DNA of 57,742 nucleotides, taken from positions 1 through 57,742 of the IMG/VR virus record IMGVR_UViG_3300032246_001167; one strand, 5' to 3'. The DNA comes from a virus. A program made the translations under genes and the position numbers. Of this stretch, positions 1 to 57,742 are shown in pieces. Each line of letters begins with the position of its first letter. Position 1 is the first letter of the stretch. The notes beneath the pieces are model-generated. The model was given only the letters and a program-made list of their open reading frames with translations. It did not search any database and was not told the DNA's origin.

Positions 1-405
1 AAAATTAAAACCGTGCCAGTTTATGAGTTTAACAACAGGTCAGAGGTTGTTGTATCAACTTACTCATACACAGAACAAGATCTAGTAAAAATGGTATGGG
101 CATATTTGCTATTTATTGAACCAAAATCAGAGTACAAAAAACTAATAGACAAGAGCTCATTAGATATAAAAGATATTTATACAAAACTTGTAGATTGGTC
201 CATGTCGCAACCTTACTACGAGCCCCTAAGAAAATTTTTATTATCTAAGTTTACGGGGGCGCTAAAGATTAATAACAGCTCAACATCTTTTGTAATGTTT
301 GATAAAATTAAAAAAGAATTTGACGTGGTTTATATAAAACATAAAAAAGAATTTGATTTAGAAGTTAATAAAATACTAAATAAATCTTTTAATAGGGCTG
401 CATAA
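1..405 (+). CDS. Hypothetical protein, probably 5'-truncated by the window edge
   Basis: The frame is open to the left edge. The first possible start is GTG at 13, but codons upstream of it are also sense, so the gene may begin outside the window. The product (about 130 residues visible) is rich in Lys, Phe, Tyr and Ile, with no signal peptide, membrane segment or motif I recognise. Base composition is clearly more AT-rich than the rest of the window, which suggests recent acquisition. It ends just before the methyltransferase gene at 413 and probably belongs to the same late transcript. Confidence 0.6.
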   Translation, partial: KIKTVPVYEFNNRSEVVVSTYSYTEQDLVKMVWAYLLFIEPKSEYKKLIDKSSLDIKDIYTKLVDWSMSQPYYEPLRKFLLSKFTGALKINNSSTSFVMFDKIKKEFDVVYIKHKKEFDLEVNKILNKSFNRAA

Positions 406-412
406 AACTTGT

Positions 413-991
413 ATGTATCAATATACTAGAGATTGGTTTAGCGCTAACATTCCATTTTGGGAGCGTTTGCTGCCCAACCCAAAGCAACAGGCATTGGAAA
501 TTGGATCGTATGAAGGGCGCTCTGCCTGTTGGCTGCTGCAGAACGCGCTCAACACGGATGGCACGTTGGTATGTGTAGACGCATGGGGAGTAGAGCGGTA
601 CATGGACAACCCTATGGAAGGCGTGTATGAACGGTTCATCAACAACATTGAGCTGGCCAGGATGGAGACACAATCTGTGATTGCCATGCAGAAAAATTCT
701 GTGGATGCTTTGGCCGAGCTGCTGGTTACTGGCAGTCGAAACAGATTTGATTTTATTTACATAGATGGCGCGCATAGAGCTGTTGATACGCTTACTGATG
801 CGTGCATGGCATTTCAGCTGCTGGCGCCAGACGGCATAATGGTGTTTGATGACTATTTCATAGGCTCGGTGTGTGGCACAACGGTAGACAAGAAAAATGC
901 AGTGGATGCGTTTGTTAACTGTTTTAAAGATTTTTGCTCTGTTGTAATGAACAACAAGCAGGTTGGAGTAAAAAAAATTTCTTCAATGTAA
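413..991 (+). CDS. Class I SAM-dependent methyltransferase (Methyltransf_24-like)
   Basis: A 192-residue protein with a Rossmann methyltransferase signature. The SAM-binding motif I is ALEIGSYEGRSACWLL (about residues 26-41), an acidic strand end TLVCVDAWG follows near residue 55, and motif IV-like FIYIDGAHRAVDTLTD plus GIMVFDDY lie in the C-terminal half. This pattern fits the small methyltransferases that act on sugars or small molecules. The substrate is unknown. It precedes three 2-oxoglutarate oxygenases, so the group may modify a glycan, peptide or nucleic acid. ATG at 413 is the first start in frame; the Shine-Dalgarno site is weak. Confidence 0.8.
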   Translation: MYQYTRDWFSANIPFWERLLPNPKQQALEIGSYEGRSACWLLQNALNTDGTLVCVDAWGVERYMDNPMEGVYERFINNIELARMETQSVIAMQKNSVDALAELLVTGSRNRFDFIYIDGAHRAVDTLTDACMAFQLLAPDGIMVFDDYFIGSVCGTTVDKKNAVDAFVNCFKDFCSVVMNNKQVGVKKISSM

Positions 992-1011
992 AAATCTAAA
1001 AAATAAGCTCA

Positions 1012-1581
1012 TTGCAAATAAATCAATCATTGGATGCCAATATTGTGAACCCCAAGTTAGAATCAAACAATTACTTGTACGTTCCTCAGTTAATCTCTGC
1101 CGATAGGGCTGTGGAGATGAGCAATCATTTTAGGGGTTTTGCTCAAAACAACATTCTTGAGAAAGATCATCAGGCGCCTAACTCTCCGGCAATTTATAAT
1201 TATCAACCGTTCCTTGAGCTATTGTGCGAGCTGACGCCTAAAGTAAGCGAACAGTTAGAAGAGCCAGCACTTCCAACCTATACATATGCAAGGGTATACA
1301 AAGGCGCAGAAGAGCTTAAGCGTCACCGTGATCGTCCTGCGTGCGAAGTAAGTCTTACGCTTCATCTGCAGGGGGATGTTGACTGGCCCATTTGGATTCA
1401 AAAGCCCGATGGCGAAGAAGTGTCTTTGACGCTAGCCCCGGGCGATGCAATGATGTATTTGGGTTGTGTAGCAGATCACTGGCGAGAAACTTATACAGGC
1501 GAATGGTATTCACAAGTATTTTTGCACTATGTGCGCAGCAGGGGTCCTTGCGCTTGGGCATATTTTGATAAGGTGAAATAA
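1012..1581 (+). CDS. Fe(II)/2-oxoglutarate-dependent oxygenase-like protein
   Basis: A 189-residue protein predicted to fold as a double-stranded beta-helix dioxygenase. Visible iron-ligand candidates are the HxD motif in KRHRDRPACEVSLTLHL (about residues 104-120) and a distal His in VADHWRE (about residue 158). The strand between them (WPIWIQKPDGEEVSLTLAPGD) has the usual GD turn before the distal His. The chosen start is TTG at 1012, as no ATG lies near the N-terminus. It abuts the next oxygenase gene with no gap. The substrate cannot be inferred. Confidence 0.72.
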   Translation: MQINQSLDANIVNPKLESNNYLYVPQLISADRAVEMSNHFRGFAQNNILEKDHQAPNSPAIYNYQPFLELLCELTPKVSEQLEEPALPTYTYARVYKGAEELKRHRDRPACEVSLTLHLQGDVDWPIWIQKPDGEEVSLTLAPGDAMMYLGCVADHWRETYTGEWYSQVFLHYVRSRGPCAWAYFDKVK

Positions 1582-2139
1582 ATGCACGAACTAGATAAAT
1601 ATGTAATTGTTCTAGAAGACGTAGTGGATAAAGACCTTAGAGAAGAATTTATAGGTGAGTACAATAACTCTTCTGATTGGATAGAATCAGAAACTGGTGG
1701 CGGATTAGATAAAAATATAAGAAATTGCGCAGCTATTGCTACTTCAGCTCCGGGGATTATTCAAAAAAACCCGGTTCGTCGCATGGAGTTGGATAGAAAA
1801 TTTTTTAATTGTGCATCAAAAGCTATACAAGCATATTTGGATATGTTCCCGCTGTGCACAATTGAATCAGACTCTGGATATGAAATCTTGCGCTATCAAG
1901 AAGGGCAATTCTATACAGAGCACACAGATTCATTTAAGAAAATACCTCGCGCCGTGTCATGTTCTTTTGCTCTAAATGACGACTATGAAGGTGGAGAGTG
2001 GGGCTTTTGGGGGCGTTCAAAGATTTTGAAGCCCCCCGTTGGGTCAGCGCTTATGTTTCCATCTAACTTTATGTTCCCGCACGAAATCATGCCAGTGACC
2101 AAGGGCACGCGGTACTCGGTAATTACTTGGTTCATATGA
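1582..2139 (+). CDS. Prolyl-4-hydroxylase-like Fe(II)/2-oxoglutarate oxygenase
   Basis: A 185-residue protein with the core of the prolyl/PKHD hydroxylase superfamily. YEILRYQEGQFYTEHTDSF supplies His and Asp ligands (HTD), ALNDDYEGGEWGFWG is the conserved 'L(N/S)..yeGGe' turn, and FPHEIMPVTKGTRYSVITWF supplies the distal His and the Arg expected to bind 2-oxoglutarate. In phages such proteins are common, but substrates are mostly unknown. It starts directly after the upstream oxygenase stop codon and its own stop overlaps the start of the next oxygenase. Confidence 0.85.
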   Translation: MHELDKYVIVLEDVVDKDLREEFIGEYNNSSDWIESETGGGLDKNIRNCAAIATSAPGIIQKNPVRRMELDRKFFNCASKAIQAYLDMFPLCTIESDSGYEILRYQEGQFYTEHTDSFKKIPRAVSCSFALNDDYEGGEWGFWGRSKILKPPVGSALMFPSNFMFPHEIMPVTKGTRYSVITWFI

Positions 2140-2690
2140 TGTTTGAGCGCGTGGCCCCTAACGTCTATAGATACCGCGAAGGGGCCTTAGCTGAGCATTC
2201 GCCGTTGGTTGGCAGCGTTATGCAGGGGCTAGACGAGGGCTGGCGGACTCAGGGCAGCAATGGTTGGAACTATCAAGTGCAGCCTAGTGCCGAGACAGAG
2301 CGGTTGTACGGCGCTTGTTTGCAAGTGGCGCGTGAGCTCTTTAAAGATTTTGATGTTGCGGAGTCAAACAGTTCTGGCGTCTGGGCGTATGTCACCCACG
2401 GCTCCAGGGATGTGCAAGGGCCGGTTCACTCCCATGCCAACACGGCCACAATCAATATGGTGTACTACCTGCAGGTCCCTCAAGAGCCTTTCCCCATGGG
2501 ATGTTTGTTGTTGTTTGATGAACCAAAGGTAACCGCAGTCACGCCAATGTCGGGCGACCTACTGATCTTCCCCGGCTCAATGCATCACATGCCTATCAGT
2601 AATGTTAGCCAGGAGTTTCGGATAGCACTAAACTTAGAGGTGCGATGCACTCAGCCAGAAGAAGAATTGTTTGCAAACATCAACTATTGA
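2136..2690 (+). CDS. Putative 2OG-Fe(II) oxygenase of the HxH type (TIGR02466-like)
   Basis: A 184-residue protein. The ligand motif is PVHSHANTATINMVYYLQ, an HxH variant rather than HxD, followed by GCLLLFDEPKVTAVTPMSGD, LIFPGSMHHM (distal His) and FRIALNLEV (Arg). This arrangement matches the TIGR02466 family of putative phage and bacterial oxygenases. I chose ATG at 2136 because it forms an ATGA overlap with the upstream stop; an in-frame TTG lies at 2127. It is the third oxygenase in a row. Confidence 0.75.
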   Translation: MMFERVAPNVYRYREGALAEHSPLVGSVMQGLDEGWRTQGSNGWNYQVQPSAETERLYGACLQVARELFKDFDVAESNSSGVWAYVTHGSRDVQGPVHSHANTATINMVYYLQVPQEPFPMGCLLLFDEPKVTAVTPMSGDLLIFPGSMHHMPISNVSQEFRIALNLEVRCTQPEEELFANINY

Positions 2691-2696
2691 ACTGCG

Positions 2697-2858
2697 ATGC
2701 AAGACCTTTTAGCCCTCATCAACACCTTATGGCCCATTGCAGTGGGCTTTACGGCTTTGGTGTTTTGGTTGGCTAAGTCACACTCTGACATCGAGCAGCT
2801 AAAAGAGAAGGTCCGCGTACTGTTTGAGCTGTTCAACGAGAAGATGAAGGGGAAATAA
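2697..2858 (+). CDS. Small membrane protein with coiled-coil tail (53 aa)
   Basis: A short reading frame beginning ATG at 2697, a few bases after the oxygenase stop. The N-terminal half is one hydrophobic segment (LALINTLWPIAVGFTALVFW) and the C-terminal half is charged and helical (SDIEQLKEKVRVLFELFNEK). Its stop overlaps the next start (TAATG). The position next to holin and lysozyme genes suggests a lysis or spanin-related role, but there is no recognisable lipobox or signal cleavage site. Confidence 0.6.
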   Translation: MQDLLALINTLWPIAVGFTALVFWLAKSHSDIEQLKEKVRVLFELFNEKMKGK

Positions 2859-3124
2859 TGAACTGGGCAAACATTGTTCCAATGGTCTTTCCCATCCTTG
2901 TGGCGGCGGTGGGCTGGATGATTACGTCGGTCAACTCCCTGCAGTCTGACCTGATCGACATCAAGTCCAAGATGCCTGCGCTGATTACTCCGCAAGGTAC
3001 GCCGACTGATTCACCGATATCTGCGGCTGCTAGAGTTCAGCTTAAAGAAGACCTAGTAACGCGCATCCAAGAACTAGAAGTGCGTGTCCGTCTATTAGAA
3101 GAACGCACAAAGGAGCGCCGCTGA
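2858..3124 (+). CDS. Membrane-anchored coiled-coil protein, lysis cassette (88 aa)
   Basis: An N-terminal hydrophobic segment (IVPMVFPILVAAVGWMITSV) is followed by a polar region and a C-terminal heptad-like helix (TRIQELEVRVRLLEERTKE). This single-pass topology resembles inner-membrane spanin subunits or small holin-accessory proteins. I cannot assign a family. Start and stop overlap both neighbours, so it is translationally coupled into the lysis group. Confidence 0.65.
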   Translation: MNWANIVPMVFPILVAAVGWMITSVNSLQSDLIDIKSKMPALITPQGTPTDSPISAAARVQLKEDLVTRIQELEVRVRLLEERTKERR

Positions 3125-3609
3125 TGTTTACCATCCTGTCTACCATCCTGGGCTTTGCCTCATCCGGCCTTCCCAAGATCCTCGACTTTTTCCAAGACAA
3201 GTCCGACAAGAAGCATGAGCTGGAGCTAGCCCGCATCCAGAACGAGCGCGAGCTGGCCATGGCAGAGCGTGGTTATGCCTCTCAGCAGAAGATTGAAGAG
3301 ATCAAGCTGGAAGAAGTCCAGACTGAGGGCTACTACAAAGAGCGTGAGGCCCTGTACCAGCACGACATGAAGATTGGTGAAGGTGCATCACAGTGGGTCA
3401 TTAACCTGCGCGCTTCTGTCCGTCCTGTTGTGACTTACTTGTTTGTGGCACTGTTGGTGGTTGTGGATATCTCCGGCATCTGGTGGGCGTGGTCAACCGG
3501 CGTGGATTTTGCCAAGGCTATGGAGCTTTGCTTTGACGACCAAGAGATGCAAATCCTAGCCACCATCATCGCGTTCTGGTTTGGTAGTCAGGCATTTCAG
3601 AAAAAATGA
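3124..3609 (+). CDS. Holin-like membrane protein
   Basis: A 161-residue protein. A short N-terminal helix precedes a long charged helical region (HELELARIQNERELAMAER), and two hydrophobic segments near the C-terminus (VVTYLFVALLVVVDISGIWW and ILATIIAFWFGSQAF) look membrane-spanning. This resembles the three-TM holins found beside gene-transfer-agent and phage lysozymes. It overlaps the lysozyme gene by 4 bp, a typical holin-endolysin arrangement. Membrane pore formation is inferred from context. Confidence 0.7.
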   Translation: MFTILSTILGFASSGLPKILDFFQDKSDKKHELELARIQNERELAMAERGYASQQKIEEIKLEEVQTEGYYKEREALYQHDMKIGEGASQWVINLRASVRPVVTYLFVALLVVVDISGIWWAWSTGVDFAKAMELCFDDQEMQILATIIAFWFGSQAFQKK

Positions 3610-4049
3610 AAGCTTCTGACAAATGCAAAGCCATGATCAAGCACCATGAGGGCGTTAGACCAAAGCCATACAAATGCCCAGCTGGGCTATGGACGGTGGG
3701 GGTTGGGCACCTTATCGGGGATGGCAAAACGCTACCGCCAGAGTGGAATCGAACACTCTCGCCGAACGAGGTTGATTCGTTGCTTGCGGCTGACCTACGA
3801 CGTTTTGAAAGAGGCGTCCTTCGTTTGTGCCCTGTGGATCTTACTCAAGGGCAGTTTGACGCCTTGGTCAGCTTTTCGTTTAATCTGGGGCTAGGCGGTC
3901 TGCAACGCAGCTCGGTTCGGATGTGCACCAACCGTGACGATAAAGATGGCGCTGTACGTGGACTGATGAAGTACACCAAAGCTGGCGGCAAGGTGCTGCC
4001 CGGGTTGGTTAGGCGACGTCAAGACGAGTCTGCTCTTTATATGAGTTGA
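3606..4049 (+). CDS. Endolysin: phage lysozyme, glycoside hydrolase family 24
   Basis: A 147-residue lysozyme that would cleave the glycan backbone of peptidoglycan at the end of infection. The catalytic Glu lies in IKHHEGVRPKPYKCPAG and the conserved GLWTVGVGH block follows; the position often held by Asp is Cys, as in a known subgroup of lambdoid endolysins. QFDALVSFSFNLGLG and GLVRRRQDE are the family's C-terminal signatures. Length matches the single-domain family. There is no signal-anchor sequence, so release should depend on the holin. Confidence 0.93.
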   Translation: MKASDKCKAMIKHHEGVRPKPYKCPAGLWTVGVGHLIGDGKTLPPEWNRTLSPNEVDSLLAADLRRFERGVLRLCPVDLTQGQFDALVSFSFNLGLGGLQRSSVRMCTNRDDKDGAVRGLMKYTKAGGKVLPGLVRRRQDESALYMS

Positions 4050-4052
4050 GCC

Positions 4053-6359
4053 ATGCCACTACAGAAGATACTTTTCAAGCCAGGCGTCAACCGCGAAAAC
4101 ACCCGGTACACCACTGAAGGTGGTTGGTATGAGGGCGACAAGATTCGCTTCCGTCAAGGCAACCCGGAAAAGATTGGCGGCTGGACACGGTACAGCGCTA
4201 ACAAGTTTGTGGGCGTGTGTCGGGCCTTGTGGAACTGGATCACCCTAGCGTCCGCTAATTTGGTGGGCGTTGGCACTAATCTGAAGTACTACATTGTGCA
4301 AGGCGGCGCGTTCTATGACGTCACGCCCATTCGTCGCACGGCCACCCTGACCAACCCGTTTCAAGCTGCGTATAGCACGCTGAGCTCATCCATCACGGCA
4401 ACGTCAACGTCGATGACTGTGGTATCGGCAACTAACTTTGCTGCTACCAGTGGTGTAGTCAGGGTTGGTTCAGAGGATATTTTTTACTCTTACATTGCCG
4501 GCAACACCATGTACAACCTGGTGCGTGGTTACAACGGCACCACAGCTGCGTCACACGCATCCACTACTGGGGTTGGATCGTACAACCTAACGGTGACGGA
4601 TAGCGGCAATGGCGCTTTGGTTAACGACTACGTGACCTACAGCGGCGGGGGCATTACTAGCTTGGGTGGAAATATCACAGCCACCGTGCTTAAAAACGAA
4701 TTTCAAATTGTGTTGGTTGGTTCGACGACTTACGTCATCAAGCTTTCAACGTATGCAACCGCAGCTGACACTGGAAATGGCGGTACGGTAATCGCCCAGT
4801 ACCAAGTTAACACTGGTTATGAGTATCAGGTTCCTTTGGTGGGGTGGGGCGCAGGCACATGGGGTAGCGGCACATGGGGCGTTGGTACGTCTACCACTGG
4901 CAATGCAATTCAGATCTGGGACCACTACAACTGGGGACAAGATCTTCTTTACGGTCCAAGGGGCGGCCAGCTTTACTTTTGGAATGCAGGGGTAGGCACC
5001 GTGCCTGTGCAAGTGACCATCTCCATTGCCTCTCCGGCAGTGATTACGATGCCGGCCGGGTTTAGCGTGCTTGATGGCAACACCATCACCTTTACCACTA
5101 CTGGCGCTTTGCCTACTGGGCTGTCCGTAGGCACGGTGTACTTTGTTGTCAACTCAACCGGGAATACGTTCAACCTGTCTACCACTTTTGGCGGATCCCT
5201 GGTCACTACATCAGCTGTAGGTTCAGGTACTTATTACATTTCCCCGCGTGGTATTAGCCTTGTGAGTTCGGGTGATGCAGACGCGCCACTGTTCCAGAAC
5301 TACGTCATGGTTTCAGACACATCAAGATTTGTGATTGTGTTTGGCACCAATGACTACGGTCAAACTTACCTTGATCCAATGTTGATACGGTGGTCTGACC
5401 AAGAAGACCCGTACACATGGACGCCATCAGCCACCAACCAGGCAAGGTCGCTCAGGCTTTCGCACGGTTCTCAAATTATTACTGCGGTTCAAACCAGACA
5501 GGAAATTGCAGTTATCACCGACCAGGCCGTGTATTCATTGCAAAACGTTGGGCCGCCTCTTGTTTGGCAATCACAATTGATGGGCGACAACATCTCTATC
5601 GCTGGCCCCAACGCAGCGGTTGTGGCATCGGGCGTGGTGTACTGGATGGGGGTAGATAAGTTTTACAAATACGATGGTCGCACACAAACATTGAATTGCG
5701 ATTTGCGTCGGTATGTGTTTAACGACTTTAACCAAACACAAAATGATCAGGTGTATTGCAGCACCAATGAAGGCTTTAATGAAGTTTGGTGGTTCTACCC
5801 GTCAGCTAACAGCAACACCGTCGATAAGTATGTGATCTACAACTACCTTGAGAACACATGGTATTACGGCAGCATGGCCCGCACGGCTTGGATTGATTCT
5901 GGTCTTTTGCCTTACCCGGTGGCGGCTACGTACAACGGATATCTTGTAAACCATGAAGATGGCGTAGATAACAATGAGACGGGCACCGCCGTTCCCATCG
6001 AGGCATACATTTCATCTTCAGAGTTTGACATTGAAGATGGCCATAACCTGGGGTTTGTGTGGCGCGTATTGCCTGACTTGACGTTCGCGGGTTCCAGTAC
6101 AGATCCCACAACCAATGCTCCGCCGCAGGTCACGATGACGCTTTATCCATTGCAGAACTCAGGTTCTGGCGTGGGCAAAACCGATACGGATACGGTGAAG
6201 TATGGGTCTTCTTATAACATCACTGAAGAATTCACCGGCCAGGTGTACACCAGAGTGCGCGGTCGCCAGTTGATCTTTGAAATTGAGTCGACTCAGCTTG
6301 GCACTACGTGGCAGCTAGGCGCTCCGCGCATTGATATCCGCAAGGATGGCAGACGATGA
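4053..6359 (+). CDS. Tail / DNA-stabilisation-like structural protein (768 aa)
   Basis: A large beta-rich protein. The N-terminus (KPGVNRENTRYTTEGGWYE, then KIRFRQGNPEKIGGW) is a motif I recall in podovirus proteins often annotated as packaged-DNA stabilisation (P22 gp10-like) or tail hub proteins. The middle (about residues 105-400) carries Ser/Thr/Gly-rich beta repeats typical of inserted Ig-like or sheet modules. The C-terminal half is propeller-like, with repeated aromatic strands. It follows the lysozyme by 3 bp and overlaps the next structural gene by 4 bp. The exact position in the tail is inferred. Confidence 0.6.
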   Translation: MPLQKILFKPGVNRENTRYTTEGGWYEGDKIRFRQGNPEKIGGWTRYSANKFVGVCRALWNWITLASANLVGVGTNLKYYIVQGGAFYDVTPIRRTATLTNPFQAAYSTLSSSITATSTSMTVVSATNFAATSGVVRVGSEDIFYSYIAGNTMYNLVRGYNGTTAASHASTTGVGSYNLTVTDSGNGALVNDYVTYSGGGITSLGGNITATVLKNEFQIVLVGSTTYVIKLSTYATAADTGNGGTVIAQYQVNTGYEYQVPLVGWGAGTWGSGTWGVGTSTTGNAIQIWDHYNWGQDLLYGPRGGQLYFWNAGVGTVPVQVTISIASPAVITMPAGFSVLDGNTITFTTTGALPTGLSVGTVYFVVNSTGNTFNLSTTFGGSLVTTSAVGSGTYYISPRGISLVSSGDADAPLFQNYVMVSDTSRFVIVFGTNDYGQTYLDPMLIRWSDQEDPYTWTPSATNQARSLRLSHGSQIITAVQTRQEIAVITDQAVYSLQNVGPPLVWQSQLMGDNISIAGPNAAVVASGVVYWMGVDKFYKYDGRTQTLNCDLRRYVFNDFNQTQNDQVYCSTNEGFNEVWWFYPSANSNTVDKYVIYNYLENTWYYGSMARTAWIDSGLLPYPVAATYNGYLVNHEDGVDNNETGTAVPIEAYISSSEFDIEDGHNLGFVWRVLPDLTFAGSSTDPTTNAPPQVTMTLYPLQNSGSGVGKTDTDTVKYGSSYNITEEFTGQVYTRVRGRQLIFEIESTQLGTTWQLGAPRIDIRKDGRR

Positions 6360-7744
6360 GTTTTATTGTCACGACTGACTATGAGCTGCAAAAGCTCCCG
6401 CCGCCAAACTTGCCGCTGGCGCCGCCGCAGTACAGTTCTCAATACACAGAGCAGTTTAACAACGTACTACGGCTGTACTTTAACCGTCTCACCAACATCC
6501 TGGGGCAGCTGATGGCTAGTGGAAATTATGTGCCGGTTACTTTCCCCGGCATGGAGACCGATGCGTTTGGTCGACTACGTATCAGCCAACCCTATACGTT
6601 GTTTGATAGCCAGAACAGATATGCGGCAGACAATCAATTTGATGTAGCAACCACTGGGACTGGGACGACGACGTTCTTGTCTAACGAGGCGGCCCTTCAA
6701 ATGTCAGTCACGGCTGGTGGTGTTGGGTCTGTGACTCGACAAACCTACCGGTCTTTCCCCTATCAGCCGGGCAAAAGTCTTTTGGTCTTGGCTACGTTCG
6801 TGATGAGCGGTAGCACAAGCGCTAGCTTGACTCAGCGGGTTGGGTACTTCAATACCCAGAACGGTGTCTTCTTCCAAAATGTCGGCGGCGTTAATTCGTT
6901 TGTTTTGCGTTCTAACTCTACTCCTACCCCTGGAACACCGAGTGATGTGCGGACTGTGACCCAGGCCAACTGGAATGGAGACAAGCTGGATGGTACGGGA
7001 GACTCAGGTTACACCCTGGATACCTCTAAAGCTCAGATCCTGTTCATGGACTTTGAGTGGCTAGGAGTTGGTTCCGTTAGATGCGGATTCATCATCAACG
7101 GCGAGTACGTCATTTGCCACACTTTCAACAACGCTAACGATATTGCTAGCGTCTACATGACAACGGCTATTCTGCCGATGCGTTATGAGATCACGTCGAC
7201 AGCAGCTGTGGCAGCTTCGATGAAGGCTATTTGCTGCTCAGTGGTATCGGAAGGTGGCTTTGAGCAAACCTCTATTGAACATGTGGCAAGAAGAGTAAAT
7301 GCTACGTCAGCCTCAACTATTACAACTTCTTTTTACCCGATTGCCTCTATACGTTTGGCGTCTGGCGCACTTGATGCCGTTGTGGTTCCTTCGTCGTATA
7401 ACTTTTTGCCAACAACAGCTGATAACTATGAAATTGCGCTGATAAAAAATACAACTCTAACTAGTCCATCTTGGACCGCTGTGCCGACCGATGCAAATGT
7501 CCAATTTGATATTTCCGCCACAGCCATGACTGGCGGCGCGATTGCATCAAGTTCATTCACGACTGGTAAATCTGGCGCTGTTCCATTAACGGCTGGTTCT
7601 GCATACAACTTTGATTTACAGCTTGGCGCATCTATTGCAGGCGTAAGCGATATTTATACTTTGGCAGCACGGGTTGTAACTACAGGAGGGGCTGGCACAG
7701 GCGGTGGTGTAGGCTCCCTTTCCTTCTACGACTTGACTCAGTAA
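6356..7744 (+). CDS. Virion structural protein, two-part (462 aa)
   Basis: The first 55 residues (YELQKLPPPNLPLAPPQYSS, then a helix with FNNVLRLYFNRLTNIL) look like a separate attachment module. The rest is a beta-rich domain with QTYRSFPYQPGKSLLVLAT, LRSNSTPTPGTPSD and IINGEYVICHTFNNAND, a pattern seen in phage appendage proteins. Receptor contact or tail assembly is likely, but the role is not shown. It is coupled by a 4-bp overlap to the upstream tail gene. Confidence 0.6.
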   Translation: MSFIVTTDYELQKLPPPNLPLAPPQYSSQYTEQFNNVLRLYFNRLTNILGQLMASGNYVPVTFPGMETDAFGRLRISQPYTLFDSQNRYAADNQFDVATTGTGTTTFLSNEAALQMSVTAGGVGSVTRQTYRSFPYQPGKSLLVLATFVMSGSTSASLTQRVGYFNTQNGVFFQNVGGVNSFVLRSNSTPTPGTPSDVRTVTQANWNGDKLDGTGDSGYTLDTSKAQILFMDFEWLGVGSVRCGFIINGEYVICHTFNNANDIASVYMTTAILPMRYEITSTAAVAASMKAICCSVVSEGGFEQTSIEHVARRVNATSASTITTSFYPIASIRLASGALDAVVVPSSYNFLPTTADNYEIALIKNTTLTSPSWTAVPTDANVQFDISATAMTGGAIASSSFTTGKSGAVPLTAGSAYNFDLQLGASIAGVSDIYTLAARVVTTGGAGTGGGVGSLSFYDLTQ

Positions 7745-7775
7745 ACTAGTAACTAATTGACGTGCGGAGAGCACC

Positions 7776-8948
7776 ATGGACGGCGGAATAGTTGAAAGCA
7801 TTTTGATCGGAGCCGCTGTCGGCGGGGGCACTTCTGCGCTTACTGGTGGAGATCCTCTTAAGGGCGCCCTGATGGGTGGCGTGACTGGCGGCGTGTTTGG
7901 TGGTGCGGGCGGAGCTGCAGAAGCAGCTGGAACGGCTGGCGGAACAGGCATTACCGCAACCAATCCTTTGACCGCCGCTGGCGTTACATCGGGCGCCGAG
8001 GCCGGCACCACTGCATCTAGCTTGGTTAATGCTGCTCAAGCGGCTGGCGCGCCTATTCAAGGTTTTGCTGGAACCCCAGCTGGGGCAGCCATCCCATCAG
8101 CACCCATCCCAACGGGCGGTATTTCTGATTTGCTCCAACAGCCGATTGGCACGGCAACTGGTGGAATTGGCTTTAAGGCTCCGGCTGATTTTGCAAACCC
8201 TCTGGCTACCAGTGGCGGTTCGGCAATGCCGCAGTTGCCGCCCAGCCTGGCGGGCATGTCACAAGATACTTTGTGGAACACGATTGGGGCAGGCAAGGCC
8301 GCCGGCGCTGAAGCGGCAGCCGCTCCAAAGTCAGTGTTTGGTGATGTCAAAGATTGGTGGAAAGGTCTTACACCCAAAGAAAGGCTTCTTTACGGCGCTG
8401 GCGGTAGCTTGGCACTTAATATGCTTATGCAGCAGGCTAACTATGAGCCGCCGGAAAAGGAAAAGTACAAGGGACCTTTATCAAAGTTCCAGTACGACCC
8501 TAGCTACTACACCCCAACAACCGTTGTGCCGTCTGTATACAGATACGCAGATGGCGGGATTGCCTCTCTTGGTGGGGGTAATATTGCTGTAGGCGGGGAT
8601 CCACGCCGCAATCCATCCCCTCTTGTGGAAAACAGCACGCCGGTAAGTGTAATGGCATCCGGTGGTATTGCCAGTTTGGGCTCATACTCAGATGGCGGCC
8701 AGCTTCTTAAAGGCCCGGGCGATGGCATGAGCGATCACATCCCGGCAATGATTGGTCGCGGGCAGCCGGCTCGTTTGGCAGAAGGCGAATTTGTGGTGCC
8801 CGCTGATGTGGTGTCGCATCTTGGCAACGGGTCGACGGACGCAGGTGCCAAGCAGCTGTATGCAATGATGAACAAAGTTCGCCGCGCACGTACCGGCAAT
8901 GCGAAGCAAGGTCGAGAAATTAACGCCCGCAAATACTTGCCGGCATAA
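7776..8948 (+). CDS. Gly/Ala-rich virion protein with conserved C-terminal module (390 aa)
   Basis: The N-terminus has glycine-zipper-like stretches (GAAVGGGTSALTGGDPLKGA, then GGVTGGVFGGAGGAAEAAG) that could insert in or contact a membrane. Around residues 255-305 the motifs GGIASLGG and GGIASLGS occur. The C-terminus (PARLAEGEFVVPADVVSHLG, then STDAGAKQLYAMMNKVR) is a conserved block I recall in many phage tail and internal virion proteins. Ejection with the genome is an inference. The start is ATG after GGAGAGCACC. Confidence 0.6.
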   Translation: MDGGIVESILIGAAVGGGTSALTGGDPLKGALMGGVTGGVFGGAGGAAEAAGTAGGTGITATNPLTAAGVTSGAEAGTTASSLVNAAQAAGAPIQGFAGTPAGAAIPSAPIPTGGISDLLQQPIGTATGGIGFKAPADFANPLATSGGSAMPQLPPSLAGMSQDTLWNTIGAGKAAGAEAAAAPKSVFGDVKDWWKGLTPKERLLYGAGGSLALNMLMQQANYEPPEKEKYKGPLSKFQYDPSYYTPTTVVPSVYRYADGGIASLGGGNIAVGGDPRRNPSPLVENSTPVSVMASGGIASLGSYSDGGQLLKGPGDGMSDHIPAMIGRGQPARLAEGEFVVPADVVSHLGNGSTDAGAKQLYAMMNKVRRARTGNAKQGREINARKYLPA

Positions 8949-8958
8949 GGAGATAAAC

Positions 8959-9792
8959 ATGGCAGCAGGCGGACAAACAGGTGGTATGGGCGGCGCACAA
9001 ACGGCAGCCCCTGGTGGCGGCACGGGCGTAGGTACTGGCCAACCACCGGCTATGGGTTCAATGCAAATGCCCTCGTATATGCAACAGCCCATGATGGGCA
9101 TGATGGGCGGTTATGGCGGCATGCGAGGTGGTATGCAACAACCCATGATGGGCGGCTATGGCCAGTCGCCGTTTATGGGTGGTGGTTTTGGTGGTGACTA
9201 TGGTGGTTATGGTCAATCACCGTTTATGGGCGGTATGCGTGGCCCGCGAGGCGGTATGGGCTTCAACCCGTACGGTGGCGGCATGGGCTTCAACCCCTAT
9301 GGCGGCATGAACAGGCCCTACGATGGCTTGTATAGCCCGCAGGAGCTGGCAGCCCGAGCAGCACCGGCATCGCCGGGCACTCAGTTTTACCCTAGCTCTA
9401 TGAGCAAACAAGATATTTTGGGGATGCGTTCGCTGGGCGATCAACAAATGCCACAAATGAACCCGCAGCAGGCCCAATATATAGCTAATGAAGGATACAG
9501 GTCCATACCCGCAGCCCCGCGAGCACCCATGACGCAGCAAGATTATCAAAACGCACAAAACCGTATGGGTCAGTTGTTTGGTATGCCTACTAGCGCGTTT
9601 TCGCAATTTGCGTCAAATGCACAAGCTCGACAACCCCAAACACTAAATGATATGTATGGCAACATGGCCACACTCCCGCAGGGATATGCGCGCGATTCAA
9701 GTGGGAATGTGGTGTTTTCTGACGCAGGAATCTCTCTCGCTCACGGTGTTATGTTAGCAAAAGGCGGGATCGCCAGTTTGATCAAAAAATGA
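8959..9792 (+). CDS. Low-complexity Met/Gly/Gln/Pro-rich virion-region protein (277 aa)
   Basis: I chose ATG at 8959, preceded by AAGGAGATAAAC, instead of an earlier in-frame start. Residues 1-120 are almost wholly Gly, Met, Gln, Tyr and Pro in imperfect repeats (QSPFMGG, GGMGFNPYGG). The second half is less repetitive (NPQQAQYIANEGYRSIP). It ends with AKGGIASLIKK, the GGIASL motif shared with the preceding gene. Probably intrinsically disordered; function unknown. Confidence 0.6.
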   Translation: MAAGGQTGGMGGAQTAAPGGGTGVGTGQPPAMGSMQMPSYMQQPMMGMMGGYGGMRGGMQQPMMGGYGQSPFMGGGFGGDYGGYGQSPFMGGMRGPRGGMGFNPYGGGMGFNPYGGMNRPYDGLYSPQELAARAAPASPGTQFYPSSMSKQDILGMRSLGDQQMPQMNPQQAQYIANEGYRSIPAAPRAPMTQQDYQNAQNRMGQLFGMPTSAFSQFASNAQARQPQTLNDMYGNMATLPQGYARDSSGNVVFSDAGISLAHGVMLAKGGIASLIKK

Positions 9793-10220
9793 ACCTTGTA
9801 CTCCGACCGGTAGATGCGGCCTACGTTAACCAGACGTGGCCGCTGGCGGAGCAGTACATTCGGGATGCTTTAACAAGTAGTCCAGACTTTCCCGACTGGG
9901 CTGCTAACTACAGAACGGAGCATGTGCAAGCGTTCTTGGCAGCCGGCACGTGGTTGTTGATTGTTGCGGTAGATGAAGAAGCAAACGTACATGGTGCATG
10001 CACGGTGTCGTTCATGAACTATCCGTTGCACCGTGTAGCTTTCATTACTTCTATTGGCGGCAAGCTCGTTTCCAATCAGAATACGTTTGAACAACTGAAG
10101 CGCATACTACAAGCGTACGGCGCAACAAAGATCCAAGGTTATGGTCGCGAGTCTATTGTCAGACTGTGGAAGCGCTATAACTTTGAACCTAGGAATACTC
10201 TTGTAGAGGTGCTGTTATGA
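9789..10220 (+). CDS. GNAT acetyltransferase-like protein (143 aa)
   Basis: Short alpha/beta protein beginning LVLRPVDAAYVNQTWPLAEQ, the usual GNAT first strand and helix, followed by WLLIVAVDEEANVHGACTVS and a C-terminal KRILQAYGATKIQGYGRESI, then W and NFEPRNTLVEV. Small GNAT-like proteins occur inside podovirus virion gene clusters, where acetylation has not generally been shown. Overlaps of 4 bp on both sides place it in the virion operon. A structural GNAT fold without activity is equally possible. Confidence 0.55.
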   Translation: MNLVLRPVDAAYVNQTWPLAEQYIRDALTSSPDFPDWAANYRTEHVQAFLAAGTWLLIVAVDEEANVHGACTVSFMNYPLHRVAFITSIGGKLVSNQNTFEQLKRILQAYGATKIQGYGRESIVRLWKRYNFEPRNTLVEVLL

Positions 10221-12001
10221 GCTATTCGCGCAGACAAATAGAAGCGCTTGGTGAGCCGCTTGGCGATAGCGTTACCCGCAAAGAAGCGGGTCGTATTGTT
10301 TATGGCGGCGGCGGTGGTAGTCCTGGCCCACAGACGGTCACTCAAACGACTTCCAATATCCCAGACTGGATGCGTCCGCAAGTCGAGACGCTTCTTGGCG
10401 CTGGTATGCAACAGCTGTTCCAAACTGAGCCGGTTAAAGATGCCAAAGGCAATGTGACTGGGCAAAAAATTGTCGGGATGAAATCGTACACCCCGTACAG
10501 CAAAAACCCGGAAGATTACGTTGCTGGCTTTAACCCACTGCAGCAGCAGGTTCAGGCAAATGCAGCCAACTTACAAGTCCCCGGTCAATTTAATCAAGCG
10601 ACGCAACTAGCCAATCAAGCTGGTCAGGGTGCAATGATGACGCCCGATCAAGCCATGATGTATGGTCAAGCCGGGTATAACTCTGGCATGGCTGGCCAGG
10701 GTTTGGGCCTTCAAGCCTATCAAAACGCAGCACAGCAAGCGGGTACAGCTCAAGGCGCCGCTTATGGCTATGGCGGTCAAGGCGCAGGCTATGGAGCGCA
10801 GGCTGCAGGTCTAGCTCCACAGGCGCAAGGATACGGCAGGCAGGGCGCTGGCTATGGACAGACGGCCGCTGATATTGGTCTTATGGGTTTGCAAGCCCAA
10901 GACTACGGCATGGGCGTTGGTCAACAAGCCCGCAACTATGCAAACCAGGCAGCCATGGCAGGTCAGCAGTACGCCATGAATGCAACAGATCCCAACGCCA
11001 TCCAGGCGTACATGTCTCCGTTTCAACAAAATGTTGTGCAGGGACAATTGCTTGAGGCGCAACGTCAAGCCGATATAGCCAAGATGCAGCGCAAAGCTCA
11101 GTTTGGCCGTGCTGGTGCGCTAAGTGGTTCTGCCAGAGCAATTGAGGATGCGGAAGCAGACCGAAACTTGGCAACTCAGAAGAACGCCATCATGGCGCAA
11201 GGTTTGCAAAACGCATTCCAAAACGCCCAACAAGCGCAGCAATTTGGATCAACATTGGGATTGCAAGGATTGGCTGGCGCTCAGGCCGGTCTAGGCACAG
11301 CGCTTCAAGGCGGTCAACTTGGTTTGTCAGGTATTGGCCAAGCCATCTCGGGCCAACAAGCCGGCATGCAAGGCGCTGGCGTTGGCCTTCAGGGTCTTGG
11401 TCAAGCAGGTCAACTGTATGGCTTGGGCATGCAAGGCTCCGGTCTCGGCTTGCAGGGCGTTGGTCAGGCCATAAACGCTGGCCAACTTGGATTGCAAGGT
11501 GCCGGAGTTGGTTTGCAAGGTACCGGTCAGGGCATGCAGGGCGCTGGCTACGGACTGCAAGGCGTTCAAGGCGCACAAGCGGGTTATGGCCTTGGCGGAA
11601 CCCTGGCACAAATCCTTGGCGGCCTGGGTACGCAACAGCTGGCTGGGCAAACGGGCGTTCTTAATTTTCAGAATCAAATTGGTGGGCAACAGCAACAACA
11701 AGTTCAAAACGTCATCAATCAGGCTATTTCGGATTATGCGCAAGCACAAAACTATCCGATGCAGCAGTTGAATTCGTTTAACGCGTTGCTCCGAGGGTAT
11801 GTAGTGCCGGGCCAAACAGCTACGCAATATCAAGCGCCGCCCAGCACTGCATCACAGCTGGCATCAGCAGGTGTAGGCGCGTACGGTTTGTCGCAACTTG
11901 CCGGCATGCTTGGTGGTGGTAAGAAGAAAGGCGGCGTCATCAAGACTGGTGGCATCGAGCAATTAGCTATGCGGCGCGCTCTGCGGGGAGGAAAGCAATG
12001 A
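10217..12001 (+). CDS. Gln/Gly/Ala-rich internal-virion-like protein (594 aa)
   Basis: The ordered N-terminal part contains NIPDWMRPQVETLLGAGMQQ and FNPLQQQVQANAA. The central block DPNAIQAYMSPFQQNVVQGQ followed by QFGRAGALSGSARA is a signature I recall in phage internal or tail proteins. About residues 355-475 are tandem glycine/glutamine repeats built on GLQG (GAGVGLQG, GSGLGLQG). The C-terminus is basic (GGKKKGGVIKTGGIEQL). The composition suggests an elongated flexible protein, perhaps part of an ejection conduit. Confidence 0.55.
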   Translation: MSYSRRQIEALGEPLGDSVTRKEAGRIVYGGGGGSPGPQTVTQTTSNIPDWMRPQVETLLGAGMQQLFQTEPVKDAKGNVTGQKIVGMKSYTPYSKNPEDYVAGFNPLQQQVQANAANLQVPGQFNQATQLANQAGQGAMMTPDQAMMYGQAGYNSGMAGQGLGLQAYQNAAQQAGTAQGAAYGYGGQGAGYGAQAAGLAPQAQGYGRQGAGYGQTAADIGLMGLQAQDYGMGVGQQARNYANQAAMAGQQYAMNATDPNAIQAYMSPFQQNVVQGQLLEAQRQADIAKMQRKAQFGRAGALSGSARAIEDAEADRNLATQKNAIMAQGLQNAFQNAQQAQQFGSTLGLQGLAGAQAGLGTALQGGQLGLSGIGQAISGQQAGMQGAGVGLQGLGQAGQLYGLGMQGSGLGLQGVGQAINAGQLGLQGAGVGLQGTGQGMQGAGYGLQGVQGAQAGYGLGGTLAQILGGLGTQQLAGQTGVLNFQNQIGGQQQQQVQNVINQAISDYAQAQNYPMQQLNSFNALLRGYVVPGQTATQYQAPPSTASQLASAGVGAYGLSQLAGMLGGGKKKGGVIKTGGIEQLAMRRALRGGKQ

Positions 12002-13524
12002 GCATCGTTAGTCAGATCCTCGCCAATCCTGACCGTTACTCGGTGCAGGAGCTTCAACAGGGCATGCAAAGCGGCATGATCCCAGGCTATGTAGCCATCC
12101 CGCTTATTCAAGACAAAGTCAAAAAACAGCAGCGCATGCAGATGGCCATGCAAGGCCAAGGCGCTCCGGGCGAAGATGCCCCGACTGTTGCTGAAGATGT
12201 TCTTCAACAAGCCGATCAGTCGCAAGGTCTGCCAATGTTGGAATCCAACCTACCAGCTGAAGAGCAGTCCTATGCACCCGGCGGTATCGTCGCGTTTGAG
12301 CACGGCGGCCCGGTCAAGCATTTCAAAGTGGGCGGTCTTGATATCGACCCAGAGGATTACGCCAGTTTTGGCGCTAGGGAGTTGTTGGGCCAGGACTATG
12401 TGGATACCTCCAAGGGTATTGCTGCGCTTGAGCCATATGCCAATCTGGATGATGACACCAACCCATCTGGCGGTTTGGCTGACGAGGTTCGCCGCAACAT
12501 GGCGGTTATGCGTCAGTTTTATGGCGAAGCACCTAGCAGCAAAGAAGATATTGGCAAGTTGCGCACTCTCTTGGAGCAGCGTTCAGCACAAGCAGCAGAA
12601 GACGCCAAGACGGCAAAAGAGCGCAACATTATTGGACTGTTGGCTAACATTGCAGCCAATCCATCACAGTACTCAAGCGTAGCCATTGGTTCTGGTACAG
12701 CTAAGAGCCTGCCTGAGTTTGCCGCAGCTGAAGCAGCGCAACGCAAACAGCAGATGGACGACGCAATGGCTGGCCTGTCGCTTACCAAAGCAGAACGTGA
12801 AGAAGCCCTGGCAGGTCTGCCGGGCGCTTTGCAACTTACTGGCTACGGTGCGGACACGGAAGCCAAGAAGGCAGCAGCCAGAGCAAAGGTTGCAATAGCA
12901 CGCATCAACGCAAACAAAGAAAGGTACGGTGGTTTTGACATCCAAGCCATGACTGCTCGTGCAAACGCCATGGCCTTTGAACAGTTTGACAAGCCACTTG
13001 ATCAGCTTGGCCCCAAAGAAAAGGCGAAGGTTTTGGGCGCGGCGGCAACAGCGCAACAGCGAGATAAGCAGGCAGCGCAGTTTGATGCCAATGCAATTAG
13101 AAATGCACTTGGTCTGGGCAACCTAGGTCTCCAGCAATCCAACATTAACCACGAAGCATACTCAGCTTCACTTGCGTCGTTTGACAGAAACAAAGCCACG
13201 GACCGCAGAATCCAGCGTAATTACGACGCAATTGAAAAACAGTTTGGCACTGATGTTGCATTGGATTGGAAAAATAACCAAGTTGCGGCTATTTACAACG
13301 CTAACCCTGGCATTCCGCAAAGACTTCCAATGAAGCAGTTGCCAGAAGGCGTTGCCGCGTTGGTGCAAAAGAAGGGCGGAGAGGCGCCTGCACCAGCCAC
13401 TGCACCTAAGGCCGCCGGTTCAAGTACACTGTCTGCTGTAGACCAGAAGGCTTTGGAATGGGCAAACGCAAACCCCAAAGATCCAAGAGCCGATCAGATT
13501 AAAGCGAGACTAGGAAGCAGGTAA
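11998..13524 (+). CDS. Internal-virion-like helical protein (508 aa)
   Basis: Begins SIVSQILANPDRYSVQELQQ and is mostly helical, Ala/Gln-rich, with a proline-alanine linker before the C-terminus. Residues about 92-115 hold the glycine motif APGGIVAFEHGGPVKHFKVG, related to the GGIA motif of neighbouring proteins. It overlaps the previous gene by 4 bp and its stop touches the start of the giant protein gene, so the three are probably made together. Function is inferred from position only. Confidence 0.55.
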   Translation: MSIVSQILANPDRYSVQELQQGMQSGMIPGYVAIPLIQDKVKKQQRMQMAMQGQGAPGEDAPTVAEDVLQQADQSQGLPMLESNLPAEEQSYAPGGIVAFEHGGPVKHFKVGGLDIDPEDYASFGARELLGQDYVDTSKGIAALEPYANLDDDTNPSGGLADEVRRNMAVMRQFYGEAPSSKEDIGKLRTLLEQRSAQAAEDAKTAKERNIIGLLANIAANPSQYSSVAIGSGTAKSLPEFAAAEAAQRKQQMDDAMAGLSLTKAEREEALAGLPGALQLTGYGADTEAKKAAARAKVAIARINANKERYGGFDIQAMTARANAMAFEQFDKPLDQLGPKEKAKVLGAAATAQQRDKQAAQFDANAIRNALGLGNLGLQQSNINHEAYSASLASFDRNKATDRRIQRNYDAIEKQFGTDVALDWKNNQVAAIYNANPGIPQRLPMKQLPEGVAALVQKKGGEAPAPATAPKAAGSSTLSAVDQKALEWANANPKDPRADQIKARLGSR

Positions 13525-16500
13525 TGGCTTTTGACCCCGATGCTTATCTGCGTGAAAAATCAAAGCCTGAGTTTGACCCTGATGAGTATCTAAGCACAAC
13601 GCCATCAGAGCCCTTTGATCCTGACGCATACCTAGCCTCTACCAAAAAGGCAGAGCCCAGCTTTTTTGACCGTGCCAAAACAGCGGTAACCGACTTTTTC
13701 ACGCCGCATCCCAGCAAAGATGCTGGGCCCGCCATGCTCACGCCTGAAGAAGAGGTGATGGGCGCTGTTGCTGCAGCCCCTCCTCAAGCTGCCCCCAAGG
13801 TTGCACCGCCCCCGCCGGCGCCGATGGTTTATAAGAACCGCCGCGAAGCTTTGGATGACGCGGTCAACATGCTTGAAGAAGGCTTTGACCAGAAGAAAGT
13901 AATCGAGGCATTCCAAAAGCTCAATGTGCCTTGGGATGAGATTGTTAAGTACGGCAAGTCACGTGGCAGCGAGTACTTTGCACCAGGCATCCCGGCCACT
14001 GCAGAGCAAAAGCGTCGTGCTGCTGCAGCACCTCCGGCACCGGTATCGGAGCTGAAGCCCGGTCCTGAGCCGACTTACCTTGAAGGTGCAATGAACGCGT
14101 TTAAGCGCGGAAAAGCCAACATGTCCGATGTAGCAACCGGGATGTTGTTTGAAAGTCGCGTTCTCAACCCAGACGAAGCAGGGCAGATCCTGGCTCGCAA
14201 TGCAAATCAACGCGCTGCAGCTGCACCTTCTTATGAAGTGCAAAAGGGCATGGAGGCCATTGGCAGCGCCAAGACTTATGGCGAAGCAGTAGATGCCCTG
14301 TGGAACAACAAGAGCGCGACTCTAACAATGTTAGTCGACTCGCTGTTTCAAACGGCACCGACTCTTGGAGCGACGGCCGTTGCGGCGCCGCTGGGTGCAT
14401 TGTCACGTTTTGTCTCGACCTTTGGCGCGTCGGGCTCAATGGAATATGCGGGCGTTATCAATGACGTTTTGAATGAAAACGGCGTTGACCTGCGTAACCC
14501 GTCGGCCATTTCCAAGGCATTGAGTGACCCCAAAGTGTTGGAGCAGATGAAAGACAAGGGCATGAAGCGTGGCCTTGTCGTTGGTTTGTTTGATGGTCTT
14601 ACCGCTGGCATTGCTAGTTCTTTCATGAGGCCGGCCGAGGAAATCATTGCGGCCAACAAACTTACGGGCATGCAAGCCAAGAAAGTTGCGGCTGCCACGT
14701 GGGCAAAAGAACTGTCTTTGCAAATGGCTGGCGGTGCCGGTGGTGAATTTGCCGCACAACAGATCACTGGCGAAAACAAACCAGCCGACGTGATCATGGA
14801 AGCGCTAGCGGAAGGCCTAACCGCTCCAGCAGAAGTCATAAGCGCCATGCAAGCTGGCAAAGCCCCTCCGGCTCCAGCAGCAGAAGTCCCGCCGCAAGCA
14901 CCGCCACCTGAGCCCCCGCAAACGCCTCCTAGCCGGGTTGAGCCATTTGTTGGTGAAGAACCGCCAGCCCCAGCGCCAGCCCCCACGGAAGGTATCCCCG
15001 GCATTGTGTCGGCAGCGGAGACCATTCCAGAATCAACTGCTGACCTGACTGAGGAAGAGCAGAACCTTGTTACTGGCTACCTGGCCACTGGGTTTAGCGA
15101 AGAGGAAGCGTTTGACCGGATCATGAAGCGCCGGGAGCGTAAGGGTGGAACTCGTGCCCTGCCTCCAGTTGAAACGCCGATGCCGCCGGTTCAGGCAGAG
15201 CCCAAGCTTCCTGAGCTGCCTTCTAATGAAACAGCAGCTGTCGGCATGCCAACGGTTGAGGTGCCGCTCAAAGATTTGACCCTCTCTAAAGATGTGCCGC
15301 AGTTCAAGATGGGCGCCAATGAGAAGGGCGTGGTTGAGCCTCTTGGCGGCAAGTTTGAGCGCACTGGGGTCGCGCCCATTCAAGTGTGGCGTCGCAACGA
15401 TGGCAGCCTAGAGGTCATCTCTGGTCGGCACCGTTTGGATCTGGCTCGCCGCAGTGGTGAAACAACCATCCCGGCACAGATTCACGATGAGGCCCAAGGC
15501 TTCACGCCGCAGATGGCAGCCGTGTTGGATGCCGAGCTGAACATCCGTGATGGACAAGGAAAGGTCAAAGACTATGTCAATTACTTCAAAGCGTCCGGGA
15601 TCACCCCGCAAGATGCCGAGTCAAGAGGACTTCTGGCAAGAGCAACGGGCAAAAGGGCTTTCACCGTCGCATCTCAGGGCAGTGATGAACTCATTGCCGC
15701 AGTTCGTAACGACCAAGTCCCCGATGAAGCGGCGTACTTCATCGCGCTAAACGCACCTAACGACTCACGTCTTCAGGGCGTGGGTCTGCAGGCTGTCATG
15801 GATGGCAAGTCGGCCAACATTGCGGTCAACACGATGCAAGCCGTCAAGGCGTTGGGCATAGAGAACAACACCACGACGGACATGTTTGGCTTTGACGACA
15901 GCGCTTTGAAAGAAGCGCAAGCCATGGCACAAGTCGCGGCTCGCAAGCAAAGAGAAATCCAAACTCGCCTATCGGCTATCAGCGGTGCAGCCAAGAACCC
16001 GGCGATCGCCAAAGCAGAAGGCATCGACATCCGCGACCCTAACGCTGTTAATCAGCGCATCCAAGAGCTGCGCCAGATGAAGGCAGCTTGGGATAACTGG
16101 TCGACCAACCCGGACCTGATTGGCGAGATCCGCCAGGCTCGCGGTGTTGAAGCTCCCTCACTTACTTTGCGTGGTGAAACGGAAGAAGAGATCCGTGCGC
16201 GTGAAGAAGCAGCTGCAGCAGAGGAGCGTCGCCGCCGGGCTGAAGAAGATGCTGCTAAGAAGGCAGAGCAAGAGGCAGCAGAGCGTGCTCGTGCTGAGCA
16301 GACCGTTGGCCTATTTGAGCTGGGCCAGACCGCAGACCAACAATTGTCTGGCATGGGCGACCTGTTCGCCTCGCAAGAACCGGCTGTTGCGAAAGAGAAG
16401 CCAGCTGAGACAAAGGTCGAGCCTACTGGTGCAGCGCGATTGGTGATGGACAGGGCTCAACGCCTTGCTAATGCTGAAAATAACTTCCGCACATCAGTCA

Positions 16501-19500
16501 TGGAACAGTTTGGCCTGACGGCTGAACAGGCCGACGCGGCGCTACAAAAACTGATTAAGGAAAAGCTGGTTACGCTGAACCCAGATACCGGCCAGGCCGA
16601 CCTGAAGACCGGTGCAGCTTGGGACCGCGATGTCATGCTGCGCGCAGCTGGCGCTGAAGAAGAGCCAAAGGAAGAGCGCAAGCCCGGCGCTACTGATGAC
16701 GAAATCAAGAAGGTCGGTGAGGTCTTTGAAGGTGCTCAAGAGAGCCAGGTCGAAGACGACTTTGAAATTCACCACCTCTTTGATCCTCCCGCAAAGGAGG
16801 ACATTGTTCGCCTGAGCGAGAAGGAAGACTTCCTTACGCCCGAGCAAGCCAAGGCCAAGATTGCCGAGTGGCGCAAGAACGCCGAAGAGCAAGACAAGAA
16901 GGGTCGGGCTAAAGGGCAGATGAACCCCAACTCCGACAAGGTGGTTCTGTCGTTGTTTGACCTGACCGGTGCTTGGAGTGAGCCGTGGGTTGAGGCCGGT
17001 TATCAGGTCTACCGCTTTGACATTCAAGACAAGTGGACGATGAAGGACGAGACCACTGGCGAAGAGGTCAACCTTGGTGACATCAACCAGTTCAGCGTCA
17101 AGTATTTCCAAGACCTCTTTGGCGACTTTGAGGGTAACGACGTCTACGCCATCCTGGCTGCCTGTCCGTGTACAGACTTTGCTTCTAGTGGAGCGCGTCA
17201 CTTCAAGGCCAAGGACGCTAACGGCAAGACGATGGACTCCATCAACCTTGTCAAAAAGACACTGGCCGTTATTGATTACTGGAAGCCTTCCATCTGGGCT
17301 ATTGAAAACCCGGTAGGCCGGATTGAAAAGTTGGGCGGTCTTCCCCCATGGCGGATGTCGTTTGACCCGTACATGTTTGGCGACCCGTATACCAAGAAGA
17401 CTTTGCTGTGGGGCCGCTTCAACGCCGACCTGCCGACTGCTCCTGTTGAACCCACCGAGGGTTCCAAGATGCACCGTCAGTACGGCGGCAAGTCTTTGGC
17501 TACCAAGAACGCCCGCAGCGTTACACCGGAAGGTTTTGCCTATGCGTTCTTCCAAGCCAACAACGCCATCGACAACCCGGTGCTGGCAATCGCTGGCAAG
17601 TATGACCGCCTAGATCGTGACCTTATTCAACAGGCGTTGGATGCTGGCCTTACGGAATACGAAATCCAGCAGTTGGTTGATGACCCGTACTATTTTGATG
17701 GCGACGACGAGGCGGCAGAGAACGCCCTGCGTGCAGCTATTGCGGAGAAGAAATCGCAAAAGCCGGCTGTTGCGAAAGAAAAGCCCACAGAAGAAAAGGA
17801 CCTCTTTGGCGAGCCCACCGAAGAGGCTTTGAAAGCGCAAGCCAGAGAGCTGATGAATACGAAGGTTCGTATTTATGCGTCTGGCATGTCTGCTATCAGC
17901 GATTTGTCTAGGGCTGGCCGTGGCGCTGGCGGTCTTGATCTCAAGGGCGTTGGCGTGGATGTTGGCGAGCTGTCGGCTAACGCCATCAACATGCTTGCCC
18001 ACACGATTGTTAATTTTAACGGTGCCGCGTTTATCGACTCCGGCGCGTTCGGTGCGTTTAGGCGTGGCCTGAAGTCAGGGACCATTACGCCCATTAACTT
18101 TGACAACGTGCTCAAAAAGTACGACGCCATCATTGATGCCGTTGGCCAGACGGCAGAAGAGAATGGTGGGGATTGGTCTGATGTGCCCAACAAGCCGATG
18201 CTCGTCATGCCTGACGTTGTTGGCGACCAAACCGCCTCTCTGGCTGAGCTGAAGAAGCATCTGCGGTGGGTCAAGACTGAGCTCAAACTTAACCATCTGC
18301 AGCTGATCGTCCCGTTGCAACGCGGTGACCTGTCTCTAAGCGATGCCTACAAGGCAATCGTCGACATGCTGGGCACCGATAACTTTGTGGTTGGCATCCC
18401 ATCCAACGCAGCTGCCATCACGCCGCAGGAACTTGAGGCGTTCCTCCGTGAGTCCAAGCCCAAGGCTATTCACATCCTGGGTGCTGGTTCTGAAAAGAAT
18501 CTGCTGCCCCGACTAATCAGTGCCATCAACGCAGGCGTAGCGGACACCACCAAGATCACGGCTGATGCCTCGCCTATCCGTAGCGCTGTGTTGGCCGCAG
18601 TTGCCAACGGGGCAAAACGCGGTGATGCCATTGAACAGTTTGTGTTTGATGAGCGTGACCCGGCCCTTCTAAGGGATCTTGAACGAGCAAAAGCCGAGCC
18701 TGCCGCACCAGCAGCTCCGGTGGAAGCAGTTGCCGAAGAGCCTGTTGCGCCCGCCGAGAAACCAGCCAAGGCACCAAAGGTAGCCAAAGAAAAGCTGCCC
18801 TATACGCCTGAGCAACGCAAGGAAGCAGAGGGTCACGCCGAAGAAATTAAGGGTGATCTGTTCTGGCAGAAGGGCGACTACGCTCTGGTGCGCACCTATT
18901 CACTGACCGGCGACACCATTTACATACCCACAATGGGTTCTAGAAGGGCGATGGTTGTAGACGTCAGGTCGTTTACCAACAAAGCCCTGCCTGAAGACAT
19001 TAAGCAGGAGATGCTTGCGGCTAGAGAACAAGCCGAGCGCGAAGCTGAGATCCGTCACGAGTTTGCTCCGTTCATCAAGTTCAAGGATGGGATTGCTCTA
19101 TCTGAAGACATTCCAGACAACCTGGCTGGCGTCATCCGTGGGTGGAAGGATCTTCTCAAGCTGGATGCGCCGATCTATGTATCCACGATTGAGGATGCAA
19201 GACGCAACAAGAACAATTTCACTGGTCCGCATCGCCGCATCGGGTCTGGCACGATCAATGAAAACGATGCCGGCTCTATGCGCCGCATGAATGATGGCAG
19301 CTATTACATCCTGTTCACCAAGTCGACCAGCCCAACCGTCATGCTGGAAATTTTGGGCCACGAGCTTGGGCACTTGCATCAAGCGTTGGTGTTCGACAGA
19401 GCGCCCCGTGAAACTCAGCAAGCCATCAGAGATGCGCATAAAAATTGGTTGGCATCCCAAAAGGGCAAAACCGCCAAAGAGCTAGTTGCCTCTATGCGTG

Positions 19501-22500
19501 GCCGCGCAACAGCTCGCCGCGTGCGTTACGCAAGCGAAGACCTGAAGGCTGAAGAGGCCAGCTCATACTGGCATTCTTTCAAAGAGTGGTATGCCGACCA
19601 GGTATCGCGCTGGGCTGTATCGGCCGAGGCTCCTACCACCATTGTGGAGAAGTTCTTTAAGCGCCTTGGCAACCAGCTACGCCAGTTCTACCAGCAACTG
19701 AAGAACAAGAAGTACCTGCCTGATGAGACGTTTGCCAAGTACATCAACGAAGTCACGGCCCGCGCTCCAGAACTAACTCCGCCGAAGGATATAAGCGATT
19801 TAGCAGAGCAGTCGCGCAAGATGGTGGAGCCGGAACAAACAAATGAAGATGAAGACGACAAGCTGCTGAGCAAGTACAACCGGCCGAACACGCCGATGTT
19901 GGATGGCAAACCGCTGGGCACGTTCCTTCTGGGACAGTGGAAGAACGGCAAGCAGCTGTTCAAAGACTTCATCAACGACCCGGTAGAAGCGGCAAAGGAT
20001 GCGGGTGATTCAGCATTCGATGCGGTGATCTCAGCCCGGATGCAGACCGTTTGGTTTGGCGCCGGCCTAGAGTCGCGTGATTTCAATCGCTATGGCCGCC
20101 AGCTGCGGACCAGCGAAGGCTTGGCTATTGCCTCGGTTGCTTTGGATAACGCCATCCACAGCGCCAACATTGGCATCCAAGTCTTGTTCCAAGGTGGCTT
20201 GAAGTACGACTCCAAGTTTGGTCGCTTTGTTGCCGTCGAACGCAAGCTTGGTATGCGTGGCGTGTACGAAGCAGAAAAGCGCATGAAGGATCGTATCGGC
20301 GCCCAGAAGGCCACGAACCTTATCAATGGTTATCTGGAAGCCAAGCGTTCGATCAGCATCATGAACGAGCTCTACGATCGCCAGGCCAATTACGAAGATC
20401 TGAAGGCGCATTTAGAAGAGCTGGTCAATCAAGGCGCCAAAGAGGCAGACATCCAGGATGCCCGCGATGATTTGATAGACGCCCAGAATGATCTCAAGGC
20501 CATCCAGAAGGCCGCCTCTTCTGTGCTGATGTCAGAGCAAGAGATGCGCGACTTTGCTGCTTTGGATAAGAGCCATCCAGAGCTGCGCGAGATCATGAAG
20601 AACTTCAACGCCATCAACCAAAACCTGCTTAGGGTTTGGCGTGACGTTGGCCTGTTGTCTGAAAAGCGTTACAACACCCTGGCTGACATTCAGGACTACG
20701 TGCCGTGGCAGCGCCTTATGGAAGACGGCGAAGATCCGCATACGCCGCTCCAGTCGACTAATCGAAACCTGACCAACATCGGCCGGGAGAAGTTGTTCAA
20801 GCGCGGCGCACCAACGGACGTCTTGGACTTTAAGGCTCAGGTAGGTCAGAACACTTTTGAGCTTCCTGCCTCTACAGTCTTAAAGGTTACCGTTGACGGC
20901 AAGCGTGTGCCGGCAGATCTTCTGTCTGTGACTGAAGACGGCAAGTTGCGTATCGACCAGCCGATTGAAGAAGGCGCCTTGGTGGTGTTTAAGGTCACCC
21001 GACCGATCAACAACATCATTGAAAACATGACGCAGAACGTCATGCGCATGAGCATGAACGCCATCCGTCACTACGCAGCTGCGCGGATTGTTTATGAATA
21101 CGGCACGCGTGCGCCTGATGGCAAGTTGATGACCTTCCCCAAGGTGGACAAGGCAAAGAACCGCTTCAACTTCATCATTGATGGGCAAAAGGTTGTGGTG
21201 GAAATCAGCGATCCTTTGGTTGCTGGATCCATCTACGGCATGGAGAACCTTGACCTAGAGATGTGGAAGCCTTTGGCCATGGTCACTAACCTTGTTCGAC
21301 GGTCTATTACTTTGTCTGGGGCGTTCCAGCTTGAGCAGGTTTTGAAAGACGCGCCCACAGCAGCCATGGTTACCGGCGTTAAGCGTCCTGACTTGTTGAT
21401 TGGCGGCGTGCTCAAGGGCCTTATAACCTCTTTGGTCCAGCCTGCCGGCAAAGCGGCGGGTGTTGATATTGAACCCACAGTCAACATCCTTAGAGCTGCC
21501 GGTATTGGTGGATTCCATAGTCCATCCCGTACGTCAGAAGAAACAGTTAAGCGCCGCATTGGGGTGATGAACCGCAATGTTTATTCGGCATCGATTCAAA
21601 TGCTTGACCACATTGGCGACTCTGCCGATATGGCGCAGCGCGTGGCTGTGTACAAGCGCGTCCTTGCAGAAACCGGGGATGAGATGCAGGCGTTGCATCA
21701 GGCGGCCAATGTCATCAACTTCTTGCACCGGGGTTCTGCTGGTTACGCCCAGGTGTTGTTCAAGATCGTGCCGTTTATGAGCGCATACGCCAATGCAACG
21801 GACGTTCTGGCCAACGCTTTGATTGGCGGAAACCTCAAGGGCATGAGCCGCGCCAAGGCCATACGCCGATTGGCTATCGCAACTGCCATGCTGTCCAGCC
21901 TGACGTTAATGTATTGCATGCTTGTGGGCGGTGACCCGGATTATGAAGAGCTTGATGACCAGACGAAGATGCGCAACATCATCGTGCCGGGAACCAAGAT
22001 AAAAATCCCCATGAACACCTCGGCCGCGTACATCTGGAAGGCCGTGCCGGAGATGCTCTACAACACGGTCATCAACGAAGGCACCCAGAACGAAGTAGAC
22101 CGCACCCGCCTTAAGAAGGCTTTGTCTCAAGCGGCTAAAGATATGTTGCTTGGCCCCCCGCCCATTCCGGCTGGCGTTGGCAAAGTAGCAGAAGTGGTTT
22201 TGGACCACGACTTCTACACTGGGCGTGGCGTAATCCCCGAAAACCTCAAGCACGTTGAAGCTTTTGAACAATGGGATGCCTCTACATCTGAGCTAGCCAA
22301 GAAGCTGAGCGCTTATACCGAGGTTCCGGGCACTGATGGCAAGCGTGTCTTGAGCCCCATCGAGGCGGACCACCTGGTGCGTGGTTTGTTTGGTTCAGTT
22401 GGCTTCACCGCTCAGTGGATTTCCAACGCTATTGGTGAGCGCAATGGCGATCGTCCTGAACTGACTGGCCGTGAAACTCCGGTGATTGGCCGGTTTATCA

Positions 22501-22838
22501 GACCTGAAGTTGGCCGGGCTAACGAGGATCTGTTCTACGACCTCAAGCAGCGCGTCGACGAGAAGTATCAGACGTGGAAGACAATGACCGACCGTGGTGA
22601 TGACGATGCGGCCGATGCTTATGAAAACAAGCATGAGGGCTTGCTTGATATGTATCGCGAGGTCAACCAGATCAACGATGCGCTTGGTCAGATCAACGCA
22701 GAAATCCGCGAACTTGGCACAGCCAAGGGCCTAGACATGACTCCTGAGCAGCGTCGCAAGGAAATCACTGATCTCCAGCGCGAGAAGATGGAGCTGGTCG
22801 ACGACATCCGAGAGCTTAGGAAAGAGGCCGGACTTTAA
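13524..22838 (+). CDS. Giant polyvalent protein: ParB-like, C5-MTase-like, TGT-like and metallopeptidase-like domains (3104 aa)
   Basis: Domains in order, with approximate residues. 3-40: three FDP(D)xYL repeats. 190-450: helical region with hydrophobic stretches. 450-510: proline-rich linker. 578-700: ParB/sulfiredoxin-like domain with ISGRHRLDLARR (632-643). 886-930: coiled coil. 1135-1355: C5 DNA-methyltransferase-like domain with SLFDLTGAW (1143-1151), ACPCTDF with candidate nucleophile Cys1216, and ENP (1261-1263). 1447-1715: TGT/DpdA-like barrel with IDSGAF (Asp1505), MPDVVGD (Asp1564), PLQRGD and ADASPIRS. 1946-1950: HELGH zinc motif, with a possible third ligand in KEWYADQ. From about 2150: long helical polyvalent-protein-type domain with a membrane-like segment at 2780-2805. 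Such proteins are thought to be packaged and injected to act early in the cell. Confidence 0.85.
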   Translation: MAFDPDAYLREKSKPEFDPDEYLSTTPSEPFDPDAYLASTKKAEPSFFDRAKTAVTDFFTPHPSKDAGPAMLTPEEEVMGAVAAAPPQAAPKVAPPPPAPMVYKNRREALDDAVNMLEEGFDQKKVIEAFQKLNVPWDEIVKYGKSRGSEYFAPGIPATAEQKRRAAAAPPAPVSELKPGPEPTYLEGAMNAFKRGKANMSDVATGMLFESRVLNPDEAGQILARNANQRAAAAPSYEVQKGMEAIGSAKTYGEAVDALWNNKSATLTMLVDSLFQTAPTLGATAVAAPLGALSRFVSTFGASGSMEYAGVINDVLNENGVDLRNPSAISKALSDPKVLEQMKDKGMKRGLVVGLFDGLTAGIASSFMRPAEEIIAANKLTGMQAKKVAAATWAKELSLQMAGGAGGEFAAQQITGENKPADVIMEALAEGLTAPAEVISAMQAGKAPPAPAAEVPPQAPPPEPPQTPPSRVEPFVGEEPPAPAPAPTEGIPGIVSAAETIPESTADLTEEEQNLVTGYLATGFSEEEAFDRIMKRRERKGGTRALPPVETPMPPVQAEPKLPELPSNETAAVGMPTVEVPLKDLTLSKDVPQFKMGANEKGVVEPLGGKFERTGVAPIQVWRRNDGSLEVISGRHRLDLARRSGETTIPAQIHDEAQGFTPQMAAVLDAELNIRDGQGKVKDYVNYFKASGITPQDAESRGLLARATGKRAFTVASQGSDELIAAVRNDQVPDEAAYFIALNAPNDSRLQGVGLQAVMDGKSANIAVNTMQAVKALGIENNTTTDMFGFDDSALKEAQAMAQVAARKQREIQTRLSAISGAAKNPAIAKAEGIDIRDPNAVNQRIQELRQMKAAWDNWSTNPDLIGEIRQARGVEAPSLTLRGETEEEIRAREEAAAAEERRRRAEEDAAKKAEQEAAERARAEQTVGLFELGQTADQQLSGMGDLFASQEPAVAKEKPAETKVEPTGAARLVMDRAQRLANAENNFRTSVMEQFGLTAEQADAALQKLIKEKLVTLNPDTGQADLKTGAAWDRDVMLRAAGAEEEPKEERKPGATDDEIKKVGEVFEGAQESQVEDDFEIHHLFDPPAKEDIVRLSEKEDFLTPEQAKAKIAEWRKNAEEQDKKGRAKGQMNPNSDKVVLSLFDLTGAWSEPWVEAGYQVYRFDIQDKWTMKDETTGEEVNLGDINQFSVKYFQDLFGDFEGNDVYAILAACPCTDFASSGARHFKAKDANGKTMDSINLVKKTLAVIDYWKPSIWAIENPVGRIEKLGGLPPWRMSFDPYMFGDPYTKKTLLWGRFNADLPTAPVEPTEGSKMHRQYGGKSLATKNARSVTPEGFAYAFFQANNAIDNPVLAIAGKYDRLDRDLIQQALDAGLTEYEIQQLVDDPYYFDGDDEAAENALRAAIAEKKSQKPAVAKEKPTEEKDLFGEPTEEALKAQARELMNTKVRIYASGMSAISDLSRAGRGAGGLDLKGVGVDVGELSANAINMLAHTIVNFNGAAFIDSGAFGAFRRGLKSGTITPINFDNVLKKYDAIIDAVGQTAEENGGDWSDVPNKPMLVMPDVVGDQTASLAELKKHLRWVKTELKLNHLQLIVPLQRGDLSLSDAYKAIVDMLGTDNFVVGIPSNAAAITPQELEAFLRESKPKAIHILGAGSEKNLLPRLISAINAGVADTTKITADASPIRSAVLAAVANGAKRGDAIEQFVFDERDPALLRDLERAKAEPAAPAAPVEAVAEEPVAPAEKPAKAPKVAKEKLPYTPEQRKEAEGHAEEIKGDLFWQKGDYALVRTYSLTGDTIYIPTMGSRRAMVVDVRSFTNKALPEDIKQEMLAAREQAEREAEIRHEFAPFIKFKDGIALSEDIPDNLAGVIRGWKDLLKLDAPIYVSTIEDARRNKNNFTGPHRRIGSGTINENDAGSMRRMNDGSYYILFTKSTSPTVMLEILGHELGHLHQALVFDRAPRETQQAIRDAHKNWLASQKGKTAKELVASMRGRATARRVRYASEDLKAEEASSYWHSFKEWYADQVSRWAVSAEAPTTIVEKFFKRLGNQLRQFYQQLKNKKYLPDETFAKYINEVTARAPELTPPKDISDLAEQSRKMVEPEQTNEDEDDKLLSKYNRPNTPMLDGKPLGTFLLGQWKNGKQLFKDFINDPVEAAKDAGDSAFDAVISARMQTVWFGAGLESRDFNRYGRQLRTSEGLAIASVALDNAIHSANIGIQVLFQGGLKYDSKFGRFVAVERKLGMRGVYEAEKRMKDRIGAQKATNLINGYLEAKRSISIMNELYDRQANYEDLKAHLEELVNQGAKEADIQDARDDLIDAQNDLKAIQKAASSVLMSEQEMRDFAALDKSHPELREIMKNFNAINQNLLRVWRDVGLLSEKRYNTLADIQDYVPWQRLMEDGEDPHTPLQSTNRNLTNIGREKLFKRGAPTDVLDFKAQVGQNTFELPASTVLKVTVDGKRVPADLLSVTEDGKLRIDQPIEEGALVVFKVTRPINNIIENMTQNVMRMSMNAIRHYAAARIVYEYGTRAPDGKLMTFPKVDKAKNRFNFIIDGQKVVVEISDPLVAGSIYGMENLDLEMWKPLAMVTNLVRRSITLSGAFQLEQVLKDAPTAAMVTGVKRPDLLIGGVLKGLITSLVQPAGKAAGVDIEPTVNILRAAGIGGFHSPSRTSEETVKRRIGVMNRNVYSASIQMLDHIGDSADMAQRVAVYKRVLAETGDEMQALHQAANVINFLHRGSAGYAQVLFKIVPFMSAYANATDVLANALIGGNLKGMSRAKAIRRLAIATAMLSSLTLMYCMLVGGDPDYEELDDQTKMRNIIVPGTKIKIPMNTSAAYIWKAVPEMLYNTVINEGTQNEVDRTRLKKALSQAAKDMLLGPPPIPAGVGKVAEVVLDHDFYTGRGVIPENLKHVEAFEQWDASTSELAKKLSAYTEVPGTDGKRVLSPIEADHLVRGLFGSVGFTAQWISNAIGERNGDRPELTGRETPVIGRFIRPEVGRANEDLFYDLKQRVDEKYQTWKTMTDRGDDDAADAYENKHEGLLDMYREVNQINDALGQINAEIRELGTAKGLDMTPEQRRKEITDLQREKMELVDDIRELRKEAGL

Positions 22839-22850
22839 CAATGTTAAAGT
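22832..22850. promoter_or_regulatory. Palindromic operator-like site A
   Basis: Perfect inverted repeat, arms ACTTTAACA and TGTTAAAGT around a single A. It overlaps the stop codon of the giant gene and lies between the convergent ends of that gene and rusA. The same arms recur at 28198-28220 and three times at 38394-38493. It could be a repressor site, a stoperator-like roadblock or a partition site. Confidence 0.7.
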
Positions 22851-22852
22851 AC

Positions 22853-23197
22853 TCAGAGCGTGTGTATCACAATGGTACACACGCCGCCCTTCTTAACTTC
22901 TTGCCGGGTGATGTGTAGCTCATCTATCTGACTGTCGGACTCATAGCATCCGGCGTGCTCGCAGGCATCCAGCAGGGCCTTCAAAATGTTGTCAACATCC
23001 CTCTTCCGGCGATCGGGCGGAAAGAGAGTAATGTGCACGGCCAGCCTTCCTTCCAGCGCTATAACACCGTTGCACGACTCAATCACTGACGCACGAAATT
23101 GCTGTCCGCGCTTTGATATGAAACGACTTTTTCCTGATTGCCCCCAGTAGTGGTTGACGGATGGAGGCCAGGGCAAGAGCAGTTGTATATGCTGCAT
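22853..23197 (-). CDS. rusA: RusA-family Holliday junction resolvase
   Basis: A 114-residue endonuclease that would resolve branched DNA before packaging. The N-terminus LLLPWPPSVNHYWGQSGKSR is the family signature. The metal-binding acidic cluster is RKRDVDNILKALLDA, followed by DSQIDELHITR. I chose ATG at 23197 because it gives the family's usual N-terminus; the open frame continues upstream without homology. It is the only minus-strand gene in this region and converges on the giant gene. It probably works with the plus-strand recombination genes that start 90 bp away. Confidence 0.92.
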   Translation of the reverse strand: MQHIQLLLPWPPSVNHYWGQSGKSRFISKRGQQFRASVIESCNGVIALEGRLAVHITLFPPDRRKRDVDNILKALLDACEHAGCYESDSQIDELHITRQEVKKGGVCTIVIHTL

Positions 23198-23231
23198 AAA
23201 CACCACACATGGAAGAATTGGCATGCACCTA

Positions 23232-23260
23232 TTGACATGCGGATAGGTAGGTATAAGAAT
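23232..23260 (+). promoter_or_regulatory. Sigma70-like promoter for the recombination operon
   Basis: A perfect -35 box TTGACA (23232-23237) and a -10 box AAGAAT (23255-23260, 4 of 6 matches) are separated by 17 bp. The predicted start near 23267 precedes the AGGAG ribosome site (23274-23278) and the GTG start of the nuclease gene at 23285. It would drive the block from 23285 to about 28149. Confidence 0.65.
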
Positions 23261-23284
23261 ACCCCTAACAACTAGGAGACAACA

Positions 23285-24169
23285 GTGAAGCTGACCAACA
23301 AGCACAACATCCCGCAGACGTTCATCAACATCTTGGAGCGTCCTACGTACAGCAAGGGCTCTGCCCACCTGTCTGTGACCCAGCTCATCAACAGCCCAAA
23401 GATCGTAGCGCTGACCAATAAGTTTGCCGATGACATCGAGCAAGACGTGTCGGACATGGTGTGGTCAATCTTTGGTTCAGCTATCCACAAGGTCTTGGAG
23501 CACGGTGCCGATGACAACCATCTGATTGAAGAGCGCCTGCACACGCAGGTCGACGGCTGGAAGATCTCCGGTGCTATCGACCTTCAGATCCTCAACGAGG
23601 ATGGCATCTCCGTTCGTGACTACAAGACCACCTCGGCGTGGTCGGTGATGAACGACAAGATCGAATGGGAGCAGCAGCTAAACATCTACGCGTGGCTGGT
23701 TGAAACGGTCAAGGAGAAGCCGGTCAAGGACCTTGGCATCGTTGCCATCATCCGGGACTGGAGCCGTAGAGATGCGGCTACGCGGGAGGGTTATCCTACT
23801 GCCCCCATCAAGGAGATCCCCATCAATCTGTGGAGCTATGCGGAGCGCGACAAGTTTGTGCGTGACCGTATATCTCTCCACTCGGCATGCGAGTTCGCCC
23901 TTGAGGCTGAAGAGCTTCTGCCTCCCTGCACTCCTGAGGAGATGTGGGAGAAGCCCACCGTGTACGCGGTGAAGAAGAAAGGCGCAGTCCGCGCCAAGTC
24001 ACTGCACGACAACGAGCCAGAGGCGAATGTCATCGCCATGCAGTTGGGCAGTGAATATGAAGTGGAGACCAGGCTTGGTGAGCGCACGCGCTGTGCAAAC
24101 TTCTGCTCGGTCAACACATGGTGCCAGCAATGGCGTGATTACCAGCAAGGCTGGAAGGAGAGCGAATGA
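23285..24169 (+). CDS. PD-(D/E)XK nuclease superfamily protein (RecB/Cas4-like exonuclease)
   Basis: A 294-residue protein. The nuclease core is visible as a helix with the family His (SIFGSAIHKVLEHGAD), GAIDLQILNEDGISVRDYKT (catalytic Asp and Asp-x-Lys) and the following EWEQQLNIYAWL with the conserved Gln. It likely resects or processes DNA ends for the annealing protein encoded two genes downstream. The start is GTG at 23285 with AGGAG six bases upstream. Its stop overlaps the next start by 4 bp. Confidence 0.85.
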   Translation: MKLTNKHNIPQTFINILERPTYSKGSAHLSVTQLINSPKIVALTNKFADDIEQDVSDMVWSIFGSAIHKVLEHGADDNHLIEERLHTQVDGWKISGAIDLQILNEDGISVRDYKTTSAWSVMNDKIEWEQQLNIYAWLVETVKEKPVKDLGIVAIIRDWSRRDAATREGYPTAPIKEIPINLWSYAERDKFVRDRISLHSACEFALEAEELLPPCTPEEMWEKPTVYAVKKKGAVRAKSLHDNEPEANVIAMQLGSEYEVETRLGERTRCANFCSVNTWCQQWRDYQQGWKESE

Positions 24170-24543
24170 GCGCGAATGATATGCAGATCGGCGGTAGCCA
24201 CTACAAGGATATGGGTCAACAACCTTGGGATGTGCTGCGTGATTGGCTGACCGCAGAGGAGTATCGGGGTTACATGAAAGGGAACGCCATTGTGTATCTC
24301 GCAAGGGAGCGCAACAAGGGTTCCAACGAGGACCTGAGGAAGGCCCTGCATACCTTAACAAAGTTGGTTGAGGTAACCAGCGAGAAGAAAGTTGTGACCG
24401 TGGCAATGCTTGAGGATTTGGTTGCCGAGCTTGAGCAGCCGAAGCGCAAGTACGTCAAGAAGACCCCGACCAAAGCTGCGCCGTTTGGCTTTAAGAAGAA
24501 CGGCGAGCCCCGTAAGTACAAGCCGAAAGGATGGACAACATGA
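24166..24543 (+). CDS. DUF3310-family protein with basic C-terminal tail (125 aa)
   Basis: The first 70 residues carry the DUF3310 pattern (GGSHYKDMGQQPWDVLRDWL, GYMKGNAIVYLARERNKG, DLRKALHTLTKLVE). Phage proteins with this domain are of uncertain biochemistry, sometimes called nucleotide-kinase-like. The C-terminal 45 residues are Lys/Arg/Pro-rich (RKYVKKTPTKAAPFGFKK), which suggests nucleic-acid contact. Located between nuclease and ERF genes with ATGA overlaps at both ends. Confidence 0.75.
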   Translation: MSANDMQIGGSHYKDMGQQPWDVLRDWLTAEEYRGYMKGNAIVYLARERNKGSNEDLRKALHTLTKLVEVTSEKKVVTVAMLEDLVAELEQPKRKYVKKTPTKAAPFGFKKNGEPRKYKPKGWTT

Positions 24544-25226
24544 GTGTTCACAAGAAGTTGATGGAAGCCCGCGTCAAGCTGCACAGCATGGAGTTGAAGA
24601 AGTCTGGTGAGAACAAGTTTGCTGGCTACCGTTACTTTGAGCTTGGAGACTTCATCCCGCAGACCATGCAGATCTTTAATGACCTGGGCCTGTGTAGCGT
24701 GATCTCGTTTGATACCGACTACGCGACCATGCTTATTACTGATGTGGAAGACGGCACGGTCATTGCGATCAAGAGCCCGATGGCAGAGGCTAGCCTCAAG
24801 GGCGCTCACCCGATTCAGAACCTGGGTGCGGCCGAGTCTTACCAGCGTCGTTACCTGTGGCTCAACGCCATGGAGATCACGGAGAGCGACGTCATTGATG
24901 CCTCTCCTAGGCCGGAGTCCAAACCCGTAGCCAAGCCTGTAGAAAAGGTAGAGAAGCCGCGCCCTCCGGCAGAGATTGAGGGGGCTGTTGGCAGCTGGTC
25001 TATCAAGACCACCCTGTCTCCTGAGGGTAGCGTGGATAATTGGCTTGTCGTTGTTAACGATGCCGTGTTGGCCGGTCTTGCTATGGCCAACAAGGAAGAC
25101 GACGTCATGCAGATCTTCAAGCAAAACAAGCAGCTGTTTGATTCGATCAAGGCCGCAGATGCTGAGTACTTCAAAGACCTGATGGCCAAATTCACCGAAA
25201 CCAAAAATAAATTGAAAGGGAATTAA
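24540..25226 (+). CDS. erf: ERF-family single-strand DNA annealing protein
   Basis: A 228-residue recombinase of the Erf superfamily, which anneals complementary single strands and works with an exonuclease. Diagnostic segments are KLMEARVKLHSMELKKSG, FAGYRYFELGDFIPQ, SPMAEASLKGAHPIQNLGAA and ESYQRRYLWLNAMEI. A proline/lysine linker around residues 125-150 separates a C-terminal helical domain. I place the start at ATG 24540, which overlaps the upstream stop as ATGA and has AAAGGA at good spacing; an in-frame ATG at 24531 lacks spacing. Confidence 0.87.
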   Translation: MSVHKKLMEARVKLHSMELKKSGENKFAGYRYFELGDFIPQTMQIFNDLGLCSVISFDTDYATMLITDVEDGTVIAIKSPMAEASLKGAHPIQNLGAAESYQRRYLWLNAMEITESDVIDASPRPESKPVAKPVEKVEKPRPPAEIEGAVGSWSIKTTLSPEGSVDNWLVVVNDAVLAGLAMANKEDDVMQIFKQNKQLFDSIKAADAEYFKDLMAKFTETKNKLKGN

Positions 25227-25514
25227 ATGAGCAATTTTATTCCGCGCCCGAATACCGGCACGCTGTGGCCCAACCGCAAGGTTAGCCAGAACCATCCCGA
25301 CGTACGCGGTGATGTGTTTCTAGACCGGGCGTTTCTTGAGGGTCTGTTGCGCAAGACAGGCGATGACCTAGTCAAGATCCAGGTGTCGGGTTGGAACAAG
25401 GTCCTTGCCGGCAAGGAGTGCCTGTCCCTTCAGGTCTCTGAGCCGTACGTCAAGCCGGAAGAGGCTCGGCCGCAGTATTCGTCATCGGTTGACGAGTCCG
25501 ACGTTCCCTTCTGA
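25227..25514 (+). CDS. Small protein with SSB-like acidic C-terminal tip (95 aa)
   Basis: Starts immediately after the erf stop. The body (FLDRAFLEGLLRKTGDDLVK, then IQVSGWNKVLAGKECLSLQV) is short and beta-rich. The last residues SSVDESDVPF match the acidic DxxPF tip by which single-strand binding proteins recruit partners. It could be a compact SSB-like protein or a mimic of the tail. No standard OB-fold alignment is obvious by eye. Confidence 0.6.
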   Translation: MSNFIPRPNTGTLWPNRKVSQNHPDVRGDVFLDRAFLEGLLRKTGDDLVKIQVSGWNKVLAGKECLSLQVSEPYVKPEEARPQYSSSVDESDVPF

Positions 25515-25927
25515 TGAAGACGCTGCAATTTGAGGCGGTCAAGGTTGCGTTCAAGCAGGACAAGAACGGCTACATCCTGACGCTTTGCATTCACCCTGAC
25601 GAAGTGCCTGAGGACTTACTCCGGTCCTTTGTCGGGGCTGTCTACCAGGTTGTCATGGTGCGCCTTGACCGTAACGCCGACCCCCAAGAAGAGTTTGAGT
25701 CGGACAAGGCCGTGAAGATGGCTGGCATGTTGTGCCGGGACCCCAAGTTCTGGGAGTTCCTGCATGAGGATAGTCAGATCTTTACGGCTACCGAAAAAGA
25801 TGCGACCGACTGGTTGCGCGACTTCTTGGAAATCCAATCCCGAACCGAGCTCAAGGACAACGCGGAAGCGCGCTCCCGGCTTGATTCATTGCACAAGGAA
25901 TTCTTGGCATGGAAGCAAAGAAACTAA
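25514..25927 (+). CDS. Hypothetical protein, recombination operon (137 aa)
   Basis: The start overlaps the previous stop (TGATG). N-terminal beta strands (FEAVKVAFKQDKNGYILTLC) precede acidic helices ending in RLDSLHKEFLAWKQRN. FVGAVYQVVMVRLDR and MLCRDPKFWEFLHE are distinctive, but I do not recognise a family. Its place between the SSB-tail protein and a ribbon-helix-helix-like protein suggests a DNA-metabolism accessory role. Confidence 0.6.
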   Translation: MKTLQFEAVKVAFKQDKNGYILTLCIHPDEVPEDLLRSFVGAVYQVVMVRLDRNADPQEEFESDKAVKMAGMLCRDPKFWEFLHEDSQIFTATEKDATDWLRDFLEIQSRTELKDNAEARSRLDSLHKEFLAWKQRN

Positions 25928-26190
25928 TTCCCTACAGCTTGTACTTGCCGCCCAAGTACCACGACAAGCTCAAAGAGCTGGCCAAGGTACGCAAGGCATC
26001 GTCGACGATCCGTGATGCCATCACTTTGTTATTGGACAACCAAGACGTCTACAAGTCTGCGTACAACAAAGGCATTGGTGATGCAGCTCAGGTTGTGTAC
26101 GACTGCGATGAAGCGCAGATGGTTGCCGTGAAAGGCAAAGACCTGGGCGCCATCCTGACCGAGCGGATCAAGGGACTGGAGATGAAATGA
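25909..26190 (+). CDS. Ribbon-helix-helix-like DNA-binding protein (93 aa)
   Basis: The N-terminus KKLIPYSLYLPPKYHDKLKE, then LAKVRKASSTIRDAITLLLD, has the strand-helix-turn-helix pattern of ribbon-helix-helix regulators. The rest is a helical tail. It may regulate the early operon or bind one of the palindromes in this genome. Overlaps of 19 bp upstream and 4 bp downstream. Confidence 0.62.
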   Translation: MEAKKLIPYSLYLPPKYHDKLKELAKVRKASSTIRDAITLLLDNQDVYKSAYNKGIGDAAQVVYDCDEAQMVAVKGKDLGAILTERIKGLEMK

Positions 26191-26432
26191 TTGCCGAGCT
26201 CCAGACTGAGGTTGCTGAAACGGAATGCACTGTGCGCCTGTACAACTGGACACCTTACCGGCCGGCCTACATCAGCGGAGCCCCGGAGAATTGTTATCCA
26301 GCCGAGGGTGGCTACGGTGACTGGGCGCTGTTTGTCAACGGCCAAAGGGCTGAGTGGCTAGAGGCTCAGCTAACGCCTCAACAGATCGACAGTATTGAGG
26401 CGCAACTATTTGAAATGATGGAGCAGTCATGA
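26187..26432 (+). CDS. Hypothetical acidic protein (81 aa)
   Basis: The start overlaps the previous stop as ATGA. The sequence is aromatic-rich in the middle (CTVRLYNWTPYRPAYISGAP) and acidic at the C-terminus (QQIDSIEAQLFEMMEQS). No membrane segment or known motif. Confidence 0.55.
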   Translation: MIAELQTEVAETECTVRLYNWTPYRPAYISGAPENCYPAEGGYGDWALFVNGQRAEWLEAQLTPQQIDSIEAQLFEMMEQS

Positions 26433-26620
26433 CGGAGTTTCGGGATTATTCAACTTACCTCCAAAAGCTGGTTTACATGGAGCGCAAGACGCACGAAATG
26501 TGCAATGAAAGGCAGTACCAGGCGGCCAAGCGTTATGCCATGGAAATGCAGCGCATCTCCGGCGAGCTGGTCATGTGGCTAGATGAGCAAGTTCATGGAG
26601 CTGAAGAATGCAAGAACTAA
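26429..26620 (+). CDS. Hypothetical small helical protein (63 aa)
   Basis: A predicted all-helical protein (YLQKLVYMERKTHEMCNERQ, then YAMEMQRISGELVMWLDEQV). The ATGA overlap with the upstream gene and the overlap with the membrane microprotein start at 26608 suggest coupled translation. Function not recognised. Confidence 0.55.
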   Translation: MTEFRDYSTYLQKLVYMERKTHEMCNERQYQAAKRYAMEMQRISGELVMWLDEQVHGAEECKN

Positions 26621-26718
26621 TCGGCGGGGCATTTATTTTGATTCTGCTGTTGTTTGCTTTGTTTATCGTGTCCGTTATTGCACAGCTGGTATGGACAGCG
26701 ATTAGGAAACGCAAATGA
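26608..26718 (+). CDS. Membrane microprotein (36 aa)
   Basis: A 36-residue frame starting ATG at 26608 inside the end of the previous gene and ending with an ATGA overlap into the next. It is almost entirely one hydrophobic helix (GGAFILILLLFALFIVSVIA) with a basic C-terminus (IRKRK), so a single-pass inner-membrane protein is predicted. The position in an early operon suggests a host-interaction role rather than lysis. Confidence 0.6.
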   Translation: MQELIGGAFILILLLFALFIVSVIAQLVWTAIRKRK

Positions 26719-26903
26719 AACGCGATGACATCATCCGTATGGCAACGGAAAGCAACCTATCAGAAGAACATATGAACGAGTGCGGATATTACTGCGTGAT
26801 TTGTAACAGGATTCTGCCAGCAGACGATTGTGGGGTAATTGTGCATGACCCTATCCCACACCCACCAGACATGGACTTTGCAGAAGAGGAGAAACCACAA
26901 TGA
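26715..26903 (+). CDS. Small Cys-containing protein (62 aa)
   Basis: Begins KRDDIIRMATESNLSEEHMN, a short N-terminal motif shared in spirit with the next gene. Cysteines CGYYCVIC could form part of a metal knuckle, but a full set of four ligands is not clear. The tail is acidic and proline-rich. ATGA overlaps on both sides. Confidence 0.5.
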   Translation: MKRDDIIRMATESNLSEEHMNECGYYCVICNRILPADDCGVIVHDPIPHPPDMDFAEEEKPQ

Positions 26904-27244
26904 AACCTGACGACCTAAAGCGGAACTACAGAGCGAACCGCGATGACATTGTCCTTATGGCTCGCAAGGCTGGCGGGATTGAATGTGATTGTTGTTTGCC
27001 ATACCTGCAGGACTACTCGGAGAAAGAGCTTGCCGATTTTTTGGAGCGCTTTGCCGAACTAGTTGCCGCTGCCGAGCGTGAGAAGGTAGCCCGGTGGATG
27101 ATGGAGCGTGGCTACGCTACAGGCCACGGCGACACCATTGAAGAACTGCTGAACGAACTGGAGTGGCAGGTGGTGGAGCGTGAGCGTGAGATCCACACCA
27201 AATTGCCAGTACGACAACAGAGCAGTAGACAAGAAGTGCAGTAG
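26900..27244 (+). CDS. Phage accessory protein of the 'RDDIVxMARKAG' type (114 aa)
   Basis: Contains NRDDIVLMARKAGGIECDCC near the N-terminus followed by long acidic helices (ELADFLERFAELVAAAEREK). Proteins with this N-terminal motif recur in phage early regions, but I know no function. Coupled to the preceding gene by ATGA. Confidence 0.55.
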   Translation: MKPDDLKRNYRANRDDIVLMARKAGGIECDCCLPYLQDYSEKELADFLERFAELVAAAEREKVARWMMERGYATGHGDTIEELLNELEWQVVEREREIHTKLPVRQQSSRQEVQ

Positions 27245-27280
27245 CTGTAGATGGATCAAACCTCAATAAAGGAGATACCT

Positions 27281-27436
27281 ATGAACGAAATCACTTTGAA
27301 GTTCACCACCGATGAAGTCAGCATGCTGTTGGCTGCCCTGTCTGCATTGCCCACCGGGTCGGGTGCATGGCCCCTGGCGATCCGCATCAAGACCGATGCC
27401 GAGTCTCAGTTTGTTCCAGCAGAAACTACGCAATGA
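27281..27436 (+). CDS. Hypothetical small protein (51 aa)
   Basis: ATG at 27281 is chosen because AAAGGAGATACCT lies immediately upstream; an in-frame ATG at 27251 has no such site. The short product (EITLKFTTDEVSMLLAALSA) resembles the N-terminus of many small phage proteins built of one strand and one helix. Overlaps the next start as ATGA. Confidence 0.5.
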   Translation: MNEITLKFTTDEVSMLLAALSALPTGSGAWPLAIRIKTDAESQFVPAETTQ

Positions 27437-27669
27437 GCCCGGACATGATTCGTGAGTGGGCCAAGCAGACCATCCCGGCGTTGGCGTTTAGCGCTACCGA
27501 TGAGGAGCTGGAAAGCTTGGCTAAGCTGATTGGTGCAAGCACCAGAGAACAATGTGCTCAAGCGTGCGAGCGGGCTTACCTTAGTGGCTACAGCACACTG
27601 GCTGCGGCATCGCTGATTAGAAGGGGAGAGAAATGGACCGATACGTCGACGTCACCCTGTACGACTTGA
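27433..27669 (+). CDS. Hypothetical small protein (78 aa)
   Basis: ATG at 27433 overlaps the previous stop (ATGA); an upstream in-frame start at 27367 would overlap most of the preceding gene. The helical sequence includes DEELESLAKLIGASTREQCA and ERAYLSGYSTLAAASLIRRG. No family recognised. Confidence 0.5.
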   Translation: MSPDMIREWAKQTIPALAFSATDEELESLAKLIGASTREQCAQACERAYLSGYSTLAAASLIRRGEKWTDTSTSPCTT

Positions 27670-27863
27670 GCTTTCCGGTTACGTATGAGCAGCTGTGCAT
27701 GATGCGCAACCTCATAGAGACTGGGATTGATAACTCGTACGACCGCGAGGAAAGGATGGAGCTTAGGACTCTTTTGTCCTCTCTCTACTCCGTTCAGATG
27801 GAAGGCGGCCGCACCTTTGGCGAGCTGATCAGGATGATCGAGACAGAAGGAAAAATTGAATAA
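27633..27863 (+). CDS. Hypothetical small protein (76 aa)
   Basis: Preceded by AAGGGGAGAGAA. The product has a beta N-terminus (RYVDVTLYDLSFPVTYEQLC) and a helical remainder (RMELRTLLSSLYSVQMEGGR). Overlaps the previous gene by 37 bp in another frame and the next by 8 bp. Confidence 0.5.
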   Translation: MDRYVDVTLYDLSFPVTYEQLCMMRNLIETGIDNSYDREERMELRTLLSSLYSVQMEGGRTFGELIRMIETEGKIE

Positions 27864-28149
27864 CAAGCTCACCCCTTCTGAGAGACGTCACCTGCAAAAG
27901 GTTAAGTCCTTGCCGTGTGGAGTCTGCGGAGCTGCTGGACCGAGCGATGCCCACCACATTGAGCAGCACAAGCAGTACCTGTGCATTCCTTTATGTCGGG
28001 ACTGTCACCAGGGATCTCATAACGGTATCCATGGCGAGAAGCGGATCTGGTCTGTCTACAAGAAGACCGAGCTGTCGGTTCTCAACGACACCATTAAGAC
28101 GTTGCTGGACAATCCACAACCGTGTCAGAATGCGCGGGCCTCCTCCTAG
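27856..28149 (+). CDS. Ref/HNH-like nuclease (97 aa)
   Basis: Zinc and HNH features are visible: two Cys (LPCGVCGAAGPSD), the pair AHHIEQH, then LCIPLCRDCHQGSHNGIHG. This matches the C-terminal nuclease core of the P1 Ref (RecA-dependent nuclease) family, which cuts recombination intermediates. It starts at TTG 27856 with GAAGGA upstream. It ends the first recombination operon, directly before a strong terminator. Confidence 0.75.
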   Translation: MNNKLTPSERRHLQKVKSLPCGVCGAAGPSDAHHIEQHKQYLCIPLCRDCHQGSHNGIHGEKRIWSVYKKTELSVLNDTIKTLLDNPQPCQNARASS

Positions 28150-28164
28150 TGGCGATAAGTAAAG

Positions 28165-28195
28165 CTCAGCCCCCTCTTCGTGAGGGGGTCTTTTT
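28165..28195 (+). terminator. Rho-independent terminator after the Ref/HNH-like gene
   Basis: A GC-rich stem CCCCCTC (28170-28176) pairs with GAGGGGG (28182-28188) around a TTCGT loop, followed by TCTTTTT. It lies 20 bp after the stop codon and closes the 23.3-28.1 kb operon. Confidence 0.9.
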
Positions 28196-28197
28196 GA

Positions 28198-28220
28198 GTA
28201 CTTTAACAATGTTAAAGTAC
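28198..28220. promoter_or_regulatory. Palindromic operator-like site B
   Basis: A 23-bp perfect inverted repeat, arms GTACTTTAACA and TGTTAAAGTAC around one A. It lies between the terminator and the hammerhead ribozyme, five bases before the ribozyme's first stem. It would control or mark the start of the transcript that carries the ribozyme and the structured RNA. Confidence 0.72.
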
Positions 28221-28225
28221 AGACA

Positions 28226-28271
28226 GTCCTTCTGATGAGCCGTGAGTCGGCGAAACCTACGGGTAAAGGAC
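28226..28271 (+). ncRNA. Type I hammerhead self-cleaving ribozyme
   Basis: All conserved hammerhead elements are present in order. Stem I GTCCTT (28226-28231) pairs with AAGGAC (28266-28271). The core CTGATGA is at 28232-28238. Stem II GCCG/CGGC (28239-28242 and 28248-28251) has loop TGAGT. GAAA follows at 28252-28255. Stem III (A28255-T28264, C28256-G28263, C28257-G28262) is capped by TACG, a UNCG tetraloop. The cleavage triplet is GTA, so the cut falls after A28265. The open ends are in stem I, which defines type I. Cleavage would set the 5' end of the downstream structured RNA. Confidence 0.92.
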
Positions 28272-28820
28272 AGCGTGACCTTCCGGTGTAGCGGGCTGCG
28301 TGGGGTTTTCCCGAGGACGAAAGGGTGAAGTAAGGGGTCGCGAACCCGAGCTGCAGCCTGATTAGTAAACCGGACTGTTGACAACGGATTTAGTTGGACA
28401 TACGATGCACGTGTCTGGGGTGGCTCCCGGGCGACGATAGGAACCCCGATATTTTGGTAGGGGCTTTGTGTGACTCAAATCGCATCCTATCTGCGCCTAG
28501 AGTTGCCCAACGCCAAGGGCCTAAGCCTCTACCAAAGTGTCGGGGTTTTTCTTTGGCCAGACCGCTCAGCTTGTGGGGTAACCGCAGGAGCTGGGGGATA
28601 AGCGAGACTGTGGGATAGTTCTGAGAACTCGCAAACGGCGGCGAAGAGAGCACCGTTGGAACGAAAAGGCTGTCGGGTGCTGTGGCTCCGTAGAGGGATA
28701 CAGTTGAAGGCGCACCTGGGATGGGCTAGGTGCGTCCACCATAGCGGGATGTTCGGGGTTAAGGTGTTGAAGTTAAGGTGTTAGGGGTAGACAGCGTTGG
28801 CCGGGTGGTAAAATGACCAC
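28266..28820 (+). ncRNA. Large structured noncoding RNA
   Basis: About 550 nt without a credible gene but full of complementary segments. TCCGGT (28282-28287) pairs with ACCGGA (28369-28374), enclosing GGGCTGC (28293-28299) with GCAGCCT (28353-28359). A 24-bp helix joins 28442-28465 to 28524-28547, with all three sequence differences kept as G-U pairs. GATAGGA (28436-28442) can pair with TCCTATC (28485-28491) inside that helix's loop, making a pseudoknot. Further hairpins lie at 28567-28593, 28602-28632 and 28709-28736. GTTAAGGTGTT occurs twice (28758-28768 and 28772-28782). The scale recalls ornate phage and lake RNAs such as GOLLD or ROOL, but I cannot assign a class. Confidence 0.75.
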
Positions 28821-28821
28821 A

Positions 28822-28848
28822 CATGCAACAGATGAAACTGTTAGCATG
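28822..28848 (+). promoter_or_regulatory. Hairpin in the leader of the gene at 28867
   Basis: CATGCAACAG pairs with CTGTT and GCATG (one bulged A) around ATGAAA. A second CTGTTAG copy (28852-28858) runs straight into the AGGAGG ribosome site and could compete for the AACAG arm. This would let the leader switch between hiding and exposing the ribosome site. This is inferred from sequence only. Confidence 0.45.
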
Positions 28849-28866
28849 CAACTGTTAGGAGGAGAT

Positions 28867-29103
28867 ATGGCATACCTTTGGTACACGATCAGGCAATCCA
28901 AGTACGGTCCTGGCTATGACGTTCACGGCTTCAAAGAGGCTGACAAGAACAGCGTTCTGGAGGGCCAAACGCTCAAGTGTTTTGTCGCTGTGTTTGACAC
29001 TTTGGAAGACGCTCAGAGTGCTTATCCGCAGGCCAAGATGGGTAGCGAATGGACCGATCCCCAGGTGTCTTTGAATCACCTGCCAGATGATGGTGGGTGG
29101 TGA
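28867..29103 (+). CDS. Hypothetical protein (78 aa)
   Basis: ATG at 28867 follows TTAGGAGGAGAT, a near-perfect ribosome site; an earlier in-frame ATG at 28813 is inside the leader hairpins. The protein (YLWYTIRQSKYGPGYDVHGF, then LKCFVAVFDTLEDAQSAYPQ) looks like a small alpha/beta fold. It is the first gene after the ribozyme and noncoding RNA and precedes the ParB-like gene. Confidence 0.6.
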   Translation: MAYLWYTIRQSKYGPGYDVHGFKEADKNSVLEGQTLKCFVAVFDTLEDAQSAYPQAKMGSEWTDPQVSLNHLPDDGGW

Positions 29104-29151
29104 CATAGCCCGGCCGAATCCATAAACTGACAGATCCCACAAGGAGAACAC

Positions 29152-29991
29152 ATGAAGAAGCTGAACCTGGACATCATCCGCCTGGATGGTGGCACACAAG
29201 CCCGCGTATCGCTTAACACTGACGTTGTTGCCGAGTATGCGGCGCACTTGCAAGATGGCGATATCTTCCCGCCGATCACCGTGTTTCACGATGGTGGCGA
29301 CTACTGGCTGGCAGACGGCTTTCATCGCTACATGGCGAATAAGCAGAACGGCTCAGTCGAGATTGAGTGTGACGTGAGGATCGGCACGCTGGAAGACGCC
29401 AAGCTGTATGCCTATGGCGCTAACGGCAAGCGCGGCCTGTCGATGTCACGTGAAGACAAGCGCAAAGTTATTCTCCTCATGCTTCAGCACCCGGAGTGGA
29501 GCAAGTGGGCAAACACCGAGATTGCCAAGCATATCGGCGTGTCGAGTATGACCATTGGCCGGGTGAAGTCGGGCCTGATCTACGACGCTGAAAAAGATTC
29601 AGAGCCCAAGCAGTTCACCAAACAGGGCAAGGTCCAAAAGATGGACACCACAAAACTTGGCCGCTTCAAGAAGGAGCCGGTTGAACCTGTTGTTGAAGAG
29701 CCCAAGTTTGATGAGACGCAAGAGTTCATTGATGAACTCACAGACACCATCAATGCGTTGAGTCTTGAGAACCAGAAGCTCAAGGACATCATTGCGGTTG
29801 GGGCGTGGGATGCTACCGAGTTTGAGAAGATGGACATTCAAGAAACCATCGAGCAGTTGCGCGAGCAGATCCGCGTGTTGGAGATTGATAACAGCGCCCT
29901 GCGGGAAAGCCGGGACATGTTCCAGTCTCGCAATGCCGAACTGATGGATACTGTGAAGTCGCTGCAAAACAAGCTGAAGAAAGCCGCTTAA
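29152..29991 (+). CDS. ParB-like nuclease-domain protein with HTH and coiled coil (279 aa)
   Basis: Residues 1-95 form a ParB/sulfiredoxin-like domain (IIRLDGGTQARVS, then YWLADGFHRYMANKQNG, where DGFHR replaces the usual GxRR box). A helix-turn-helix follows near residues 120-145 (NTEIAKHIGVSSMTIGRVKS), then a charged linker and a C-terminal coiled coil (ETIEQLREQIRVLEIDNSAL). This architecture fits a site-specific DNA-binding phage ParB homologue. It could bind the repeated CTTTAACA/TGTTAAAG palindromes, one of which lies 930 bp upstream. The ribosome site is AAGGAGAACAC. Confidence 0.8.
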   Translation: MKKLNLDIIRLDGGTQARVSLNTDVVAEYAAHLQDGDIFPPITVFHDGGDYWLADGFHRYMANKQNGSVEIECDVRIGTLEDAKLYAYGANGKRGLSMSREDKRKVILLMLQHPEWSKWANTEIAKHIGVSSMTIGRVKSGLIYDAEKDSEPKQFTKQGKVQKMDTTKLGRFKKEPVEPVVEEPKFDETQEFIDELTDTINALSLENQKLKDIIAVGAWDATEFEKMDIQETIEQLREQIRVLEIDNSALRESRDMFQSRNAELMDTVKSLQNKLKKAA

Positions 29992-30036
29992 GCGGTCCAA
30001 CCCAAGCCGGAGGGTTTCCGGTCGCTAGGAGAACAC

Positions 30037-31530
30037 ATGGAGCTGCAATTACGCGAGCACCAGATGCGAGTCATCGAGGAGCTTAGGGAAGGGTTTCGTC
30101 AGGGGCATCGAGCACAGCTGTTGTACGCCCCGACAGGATTTGGCAAGACCGAGGTAGCCATTTACCTCATGAAGGCCGCCAGAGAGAAGTGCAAGAAGTC
30201 AGCCATGGTGATGGACCGCATCGTTCTTGTCGACCAGACAAGCATGCGGCTAACAAAGTACAACCTACCCCATGGGGTCTATCAGTCGGGCCATTGGAAG
30301 TGGGATCCGACCGAGCTCATCCAGATCTGTAGTGCTCAAACTTTGGAGCGGCGGGAGACTGTCCCCGGCATGAACCTGATGATTGTGGATGAATGCCACA
30401 TCGCCAGAAAACAGACGATCGAGTTCATCAAGAACAACCCGCACGTATCTGTGATTGGTTTGACGGCAACGCCGTTCACCAAAGGACTGGGTGATGTTTA
30501 CGACAATGTCGTCACCGGGGCGACAAACAGCTGGCTCGTCGACAACAGCTGGCTAACCCCGCTCAAGGTCTACATCGCCAAAGAGATCGACATGGCCGGT
30601 GCAAAGAAGGTTGCCGGCGAGTGGGCCCAGGATGAAGTTACCGAGCGTGGCATGAAGATCACCGGGGACATCGTTGAGGAGTGGATTAAAAAAACCCACG
30701 AGGTCTACGGTAAACCAGAAAAGACCATCGTCTTCTGTGCTGGCGTAACCCATGGGGCAGACCTGGTTCAACAGTTTGCCCGGCATGGCTATAACTTTGT
30801 TTCGGTCAGCTACAAAGATAACGACGACTTCAAACGCCAGGCCATTGAAGACTTTTCCAGATCGGACACAGAGATCCACGGCCTGATCGCAACCGACATC
30901 CTGACTAGGGGTTTTGATGTCCCCGACGTCAAGATCGGCGTCTCGGCTAGACCATTCTCTAAATCCCTATCGAGCCATGTTCAGCAGATGGGGCGCGTTA
31001 TGAGGCCCCACCACTCAAAACAGTTTGCCCTGTGGCTGGATCATTCAGGCAACTATCTGCGGTTCAGAGATGAGTGGGACCAGCTTTACGCTGAGGGCGT
31101 CAAAGACCTCGACGATACGGTCGAGAAGGCTAAAAAAGAACCCACCATCAAGGAGAAGGAGGCATCCAAGTGCCCATCCTGCGCTTTCCTGTGGCCTCGG
31201 GGTGCAGATATGTGCCCGGCATGTGGTCACGTACGGCAACGTCGCAATCAAGTATCTGCCGTTGCTGGTGAGCTGGAGGAGTTAACGTCTAGCGTTACGA
31301 AGATGGACATCAAGCAGCAGTTCTACTCTGAGCTCATCTCATACGCCATGGCTAAGGGCTACAACCCAAACTGGGCGAAACACAAATACAAAGAAAAGTT
31401 CGGCGTGTGGCCCAAGGGTCTGCATGAATCACCCGCCCCCATCAGCGGGCCGACAGCGCAATGGATCAAGAGCCGGATGATTGCCTACGCCAAGACGCAG
31501 CGCATCCGTGTGCCATCTTTGAGGGTATGA
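30037..31530 (+). CDS. Superfamily 2 DNA helicase (DEAD/DEAH type)
   Basis: A 497-residue helicase. Motif I is APTGFGKT (about residues 31-38), motif II DECH in MIVDECHIAR, motif III LTATP, motif V IATDILTRGFDVPD and motif VI QQMGRVMRP. A C-terminal zinc ribbon (CPSC and CPACGH) follows near residues 379-400. It resembles the SSL2/RadD-like helicases phages use in replication or recombination. It is immediately followed by the Toprim primase gene, so the pair probably forms the replisome priming unit. Confidence 0.9.
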   Translation: MELQLREHQMRVIEELREGFRQGHRAQLLYAPTGFGKTEVAIYLMKAAREKCKKSAMVMDRIVLVDQTSMRLTKYNLPHGVYQSGHWKWDPTELIQICSAQTLERRETVPGMNLMIVDECHIARKQTIEFIKNNPHVSVIGLTATPFTKGLGDVYDNVVTGATNSWLVDNSWLTPLKVYIAKEIDMAGAKKVAGEWAQDEVTERGMKITGDIVEEWIKKTHEVYGKPEKTIVFCAGVTHGADLVQQFARHGYNFVSVSYKDNDDFKRQAIEDFSRSDTEIHGLIATDILTRGFDVPDVKIGVSARPFSKSLSSHVQQMGRVMRPHHSKQFALWLDHSGNYLRFRDEWDQLYAEGVKDLDDTVEKAKKEPTIKEKEASKCPSCAFLWPRGADMCPACGHVRQRRNQVSAVAGELEELTSSVTKMDIKQQFYSELISYAMAKGYNPNWAKHKYKEKFGVWPKGLHESPAPISGPTAQWIKSRMIAYAKTQRIRVPSLRV

Positions 31531-31531
31531 C

Positions 31532-32371
31532 ATGACGTTTGAAGACTTTGCCAGGGCTTATGGCCTGATGTTGAATCATGTTGTATTGGGTAAATGGGTG
31601 GCCGTCCCCACGGAAGATCACCCCAGAAAAAGGAACGGTAGGTACAAGTTTATGGGTGGCGTGGGCTGGGTTCAGAACTGGGCGACCATGACCAAGCCTG
31701 AAATGTGGCGCTCAGACGTCACCAAAACGCCCACAATCGATTGGAAGCGCGAGCAAAGGGTAGCTGATGAGGCGCGTATAGATGCGTCACGCAGAGCCGC
31801 TCAAAGGGCCGGCTGGATCATGCACCAAACTGAATCCACCAAGCACCCCTACCTGTCGAGAAAAGGGTTCCCTGATGAAATGGCTAACGTCTGGGACAAC
31901 GATGGGGAAAAGATTTTAGTTGTGCCAATGCGGATGGAAAACCGCCTGGTCGGGGCCCAGCTCATCACCGAGGAAGGGCAGAAGAAGTTCCTCCCCGGTC
32001 AGAAGACGAAGGGGGCATCGTTTGTTCTGGATGCAAAGGGTGTCCCCATCTTTGTGGAAGGGTATGCGACGGCCCTTAGCGTCCGTGCCGCGATGAAAGC
32101 CATGAAGATTCGCTACACCATCCATGTGTGCTTCTCGGCAGGAAACATAAAGGCTGTGGCTAGCCTGATCCCAGGCGGGATCGTCGTCGCAGACAAAGAC
32201 CTCAACGGGGTCGGCGAGGCTGCCGCCCGGGAAACAGGCAAGCCGTATTGGGTATCCGATACAGTCGGTGAAGACTTTAACGATTTTCATATCCGCGTCG
32301 GACTGTTCCATGCCACCTCCTCGCTTAGGAAGTTTCTTGTTGAGAATGCCAAAGACTCAATAGCCTCCTGA
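31532..32371 (+). CDS. Toprim-domain primase-like protein (279 aa)
   Basis: The C-terminal half contains a Toprim domain: VPIFVEGYATALSVRAAMKA (catalytic Glu), CFSAGNIKAVASLIPGG and IVVADKDLNGVGEAAA (DxD-type acidic motif). The N-terminal part (HPYLSRKGF and GAQLITEEGQKKFLPG) matches the phage/plasmid primase type that lacks a helicase domain. It would make primers or act as a helicase partner for the upstream SF2 protein. The 3' end converges with, and overlaps by 47 bp, a minus-strand gene. Confidence 0.85.
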   Translation: MTFEDFARAYGLMLNHVVLGKWVAVPTEDHPRKRNGRYKFMGGVGWVQNWATMTKPEMWRSDVTKTPTIDWKREQRVADEARIDASRRAAQRAGWIMHQTESTKHPYLSRKGFPDEMANVWDNDGEKILVVPMRMENRLVGAQLITEEGQKKFLPGQKTKGASFVLDAKGVPIFVEGYATALSVRAAMKAMKIRYTIHVCFSAGNIKAVASLIPGGIVVADKDLNGVGEAAARETGKPYWVSDTVGEDFNDFHIRVGLFHATSSLRKFLVENAKDSIAS

Positions 32372-32627
32372 ACCTGGCCTCGATCTGGCGAACCCTTTCG
32401 CGCGTGAGTCCGTAGGGTTTGCCAGCTTCAGCCAAAGTCGCCCCATCTTTCCGTGCATTGAGAATTGCCCAGTATTTTTTACGCGCCTGATCTGGCGTGT
32501 ATCCCGGAGCGATATCCTCGTACAAGGTGTTGAACAGCTCTGGTGAGGGAAAGTCCACCAGCGTGATGGGTTGATTAGGGTCCGTCCCCGCAATAGGCAC
32601 GCGGCCGCCGAATGAGCTCAGATTCAT
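32325..32627 (-). CDS. Sigma70 region 4-like HTH protein (100 aa)
   Basis: The C-terminal segment GATLAEAGKPYGLTRERVRQ, then IEARFRRLL, matches the region 4 helix-turn-helix of sigma70 factors (consensus 'GVTRERIRQIEAKAL'). The N-terminal 55 residues show no region 2, so it is not a full sigma factor. It could recruit host polymerase to phage promoters or act as an anti-sigma or adaptor. ATG at 32627 is chosen for its ATGA overlap with the upstream gene; an in-frame ATG exists at 32660. Confidence 0.65.
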   Translation of the reverse strand: MNLSSFGGRVPIAGTDPNQPITLVDFPSPELFNTLYEDIAPGYTPDQARKKYWAILNARKDGATLAEAGKPYGLTRERVRQIEARFRRLLSLWHSQQETS

Positions 32628-32797
32628 AGCCAGCCGTATCCCACCCAAACCAAAACCCATAGCGTCACGCCGGCCAGAAACCAGCCGCTCATGTCACGGT
32701 CGTCCTCAACGTACAGTGGCGCGTCAAACCCATACGCCTCCCGCATTGAGCGTGGCGTGTGGTAGTCCTTAAAACGGTACTCGGTGAATTTTTTCAT
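32624..32797 (-). CDS. Small C-terminal-anchored membrane protein (57 aa)
   Basis: A 57-residue frame with a strong ribosome site (AGGGGG) upstream of ATG at 32797. The N-terminus is charged (KKFTEYRFKDYHTPRS) and the last 20 residues are a hydrophobic tryptophan-rich helix (GWFLAGVTLWVLVWVGYGWL). ATGA overlaps link it to both neighbours. Function unknown; the tail-anchor topology suggests action at the inner membrane. Confidence 0.6.
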   Translation of the reverse strand: MKKFTEYRFKDYHTPRSMREAYGFDAPLYVEDDRDMSGWFLAGVTLWVLVWVGYGWL

Positions 32798-32982
32798 GTT
32801 AACCCCCTGTCGTATGCCTCGCGGCGCAGGTCGTCGTCGGTCATGTTGTGATAACCGACGAAACCGTCCCGTAAAATCATTTTGAAATAGTCCTCACGCC
32901 CGGCCGGGGCAGCGTAACTGCCCACGTCCAGGTCAAAATCAACAAGACTGCGGATCAACCGCAGCCGCTCTTGATGCGTCAC
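32794..32982 (-). CDS. Hypothetical small protein (62 aa)
   Basis: An acidic/basic mixed helical protein (THQERLRLIRSLVDFDLDVG). It overlaps both neighbours by 4 bp in ATGA style, as do many genes of this minus-strand block. No family recognised. Confidence 0.55.
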   Translation of the reverse strand: MTHQERLRLIRSLVDFDLDVGSYAAPAGREDYFKMILRDGFVGYHNMTDDDLRREAYDRGLT

Positions 32983-33530
32983 TCAACCTCCTCATAAGCC
33001 GAAAGAATGTCGAACATCTCGACAATGTCGTGCGGCAATTGCGCCGCTTCCTCCCGGCTGGACATCTCGTGGTAGTCGTCGACGCCATCGTCGTAGCGTC
33101 CGGCAAAACCGCAGCCCGGTTCAAAGTAGTATGCATTGACTTGCAAGCGTTCTGCAACAAGCTCTTCATAAACCTCGATGGGCGGCGTCCATGCAGACTC
33201 AAACTCGACCGACATATGGGCGAGGCCATTGGGTAGTTGCGTAACTTTGCAATACGCCTCCGGTCCCCCGACGTCCCACTTGGTCCCCCAATTGGCTAGT
33301 CGCCACTCGTACCACCCGGTATATCCGTACTCGGCTTTGAGCCTGGCACGCAGCTCGTCCTTGGCGTCGGCGTCCAGGCCACCGAATGAGCCCGTGTCGT
33401 TATTCATTAGCGGCGCAGGGACCGGCAGAATGAATTCCAACAGTTCGCCCTTGGCAAAAGCCTCGGCCAGGTTATTGATCCGCTCGCGCGGGCCCGTGAT
33501 TTCCAACGTGTTCATGCACCAGTTCGGCAT
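32979..33530 (-). CDS. Api92-like / DUF1281-type protein (183 aa)
   Basis: The start MPNWCMNTLEITG is the hallmark of the Api92-like, ferredoxin-fold proteins carried by phages, plasmids and integrative elements. NWGTKWDV, then FESAWTPPIEVYEELVAER and YFEPGCGFAGRYDDGVDDYH are the typical later blocks. The biochemical role is unknown; such proteins often sit with anti-restriction or early accessory genes. AGGAG lies seven bases before the start. Confidence 0.8.
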   Translation of the reverse strand: MPNWCMNTLEITGPRERINNLAEAFAKGELLEFILPVPAPLMNNDTGSFGGLDADAKDELRARLKAEYGYTGWYEWRLANWGTKWDVGGPEAYCKVTQLPNGLAHMSVEFESAWTPPIEVYEELVAERLQVNAYYFEPGCGFAGRYDDGVDDYHEMSSREEAAQLPHDIVEMFDILSAYEEVE

Positions 33531-33539
33531 GTTGCTCTC

Positions 33540-33635
33540 CTAGAAAAACAGCCCTAAAAATGCCAGCGACAGCCAAAACAGGCATGCCGCCAGCGTCCAC
33601 AGTTTCCCCTTGTGCCGGGGTTCTTTGCCCTTCAC
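33540..33635 (-). CDS. Putative membrane microprotein (31 aa)
   Basis: A 31-codon frame from GTG 33635, which overlaps the upstream stop as GTGA. The N-terminus is basic (KGKEPRHKGK) and the rest one hydrophobic helix (LWTLAACLFWLSLAFLGLFF). The stop sits just before the ribosome site of the Api92-like gene. The coupling supports reality, but it is short. Confidence 0.45.
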   Translation of the reverse strand: MKGKEPRHKGKLWTLAACLFWLSLAFLGLFF

Positions 33636-33832
33636 TCCAAAATGCCCGCCTCGCGCAGGCGTGCGTCAAACTCAGCTAAAAGCTTCGTCCGTCCCCGCGT
33701 CTGGGTTCCCAGAATCTCGCGGATGATGGTCGCGGCCGACCGGCCCCGGCGGTGCATGCCCGCAATCTCAAGCTTTAGGGCGGCCCGCAGGGTGATAAGT
33801 CGAAAGCGTTCGATGTTGCCCCCGGTCAGCAT
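33632..33832 (-). CDS. Basic helical protein (66 aa)
   Basis: I choose ATG at 33832, six bases after GGAG; an ATG at 33838 would sit on the ribosome site itself. The sequence is Arg-rich and helical (RFRLITLRAALKLEIAGMHR, then IIREILGTQTRGRTKLLAEF), consistent with nucleic-acid binding. It overlaps the upstream gene by 7 bp. Confidence 0.5.
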   Translation of the reverse strand: MLTGGNIERFRLITLRAALKLEIAGMHRRGRSAATIIREILGTQTRGRTKLLAEFDARLREAGILE

Positions 33833-34206
33833 TGGCATCTCCAAATTACTTTGTCGATGATCTGCAGGACCTCCTCGCCGCCCGGCTTGTCCTCGGCCCA
33901 TTCCCGAATGGTGGCAAATGCGTTGCGCAGGGCCATGGCGTTTTCGCTTTTCCGCGAGTTAAAAACGACGTCATTGCCAAGCTCGACCATTTCGATCTCG
34001 GAGTCGTTGTCCACATGGCGGCCGTAGACGTCTATGTCGCCCGCGATTTGCTCCAGGTCGTCCCGGTCATCAAACCGGGCCCGCGCTATGGCAAGGCCAA
34101 GTGTGTGCCAGTCTTCGCGCGTCCATGCCGACGTGTCCACCGTATCCGGCAAGTCCGCCCGGATTTCGTACAAATCGCTTTCTTCCAAAATCACAATTAC
34201 TTGCAT
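33826..34206 (-). CDS. Hypothetical acidic protein (126 aa)
   Basis: A strongly acidic alpha/beta protein (VIVILEESDLYEIRADLPDT, then RFDDRDDLEQIAGDIDVYGR). An excess of Asp and Glu in a small early phage protein can indicate DNA mimicry or anti-defence, but there is no direct evidence. Coupled to a 43-residue protein upstream. Confidence 0.55.
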   Translation of the reverse strand: MQVIVILEESDLYEIRADLPDTVDTSAWTREDWHTLGLAIARARFDDRDDLEQIAGDIDVYGRHVDNDSEIEMVELGNDVVFNSRKSENAMALRNAFATIREWAEDKPGGEEVLQIIDKVIWRCQC

Positions 34207-34328
34207 TTTTTGCTCCTCAGTGCGGCGAGCGCCGCTTGATAGGTTGAATACCGGCCGCCCATTGGCATGTGGTGCGGGCCCCGGACGATGTACCAGCCGC
34301 CCAGAAGCTTGTTGTGTGTGATTTTCAT
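34197..34328 (-). CDS. Small hypothetical protein (43 aa)
   Basis: ATG at 34328 overlaps the stop of the upstream gene (ATGA), and its stop overlaps the next start. The product (KITHNKLLGGWYIVRGPHHM, then STYQAALAALRSKK) shows a strand-strand-helix order like a fragment of many small phage alpha/beta domains. Reality is supported by the coupling on both sides. Confidence 0.5.
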   Translation of the reverse strand: MKITHNKLLGGWYIVRGPHHMPMGGRYSTYQAALAALRSKKCK

Positions 34329-34999
34329 GCGGCCCTCACAATGTTAATGACGCGCTTGGATTGCGAACCGTGTGCCTCAAAGGCCACTATGTGGGTGCGT
34401 TTCTTCGCGCACAGTTGGCACGTGGCGCAGGTAGTGTATTCGCGGTGCTGTGCCGGGCAAACTACGTAGTGCCGGCCGGCCGGCGTCTTCCCCCATAAGG
34501 GACCGCCCGGCTCCACGATTGCCACCACCGGCCCGATGTTCAAGTCGGCCAGCGCGTCGGCTTGTTTCAGTGAGTCCGCGCTAAGGTTGATGGTGAACCC
34601 GCTCAGGTTGGCATTGAGCACCGCGCTGCGATTGTCCCGGTCTTCATCGAGCCGCAGCATCGAATGGTGGGTGTACGTAAACCCCCGCTTGCCACGATTA
34701 GCGTCGACGATCCGCTGCAAAGCTTCGACGTCGATGCGGCCGTCGGTGTGCGGCAGGTCGCCCGCTTGGTTGTGTCGCCACAGTTGGCCCCTGGGTAGCC
34801 GTTTAACCTGGGCGGCGAACGCCTCCAGGCTCACGCCCTTGGTTTTTACTTGTCGCCACCAGATGCCTAGGCGGCCCTGTTCGGCGTAGCATCCGGCCCC
34901 TTTGAGTGAGCACGTTGGCGGGCATGAATCCGACGTGGTGGTTGAGACCGGAATCGGCCCCGTCTTTCGATTGCTGCTGACTCTCGTCAAGTGATACAT
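34325..34999 (-). CDS. Cys-rich phage protein, DUF7227/Gp37-Gp68-like (224 aa)
   Basis: The N-terminus GPIPVSTTTSDSCPPTCSLK, then GAGCYAEQGRLGIWW, carries a three-Cys pattern reminiscent of the phage Gp37/Gp68-like proteins, which have an incomplete radical-SAM-like look. The C-terminal CPAQHREYTTCATCQLCAKK supplies another possible metal site. I set the start at ATG 34999 with AGGAG upstream; an earlier in-frame ATG is at 35023. Function unknown. Confidence 0.65.
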   Translation of the reverse strand: MYHLTRVSSNRKTGPIPVSTTTSDSCPPTCSLKGAGCYAEQGRLGIWWRQVKTKGVSLEAFAAQVKRLPRGQLWRHNQAGDLPHTDGRIDVEALQRIVDANRGKRGFTYTHHSMLRLDEDRDNRSAVLNANLSGFTINLSADSLKQADALADLNIGPVVAIVEPGGPLWGKTPAGRHYVVCPAQHREYTTCATCQLCAKKRTHIVAFEAHGSQSKRVINIVRAA

Positions 35000-35043
35000 G
35001 GTTTCGTCTCCTAGTAGATGCAAGTCTTCGCTTGCATGTCATG

Positions 35044-35079
35044 AGAATGCGGGCCCGACAGTAGACTGTCAAGGCCCGC
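35044..35079 (-). promoter_or_regulatory. Hairpin with embedded -35 element upstream of the Cys-rich gene
   Basis: A two-part stem: GCGGGCC/GGCCCGC (35049-35055 and 35073-35079) outside GACAGT/ACTGTC (35057-35062 and 35065-35070). On the minus strand TTGACA (35072-35067) is followed after 17 bp by CATTCT, a weak -10. It may be a terminator-like hairpin for the gene ending at 35086, a promoter for the gene starting at 34999, or both. Confidence 0.45.
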
Positions 35080-35085
35080 GCTGGT

Positions 35086-35322
35086 TTAAATTATCCCTTC
35101 CGCCTTAAACTTGGCCAGCAGTGCTTTGGGTGAATAGATTTCTTTTTGAGTCCAAACCCGAATACCGCGCGGGTGAAACTCAACACCAAACCCTGCGCGA
35201 TCCGCCGCCTGCATGGCCTCAAGTTGTTTCGCTGGAGTTTTTGCCTGGCTGATTAAATCCGCCACCGCTTGCGTGTCGCCGTGGTCGAACAAAAACGCCA
35301 TCTTTTCCTCAATGGTTCGCAT
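35086..35322 (-). CDS. Hypothetical protein (78 aa)
   Basis: ATG at 35322 is preceded by AGGGGG; the open frame extends upstream only through the promoter region. The helical sequence (DLISQAKTPAKQLEAMQAAD) is followed by GFGVEFHPRGIRVWTQKE, a strand pair. The leader contains a half-copy (TGTTAAAG, 35337-35344) of the shared palindrome, so it may be regulated by the same factor. Confidence 0.55.
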   Translation of the reverse strand: MRTIEEKMAFLFDHGDTQAVADLISQAKTPAKQLEAMQAADRAGFGVEFHPRGIRVWTQKEIYSPKALLAKFKAEGII

Positions 35323-35368
35323 ACTGCCCCCTGTCATGTTAAAGAGCGCGAGACTGGCCCGCGCCCCT

Positions 35369-35397
35369 ATTGTAACACACTCTTGACAGTCAAGCAA
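35369..35397 (-). promoter_or_regulatory. Minus-strand sigma70-like promoter
   Basis: On the minus strand TTGCTT (35397-35392), a 17-bp spacer and TACAAT (35374-35369). The 13-bp palindrome CTTGACAGTCAAG (35382-35394) lies across the upstream half and offers a TTGAC box on either strand. The predicted start near 35361 would feed the gene at 35322 and those following. Confidence 0.6.
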
Positions 35398-35408
35398 GTC
35401 GCCCCGAA

Positions 35409-35660
35409 TCAGATGAATCGGGAAAGGTTGCGGATCCAATGGTCGGCGTCGATATGGCTACCCTTGACGGTGAAGGTTAGCCCGGCCGCCTTCATGGCCT
35501 CCGCAAATCGGCTCGCGTCGCAATCCTCTTCCAAGTAGGCCCGGTCCCCGCGAATGTAAGAGTAGTCCGAGATATCCCCGGCGATGCCGAGCGTGTCCAG
35601 TAGTCCGCGTGGGACTTCAAGCCAACCATGGCCAGGGTCAGAGTGCATTGTTAGTTGCAT
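35409..35660 (-). CDS. Hypothetical protein (83 aa)
   Basis: ATG at 35660 has GAGGAAAACACC upstream. The sequence is balanced and soluble (GWLEVPRGLLDTLGIAGDIS, then EEDCDASRFAEAMKAAGLTF). It overlaps the 31-residue frame upstream. No family recognised, though the pattern resembles many small phage proteins that end in a helix and strand. Confidence 0.55.
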   Translation of the reverse strand: MQLTMHSDPGHGWLEVPRGLLDTLGIAGDISDYSYIRGDRAYLEEDCDASRFAEAMKAAGLTFTVKGSHIDADHWIRNLSRFI

Positions 35661-35746
35661 GGTGTTTTCCTCAAAAGGGTCTCGATACGCTCGGGTGTCC
35701 AGCCGAGCCGGGTCAGTGCAGCGCGGAGCGCGTCGGCGAACGTCAT
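35651..35746 (-). CDS. Microprotein (31 aa)
   Basis: A 31-codon frame linked by ATGA to the upstream gene and overlapping the next start. The helical sequence FADALRAALTRLGWTPERIE could be a minimal helix-turn-helix. Supported mainly by the coupling. Confidence 0.4.
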   Translation of the reverse strand: MTFADALRAALTRLGWTPERIETLLRKTPCN

Positions 35747-36039
35747 TGGTAAAGGTCCGGTGCATCGACTAGGTCGGCGCACGCGAGCCACAAAAGGCGC
35801 ATCAGGTTAGCCTCCCGGTCGGAAAGGTGCGTTTCCGTCCACGCCCCGGTTTCCCTGAGCGTAGCCGCCACGGCCTCGGGGTCTAAGCTTTCCAGTTGAC
35901 CGCGTACAAAGGGGTCTCGCATCAGGTCGACAATGTCGCCTTCACAATCCCCGGAGTGATAACCCCGGTGTGCCTCGCTCATGGTTAGCTGAAGCTCTAC
36001 CCGGCCCGAACTGCTAGACCAAAAAATGACGTCGCTCAT
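35743..36039 (-). CDS. Hypothetical acidic protein (98 aa)
   Basis: ATG at 36039 forms ATGA with the upstream stop. DVIFWSSSSGRVELQLTMSE precedes an acidic helical region (DIVDLMRDPFVRGQLESLDP). An earlier in-frame ATG at 36117 would overlap most of the upstream gene. Function unknown. Confidence 0.52.
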   Translation of the reverse strand: MSDVIFWSSSSGRVELQLTMSEAHRGYHSGDCEGDIVDLMRDPFVRGQLESLDPEAVAATLRETGAWTETHLSDREANLMRLLWLACADLVDAPDLYQ

Positions 36040-36284
36040 GCCGTCCGCCCTTCGCCCACATCGGGCACAAATACCCAGCCGGTCTGCAATTCGGCGCCGT
36101 GGTAAGCCCACGACCATTCAAGCTTGCGGATCAATTCGCTAGCGGCTTTCCAATGGGCGGCCTCGCCATCGAGCTCGTGCGGATAGCCGATGGTCACGGA
36201 ATGGCGGCCGCCGCTCGTCACGGCTTTGATTCGGGCGCCTCGAAAGGTCGTCGGGCCTAGATACTTGGTCACAATGCATTGCAT
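36036..36284 (-). CDS. Hypothetical protein (82 aa)
   Basis: ATG at 36284 follows GGGAGACAAAAACC. The sequence (YLGPTTFRGARIKAVTSGGR, then SVTIGYPHELDGEAAHWKAA) resembles a short beta-sheet plus helix protein common in phage early regions. No specific function. Confidence 0.55.
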   Translation of the reverse strand: MQCIVTKYLGPTTFRGARIKAVTSGGRHSVTIGYPHELDGEAAHWKAASELIRKLEWSWAYHGAELQTGWVFVPDVGEGRTA

Positions 36285-36353
36285 GGTTTTTGTCTCCCAG
36301 TAAGGTGCAGGGCGCACCACAAGGCGCTCATCGAGCGCCCTAGTCGAGCCCGG

Positions 36354-36842
36354 CTATTTTTCCGGTCTTAGTCCGGTGAGCACTTCAAGTGCGTAGGCCA
36401 CGGAGTCAAGCGCGCCAAGTTCTAACTTCATGTCACGGCAGGCGTTCCAGACATCGTAAAGGGCGTCGACAGCGACCCATATTTTGTAGTCGTCGGGCGC
36501 GGCATCGCGTGGGTAGATTTCCCAAAACGCCTCGCCTTGAAATACGCAATAGCCAGCGTTCGAGGCGCGGGTGGTGGCGTCGCGCTCGCACGCCTCAATC
36601 CCCGGCCAGCCGCCGCCGGTCTGCATGAATAGGTCGGCGTAGTGCCCGGGCGGCACGTCAAGCTTGAGAGTTGTGCACCACGAGCCGAAAACATTTTCGC
36701 ATCGGTTCGCGACGGCCTCGGGCGCGGTGGCTAGTGCGTCGTCAAGGTAGGCAATCGAATAGTCTTCGCCCTCGGGCAGGAACCAGCAGTCGTAATGGGT
36801 AAATTGGATAGGGTCGGCGTCGGGCTGGGTGTCGAGAAACAT
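36354..36842 (-). CDS. Hypothetical protein (162 aa)
   Basis: ATG at 36842 with GGAG upstream; a longer frame to 36989 lacks a good site. The protein is acidic and aromatic (FTHYDCWFLPEGEDYSIAYL, CVFQGEAFWEIYPRDAAPDD). Not recognised. A hairpin, GGCGCT/AGCGCC, lies just after its stop at about 36323-36340. Confidence 0.55.
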   Translation of the reverse strand: MFLDTQPDADPIQFTHYDCWFLPEGEDYSIAYLDDALATAPEAVANRCENVFGSWCTTLKLDVPPGHYADLFMQTGGGWPGIEACERDATTRASNAGYCVFQGEAFWEIYPRDAAPDDYKIWVAVDALYDVWNACRDMKLELGALDSVAYALEVLTGLRPEK

Positions 36843-37027
36843 TATTTTTGCTCCAGTTTGGAATGGTCGAAAGCGGCCGCTAGATAGTCGCGCAGGGCAA
36901 CAAGCTCGGAGAGCTCGGTAGATTCCATGGGCGCGTGGTACTGGCGGAACGCCGGCAAAGCCCGGAGGGCTTCTAGTATCAGGTCGCACTCTGTCAGGGT
37001 CAGATGTACGCGGGGAGTGATAACCAT
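36842..37027 (-). CDS. Hypothetical helical protein (61 aa)
   Basis: ATG at 37027 is preceded by GGAGG. The helical sequence TLTECDLILEALRALPAFRQ then ELSELVALRDYLAAAFD suggests a small helical bundle. Its end touches the next start. Confidence 0.5.
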   Translation of the reverse strand: MVITPRVHLTLTECDLILEALRALPAFRQYHAPMESTELSELVALRDYLAAAFDHSKLEQK

Positions 37028-37029
37028 GG

Positions 37030-37299
37030 TCAGGCCTCCAGCCCGCGCATAGCGGCGCGCACGCTCGTTACGGTGTAAGGCGCGCCGTCGGGCGTATGGG
37101 TGACGTCGACGGCCTCCAGGCGTTCCACGAACCACTGAGCGGCTCGCTCGCGCGGGGTCGGACCGTGCCGGTCAAATCCATGCCAAGACCGGGACCGGCG
37201 CACGCACGCGCACGCCAAGCGGTAGAGGCCCTCATCATTGTTAAGCCACAGCGATACGTTCCAGTGGTTCCAGTTTTTGTGTCCGTCAAAGGTAGACAT
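37030..37299 (-). CDS. DUF7249-like small phage protein (89 aa)
   Basis: Contains HKNWNHWNVSLWLNNDEGLY, the tryptophan-rich block of small phage proteins I recall as DUF7249, usually found in early accessory regions. The C-terminus is TPDGAPYTVTSVRAAMRGLE. ATG at 37299 has GGAG at normal spacing; that site overlaps the T-run of an upstream terminator. Confidence 0.65.
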   Translation of the reverse strand: MSTFDGHKNWNHWNVSLWLNNDEGLYRLACACVRRSRSWHGFDRHGPTPRERAAQWFVERLEAVDVTHTPDGAPYTVTSVRAAMRGLEA

Positions 37300-37311
37300 A
37301 GTGCAAGCTCC

Positions 37312-37336
37312 AAAAAAAGGCGGCCCGGAGCCCGCC
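37312..37336 (-). terminator. Intrinsic terminator on the minus strand
   Basis: Read on the minus strand, GGCGG and CCGCC form a stem around GCTCCGGG, followed by seven T. It lies between two co-directional genes. It could attenuate transcription from the upstream promoter, with the downstream gene relying on read-through. Confidence 0.7.
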
Positions 37337-37342
37337 GGGTGA

Positions 37343-37522
37343 TTAGTCAGAAAAAAGCTCGTAATCCTCAAGGGCGCTCACGAGACCGTCGAAGTCCTCG
37401 GACGGCCCCAGCAAGTCAGCCAGGGTATGGACTACGTGCAGCGGTACGCCGGTCTCGTCGGCAAGGTCGGCAAGGTAGGCGCGGCGGTTCGGAAAGCCGT
37501 GGACGACATATGGATTAGACAT
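37343..37522 (-). CDS. Hypothetical small protein, first of the minus-strand block (59 aa)
   Basis: ATG at 37522 follows AGGAACTCTAACT. The sequence RRAYLADLADETGVPLHVVH, then DFDGLVSALEDYELFSD, is helical and acidic. It is the first gene after the strong promoter at 37565-37593 and is followed by a terminator, so it may be made in excess over the genes behind it. Confidence 0.55.
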   Translation of the reverse strand: MSNPYVVHGFPNRRAYLADLADETGVPLHVVHTLADLLGPSEDFDGLVSALEDYELFSD

Positions 37523-37564
37523 AGTTAGAGTTCCTAGTGGCACGCGGACGGCCCGCGCACAATC

Positions 37565-37593
37565 ATTGTCGGGCGCATGGCATTGACTGTCAA
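37565..37593 (-). promoter_or_regulatory. Strong minus-strand sigma70 promoter
   Basis: On the minus strand, perfect TTGACA (37593-37588), 17-bp spacer, then GACAAT (37570-37565, 4 of 6). The -35 box lies in the palindrome TTGACTGTCAA (37583-37593), so TTGAC boxes face both ways. It would start the 37.5 to 32.3 kb minus-strand transcript. Confidence 0.7.
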
Positions 37594-37671
37594 GCGTTAC
37601 AGGTGCGGCCTGGTTGGGCGGTTTAGTGCGAAGCACGCTAGACTAGTGCACCGATTCCCGAGGCGTACCCG

Positions 37672-38295
37672 ATGACAAGGCTAACCCGAAAGCTAGTAGC
37701 AGAAACACTAGAGGCTGTCCCGATAGAGCAAATCCTGGTTGGCGCATCTCGCGGATCGCCAAAGGCACTCACGGCGAAACAAAAGCGGTTTGCGGAGGCC
37801 GTGGCGATGGGTGCGACTAAGGCGGGAGCGTACCGGGAGGCGTACGATACACACACAACACCCGGCGCACAGAGTGTAGAAGGGCGGAGGATTGCAGCTA
37901 ACCCTCGCGTGGCACTGCAGATTGAGGCGTTCAAGGTAGCTGCGGAGGCGAAGAGATACGCAACCCCAGCCGCGCTGCGGTCTTTAGTCATCGAACAGCT
38001 GACGGCGATGGCAGTGAACCCGGACGTGAAAGACGCCCAGCGGCTGCGCGCGCTCGAGCTACTCGGCAAAGTGACAGAAGTCGCGGCTTTCACTGAGCGC
38101 CGGGAGCTGGTCAAGGTAACGGATGCTGGCGATGCGCGAACCAGGCTGGTCGACTCCCTGCGCCAGGCTCTGGCCGTGGTCGACGTCCAGGCTATCGAGC
38201 CGGACTTGCTGGCGGAGCTCAAGCCAGCCGGTGATGCGGAGGGGCCGGGCCTTGTCGATTCGGCCGGCGACGCGCCAGCACCCCCCACCCCCTGA
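37672..38295 (+). CDS. Terminase small subunit-like DNA-binding protein (207 aa)
   Basis: The core LTAKQKRFAEAVAMGATKAG, then AYREAYDT and SVEGRRIAANPRVALQIEAF, matches the helix-turn-helix region of small terminase subunits (Terminase_2-like), which recognise the packaging site. A conserved helical block (QLTAMAVNPDVKDAQRLRAL) and a Pro/Ala tail follow. It stands alone on the plus strand, 1 kb before the large subunit and separated from it by the palindrome region. Confidence 0.75.
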   Translation: MTRLTRKLVAETLEAVPIEQILVGASRGSPKALTAKQKRFAEAVAMGATKAGAYREAYDTHTTPGAQSVEGRRIAANPRVALQIEAFKVAAEAKRYATPAALRSLVIEQLTAMAVNPDVKDAQRLRALELLGKVTEVAAFTERRELVKVTDAGDARTRLVDSLRQALAVVDVQAIEPDLLAELKPAGDAEGPGLVDSAGDAPAPPTP

Positions 38296-38393
38296 ATCGG
38301 CCGGCGGCCGCGCAGCGGCATAGCTTAGTATTCCGCACATCCGATCATTTAACTTTAAGATGTCGGCTACTACCCCGCTCCTACTGCCCCGCA

Positions 38394-38411
38394 CTTTAAC
38401 ATTTGTTAAAG
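38394..38411. promoter_or_regulatory. Palindromic operator-like site C
   Basis: CTTTAACA and TGTTAAAG around TT. First of three copies spaced exactly 41 bp (centre to centre) upstream of the late genes. Confidence 0.75.
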
Positions 38412-38434
38412 ACTGACTTGCTTGTCAAACCCTA

Positions 38435-38452
38435 CTTTAACAATTGTTAAAG
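38435..38452. promoter_or_regulatory. Palindromic operator-like site D
   Basis: CTTTAACA and TGTTAAAG around AT: a perfect 18-bp palindrome. It is followed by CTTGACTGTCAAG (38458-38470), a second palindrome containing TTGAC on both strands. Confidence 0.75.
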
Positions 38453-38471
38453 AGCACCTTGACTGTCAAGC

Positions 38472-38497
38472 CCTACTTTAACATTTGTTAAAGTAGG
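38472..38497. promoter_or_regulatory. Palindromic operator-like site E
   Basis: The longest copy: arms CCTACTTTAACA and TGTTAAAGTAGG around TT (26 bp). A further palindrome, AATTATCGATAATT, abuts it at 38498-38511. Together with C and D this makes a 120-bp control element. The remainder of 38296-38608 holds no convincing gene, only a GC palindrome near 38550 (CCCCCGGGGGG) and AT-rich promoter-like sequence. Confidence 0.75.
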
Positions 38498-38608
38498 AAT
38501 TATCGATAATTGTTTTAGGTAACACCCCCCCCTTATGTGCAAAGTGCTTGACCCCCGGGGGGTATATTTTGTAAATTTCGAGATGGGTATATTTGTACTG
38601 AGGACCGT

Positions 38609-38812
38609 ATGGACATTGCGTCGAATAGAAGGGCTGAGGGTGACCAGGCTGTTATGTACTTTGTTAAGTCACAACCTTGGCTGCCGCACTACACAAGAAA
38701 AGGTATCTACGTGGCACCAGGTGGGATAGAGAGGACAGAAGAGGAGCTGATCTCTATGGGTGCTTATAGGAAAGTAACAGTGTTATGGAGCCGGCTATGG
38801 CAGAAACGCTGA
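38609..38812 (+). CDS. Hypothetical small protein (67 aa)
   Basis: ATG at 38609 follows TGAGGACCG. The product (QAVMYFVKSQPWLPHYTRKG, then IERTEEELISMGAYRKVTVL) looks like a small soluble protein. It is the first gene after the palindrome cluster and overlaps the next gene by 16 bp. Confidence 0.5.
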   Translation: MDIASNRRAEGDQAVMYFVKSQPWLPHYTRKGIYVAPGGIERTEEELISMGAYRKVTVLWSRLWQKR

Positions 38813-39078
38813 GGGAGATGATTGGGGAGCTTAATGAAGAAGCTCTTTTGTTGAATCCTGACTTCTTTGACCAAGCCCTTATTGGCTACGCTGAGCGATG
38901 TGGGATGTTGGTTGCGGCGTACTCCAGGGAAAAGTGTGTGGAGCTGCTTGTTACCCATGAAGAGATGACGTGGGAAGAGGCGATTGAGCACTTTGAGTAC
39001 AACATCTTGGGGTCTTGGGTTGGGGAGCACACCCCTGTGTTTATAACGGAGTTGACTTATGACCCCGGCACAACATGA
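38797..39078 (+). CDS. Conserved phage hypothetical protein (93 aa)
   Basis: ATG at 38797 has GGAG six bases upstream; an in-frame ATG at 38785 lies on that site. The acidic C-terminal block TWEEAIEHFEYNILGSWVGE, then HTPVFI, is one I recall in many phage proteins of unknown function. Its end overlaps the next gene. Confidence 0.6.
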   Translation: MAETLREMIGELNEEALLLNPDFFDQALIGYAERCGMLVAAYSREKCVELLVTHEEMTWEEAIEHFEYNILGSWVGEHTPVFITELTYDPGTT

Positions 39079-39283
39079 TCTTTACTTAGTGATAGATGAG
39101 TGGTGGAAGAAGTTCGGCTACGGGCCGAGCGTGGATGACCTCATGACGGTCTTGAATGTTAAAGGTCGGGGGAATGTCCACAGGAAGATGAAGCGACTTG
39201 TTGAATTAGGTTACTGCAAGTACATCAAAGGCGCTGCTAGGACTATCCGACCTTCTTACTTAAGGATTAGAAACATTGAGTGA
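39059..39283 (+). CDS. LexA-like winged-helix DNA-binding protein without protease domain (74 aa)
   Basis: The sequence LTLAND-like start is replaced by TPAQHDLYLVIDEWWKKFGY, then GPSVDDLMTVLNVKGRGNVH, then RKMKRLVELGYCKYIKGAAR. This follows the LexA N-terminal winged-helix order ('TPxQ', 'G.SPS..d', 'L...G.i'). There is no C-terminal autoprotease, so it would not be cleaved by RecA. It lies 560 bp after the three-palindrome cluster, so it is a candidate binder of those sites. Confidence 0.65.
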   Translation: MTPAQHDLYLVIDEWWKKFGYGPSVDDLMTVLNVKGRGNVHRKMKRLVELGYCKYIKGAARTIRPSYLRIRNIE

Positions 39284-40820
39284 TCTGTTTGAGCTCTTGC
39301 AGAGTCTCCCTGAGGACAAACTTCTCAAGGTGATCGATGCCATGCCGGAAGGGCAGAGGGAGCATTTATTAGAGATTGCTGATGAGTACGCTAACTCTGT
39401 TAAGCGGGAGAAGGGTCAGCAAGACTTTATGGTCTTTGTTAAGACCATGTGGCCCAACTTCATCTCCGGTCGACATCATGGTGTGATGGCCAAGGCTTTT
39501 GAGCGTGTAGCTAAGGGTGAGCTTAAGAGGCTAATCATCAACATGCCTCCTAGACATACCAAGTCGGAGTTTGCTTCTTATCTTTTACCGGCTTGGTTTT
39601 TGGGTAAGTACCCGGATAAAAAGATCATTCAGTGTTCTAACACGGCAGAACTAGCCGTGGGTTTTGGTCGCAAGGTTAGAAACCTTGTGGATGGGGAGAC
39701 CTATGCAAAGATCTTTCCTAACGTAGCGCTTAGAACAGACTCCAAAGCGGCAGGACGATGGTCGACCAATAGAAATGGCGAGTATTTCGCTATTGGGACG
39801 GGTGGTGCGGTGACAGGTAAAGGCGCCGACCTATTGATTATTGACGATCCACATAGTGAACAAGAAGCAACCCTGGCTGAAACAAGCCCGGAAATCTACG
39901 ACAAGGTGTATGAATGGTTCACTTCTGGTCCACGGCAGCGTTTACAGCCTGGTGGCTCTATCATTATTGTGCAAACGCGCTGGTCAAAAAGGGATTTGAC
40001 CGGCCAAGTCTTAAAAGCCTCTGCCCAAAGAGGTGGAGACGAGTGGGAAGTCATTGAATTTCCTGCAATTTTGCCCTCAGATAACCCATTGTGGCCGGAG
40101 TTTTGGAGCAAAAAAGAATTACAGGCTCTTAAGGATGAACTGCCCAACTCCAAATGGATGGCGCAGTACCAGCAAAACCCAACTTCTGACTCATCGGCTA
40201 TTGTTAAAAGAGAATGGTGGCAGGAATGGGATCATCCCCATCCTCCGCCGTGTGAGTTTGTCTTGATGGCAGCCGATACGGCTTATGAAGCACACAATAA
40301 GGCTGACTATTCGGCCTTTACGGTGTGGGGTGTGTTCTATCAAGCTGATGATAATGGGATAGAACAAGCAAATATCATCCTTTTGAACGCTGAAAGAGAC
40401 CGTATTGAGTTCCCTGAGCTTAAAAGAAAGACCTTGGAGCTATATAAAGAGTGGGATCCTGACGCGGTGATGATTGAAAAGAAAGCCTCGGGTGGTCCTT
40501 TGATCTATGAACTAAGGGCTATGGGCATACCAGTCCAAGAATTCACCCCAGTGAGAGGTAAAGCAGGTCAGAGTAACGACAAGATCGCCCGATTGAACGC
40601 TGTTTCAGACATCTTTGCCTCGGGGAGGGTGTGGGCGCCTAACACCCAGTGGGCAGAAGAGGTCATTGATGAAGTTGCCAGCTTTCCAGCTGGAGAACAT
40701 GATGACTACGTAGATACTGTATCTTTGGCGCTCATGCGATTTAGACGGGGCGGGTTCATTCGTACGACCCTGGACGAGGAAGACGAGCCGGTGTATCAGA
40801 GAAAACGCGAGTATTACTAA
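39276..40820 (+). CDS. terL: Terminase large subunit (514 aa)
   Basis: The packaging motor ATPase-nuclease. The variant Walker A is MPPRHTKSEFAS (about residues 90-101) and Walker B is LLIIDDPHSEQE (about 186-197); VQTRWSKRDLTGQV follows as the coupling region. The C-terminal RNase H-like nuclease shows Asp in LMAADTAYE, MIEKKASGGPLIYE and HDDYVDTVSLALMRF. The start is TTG at 39276 with AAGGA upstream. It heads the head-morphogenesis genes. Confidence 0.95.
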   Translation: MSDLFELLQSLPEDKLLKVIDAMPEGQREHLLEIADEYANSVKREKGQQDFMVFVKTMWPNFISGRHHGVMAKAFERVAKGELKRLIINMPPRHTKSEFASYLLPAWFLGKYPDKKIIQCSNTAELAVGFGRKVRNLVDGETYAKIFPNVALRTDSKAAGRWSTNRNGEYFAIGTGGAVTGKGADLLIIDDPHSEQEATLAETSPEIYDKVYEWFTSGPRQRLQPGGSIIIVQTRWSKRDLTGQVLKASAQRGGDEWEVIEFPAILPSDNPLWPEFWSKKELQALKDELPNSKWMAQYQQNPTSDSSAIVKREWWQEWDHPHPPPCEFVLMAADTAYEAHNKADYSAFTVWGVFYQADDNGIEQANIILLNAERDRIEFPELKRKTLELYKEWDPDAVMIEKKASGGPLIYELRAMGIPVQEFTPVRGKAGQSNDKIARLNAVSDIFASGRVWAPNTQWAEEVIDEVASFPAGEHDDYVDTVSLALMRFRRGGFIRTTLDEEDEPVYQRKREYY

Positions 40821-40829
40821 GGACAAGCC

Positions 40830-43316
40830 ATGGCAATCGAAAAAAGCCTTTATGCGGCACCGCAGGGTATTGAAGAGCTAGCCGTTCCCGATATTCAGAT
40901 TGAGATCGAAGATCCTGAAGCGGTCAGGATTGGCATTGATGGGATGGAGATGGAGATCCGACCTCAAGAGCCTGAGTTCAGCGCTAACCTGGCTGAAGAC
41001 ATGGGCGAGCAAGAGCTCCATATGATCGCGGGAGACCTTCTTGGCGAGTTTGAAGAAGACGTCTCCTCCCGTAGAGATTGGATGCAGACCTATGTAGATG
41101 GCCTTGAGCTGCTAGGTCTTAAGATCGAAGAGCGCGCAGAACCATGGGAAGGGGCGTGTGGTGTTTACCACCCCATGTTGTCTGAAGCCCTGGTTAAGTT
41201 CCAATCTGAAACCATGATGGCTACCTTTCCGGCCGCTGGTCCGGTTAGAACCAAAATCATTGGTAAAGAGACCCCAGATAAGAAGCAGTCAGCCATTCGT
41301 GTTCAAGACGACATGAACTACCAGCTGACAGAAGTGATGAGGGAGTACCGCCCCGAGCATGAAAGAATGCTGTGGGGCCTGGGCCTTTCCGGCAACGCGT
41401 TTAAGAAAGTCTATTACGACCCGTCGTTTGAACGTCAGGTCTCAGTCTTTGTGCCGGCTGAAGATATGGTTGTGCCCTATGGCGCGGCCAATCTTGAGAC
41501 CTCGCCACGTGTGACGCACGTCATGCGCAAAACGGAGAACGAGCTCAAAAAGCTACAAGTAGCAGGTTTTTATCGTGATATCGACCTCGGCGCGCCAGAC
41601 AACATGCTGGACGAGGTTGAGAAGAAGATTGCTGAGAAGCTGGGTTTTAGAGCAACTTCTGACGATCGCTACAAGATCCTTGAAATGCACGTGGATCTGG
41701 ACCTTCCGGGTTTTGAACATACTGATAAAGATGGTGAGCCCACAGGGATTGCTCTTCCTTATGTAGTAACGATTGAAAAGGGCACCCAGCGTATTCTGGC
41801 TATTCGTCGGAACTGGGAAGAGGGAGACCCCACTCACTGTAAGCGCCAGCACTTTGTGCACTACGGTTATGTGCCTGGTTTTGGCTTCTACTACTTTGGC
41901 CTGATTCATCTTCTTGGCGCGTTTGCCAAGAGTGGAACATCGTTAATCCGTCAGCTTGTAGATGCGGGGACGCTATCTAACCTACCTGGTGGTTTTAAAA
42001 CCCGTGGTATGCGGGTTAAAGGGGACGACACCCCGATCTCTCCGGGCGAATGGCGAGATGTAGACGTTCCCTCGGGGACTTTGCGGGACAACCTACTGCC
42101 GCTTCCTTATAAGGAGCCAAGCCAAGTCCTGGCTGCTTTGATGGACAAGATTGTTGAAGAAGGTCGACGGGCTGCTAACTCGACCGATCTTCAGATCAGT
42201 GACATGTCCTCTCAAGCTCCTGTAGGAACAACCCTAGCAATTCTTGAGCGCACGCTGAAGAACATGTCGGCTATCCAAGCGCGTGTTCATTACTCAATGA
42301 AGCAAGAATTGGGCCTCCTCAAGGAGATCATTGCTTCATACACCCCGCCGGATTATTCGTATGAGCCGGATGTTGGGACGCGCTTTGCCAAGCGATCGGA
42401 CTATGACGATGTAGATGTCATCCCTGTATCTGACCCCAACGCTGCGACTATGGCGCAGAAGATTGTTCAGATGCAGGCTGTTTTTCAAATGGCTCAGTCC
42501 AATCCTCAGATCTTCAACATGCCGCTACTCAATCGGCAGATGTTGGATGTGATGGGGATTAAGGATGCAGAGAAGCTTGTCCCCATGGAAGAGGACATGC
42601 GGCCGGTTGATCCTGTGACTGAAAACCAAAACATCATCATGATGAAGCCGGTTAAAGCGTTTATTAACCAAGACCACCAGGCTCATATCATTGTTCACAT
42701 GTCAGCTATGCAGGACCCCAAGCTTCAGCAGCTGATGCAGAACAACCCGCAAGCCCAACAACTTCAGTCATCCATGATGGCGCATATCGCAGAGCACGTA
42801 GCTTTTGCTTACCGCCGGCAGATTGAAGAACAGCTTGGCATGCCCCTTCCACCTGAAAAGGATGAAAGCGGCGACACCAATTATATGGACCCGCAGATCG
42901 AGGCTCGATTGTCACCCTTGTTGGCCCAAGCCGCGCAAAGGCTCTTGGCCAAGAACTCACAAGAGGTTTCCCAACAGGCTGCCCAACAGCAAGCCCAGGA
43001 TCCTCTGGTTCAGATGCAGCAACAAGAGCTGCAGATCAAGATGCAAGAAGCCCAGCGCAAAGCCCAGAAAGATCAGATGGATGCGCAACTTAAGTCGGAG
43101 CAGCTTCAGATTGAGCGCGAGCGCATCCAATCCCAAGCTGAAACTGAAGACAAGCGGACTCGTGTTGATGCAATGAAGTCAGTTGCCAAGATGCGCAACG
43201 ACCGGGCTAGCGAAATGGAGCAGTTGAGCATTGATGTCTTGAAGCACCTATCAGACAAGCACCATGCCGACCAAGATCGATTACAACGTGAGCGCTTTCA
43301 AAACAGGGGTGAGTGA
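40830..43316 (+). CDS. Portal protein (828 aa)
   Basis: A large portal of the podovirus type. The acidic N-terminus is followed by WEGACGVYHPMLSEALVKFQ, RPEHERMLWGLGLSGNAFKK and VFVPAEDMVVPYGAANLE, blocks typical of portals that place the ring at a capsid vertex. The last 180 residues are Gln-rich helix/coiled coil (QMQQQELQIKMQEAQRKAQK), comparable with the barrel extension of P22 portal. It follows terminase by 9 bp. Confidence 0.88.
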   Translation: MAIEKSLYAAPQGIEELAVPDIQIEIEDPEAVRIGIDGMEMEIRPQEPEFSANLAEDMGEQELHMIAGDLLGEFEEDVSSRRDWMQTYVDGLELLGLKIEERAEPWEGACGVYHPMLSEALVKFQSETMMATFPAAGPVRTKIIGKETPDKKQSAIRVQDDMNYQLTEVMREYRPEHERMLWGLGLSGNAFKKVYYDPSFERQVSVFVPAEDMVVPYGAANLETSPRVTHVMRKTENELKKLQVAGFYRDIDLGAPDNMLDEVEKKIAEKLGFRATSDDRYKILEMHVDLDLPGFEHTDKDGEPTGIALPYVVTIEKGTQRILAIRRNWEEGDPTHCKRQHFVHYGYVPGFGFYYFGLIHLLGAFAKSGTSLIRQLVDAGTLSNLPGGFKTRGMRVKGDDTPISPGEWRDVDVPSGTLRDNLLPLPYKEPSQVLAALMDKIVEEGRRAANSTDLQISDMSSQAPVGTTLAILERTLKNMSAIQARVHYSMKQELGLLKEIIASYTPPDYSYEPDVGTRFAKRSDYDDVDVIPVSDPNAATMAQKIVQMQAVFQMAQSNPQIFNMPLLNRQMLDVMGIKDAEKLVPMEEDMRPVDPVTENQNIIMMKPVKAFINQDHQAHIIVHMSAMQDPKLQQLMQNNPQAQQLQSSMMAHIAEHVAFAYRRQIEEQLGMPLPPEKDESGDTNYMDPQIEARLSPLLAQAAQRLLAKNSQEVSQQAAQQQAQDPLVQMQQQELQIKMQEAQRKAQKDQMDAQLKSEQLQIERERIQSQAETEDKRTRVDAMKSVAKMRNDRASEMEQLSIDVLKHLSDKHHADQDRLQRERFQNRGE

Positions 43317-43507
43317 TGGACCGTAACTTTGAATACCTAATTAGCGCTTACCAAGACCGCATCAAAATGCTGTCAGAGGCTATTTCGTTAGGTAATTGCA
43401 CGTCTTACGAAGAGTACAAGTTTGCATGTGGCCAAATTCGGGGTCTTGAGGCTGCGTGTGGAATTATCCAAGACCTCGCATCTAATCTGGAGAATGCGGA
43501 TGACTGA
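43316..43507 (+). CDS. Small conserved head-region protein (63 aa)
   Basis: ATG at 43316 overlaps the portal stop (TGATG) and follows AGGGGTGA at good spacing. The helical product (EYLISAYQDRIKMLSEAISL, then YKFACGQIRGLEAACGIIQD) recurs between portal and scaffold in related phages as I recall. Function unknown. Confidence 0.65.
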   Translation: MDRNFEYLISAYQDRIKMLSEAISLGNCTSYEEYKFACGQIRGLEAACGIIQDLASNLENADD

Positions 43508-43922
43508 TAGCATCCTGCTGGCTACAAACGCCAGCAACCCCGAAGTTGTGGGGGCCTATAGCTTTACAGCTACAAGTGAAGACAAGGCAAAACAACTCCC
43601 CCGGCCTAGTGGTTACCGGATCCTTTGCGCTATTCCTGAGATTGACAAAGAGTTTGAGGAAAGTGGTTTGGTCAAAGCAGACCTGACCATTCGCAATGAG
43701 GAGCTGATGACCACGGTGTTGTTTGTCGTCGACCTAGGTCCTGATTGCTATAAGGACGAGAAAAGGTTTCCGACGGGTCCGTGGTGCAAACAGGGCGATT
43801 TTGTATTAGTCCGTCCGCACGCCGGCTCAAGGCTGGTGATCCATGGCCGCGAATTCAGGATCATTAACGATGACTCCGTAGAAGGAGTTGTTGATGACCC
43901 GCGCGGTATCAAACGCAAATAA
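43500..43922 (+). CDS. GroES/Cpn10-like co-chaperonin (140 aa)
   Basis: Follows the Cpn10 plan: PRPSGYRILCAIPEID as first strand, LVKADLTIRNEEL as mobile-loop region, VLFVVDLGPDCYKDEKRF ('vGpG' turn), WCKQGDFVLVRPHAGSRLVI ('vGD.Vlf...G..v') and GREFRIINDDSVEGVV ('y.i...ddI.av'). Phages such as T4 (gp31) encode a GroES replacement to fold their capsid protein; the position between portal and scaffold supports the same role. ATG at 43500 has GGAG seven bases upstream. Confidence 0.75.
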   Translation: MTDSILLATNASNPEVVGAYSFTATSEDKAKQLPRPSGYRILCAIPEIDKEFEESGLVKADLTIRNEELMTTVLFVVDLGPDCYKDEKRFPTGPWCKQGDFVLVRPHAGSRLVIHGREFRIINDDSVEGVVDDPRGIKRK

Positions 43923-43934
43923 GGAGCAGACAAG

Positions 43935-44855
43935 ATGCCTCAAATGGACGTTGAAGAATTTAAGTTCCCCGATGAACAAGAGCGATCTTCTATTGAGATC
44001 GAGATCGAGGACGACACCCCCAATGATGACCGGGGCCGTGAGCCTATGCCGCGCTCGCTTGTGGAAGAGCTGGAGCGCGACGAGCTAGACCAGTACGACG
44101 ATGTCGTAAAGGAGAAGCTCAAGCAGATGCGCAAGGTGTGGCACGACGAGCGTCGCGAGAAAGAGGCTGCGCTCCGTGAGCACAATGAGGCTCTATCTTT
44201 GGCCCAGCAGCTTGTTGAAGAAAACAAGCGGATGAAAAACATCCTGTCTGTTGGTGAAAAGGAATATGTCAGCACGATTCAAAGCAACGCCAATATGGAA
44301 CTGGATATGGCGAAGCGTGCTTATAAAGAGGCATACGATTCGGGCGACAGCGACAAACTTGTAGAAGCCCAGCAGGCCATGCAGGCTGCTAATTTGAAAC
44401 TGATGCAGGCAAACAGTTTCAGGATCCCCTCTTTACAAGAGCAAGAATTCGCAGTACAACAACAGCCACAGTATCAACCGCCCCCGCGCGTTGACCGTAA
44501 AGCTGAAGCGTGGCAAGAGCGCAATCAGTGGTTTGGACGCAATAAGGGAATGACGGCATATGCCCTTGGCTTGCACGAAGAGCTTAGGGATAGTGGCGTA
44601 CCGGTTGGTTCTGATGAGTATTACAACGCACTGGACAGAACAATGCGTTCACGTTTCTCCGAGGAATTTGGAGAAGACGAGCAAGGCCAGCAGTCCCGTT
44701 CAAAACCGGCAACTGTGGTAGCTCCCGCAACTCGCAGCACGGCCCCCAAGAAGGTCAGGCTGAAGCAGAGCCAGCTTACTTTGATTAAGAAGCTGAACAT
44801 CACACCTGAACAATATGTCAGGGAGTTTTTGAAGACGGAGACACAAAATGGCTGA
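43935..44855 (+). CDS. Scaffolding-like protein (306 aa)
   Basis: Acidic N-terminus (SSIEIEIEDDTPNDDRG), a long coiled-coil helix (EKLKQMRKVWHDERREKEAA), a Gln/Pro linker and a basic C-terminal helix (KKVRLKQSQLTLIKKLNITP). This acidic-helical-basic design and its place before the capsid gene are typical of scaffolds that drive procapsid assembly through a basic tail. No sequence motif proves it. Confidence 0.7.
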   Translation: MPQMDVEEFKFPDEQERSSIEIEIEDDTPNDDRGREPMPRSLVEELERDELDQYDDVVKEKLKQMRKVWHDERREKEAALREHNEALSLAQQLVEENKRMKNILSVGEKEYVSTIQSNANMELDMAKRAYKEAYDSGDSDKLVEAQQAMQAANLKLMQANSFRIPSLQEQEFAVQQQPQYQPPPRVDRKAEAWQERNQWFGRNKGMTAYALGLHEELRDSGVPVGSDEYYNALDRTMRSRFSEEFGEDEQGQQSRSKPATVVAPATRSTAPKKVRLKQSQLTLIKKLNITPEQYVREFLKTETQNG

Positions 44856-45294
44856 AACTAGAATTGCTCGTGAAATTGAAACCCGCGCAGCTCAAGAGCG
44901 CCCCAAGCAGTGGATGCCCCCTGAATTGCTGCCGGAACCGGATCGTCAGCCTGGTTATGCCTATCGCTGGATCCGTGTTGCCACTCTCAATACCGCTGAC
45001 CCGCGCAACCTATCGGCCAAGCTCCGTGAAGGTTGGGAGCCGGTCACTATTGAGGAACAACCGAAATTTCAACTGCTAGTCGATCCGTCGTCCCGTTATA
45101 AGGACAACATTGAGATCGGCGGGTTGTTGCTCTGCAAGACGCCTGTGGAGTTTGTTGAACAACGTAATGATTACGTGAATAAGCAGACTCAAGCGCAGAC
45201 GGAAGCTGTGGACAACAACTTGATGCGTCAAAGTGACCCGCGCATGCCGCTCTTCAAAGAGCGCAAGTCGTCGACGTCCTTTGGCAAAGGTTAA
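44848..45294 (+). CDS. Conserved head-region protein (148 aa)
   Basis: Contains QWMPPELLPEPDRQPGYAYR, WIRVATLNTADPRNLSAKLR and REGWEPVTIEEQPKFQLL, a signature I recall in podovirus-like genomes between scaffold and capsid. The C-terminus is charged (RQSDPRMPLFKERKSS). Possibly a second scaffold or head-maturation factor. Overlaps the scaffold gene by 8 bp. Confidence 0.6.
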   Translation: MAETRIAREIETRAAQERPKQWMPPELLPEPDRQPGYAYRWIRVATLNTADPRNLSAKLREGWEPVTIEEQPKFQLLVDPSSRYKDNIEIGGLLLCKTPVEFVEQRNDYVNKQTQAQTEAVDNNLMRQSDPRMPLFKERKSSTSFGKG

Positions 45295-45315
45295 ATATAA
45301 TTTAAGGAGCTATAA

Positions 45316-46197
45316 ATGGCTTATCCGACTGTTTCTGCCCCGTATGGGTTTAAGCCAGTCAACCGTCTTGACGGTTTGCCGTATGCTGGCGCTACCCGCA
45401 AGCTACCGATTGAGTACAACTACAGCCAAAACATTTTCTATGGTGACGTAGTTCAAATCTCTAGCGGTACTGTTGTTCGTTCGTCGATGTCCGCCGCTTC
45501 GTCGCCGGGCACCGCTGTTGCCGGTACCATCGGTGTTTTCTTGGGTTGCTCGTACACCAGCCCGACCACTGGTCAAAAGCTGTTTGCCCAGTACTATCCC
45601 GCCAGCACCGCCGCTAACGATATTGAAGCTATCGTTGTGGATGACCCCCGCGCTCTGATGAAGGTCGTGGTTACGACCCAAGGCACCTCGCTGGCTAACA
45701 CCAGCACCACCGTTGGTTATCTGAACCCGTACTACATCGGCTCTAACCTGTATATGGTTGGTGGCGCTGGCGGCGTTACTGGTAGCACGACCACCGGTAA
45801 CTCGGCCCAATCGGTTTCGGGCGCTGTGGTTACCTCGGGTACTTCGGGTGCTGGTGACCGCGTAACTTCGGCTCTGCCGTGGCGCATGGTTGGTGTTGTT
45901 ACTGACACCGCTTATACCCTGAGCGGTACCGGTAGCACTTCGGGTTCATCGACTACTGTGACCCTGACCGCCGCTGTTACTGGCCTGACTCCGGGTATGC
46001 AGTTGATTTGCCCGACCGGCACCGGCACTCTGGCTGGCCAATACGCAACCGTCATTAACGTGTCTACCACCACGCTGACTCTGGACGCCGCAGTTACTCT
46101 GGCAGCTAGTTCGGTTCTGTCGTTTGTTGGCTACCCCGAAGTTCTGGTTGCTTGGAACGGCAGCTTCCATAGCTATTTCAACACCACTGGCGTCTAA
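45316..46197 (+). CDS. Head decoration-like structural protein (293 aa)
   Basis: Begins MAYPTVSAPYGFKPVNRLDG and is beta-rich with long Ser/Thr/Gly stretches. SALPWRMVGVVTDTAYTLSG, then GSTTVTL-like strands, suggests an Ig-like insertion before the final FVGYPEVLVAWNGSFHSYFN. Placement directly before the major capsid gene and codon usage typical of abundant proteins support a capsid decoration role. The ribosome site is AAGGAGC. Confidence 0.6.
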   Translation: MAYPTVSAPYGFKPVNRLDGLPYAGATRKLPIEYNYSQNIFYGDVVQISSGTVVRSSMSAASSPGTAVAGTIGVFLGCSYTSPTTGQKLFAQYYPASTAANDIEAIVVDDPRALMKVVVTTQGTSLANTSTTVGYLNPYYIGSNLYMVGGAGGVTGSTTTGNSAQSVSGAVVTSGTSGAGDRVTSALPWRMVGVVTDTAYTLSGTGSTSGSSTTVTLTAAVTGLTPGMQLICPTGTGTLAGQYATVINVSTTTLTLDAAVTLAASSVLSFVGYPEVLVAWNGSFHSYFNTTGV

Positions 46198-46208
46198 GGA
46201 GATAAATC

Positions 46209-47120
46209 ATGGCAATTTCTCGTGCCCAGCTACTGAAAGAACTCCTGCCAGGTCTGAACGCTTTGTTTGGTCTGGAATACGCCCGTTACGGCGAGGAGCA
46301 CAAAGAGATCTACGAAACCGAAACCTCGGAACGTAGCTTTGAAGAAGAAACCAAGCTGTCGGGCTTCTCGGCCGCGCCGGTCAAGAACGAAGGCACTGCC
46401 ATTCGTTATGACAACGCGCAAGAAGCTTGGACCGCACGCTATAACCACGAAACCATCGCTTTGGGTTTCTCGCTGACTGAAGAAGCCATTGAGGACAACC
46501 TCTATGACTCGCTGTCGGCTCGTTACACCAAGGCCCTGGCTCGTGCTATGGCGTACACCAAGCAAGTGAAGGCAGCTGCTGTTATCAACAACGGCTTTAA
46601 CAGTGCTTATGTTGGCGGTGACGGCGTTGCGCTGTTCTCGACCGCTCACCCGCTGGTCTCGGGTGGCACCAACAGCAACACCCCGGCAGTCGCTGCTGAC
46701 CTGAATGAAACGTCACTTGAAGCGGCTGTCATTCAGATCGCTGCGTGGACCGATGAACGTGGCCTTCTGATCGCTGCTAAGCCCAAGAAGTTGGTCGTCC
46801 CGCCTGCTCTGCAGTTCGTTGCTACTCGTCTGTTGGAAACCGAACTCCGTGTTTCGACCGCTGACAACGATATCAACGCGTTGAAGAACAACGGTTCGAT
46901 CCCGGAAGGCTATACGATCAACCACTTCCTGACCGACACGAACGGCTGGTATTTGACCACCGACGTTCCGAACGGCATGAAGCACTTTGAGCGTACACCG
47001 CTGCAAAACAGCATGGACGGTGACTTCGATACGGGCAACGTCCGTTACAAGTCGCGCGAGCGTTATTCGTTCGGCTGGTCGGATCCGCTGGGCATGTTCG
47101 GTTCGCCGGGCGCTTCGTAA
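46209..47120 (+). CDS. Major capsid protein, Mu gpT-like (303 aa)
   Basis: Matches the Mu-like major head subunit family in order and length: ALFGLEYARYGEEHKEIYET, then FEEETKLSGFSAAPVKNEGT, LGFSLTEEAIEDNLYDSLSA, LFSTAHPLVSGGT, KPKKLVVPPALQFVATRLLE and a C-terminal SRERYSFGWSDPLGMFGS. An HK97-type fold is expected. Codons are uniform and GC-ending (ctg, gcc, acc), as expected for high expression. AAGGAG lies before ATG, and a tandem terminator follows. Confidence 0.88.
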   Translation: MAISRAQLLKELLPGLNALFGLEYARYGEEHKEIYETETSERSFEEETKLSGFSAAPVKNEGTAIRYDNAQEAWTARYNHETIALGFSLTEEAIEDNLYDSLSARYTKALARAMAYTKQVKAAAVINNGFNSAYVGGDGVALFSTAHPLVSGGTNSNTPAVAADLNETSLEAAVIQIAAWTDERGLLIAAKPKKLVVPPALQFVATRLLETELRVSTADNDINALKNNGSIPEGYTINHFLTDTNGWYLTTDVPNGMKHFERTPLQNSMDGDFDTGNVRYKSRERYSFGWSDPLGMFGSPGAS

Positions 47121-47121
47121 G

Positions 47122-47150
47122 GAGAGGGGGCTTCGGCCCCCTTTTCTTTT
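47122..47150 (+). terminator. Strong intrinsic terminator after the capsid gene
   Basis: GGGGGC and GCCCCC flank a TTCG tetraloop (47126-47141), then TTTTCTTTT. It would limit transcription beyond the capsid gene. Confidence 0.93.
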
Positions 47151-47155
47151 GTACC

Positions 47156-47192
47156 CCTAGGTGTATGATTCATGCACGTCTAGGATTTTTTT
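47156..47192 (+). terminator. Second, tandem terminator-like hairpin
   Basis: CCTAG pairs with CTAGG and GTGTATG with CATGCAC (one G-U pair) around ATT, leaving a bulged GT; A and seven T follow. Twelve paired bases plus a T-run fit a second terminator directly behind the first. Confidence 0.7.
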
Positions 47193-47193
47193 A

Positions 47194-47248
47194 ACTCTAT
47201 CGACTGGCCTAGCAGACGTTGTGGAGACGATAGAGTGAGTGCCACAAC
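47194..47248 (+). promoter_or_regulatory. Possible pseudoknot / alternative hairpins in a 5' leader
   Basis: ACTCTATCG (47194-47202) pairs with CGATAGAGT (47228-47236). GTTGTGG (47218-47224), inside that loop, pairs with CCACAAC (47242-47248). The two helices interlock as an H-type pseudoknot or exclude each other. The second helix ends three bases before the CGGAG ribosome site of the gene at 47261. Confidence 0.6.
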
Positions 47249-47260
47249 ACGGAGATGTAA

Positions 47261-47626
47261 ATGGCTAATACTACGTTTAATGGACCAGTTCGTTCGCAGA
47301 ACGGCTTCCAAACTGTTTCTATTGACTCGACCACTGGCGCAGTCACCACCACTTCGACCATCGGCGCTGCAACTTCTGTCACCACCCTGACTGCTACCGG
47401 CAACATTACCGCCGATTCGACTCAAGCTGTTGTTGCTGGCGGCACCGCTGCATTCCTTGCAACCACTACCGCTGGTCTGGGCATCTATGTGGGTTCGGGC
47501 GCACCGACCGTGTCGGCTGCTCAAGGCTCGCTGTATATCCGCACTGACGGCTCTTCGACTAGCACCCGCCTGTATGTAAATACGAACGGTTCTACGACTT
47601 GGACTAACGTTACCACCGCAGCCTAA
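47261..47626 (+). CDS. Small capsid-associated fibre-like protein (121 aa)
   Basis: Begins NTTFNGPVRSQNGFQTVSID, then Thr/Ser/Gly-rich strands, and ends QGSLYIRTDGSSTSTRLYVN, then TWTNVTTAA. This N-to-C pattern is common in small phage fibre or decoration proteins. It has its own structured leader after a tandem terminator, so its level may be set separately from capsid. Confidence 0.6.
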   Translation: MANTTFNGPVRSQNGFQTVSIDSTTGAVTTTSTIGAATSVTTLTATGNITADSTQAVVAGGTAAFLATTTAGLGIYVGSGAPTVSAAQGSLYIRTDGSSTSTRLYVNTNGSTTWTNVTTAA

Positions 47627-47638
47627 TAGGAGTGCGTC

Positions 47639-48430
47639 ATGGCGAATATTGGAACTTGGCGGTCTATAACCCAAGTGGGGACGTACGAGCCGTTTGAATT
47701 GCAAGTAAGCCGTGGACAAGTTAATGGGCACACACCGGTATTTGTGTCTGGTTTTAATACAACTGTTGGCACTTCATATGAAACTGTATGGAGTGAGAGT
47801 ACGGTTTATGCGTACCCAGCAAGCGCGGTTGCAATAAAAGTTTCGAGTTCAGACGCAAACGATACTGCGGCTGGAACTGGTGCAAGAACTGTCACTGTTT
47901 ACGGTCTTGATGGCAGTTACAACCAAATCAATGAAACAGTTTCATTGAATGGCCAGACCGCTGTTACTACTACTGCTACTTTTTTGCGTGTATTGCATTT
48001 AATGGTCAATACAGCGGGTTCTGGCGGTGCGGCGGCTGGGAATATTTACGCGGGGGTTGGGGCGGTAACGACAGGCAAACCTGCTACTGTATATGGTGTT
48101 TATACCGCTGATGGCGGCGCAACGGCTTGTATTTACACCGTTCCTGCTGGATATACGGGTTACATTTTTGATTTTCTTTGTTCTTCCGGTGTTTCTGCGG
48201 TCGCTAATGCATATACAAACATTGTTTTGTACACTAGGCCGTTGGGCGGGGTTTTTGACAACACAATTCAAGGCAGATGCGCAAACGGCGGTTCTTTTAC
48301 CATCCCGTTGAATTACCCGATAGGTTTTACGGAAAAAACAGACATCGAAGTCCGGGCAAGCGCCACATCGTCTGCAAACGTTACTGCTAACTTTAGTATC
48401 GTACTTATCCAAAACAACATTACTACTTAA
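47639..48430 (+). CDS. Virion structural protein, beta-rich (263 aa)
   Basis: Begins NIGTWRSITQVGTYEPFELQ; rich in Thr, Val, Gly and Ala with beta-sandwich periodicity. TADGGATACIYTVPAGYTGY and EVRASATSSANVTANFSIVL are recognisable from structural proteins in environmental phages as I recall. The precise location in the particle is unknown. Confidence 0.55.
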   Translation: MANIGTWRSITQVGTYEPFELQVSRGQVNGHTPVFVSGFNTTVGTSYETVWSESTVYAYPASAVAIKVSSSDANDTAAGTGARTVTVYGLDGSYNQINETVSLNGQTAVTTTATFLRVLHLMVNTAGSGGAAAGNIYAGVGAVTTGKPATVYGVYTADGGATACIYTVPAGYTGYIFDFLCSSGVSAVANAYTNIVLYTRPLGGVFDNTIQGRCANGGSFTIPLNYPIGFTEKTDIEVRASATSSANVTANFSIVLIQNNITT

Positions 48431-48432
48431 TC

Positions 48433-48687
48433 ATGGCTAAGACCGCAGCATGGACAAGGAAAGAAGGCAAGAACCCCAAAGGCGGTTTGAATGCCAAGGG
48501 CCGAGCCTCCTATAACAAAGCCAATCCGGGAAAACCTGGCCTGAAGGCTCCGCAGCCTGAAGGTGGAGCTCGCAAGAAATCTTTTTGCGCCCGGATGACT
48601 GGGATGAAAAAGAAGCTGACATCAGCCAAGACTGCCAATGATCCAAACTCGCGCATCAATAAAAGTTTAAGAGCGTGGAATTGTTAA
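48433..48687 (+). CDS. Basic phage protein, DUF6321-like (84 aa)
   Basis: Nearly the whole length is a conserved basic sequence (WTRKEGKNPKGGLNAKGRAS, KSFCARMTGMKKKLTSAKTA, DPNSRINKSLRAWNC) that I recall as DUF6321. The charge suggests nucleic-acid contact. It starts a cluster of small basic virion-region genes. Confidence 0.7.
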   Translation: MAKTAAWTRKEGKNPKGGLNAKGRASYNKANPGKPGLKAPQPEGGARKKSFCARMTGMKKKLTSAKTANDPNSRINKSLRAWNC

Positions 48688-48948
48688 ATGGAAATGATGA
48701 TTTGGAATGTTGTTCTGACAGCTCTGGTTGGAGTCATGGCGTTCATGATCAAAGCCAAGTTTGAAGAGCTGGATCGTCTTGGCATCTTGTTAAATAAGAC
48801 AAGAGAGGAGGTAGCGCGCGATCACATCACCCGCGCAGAAGTGCGCAGTGATATGGAAAGGCTGATGGAGCGCTTTGATGCGGGCATCCAAAGGCTTGAG
48901 AACAAGATTGACGAACTGGCTAAGAGTAGTCGAAATGCCCAGCGTTAG
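48688..48948 (+). CDS. Membrane-anchored coiled-coil protein (86 aa)
   Basis: An N-terminal hydrophobic helix (MIWNVVLTALVGVMAFMIKA) is followed by charged heptads (RSDMERLMERFDAGIQRLEN). Similar in plan to the small proteins of the lysis cassette at 2.7-3.1 kb, which raises the chance of a spanin or holin-accessory function. Confidence 0.55.
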   Translation: MEMMIWNVVLTALVGVMAFMIKAKFEELDRLGILLNKTREEVARDHITRAEVRSDMERLMERFDAGIQRLENKIDELAKSSRNAQR

Positions 48949-49405
48949 CCGCAAGCAGCACAATTTAATGGCCATGGTCGCTCACGATCCTAAGGCTGCT
49001 AAGCGCCTCGGCATACCAAGCAAGGTTGGCGAGGAATTTATGAAGGCGGACAAGGGCCGCACATTTTCAAAGGGTGGTGAAATGGCTGAAGCAAAGAAGA
49101 TGGTTAAGAAGGAAGTGGCCTTTATGAAGTCCAAGGGCGCTCCCAAGTCGATGGTCAAACACGAACAAGCTGAGATGATGGGTATGAAGAAGGGCGGCAT
49201 GGCCATGAAGAAGGGTGGCTGCGCCAAGATGGCTATGGGTGGTTCGGTCAAAGCCTCTGCTATGGGCAAGGTTAAGACCGCAGCTCCGAGCCGTGATGGT
49301 GTAGCTACCAAGGGCAAGACCCGTGGTACCAACCTTGGTAACTCTGGCAAAAATGTTCCGATCCAGTCTGGCGCTCGCAACATGAAGCGCGGCGGCAAGT
49401 GCTAA
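48935..49405 (+). CDS. Lys/Met/Gly-rich basic protein (156 aa)
   Basis: ATG at 48935 gives the conserved start PSVSRKQHNLMAMVAHDPKA. The second half holds repeated KKGGMAMKKGG and ends RNMKRGGKC. Strongly positive charge suggests binding to packaged DNA or RNA. An in-frame earlier start at 48875 lies deep inside the previous gene and is less likely. Confidence 0.6.
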   Translation: MPSVSRKQHNLMAMVAHDPKAAKRLGIPSKVGEEFMKADKGRTFSKGGEMAEAKKMVKKEVAFMKSKGAPKSMVKHEQAEMMGMKKGGMAMKKGGCAKMAMGGSVKASAMGKVKTAAPSRDGVATKGKTRGTNLGNSGKNVPIQSGARNMKRGGKC

Positions 49406-49415
49406 GGAGCTGATC

Positions 49416-49712
49416 ATGCCTATTGATAAACGCACTGGAAAGAAATACAGGGCAGAAGAAGGTTTGGGCGATAAAACTGATCCGATGCCGGGCATGCCCA
49501 GCCCAATTGAACAAGCATTGATTGATAAGATCACGGCGGCTAAGGCTGCAGCGGCTGCTCGGCCAATGCCCGTTCAGCGACCCATGCCCCCGGCTATGCC
49601 AGCAGCTGCACCAGCAGCGCCTGGCATGAAGAAAGGCGGCAAGGTGTCGTCTGCTTCAAAGCGTGCTGATGGTTGCTGCGTTAAAGGCAAGACCAAAGGG
49701 AAGATCGTATGA
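49416..49712 (+). CDS. Pro/Ala-rich protein with C-terminal KGKTKG tag (98 aa)
   Basis: Polar N-terminus (PIDKRTGKKYRAEEGLGDKT), a Pro/Ala/Met linker and a basic C-terminus SSASKRADGCCVKGKTKGKI. The final KGKTKGKIV closely matches RGKTKGRFV at the end of the protein at 51099, so a shared tag is likely. Confidence 0.58.
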   Translation: MPIDKRTGKKYRAEEGLGDKTDPMPGMPSPIEQALIDKITAAKAAAAARPMPVQRPMPPAMPAAAPAAPGMKKGGKVSSASKRADGCCVKGKTKGKIV

Positions 49713-49960
49713 GACCGAGTCGCGGTATGGGGTGCATTAGAGCTTCCAAGATGCCTACTGGTAAGACCAAGGCACGCCGCGACGATACGGACTTTACGGA
49801 ATACGCCAAAGGCGGAAAGGTAGGCTTGTATGCCAACATCAATGCAAAACGTCGTCGCATCGCTGCAGGCTCTGGTGAAAAGATGCGTAAGCCTGGTTCA
49901 AAAGGCGCCCCAACAGCCGACGCTTTCATCCAATCAGCCAAAACAGCCAGGAGAAAGTGA
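49709..49960 (+). CDS. Small basic phage protein (83 aa)
   Basis: Recognisable from its start (RPSRGMGCIRASKMPTGKTK) and from INAKRRRIAAGSGEKMRKPG, then SKGAPTADAF, which I recall conserved across related phages. No enzymatic motif; probably virion-associated and nucleic-acid-binding. Coupled to neighbours by ATGA. Confidence 0.65.
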   Translation: MRPSRGMGCIRASKMPTGKTKARRDDTDFTEYAKGGKVGLYANINAKRRRIAAGSGEKMRKPGSKGAPTADAFIQSAKTARRK

Positions 49961-50136
49961 TGGCGGAGAAGTGGATCCAAAAGGCGATCAAGAAGCCGGG
50001 AGCCCTGCGCAAGTCGCTGGGAGTCAAGTCGGGCAAAACAATTTCCGCCGCCAAGCTGGCAAAAGCAGCAAAAGCTCCGGGAACGCTCGGAAAGCGGGCT
50101 CGCCTAGCTCAAACGCTAAAAAAGCTCGGTAAGTAA
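49960..50136 (+). CDS. Very basic small protein (58 aa)
   Basis: ATG at 49960 overlaps the preceding stop (ATGA) and the stop abuts the next start. The product, EKWIQKAIKKPGALRKSLGV, then SAAKLAKAAKAPGTLGKRAR, is Lys/Arg/Ala-rich and histone-like. An alternative frame across the same region is open, but its product is low-complexity and not family-like. A DNA-condensing or packaged role is inferred from charge. Confidence 0.7.
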   Translation: MAEKWIQKAIKKPGALRKSLGVKSGKTISAAKLAKAAKAPGTLGKRARLAQTLKKLGK

Positions 50137-51096
50137 ATGACTACCACTGGCACCTCAGTTTTTAACCTCGACGTCAATGACCTGATTGAAGAGGCGTTTG
50201 AGCGTTGCGGCCAAGAGCTGCGTACGGGCTATAACTTCCGTACGGCTCGCCGCAGCTTGAACCTGTTGACGATTGAGTGGGCCAACCGTGGTATCAACTT
50301 GTGGACGATTGAAGAGGGGCAGATCCCGCTGTACCCCAATCAAGTCATCTACGCTCTGCCGAACGATACGATTGACCTGTTGGATCAAGTGACTCGCACC
50401 AACGCTGGTGTTGGGACCACTCAAGTTGACATCAACATCAACCGCATCAGCGAGTCGACTTATTCGACCATCCCCAACAAGTACGCCCAAGGTCGACCGA
50501 TCCAAGTGTGGATCAACCGGCAGACTGGGGAGACTAATGCCACTACGGCGCTTGTGAACACTCAACAAGTTAGCACCACTGATACGACGATCTATCTGGA
50601 TGACGTGACTCAGCTGGGTGCTGCTGGTTTTATTACTTTGGGCAGCGAGCTAATCAGCTACAGCCAGCTGACTCAACCCAGCCCCAGTTCGACTGCTGGC
50701 TATCTAAGTTATTGTGGTCGAGGCCAGCAAAATACAATTCCTGCCATCCACGCGATTGGTACATCTGTATCGGTATCGCGCCCGCCCAACATCAACATTT
50801 GGCCGGTGCCCAACCAGGGATCGGTTGGCAATCCGTTCTACATGTTTGTCTACTGGCGCATGCGCCGCATCCAAGACACTGGGACTGGCGTAAAGACCCA
50901 AGACATCCCATTCCGTTTCTTGGAGTGCATGGTTGCCGGCCTGGCTTACAAGATGTCCCTGAAGCTCCCGGACATGGATCCCAATCGTATTGCCATGCTT
51001 AAGTCTGAGTATGAGCAGCAGTTCCAGCTGGCCGCAGATGAAGACCGGGATAAGTCTAATGACCGGTTTGTGCCGCGTGTTCTGTATTACAGCTAA
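50137..51096 (+). CDS. Head-tail adaptor / neck protein (319 aa)
   Basis: The helical N-terminus (LDVNDLIEEAFERCGQELRT, then ARRSLNLLTIEWANRGINLW) and the C-terminal helix bundle (FLECMVAGLAYKMSLKLPDM, then IAMLKSEYEQQFQLAADEDR) are those of P22 gp4 / T7 gp11-type adaptors that bind the portal. A beta insertion lies in between. It starts directly after the basic protein stop. Confidence 0.75.
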   Translation: MTTTGTSVFNLDVNDLIEEAFERCGQELRTGYNFRTARRSLNLLTIEWANRGINLWTIEEGQIPLYPNQVIYALPNDTIDLLDQVTRTNAGVGTTQVDININRISESTYSTIPNKYAQGRPIQVWINRQTGETNATTALVNTQQVSTTDTTIYLDDVTQLGAAGFITLGSELISYSQLTQPSPSSTAGYLSYCGRGQQNTIPAIHAIGTSVSVSRPPNINIWPVPNQGSVGNPFYMFVYWRMRRIQDTGTGVKTQDIPFRFLECMVAGLAYKMSLKLPDMDPNRIAMLKSEYEQQFQLAADEDRDKSNDRFVPRVLYYS

Positions 51097-51098
51097 TC

Positions 51099-51449
51099 AT
51101 GGCAAAGACTCTAACAAAGTTAAGCCCGGACGAAGAAAGTCGGTTTCAGTCCGACTATTCCGAGTACGCCAAGAACACGGGCATGAGCCCAAACCCAGAC
51201 GATAAAGAGCACTACTACGACTATCGCGGGGCGTGGAAGAGCGGAGTGGATCTGACCGGCGTGGACGCTGGGGATCACCTGACCAGTCAATTTAAGCTGC
51301 CTGGCCATCCGCGCACGTATGTGAATCCTCAAACTGACGAAGGCAGCGCAAAGCCCAAGAAGGGCTATGTCAAAACGTACAAGAAGGGCGGCACTGTTCG
51401 TGGTCACGGATGTGAGCTGCGCGGCAAAACCAAAGGTAGGTTTGTGTAA
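51099..51449 (+). CDS. Virion-associated protein with C-terminal RGKTKG tag (116 aa)
   Basis: DDKEHYYDYRGAWKSGVDLT and SQFKLPGHPRTYVNPQT are blocks I recall in many phage proteins beside neck genes. The C-terminus GCELRGKTKGRFV repeats the tag of the 49416 product. Function unknown. Confidence 0.62.
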   Translation: MAKTLTKLSPDEESRFQSDYSEYAKNTGMSPNPDDKEHYYDYRGAWKSGVDLTGVDAGDHLTSQFKLPGHPRTYVNPQTDEGSAKPKKGYVKTYKKGGTVRGHGCELRGKTKGRFV

Positions 51450-51880
51450 TGTCCGGGCCTAAGTATGCCTCTGGCAAATACTCGATTGCCGAGTGCGATC
51501 GTTGTGGTCAGCGGTACATGTTGAAGCAGCTGAAGAAACTGACCATCAAGACCAAGATGGTCAATATCAAAGTTTGCCCGGAGTGTTGGGAACCTGATCA
51601 ACCGCAGCTGCAGCTTGGTATGTATCCCGTGTATGACCCGCAAGCTGTGCGTGAGCCAAGGCCTGATGTGAGTTATTACTTGTCTGGCACGACTGGCCTG
51701 CAGATTGCATTGAACGGCGGCACCAGCCCTAATGCCGTTGGGTACTCTGGTGAAGGCAGTAGAATTATCCAGTGGGGATGGAATCCTGTTGGCGGATCAA
51801 GGGCCAATGACGCTGATTTAACTCCTAACTATTTGGTGTTGGGCGTGCAAATCGGTACAGTAACGGTAGTCACGACTTAG
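51449..51880 (+). CDS. Zinc-ribbon structural protein (143 aa)
   Basis: Two Cys pairs (CDRCGQRY near residue 16 and CPECWEPD near residue 43) form a zinc ribbon. A Ser/Gly-rich beta domain follows (YYLSGTTGLQIALNGGTSPN, then RIIQWGWNPVGG). Overlap with the previous gene is 1 bp. Probably a minor virion protein; role in assembly unknown. Confidence 0.62.
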   Translation: MSGPKYASGKYSIAECDRCGQRYMLKQLKKLTIKTKMVNIKVCPECWEPDQPQLQLGMYPVYDPQAVREPRPDVSYYLSGTTGLQIALNGGTSPNAVGYSGEGSRIIQWGWNPVGGSRANDADLTPNYLVLGVQIGTVTVVTT

Positions 51881-51889
51881 GAGTCAACC

Positions 51890-52087
51890 ATGGACAAATC
51901 AGATTTGAAGCAAGACAAAGCCCTGATCAAAAAGGCTTTTAAGCAGCATGATGCCCAAGAGCACAAGGGTAGCAAGGGTACTGTGCTCAAGCTGCGCAAG
52001 GGCGGCAAGACTAACGAAGAAATGAAGCGTTTGGGTCGCGGTATGGCTAAGGTCATGAACCAACGCACGTCATCGCGGAGTCGATAA
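51890..52087 (+). CDS. Basic small protein (65 aa)
   Basis: KSDLKQDKALIKKAFKQHDA, then KGTVLKLRKGGKTNEEMKRL: a lysine-rich protein of a type conserved in related phages as I recall. Overlaps the next gene by 1 bp. Possibly packaged with DNA. Confidence 0.6.
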   Translation: MDKSDLKQDKALIKKAFKQHDAQEHKGSKGTVLKLRKGGKTNEEMKRLGRGMAKVMNQRTSSRSR

Positions 52088-52353
52088 TGGCTAAATTCAG
52101 TATGAAGAAAGGTGGCAAGGAAGTCGGCTCTGCCAAAGTCTATGCTGAACCGCACACTATGACCGGCGGTAGCGTTCATCTTGGCAATGGATATAGCGCA
52201 GAACCGACCAAGGCAGATAAAGTGAATATGTCGGTAGGCAATATCACCCGTGATGGCTATAACCCCGATCCGTACAAAGAAAACGATGGCATTAAAATTC
52301 GTGGCACTGGCGCTGCTACCAAGGGCACCAGGGCTCGGGGCCCGATGGCATGA
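52087..52353 (+). CDS. Small protein with conserved C-terminal tail (88 aa)
   Basis: Begins AKFSMKKGGKEVGSAKVYAE and ends DGIKIRGTGAATKGTRARGP, a tail that resembles the RGxxTKG tags of nearby proteins. Gly/Lys-rich and probably unstructured. ATGA overlap with the second neck gene. Confidence 0.6.
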   Translation: MAKFSMKKGGKEVGSAKVYAEPHTMTGGSVHLGNGYSAEPTKADKVNMSVGNITRDGYNPDPYKENDGIKIRGTGAATKGTRARGPMA

Positions 52354-53066
52354 ACTATAGCGAGCTTGTTGCAACGATCCAAACGTACACCGAGAACCAG
52401 TTCCCGGATACGTATTTGGCTGATGGTTCGACAGTAACGTCGACCCAACAGATCAATCGTTTTATTCAACAAGCCGAGCAGCGCATCTACAACACCGTTC
52501 AGTTTCCTTCATTGCGGAAGAACGTGAAGGGGGTTTTGACATCAGGAAACAAGTATCTGTCCGCGCCAGATGATTTCCTGGCCGTGTATTCCATGGCTGT
52601 GGTCTCGGGAGTCACCGGAGGCAACTTGGACACGGGCACGTATGAGTATCTGTTGAACAAGGATGTGAACTACATCCGCCAGGCGTATCCGCAACCTAGT
52701 GATCAGGGTCTACCCAGGTACTACGCTTTGTTTGGACCGACTGTCAGCGGCAGCACAATTACCAATGAGCTGACGTTTATCCTTGGCCCTACGCCGGATT
52801 CTGGTTACAACGTAGAACTGCATTACTACTACTACCCGCAGTCAATCACCACGGCCACCACAACGTGGCTGGGCGATAACTTTGATAGCGTGTTGCTATA
52901 CGGATCTTTGGTAGAGGCGTACACATACATGAAGGGCGAGCAAGACATGATGGCCGTGTACGACGGCAAGTACAAAGAAGCCCTTGCTTTGGCTAAGCGC
53001 CTTGGTGATGGCATGGAGCGCCAGGATGCTTATCGTTCTGGCCAGTATCGTCAGCCGGTGACCTAA
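52350..53066 (+). CDS. Second neck / adaptor-like protein (238 aa)
   Basis: YSELVATIQTYTENQFPDTY, then INRFIQQAEQRIYNTVQFPS and SLVEAYTYMKGEQDMMAVYD: the pattern of phage adaptor proteins with helical ends and a beta centre. With the protein at 50137 it probably builds the head-tail junction. Confidence 0.68.
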   Translation: MNYSELVATIQTYTENQFPDTYLADGSTVTSTQQINRFIQQAEQRIYNTVQFPSLRKNVKGVLTSGNKYLSAPDDFLAVYSMAVVSGVTGGNLDTGTYEYLLNKDVNYIRQAYPQPSDQGLPRYYALFGPTVSGSTITNELTFILGPTPDSGYNVELHYYYYPQSITTATTTWLGDNFDSVLLYGSLVEAYTYMKGEQDMMAVYDGKYKEALALAKRLGDGMERQDAYRSGQYRQPVT

Positions 53067-53067
53067 G

Positions 53068-53490
53068 ATGGCTCTCACTCAGACCGCGACCAATCAGTTC
53101 AAGACGGGCCTTATGAATGGCTCGTACAACTTTACGTCTGACACGTTCAAGATCGCCCTGTATACCGCTGCCGCGACGTTGGATGAGACTACTGCAACAT
53201 ACACCACCAACAATGAGATCACCGGTACGGGCTACACAGCTGGTGGCCAAGCTTTAACGGTCAGCGTTACGCCAACGGTGGGTAACTCTGGGAACATTGC
53301 ATACATTTCGTTTAGCAATGTGTCGTGGACCGGGTCTTTGACGGCCCGTGGCGCTTTGATTTACGACGTGACCAACAGCAACAAAACAGTATGCGTGTTG
53401 GATTTTGGCGCAGACAAGACCGCTACCACTACGTTCCAAGTGCAGTTTCCGGCAGCAACAGACACCTCCGCAATCATAAGGATCGCTTAA
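53068..53490 (+). CDS. Virion structural protein, paralogue 1 (140 aa)
   Basis: Begins LTQTATNQFKTGLMNGSYNF, then DTFKIALYTAAATLDETTAT, with a later DVTNSNKTVCVLDFGADKTA. It aligns by eye with the protein at 53697 over the whole length. A beta-sandwich minor structural or fibre-associated protein is likely. Confidence 0.6.
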   Translation: MALTQTATNQFKTGLMNGSYNFTSDTFKIALYTAAATLDETTATYTTNNEITGTGYTAGGQALTVSVTPTVGNSGNIAYISFSNVSWTGSLTARGALIYDVTNSNKTVCVLDFGADKTATTTFQVQFPAATDTSAIIRIA

Positions 53491-53684
53491 TGGCACTGAT
53501 CAATACCACCAAAGGTGAAATGGACGAAACCCTTCTTGAGAAAAAAGAGGGTGAGATTGATAATGACAATGAAAATACCAAATGGATTGAGTACTGGCAC
53601 GAAGGTGAATTGGTGCATCGTTCTGTGCATGTCCATTTGAAACAAAACGTATTGGCGGATGGAATTGCCGCCATGCTTGGATAA
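53490..53684 (+). CDS. Small acidic protein between paralogues (64 aa)
   Basis: ATG at 53490 overlaps the previous stop. TTKGEMDETLLEKKEGEIDN, then WIEYWHEGELVHRSVHVHLK: charged, soluble, no recognised motif. Its placement between two paralogous structural genes suggests a chaperone or tail accessory. Confidence 0.55.
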   Translation: MALINTTKGEMDETLLEKKEGEIDNDNENTKWIEYWHEGELVHRSVHVHLKQNVLADGIAAMLG

Positions 53685-53696
53685 CAGGAGTTTTAA

Positions 53697-54152
53697 ATGG
53701 CTAACACTCAAGCGATGTGCACCTCTTTCAAGGGGGAAATTCTTACCGCTACTCATAACTTTGGTACGGCACCGATTCGTGCTGCCACTACGGCTGATAC
53801 GTTCAAGGCTGCTTTGTACCTGGCCTCGGCAACCATCAACGCATCCACCACCGCGTACACAGCTACCGGCGAAGTAACCGGCACTAACTACACGGCTGGC
53901 GGTATTACTGTTACCAACGCGACTGCCCCGGCTACCAGCGGTACCACTGCGTATTGGACCCCGTCGGCATCGTTGGTTTATACCAACGTGACCCTATCGA
54001 CTGCCTTTGATACTGTTTTGATCTACAACAGCACTCAAAGCAACAAGTCGGTTAGCGTTCACACGTTTGGCTCGCAAACCGTTACGGCTGGTAACTTCAC
54101 GTTGACCATGCCGACCAATGGTGCTGGTACCGCGCTGCTGAATATCGCGTAA
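53697..54152 (+). CDS. Virion structural protein, paralogue 2 (151 aa)
   Basis: Shares with the 53068 product the order DTFKAALYLASATINASTTA, TGTNYTAGGITVT, a tyrosine strand and STQSNKSVSVHTFGSQTVTA, so the two arose by duplication. The N-terminus differs (NTQAMCTSFKGEILTATHNF). Virion role inferred. Confidence 0.6.
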   Translation: MANTQAMCTSFKGEILTATHNFGTAPIRAATTADTFKAALYLASATINASTTAYTATGEVTGTNYTAGGITVTNATAPATSGTTAYWTPSASLVYTNVTLSTAFDTVLIYNSTQSNKSVSVHTFGSQTVTAGNFTLTMPTNGAGTALLNIA

Positions 54153-54176
54153 ATCTAACCCGCAAAGGTAGTAACT

Positions 54177-55742
54177 ATGGCTACCGGATGGGGTGTAGGT
54201 GCGTGGGGTGATTACACCTGGGGTGGTAGTCAAGATACTGCTACGGGTGTAACTGGCACGGGGTCGGTTGGTAGCGTTACCGCCACCCCAACAGTTGCGT
54301 TAAGCGGTGTTACAGCGACCGGATCGGTTGGCACCGTAACGCAGAGCAGGACTGTTGCGCTATCAGGCGTCACGGCAACAGGCTCTCCGGGCACGGCAAC
54401 ACACAACACCAGCGTTGCCATATCTGGCGTATCCGCCACCGGCTCCGTTGGCTCTGTTGGTGTCGCGCCTTCAATTCCTATTACTGCTGTTACGGCTACT
54501 GGATCAGTTGGCACTGTAACAACAAGCACTGCCGTTTCTCTTTCAGGCGTCACTGCAACTGGCACGGCTGGAAATGAAACGCCGACGCCACAGATACCCC
54601 TTACAGCCGTTACGGCCACCGGATCTGTTGGCACCGTCACACAAAGCAGGACTGTTGCGCTGACCGGGGTTTCTGCCACTGGATCTGCAGGTACGGTTAC
54701 TGCTAACACCACTCTTGAGATTTCTGGCGTATCGGCCACCACGTCAGTAGGTTCGGTTGTAGCTACCCCAACCGTTGCGCTTTCGGGCGTCACCGCAACA
54801 GGGTCGGTCGGCACTGTAACGACAAGTAGGACTGTTGATATCTCGGGTGTAACGGCCACCGCATCTGTTGGAACTGTTGTAGCTACACCGCAAATAAATA
54901 TTTCTGGCGTCACGGCGACTGGGTCTGTAGGTACGGTCACGCAAAGCAGAACCGTTGCGCTTACTAGCGTTACAGCTACAGGTTCAGCTGGCGTTGTTGT
55001 TCCATACAACGAAACAATTGGCGGATCTGTTTTTGGCTATGGATCCGTAGGCACTGTTACCGCAACGCCCACGATTGCATTGTCTGGCGTTACCGCCACA
55101 GGATCAGTCGGCAATGTTACCAATGGTGGCATTTCTGTATCACTCAGTGGAGTCACTGGGACCGGATCTGTTGGCACCCAAACGCCCAACATAACGGTTG
55201 CCATATCCGGCGTCACCGCGACTGGTAGTGTTGGGTCCGTAGCGGTTGATGTCTTGGTGACACTTTCTGGGGTTACAGCAACAGGATCTGTTGGCTCCGT
55301 ATCACCTGAGAAAGAACTAGCGCTGAGTGGAGTTACCGCCACCACAAGTGTTGGCTTGGTTGGCGTATCACTGGTTAGAGCTTTAACTAAGGTATCGGCC
55401 GCTGGTTCTGTGGGTAATGTTACCCCGGGCTACGAACAGCCAATTGCTGGCGTTTCGTCGACAGGGTCTGCGGGTAGCGTTAAAGCAGCTCAAGCGATTG
55501 CACTATCGGGCGTTGCCGCGATAGGCACAGTTGGTAATGTTGGCTTAAGGTACTGGAGTCTTATTGATGACTCCGAAATTGCAAATTGGAACGCAATACA
55601 AAGCGCGCAATCTGCTGTTTGGCAATTGCTAGATGACATGCAGTCCGGCACTTGGCAGAATGTGGCTACCACGCAGTCAGCTGGTTGGCAATTGATAGAT
55701 GACGCCGAGACTCCAGACTGGCAAGAAGTAGTAACTGAATAG
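54177..55742 (+). CDS. Tandem-repeat beta-solenoid-like fibre protein (521 aa)
   Basis: A short Trp/Gly-rich start (ATGWGVGAWGDYTWGGS) is followed by about 22 units of 20 residues with core GVTATGSVGTV (residues 24-456), then a different C-terminal repeat series with Trp (WQLLDDMQSGTWQNV, WQLIDDAETPDWQEV). Such repeats are expected to form an elongated beta solenoid or fibre. The repeat number may vary between related phages through recombination. Confidence 0.7.
   Translation: MATGWGVGAWGDYTWGGSQDTATGVTGTGSVGSVTATPTVALSGVTATGSVGTVTQSRTVALSGVTATGSPGTATHNTSVAISGVSATGSVGSVGVAPSIPITAVTATGSVGTVTTSTAVSLSGVTATGTAGNETPTPQIPLTAVTATGSVGTVTQSRTVALTGVSATGSAGTVTANTTLEISGVSATTSVGSVVATPTVALSGVTATGSVGTVTTSRTVDISGVTATASVGTVVATPQINISGVTATGSVGTVTQSRTVALTSVTATGSAGVVVPYNETIGGSVFGYGSVGTVTATPTIALSGVTATGSVGNVTNGGISVSLSGVTGTGSVGTQTPNITVAISGVTATGSVGSVAVDVLVTLSGVTATGSVGSVSPEKELALSGVTATTSVGLVGVSLVRALTKVSAAGSVGNVTPGYEQPIAGVSSTGSAGSVKAAQAIALSGVAAIGTVGNVGLRYWSLIDDSEIANWNAIQSAQSAVWQLLDDMQSGTWQNVATTQSAGWQLIDDAETPDWQEVVTE
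54246..55544 (+). repeat. Array of about 22 imperfect 60-bp coding repeats
   Basis: Each unit encodes 20 residues with core ATGSVG. The DNA copies differ mostly at third codon positions, which indicates purifying selection on the protein. Units 13 and 14 are degenerate, and unit 15 carries one extra residue. Confidence 0.85.
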
Positions 55743-55753
55743 GAGCACAAAGA

Positions 55754-57670
55754 ATGGCGGTCACTAATTACACCACACTGCTTGGACTGGCACTTCCGAC
55801 TACGGGCGATCTTTCCGGCACCTGGGGCGACACGGTCAATACCTCAATTACGTCGCTGCTAGATTCAGCTATCGCGGGAACAACGACGCTTAGCACTGAT
55901 GTTGATACCACCCTGTCAACAACCAATGGCGCAAGCAACCAGGCTCGTCAGCAGATCATTGTGTGTTCAGGCGCCAGGACTGCACTGCGCACCATTACAG
56001 CTCCGGCGGCATCTAAGTCCTACATCATCATCAACTCAACGACTGGCGGGTTTGGCGTCAAGATTGTTGGAGCTGGGCCTACCACTGGCGTAACTATCGC
56101 TAACGGCGATAAAGCCTTGGTGGCATGGAACGGTTCAGATTTTGTAGTTGTGTCACACGCCGCTCTTACTACTAGCGATATTTCAAACCTTGGCACCGGC
56201 GTGGCCTCGGCGTTAACAACTAACGTAGGCACCGCAGGATCGTTTGTAGTCAATGGTGGTGTTCTAGGTACTCCATCATCGGGCACTGTCACTAACCTGA
56301 CTGGTACAGCCTCGATCAACATCAACGGTACGGTTGGTGCAACCACGCCTGCTGCGGGTACGTTTACGTCTCTGTCTGACAGCGGCAACCTGACCTTCAC
56401 CGGCACGGGCAATCGTATTACTGGTGACTTTAGCAATGCGACTATTGCTAGCCGTGTGATGTTTCAAACAAGTACTACGAATGGCGTAACAGCGATTGGT
56501 GTGTTGCCCAACGGAACAGCCACAGCTACTCTTTTGGATGTTTATAACAACTCTGACCCAACGAATGCATCTCGGCTGCGAATTACCGCAGATAACTCGA
56601 CAGCATATATTGAATCGGGAAGATTTGGCACCGGCACCTACCTGCCAATGGTCTTCAACACCGGCGGCAATGAGCGGATGCGCATCACCTCCACCGGTAA
56701 CGTGCAAATTGGGGACGCTGCTGCAACTGCGGCTGCGGGCGGACGTTTTCTAGATTTATACAACCTTGAAAACACCAGCGCCGCATCATACGTTGTCTCT
56801 CGGTACATCACCTACAATACGGCAGGTTCAGCTACTACATCTTTTGATATTGGAAAGAATAAAGGTGGAGCTGCATTCCTTACGAATAATGAACCTAGCT
56901 CTAGCAGCATTATTACATTTGGCACGCAGGGCACTGAACGGATTCGTATCACCGCGAACGGCGGTGTGTCGTTTGGTGCTTCGGGTACAGCTTACGGAAC
57001 TGCCGGTCAGGTTCTAACTTCAAATGGAGATGCTGCTCCCACTTGGTCATCGGCAGCCTCGGGGTTTGATGCCGGCACGCGTCTGATCTTTGCCCAAACA
57101 TCAGCACCGACCGGGTGGACAAAAGACACCACCAACTACAATAACCACGCGTTGCGTGTTGTAACCGGCGCGGCTAGTACTGGTGGTACGGTAGACTTTA
57201 CAACTGCGTTTACATCACAAGGTGTAGGCGGATCGTTGTCTAGCACCACCGCAACCAACCAATCGTATACACCAACTGGTACTGTATCCGTGACAGGGGT
57301 TACCGGTAGTGCTGGCGCGACAACACTAACTACTCCGCAGATTCCTAGTCATAACCACCCTGCCGTATCTAGATCGGCGAGCCCCTATGGCTCACCCAGT
57401 GGAGTTGGATATCCAGAATTGGGAGGAGGCTCTTTCTATTGGGGTTACGCCACTCAGCCAGGACTAGCCAATAATGCCGGGCCTCGTGTGGTTGCCACTC
57501 AAGGTGGTGATGGATCTCACACTCACCCGTTTAGTTTTACTAGTGGTACTGGCTCGTTTACTGGCGATGCAGCTAGCATTTTGCAAAACTCGCACACTCA
57601 CACGTTTACCGGAACTGCAATTAACCTAGCTGTTAAATATCTTGACGTTATTACTGCGACGAAAAACTAA
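55754..57670 (+). CDS. Tail fibre with collar-like C-terminal domain (638 aa)
   Basis: N-terminus VTNYTTLLGLALPTTGDLSG, then TWGDTVNTSITSLLDSAIAG, is the virion-binding module seen in many phage fibres. Beta-repeat segments with RITSTGNVQIGDAA follow. The C-terminal TRLIFAQTSAPTGWTKDTTN, HALRVVTGAA, PQIPSHNHPA and GDGSHTHPF are the tail-collar signature with metal-binding His pairs. It likely contacts the host surface. Confidence 0.85.
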   Translation: MAVTNYTTLLGLALPTTGDLSGTWGDTVNTSITSLLDSAIAGTTTLSTDVDTTLSTTNGASNQARQQIIVCSGARTALRTITAPAASKSYIIINSTTGGFGVKIVGAGPTTGVTIANGDKALVAWNGSDFVVVSHAALTTSDISNLGTGVASALTTNVGTAGSFVVNGGVLGTPSSGTVTNLTGTASININGTVGATTPAAGTFTSLSDSGNLTFTGTGNRITGDFSNATIASRVMFQTSTTNGVTAIGVLPNGTATATLLDVYNNSDPTNASRLRITADNSTAYIESGRFGTGTYLPMVFNTGGNERMRITSTGNVQIGDAAATAAAGGRFLDLYNLENTSAASYVVSRYITYNTAGSATTSFDIGKNKGGAAFLTNNEPSSSSIITFGTQGTERIRITANGGVSFGASGTAYGTAGQVLTSNGDAAPTWSSAASGFDAGTRLIFAQTSAPTGWTKDTTNYNNHALRVVTGAASTGGTVDFTTAFTSQGVGGSLSSTTATNQSYTPTGTVSVTGVTGSAGATTLTTPQIPSHNHPAVSRSASPYGSPSGVGYPELGGGSFYWGYATQPGLANNAGPRVVATQGGDGSHTHPFSFTSGTGSFTGDAASILQNSHTHTFTGTAINLAVKYLDVITATKN

Positions 57671-57742
57671 TGCAAATTAAAAACGGAACATTTTGCCCGC
57701 TTATTAAAAAAGATTGTGTTGGCCTGCAATGTGCATGGTTTA
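57670..57742 (+). CDS. Start of a small Cys-containing phage protein, cut by the window end
   Basis: ATG at 57670 overlaps the fibre stop (TAATG). The visible 24 residues QIKNGTFCPLIKKDCVGLQC, then AWF, match the beginning of a small phage protein I recall from the same position in related genomes. The rest is outside the window. Confidence 0.55.
   Translation, partial: MQIKNGTFCPLIKKDCVGLQCAWF

What the first reader, a model, noticed from the sequence alone, without database searches (positions are those of the whole stretch)
28226..28271. Textbook type I hammerhead ribozyme in a phage early region
Every conserved core nucleotide is present: CTGATGA, GAAA, three stems and a GTA cleavage triplet. 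Stem III is capped by a UNCG tetraloop and stem II is close to the classic natural design. The ribozyme lies between a terminator plus operator and a long structured RNA, so cleavage after 28265 would trim that RNA precisely. Hammerheads are known in some phages, but coupling to a large noncoding RNA like this is worth documenting.
Basis: partly seen in the sequence, partly recalled or inferred. Interest (0 to 1): 0.9.

Follow-up and report, generated by a model that had tools for sequence, protein, structure and literature searches.

The report
Phage hammerhead ribozyme on leader RNA
The short sequence is almost certainly a genuine self-cutting RNA (a hammerhead ribozyme) carried by a small group of related bacterial viruses, where it sits directly in front of a previously undescribed folded RNA element; it is a new example of a known ribozyme rather than a new kind, and it probably does not set the start of the big RNA further downstream, as first thought.

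Summary
Window 28226-28271 (+) has every type I hammerhead core nucleotide, three stems and a predicted cut after A28265. None of 200 dinucleotide-preserving shuffles of the window gave such a motif. Comparative evidence replaces it: orthologues at the same site in related phage contigs keep the core and stem I, change stem II by compensatory swaps, and carry three different, paired stem IIIs.

The ribozyme is joined to a ~106-nt conserved structured module, here called M1 (28272-28377). A sigma-70-type promoter follows at 28378-28406, then a long T-tailed hairpin and the Betaproteobacteria-1 RNA (RF02932, 92.6 bits), 298 nt beyond the cut. Relatives of that RNA usually lack a hammerhead, and several carry their own promoter at about the same distance. 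In L190, HH-M1 lies ~1.7 kb from the promoter-hairpin unit and precedes a small ORF. In L223, M1 occurs without a hammerhead.

Best reading: a 5'-end maturation ribozyme for the M1 leader. Cleavage itself is untested.

The parts
27856..28149 (+). Upstream gene: short HNH-like/DUF968-like protein; HH-M1 lies directly after it in the related phages
   Evidence: phrog_1588 E 3.9e-14; weak PF06147, below its cut-off; 85-89% identical copies directly upstream of HH-M1 in L190, L193, L206
28169..28196 (+). Intrinsic-terminator-like hairpin with T-run
   Evidence: similar terminators before HH in L190 and L206
28198..28220 (.). Palindrome GTACTTTAACA-A-TGTTAAAGTAC, operator-like; second copy of its core at 22832-22850
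   Evidence: chance expectation 0.01; arms change compensatorily in L081; not present next to HH in L190
28226..28271 (+). Type I hammerhead ribozyme: stem I 28226-28231/28266-28271, CTGATGA 28232-28238, stem II 28239-28251, GAAA 28252-28255, stem III 28256-28263 with UACG loop, U28264, predicted cleavage after A28265
28272..28377 (+). M1: conserved structured module following the ribozyme (AGCnnGACCUuCCGGUGUA ... GUAGURAACCGG)
   Evidence: alignments A1/A3 and RNAalifold, 29 pairs, 7 with double changes; covariance model R1 hits only the HH loci (and the L005 end of the same L208 contig) among 72 sources plus HH-less L223, 33.7 bits
28378..28406 (+). Sigma-70-type promoter TTGACA-17-TACGAT abutting M1; presumed start of the long RNA
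   Evidence: same position and hexamers in L081, L001 and L206
28441..28553 (+). Long imperfect hairpin with T-run (arms 28442-28466 and 28523-28547)
   Evidence: analogous hairpins before the core in many relatives
28563..28678 (+). Betaproteobacteria-1 RNA core (RF02932); similarity to relatives extends to about 28745
   Evidence: 92.6 bits, cut-off 49.4; 68 of the 190 sequences searched match at E<=1e-3
29152..29991 (+). ParB-like gene; with helicase and primase genes it follows the RNA locus
   Evidence: orthologues L207-L218

Best explanation
28226-28271 is a functional type I hammerhead ribozyme that folds as soon as it is transcribed and cuts after A28265. The cut removes the 5' part of the transcript and leaves a downstream RNA with a 5'-hydroxyl, beginning AAGGAC-AGC, that carries the M1 module. 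Its main job is to give the M1 leader RNA a fixed 5'-hydroxyl end, possibly making the leader more stable or freeing it to fold. In the window the same transcript may read on through the long hairpin and Betaproteobacteria-1 RNA toward the ParB-helicase-primase genes. Shown: the complete motif, its selective conservation, its near-constant link to M1, and a separate promoter-like element for the long RNA. Inferred: catalysis, co-transcriptional timing, 5'-end maturation as the purpose, and any effect on stability.
For: Complete core and correct fold; none in 200 shuffles. Same-site relatives keep the core and stem I invariant, swap stem II pairs C-G to G-C and G-C to C-G, and replace stem III with longer stems (about 10 and 12 bp) of unrelated sequence; 100% of helix cells paired, covariation score 0.25 against 0.07 in shuffles and at most 0.014 when partners are slid. 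M1 was found next to HH in every phage carrying HH at this site, and elsewhere only in L223. In L190 a TTGAAA-16-TACAAT promoter ends 9 nt before stem I, which places the ribozyme at the very 5' end of its transcript.
Against: No cleavage data. The Rfam score is below threshold. Stem I never varies, so it has no covariation support of its own. In the 158-nt precursor fold, stem I forms in only about 40% of the ensemble; one competitor visible in the sequence is 28223-28229 pairing with the M1 3' end. No convincing promoter lies just upstream of the ribozyme in the window itself. The M1 structure rests on four or five distinct sequences.
Confidence: 0.6

Rival explanations
1. One reading: the ribozyme trims the 5' end of the long structured RNA (hairpin plus Betaproteobacteria-1 core), so ribozyme, M1 and core are one large noncoding RNA.
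For: They are adjacent and on the same strand in the window, L081, L001 and L208, and M1 plus hairpin also in L206; the HH product and the long RNA could be one read-through transcript.
Against: A separate promoter-like element follows M1 and recurs about 150-200 nt upstream of the core in relatives without a hammerhead. Hammerheads upstream of the core are rare among its relatives. In L190 HH-M1 is about 1.7 kb from the promoter-hairpin unit.
Confidence: 0.15
2. Operon punctuation: the ribozyme cuts transcripts that read through the terminator from the upstream early genes, separating their mRNA from the downstream operon, as proposed for hammerheads flanking prophage genes.
For: It sits between a terminator and the next genes with no clear promoter of its own in the window. 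Hammerheads flanking gene blocks in prophages were proposed to do this (PMC3088659).
Against: A terminator already sits there. In L190 a promoter just upstream makes the ribozyme transcript-initial. Punctuation alone does not explain the link to M1.
Confidence: 0.25
3. An inactive or slow relic that resembles a hammerhead.
For: Sub-threshold Rfam score; very short stem III in the window form. Type I hammerheads with unstable helix III can depend on dimers (PMC6155905).
Against: Core invariant while stems II and III changed with pairing kept in relatives; the 2-bp stem III carries a UNCG-type loop, expected to be unusually stable (general knowledge).
Confidence: 0.1
4. M1 is a control domain: the stem I strand and the M1 end exchange partners (28223-28229 with 28372-28378, or 28266-28271 with 28277-28282), so M1 folding or a ligand switches cleavage on or off.
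For: Stem I is invariant while stems II and III are free, which suggests a second constraint; the alternative pairings exist in the window sequence, and stem I is only partly populated in the predicted ensemble of the precursor.
Against: The 3' partner GGACTG is absent in L190, the pairings have no covariation support, and no ligand is known.
Confidence: 0.1

Closest known systems
Hammerhead ribozyme type I (Rfam RF00163) and prophage/phage hammerheads of Perreault et al. 2011 (PMC3088659)
   Same: Core CUGANGA...GAAA...UH, three stems, open stem I, phage intergenic location.
   Different: Stem III is only 2 bp with a UACG loop in the window form, or is replaced by long unrelated stems in relatives; score below the family cut-off; fused to the M1 module.
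Hammerhead HH9 (RF02275) and other short-stem-III hammerheads
   Same: Small stem III directly beside the cleavage site; the L194 hammerhead, with the same 2-bp UNCG stem III design, scores 28.6 bits with HH9.
   Different: The window copy matches RF00163 best and its stem I is only 6 bp, with no evident outer helix like that of L194.
Betaproteobacteria-1 RNA (RF02932)
   Same: The downstream core is a member (92.6 bits).
   Different: It is a neighbour, not part of the ribozyme; most relatives have no hammerhead upstream.
GOLLD / ROOL large phage RNAs
   Same: Large structured phage RNA; one relative (MW202545) has a run of tRNA-like genes just upstream of the core, read by eye.
   Different: No Rfam match to either family in this region.

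Membership tests
Hammerhead ribozyme, type I | Conserved core CUGANGA, GAAA, UH before the cleavage site | tested here: met
   all core positions present and invariant in same-site relatives
Hammerhead ribozyme, type I | Three helices with stem I open | tested here: met
Hammerhead ribozyme, type I | Covariance-model score above the curated cut-off (RF00163, 34 bits) | tested here: not met
   20.1 bits, full-length alignment; this is a curation threshold, not a biochemical feature
Hammerhead ribozyme, type I | Compensatory change in stems among relatives | tested here: met
   stems II and III; stem I never varies, so it is uninformative
Hammerhead ribozyme, type I | Loop II / stem I tertiary contact for fast cleavage | not testable with these tools
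   no pseudoknot could be assigned; flanks of stem I differ between relatives
Hammerhead ribozyme, type I | Self-cleavage after H17 giving 5'-OH and 2',3'-cyclic phosphate | not testable with these tools
   needs an in vitro or in vivo assay
Betaproteobacteria-1 RNA (RF02932), for the downstream core | Covariance-model score above cut-off | tested here: met
   92.6 bits against 49.4
HDV-like ribozyme, considered for M1 | Match to the family model, with a catalytic C in J4/2 | tested here: not met
   no HDV family match at E<=10; no conserved C before AACCGG
GOLLD/ROOL, considered for the long RNA | Match to the family model | tested here: not met

The most novel reading that the evidence does not exclude
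HH-M1 is a natural regulated ribozyme: M1, attached directly after the stem I strand, controls or is released by hammerhead cleavage through strand exchange with the invariant stem I, making a phage leader RNA whose function is switched by self-cutting.
Probability: 0.1. Interest if true: 0.8.

Novelty: new member of a known kind. Interest (0 to 1): 0.45.

Why it matters
The biological role of hammerheads in phages is an open question (PMC6155905 and PMC10085705 say so). Here the ribozyme has a conserved partner, M1, that also exists without it (L223), so the role can be tested by comparing the two. It also shows that Rfam's cut-off misses a family of phage hammerheads whose stem III is exchanged freely.

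Tried and rejected
The first pattern scan for the hammerhead used a spacer one base too long and found nothing; corrected. Annotated phage and plasmid collections hold no DNA match to the regions queried. Neither M1 nor this hammerhead pattern was found in about 300 genomes of the family (M1 model only) or 369 of the class around one betaproteobacterial genome, so HH-M1 looks phage-borne, but that sample is partial. An HDV-like reading of M1 was considered because of its strand order and dropped (no Rfam match, no conserved catalytic C). A hairpin-promoter reading of the palindrome (virion RNA polymerase type) was considered and dropped: Pfam found only an LPD38 domain in the 3104-aa protein. 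L195-L203, L205, L221 and L222 matched an M1 pattern but look like chance hits, with no M1-like sequence downstream. L192 and most genome-contig hits also look like chance matches.

Full report
OBSERVATION. Window 28226-28271 reads GTCCTT CTGATGA GCCG-TGAGT-CGGC GAAA CC-TACG-GG TA | AAGGAC, a complete type I hammerhead with predicted cleavage after A28265. It folds as drawn. A strict descriptor found no such motif in 200 dinucleotide shuffles of the window. Rfam does not report it at gathering threshold. In a narrow search RF00163 aligns along its whole length with 20.1 bits (cut-off 34). The 2-bp stem III may contribute, but the L206 orthologue with a 12-bp stem III is also below threshold.

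COMPARATIVE TEST. Pattern and protein scans of viral contigs recovered the same site in L001, L081 (also L207), L204/L208, L206 and L190/L193. In all of them the ribozyme core and stem I are identical. Stem II is GCCG/CGGC or GGCC/GGCC. Stem III is CC-TACG-GG (window, L001, L081, L190, L193), CCTATCGCCC...GGGCGTTAGG (L208) or CCAAGACCGTC...GGCGGTCTTGG (L206). On the alignment all helix cells pair, five cells have changes on both sides, and sliding partners by 1-3 columns nearly abolishes covariation. Five sequences are few, but wholesale replacement of stem III with pairing preserved is hard to explain without function.

WHAT IT IS ATTACHED TO. Directly after stem I lies M1 (28272-28377). A covariance model of it found only the HH-bearing loci among 72 sources (L005 is the other end of the L208 contig) and then, independently, L223, where M1 has no hammerhead and lies between two genes. 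The conserved AGC at the M1 start is kept in L223, so the module begins just after stem I. After M1 comes TTGACA-17-TACGAT at 28378-28406, then a long hairpin with a T-run, then the Betaproteobacteria-1 core. Of the 190 sequences searched (window plus loci), 68 match this core at E<=1e-3, and 58 of those have at least 400 nt upstream. Seventeen of the 58 show a strict promoter match; 15 of these lie 148-196 nt before the core, and the other two lie at -239 and -38. A hammerhead with full core was seen upstream of the core only in the window, L001 and L081, and later in L208. A further candidate in L058 came from a relaxed core (CTGGAGA) and appears to lie in coding sequence; I discount it.

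SEPARABILITY. In L190 and L193 HH-M1 follows the same HNH-like gene (89% identical) but is followed by a small ORF with a ribosome-binding-site-like sequence. In L190 the promoter-hairpin unit lies about 1.7 kb further on and is followed by a different conserved RNA. So the ribozyme-M1 unit and the long RNA are separate modules that happen to be neighbours in the window.

MECHANISM. In L190 a promoter ends 9 nt before stem I, which makes the ribozyme transcript-initial. The simplest role is then to fix the 5' end, and its chemistry, of the M1 leader. In the window no convincing promoter was found there; a palindrome takes the place, and its core recurs once, at 22832. Read-through from upstream genes is therefore also possible, and operon punctuation remains a live rival. 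The invariant stem I hints at a second constraint. One candidate is pairing of 28223-28229 with the M1 3' end; stem I is only about 40% populated in the predicted ensemble of the precursor, but L190 lacks that partner.

CONTEXT. Neighbouring genes encode a ParB-like protein, helicase and primase. More distant annotated relatives of the locus are Acidovorax phage AP1 and Caudoviricetes sp. MW202545, which carry the core RNA and these replication genes; the descriptor found no hammerhead in the 12-13 kb stretches examined. A betaproteobacterial host is likely by inference.

NOVELTY. Phage hammerheads, including ones beside genes, are known (PMC3088659). This is a new member. M1, and its link to the ribozyme, match nothing in Rfam 15 at the thresholds used, and I found no description of them in the papers searched, which was a limited search.

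Noticed in passing
L191 reverse strand 7532-7585, 8056-8116, 9006-9068, 9299-9371: Four hammerheads in a row on one phage contig, all with stem I GGTTAA/TTAACC and a GTC cleavage site, separated by roughly 230-890 nt, at least one gap holding a small ORF.
   Followed up: partly
L194 3793-3837: HH9-like hammerhead (28.6 bits, sub-threshold) with 2-bp UUCG-capped stem III and an outer stem I helix, just upstream of two Rfam tRNA matches in a 57-kb phage contig from an isolate genome.
   Followed up: partly
L209 about 3550-3950, L214 about 2850-3150, L190 about 4290-4542: A different conserved RNA (ACCAGCCTGTCARCGAGGGACTGGTGTAG...) follows the same kind of promoter and long T-tailed hairpin; no Rfam match.
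   Followed up: partly
window 22832-22850 and 28200-28218: Identical 19-bp palindrome ACTTTAACAATGTTAAAGT at two places, at the end of the 3104-aa gene and just before the hammerhead; chance expectation 0.01.
   Followed up: partly
window 13524-22838: Gene for a 3104-aa protein with an LPD38 domain near its C-terminus.
   Followed up: no
L059 5482-5533 (+): Another full-core hammerhead (ACCCAA stem I, GTC site) on a contig carrying the Betaproteobacteria-1 RNA on the opposite strand.
   Followed up: no
L220 (MW202545) about 6200-7140: Run of tRNA-like genes directly upstream of the promoter, long hairpin and Betaproteobacteria-1 core, seen by eye; annotated ORFs overlap the RNA core.
   Followed up: no
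window 28277-28282 and 28313-28318: GACCTT in M1 could pair with the internal (A/G)AGG(T/A)C segment, perfectly in L081 and L223, as a pseudoknot; not supported in L190.
   Followed up: partly
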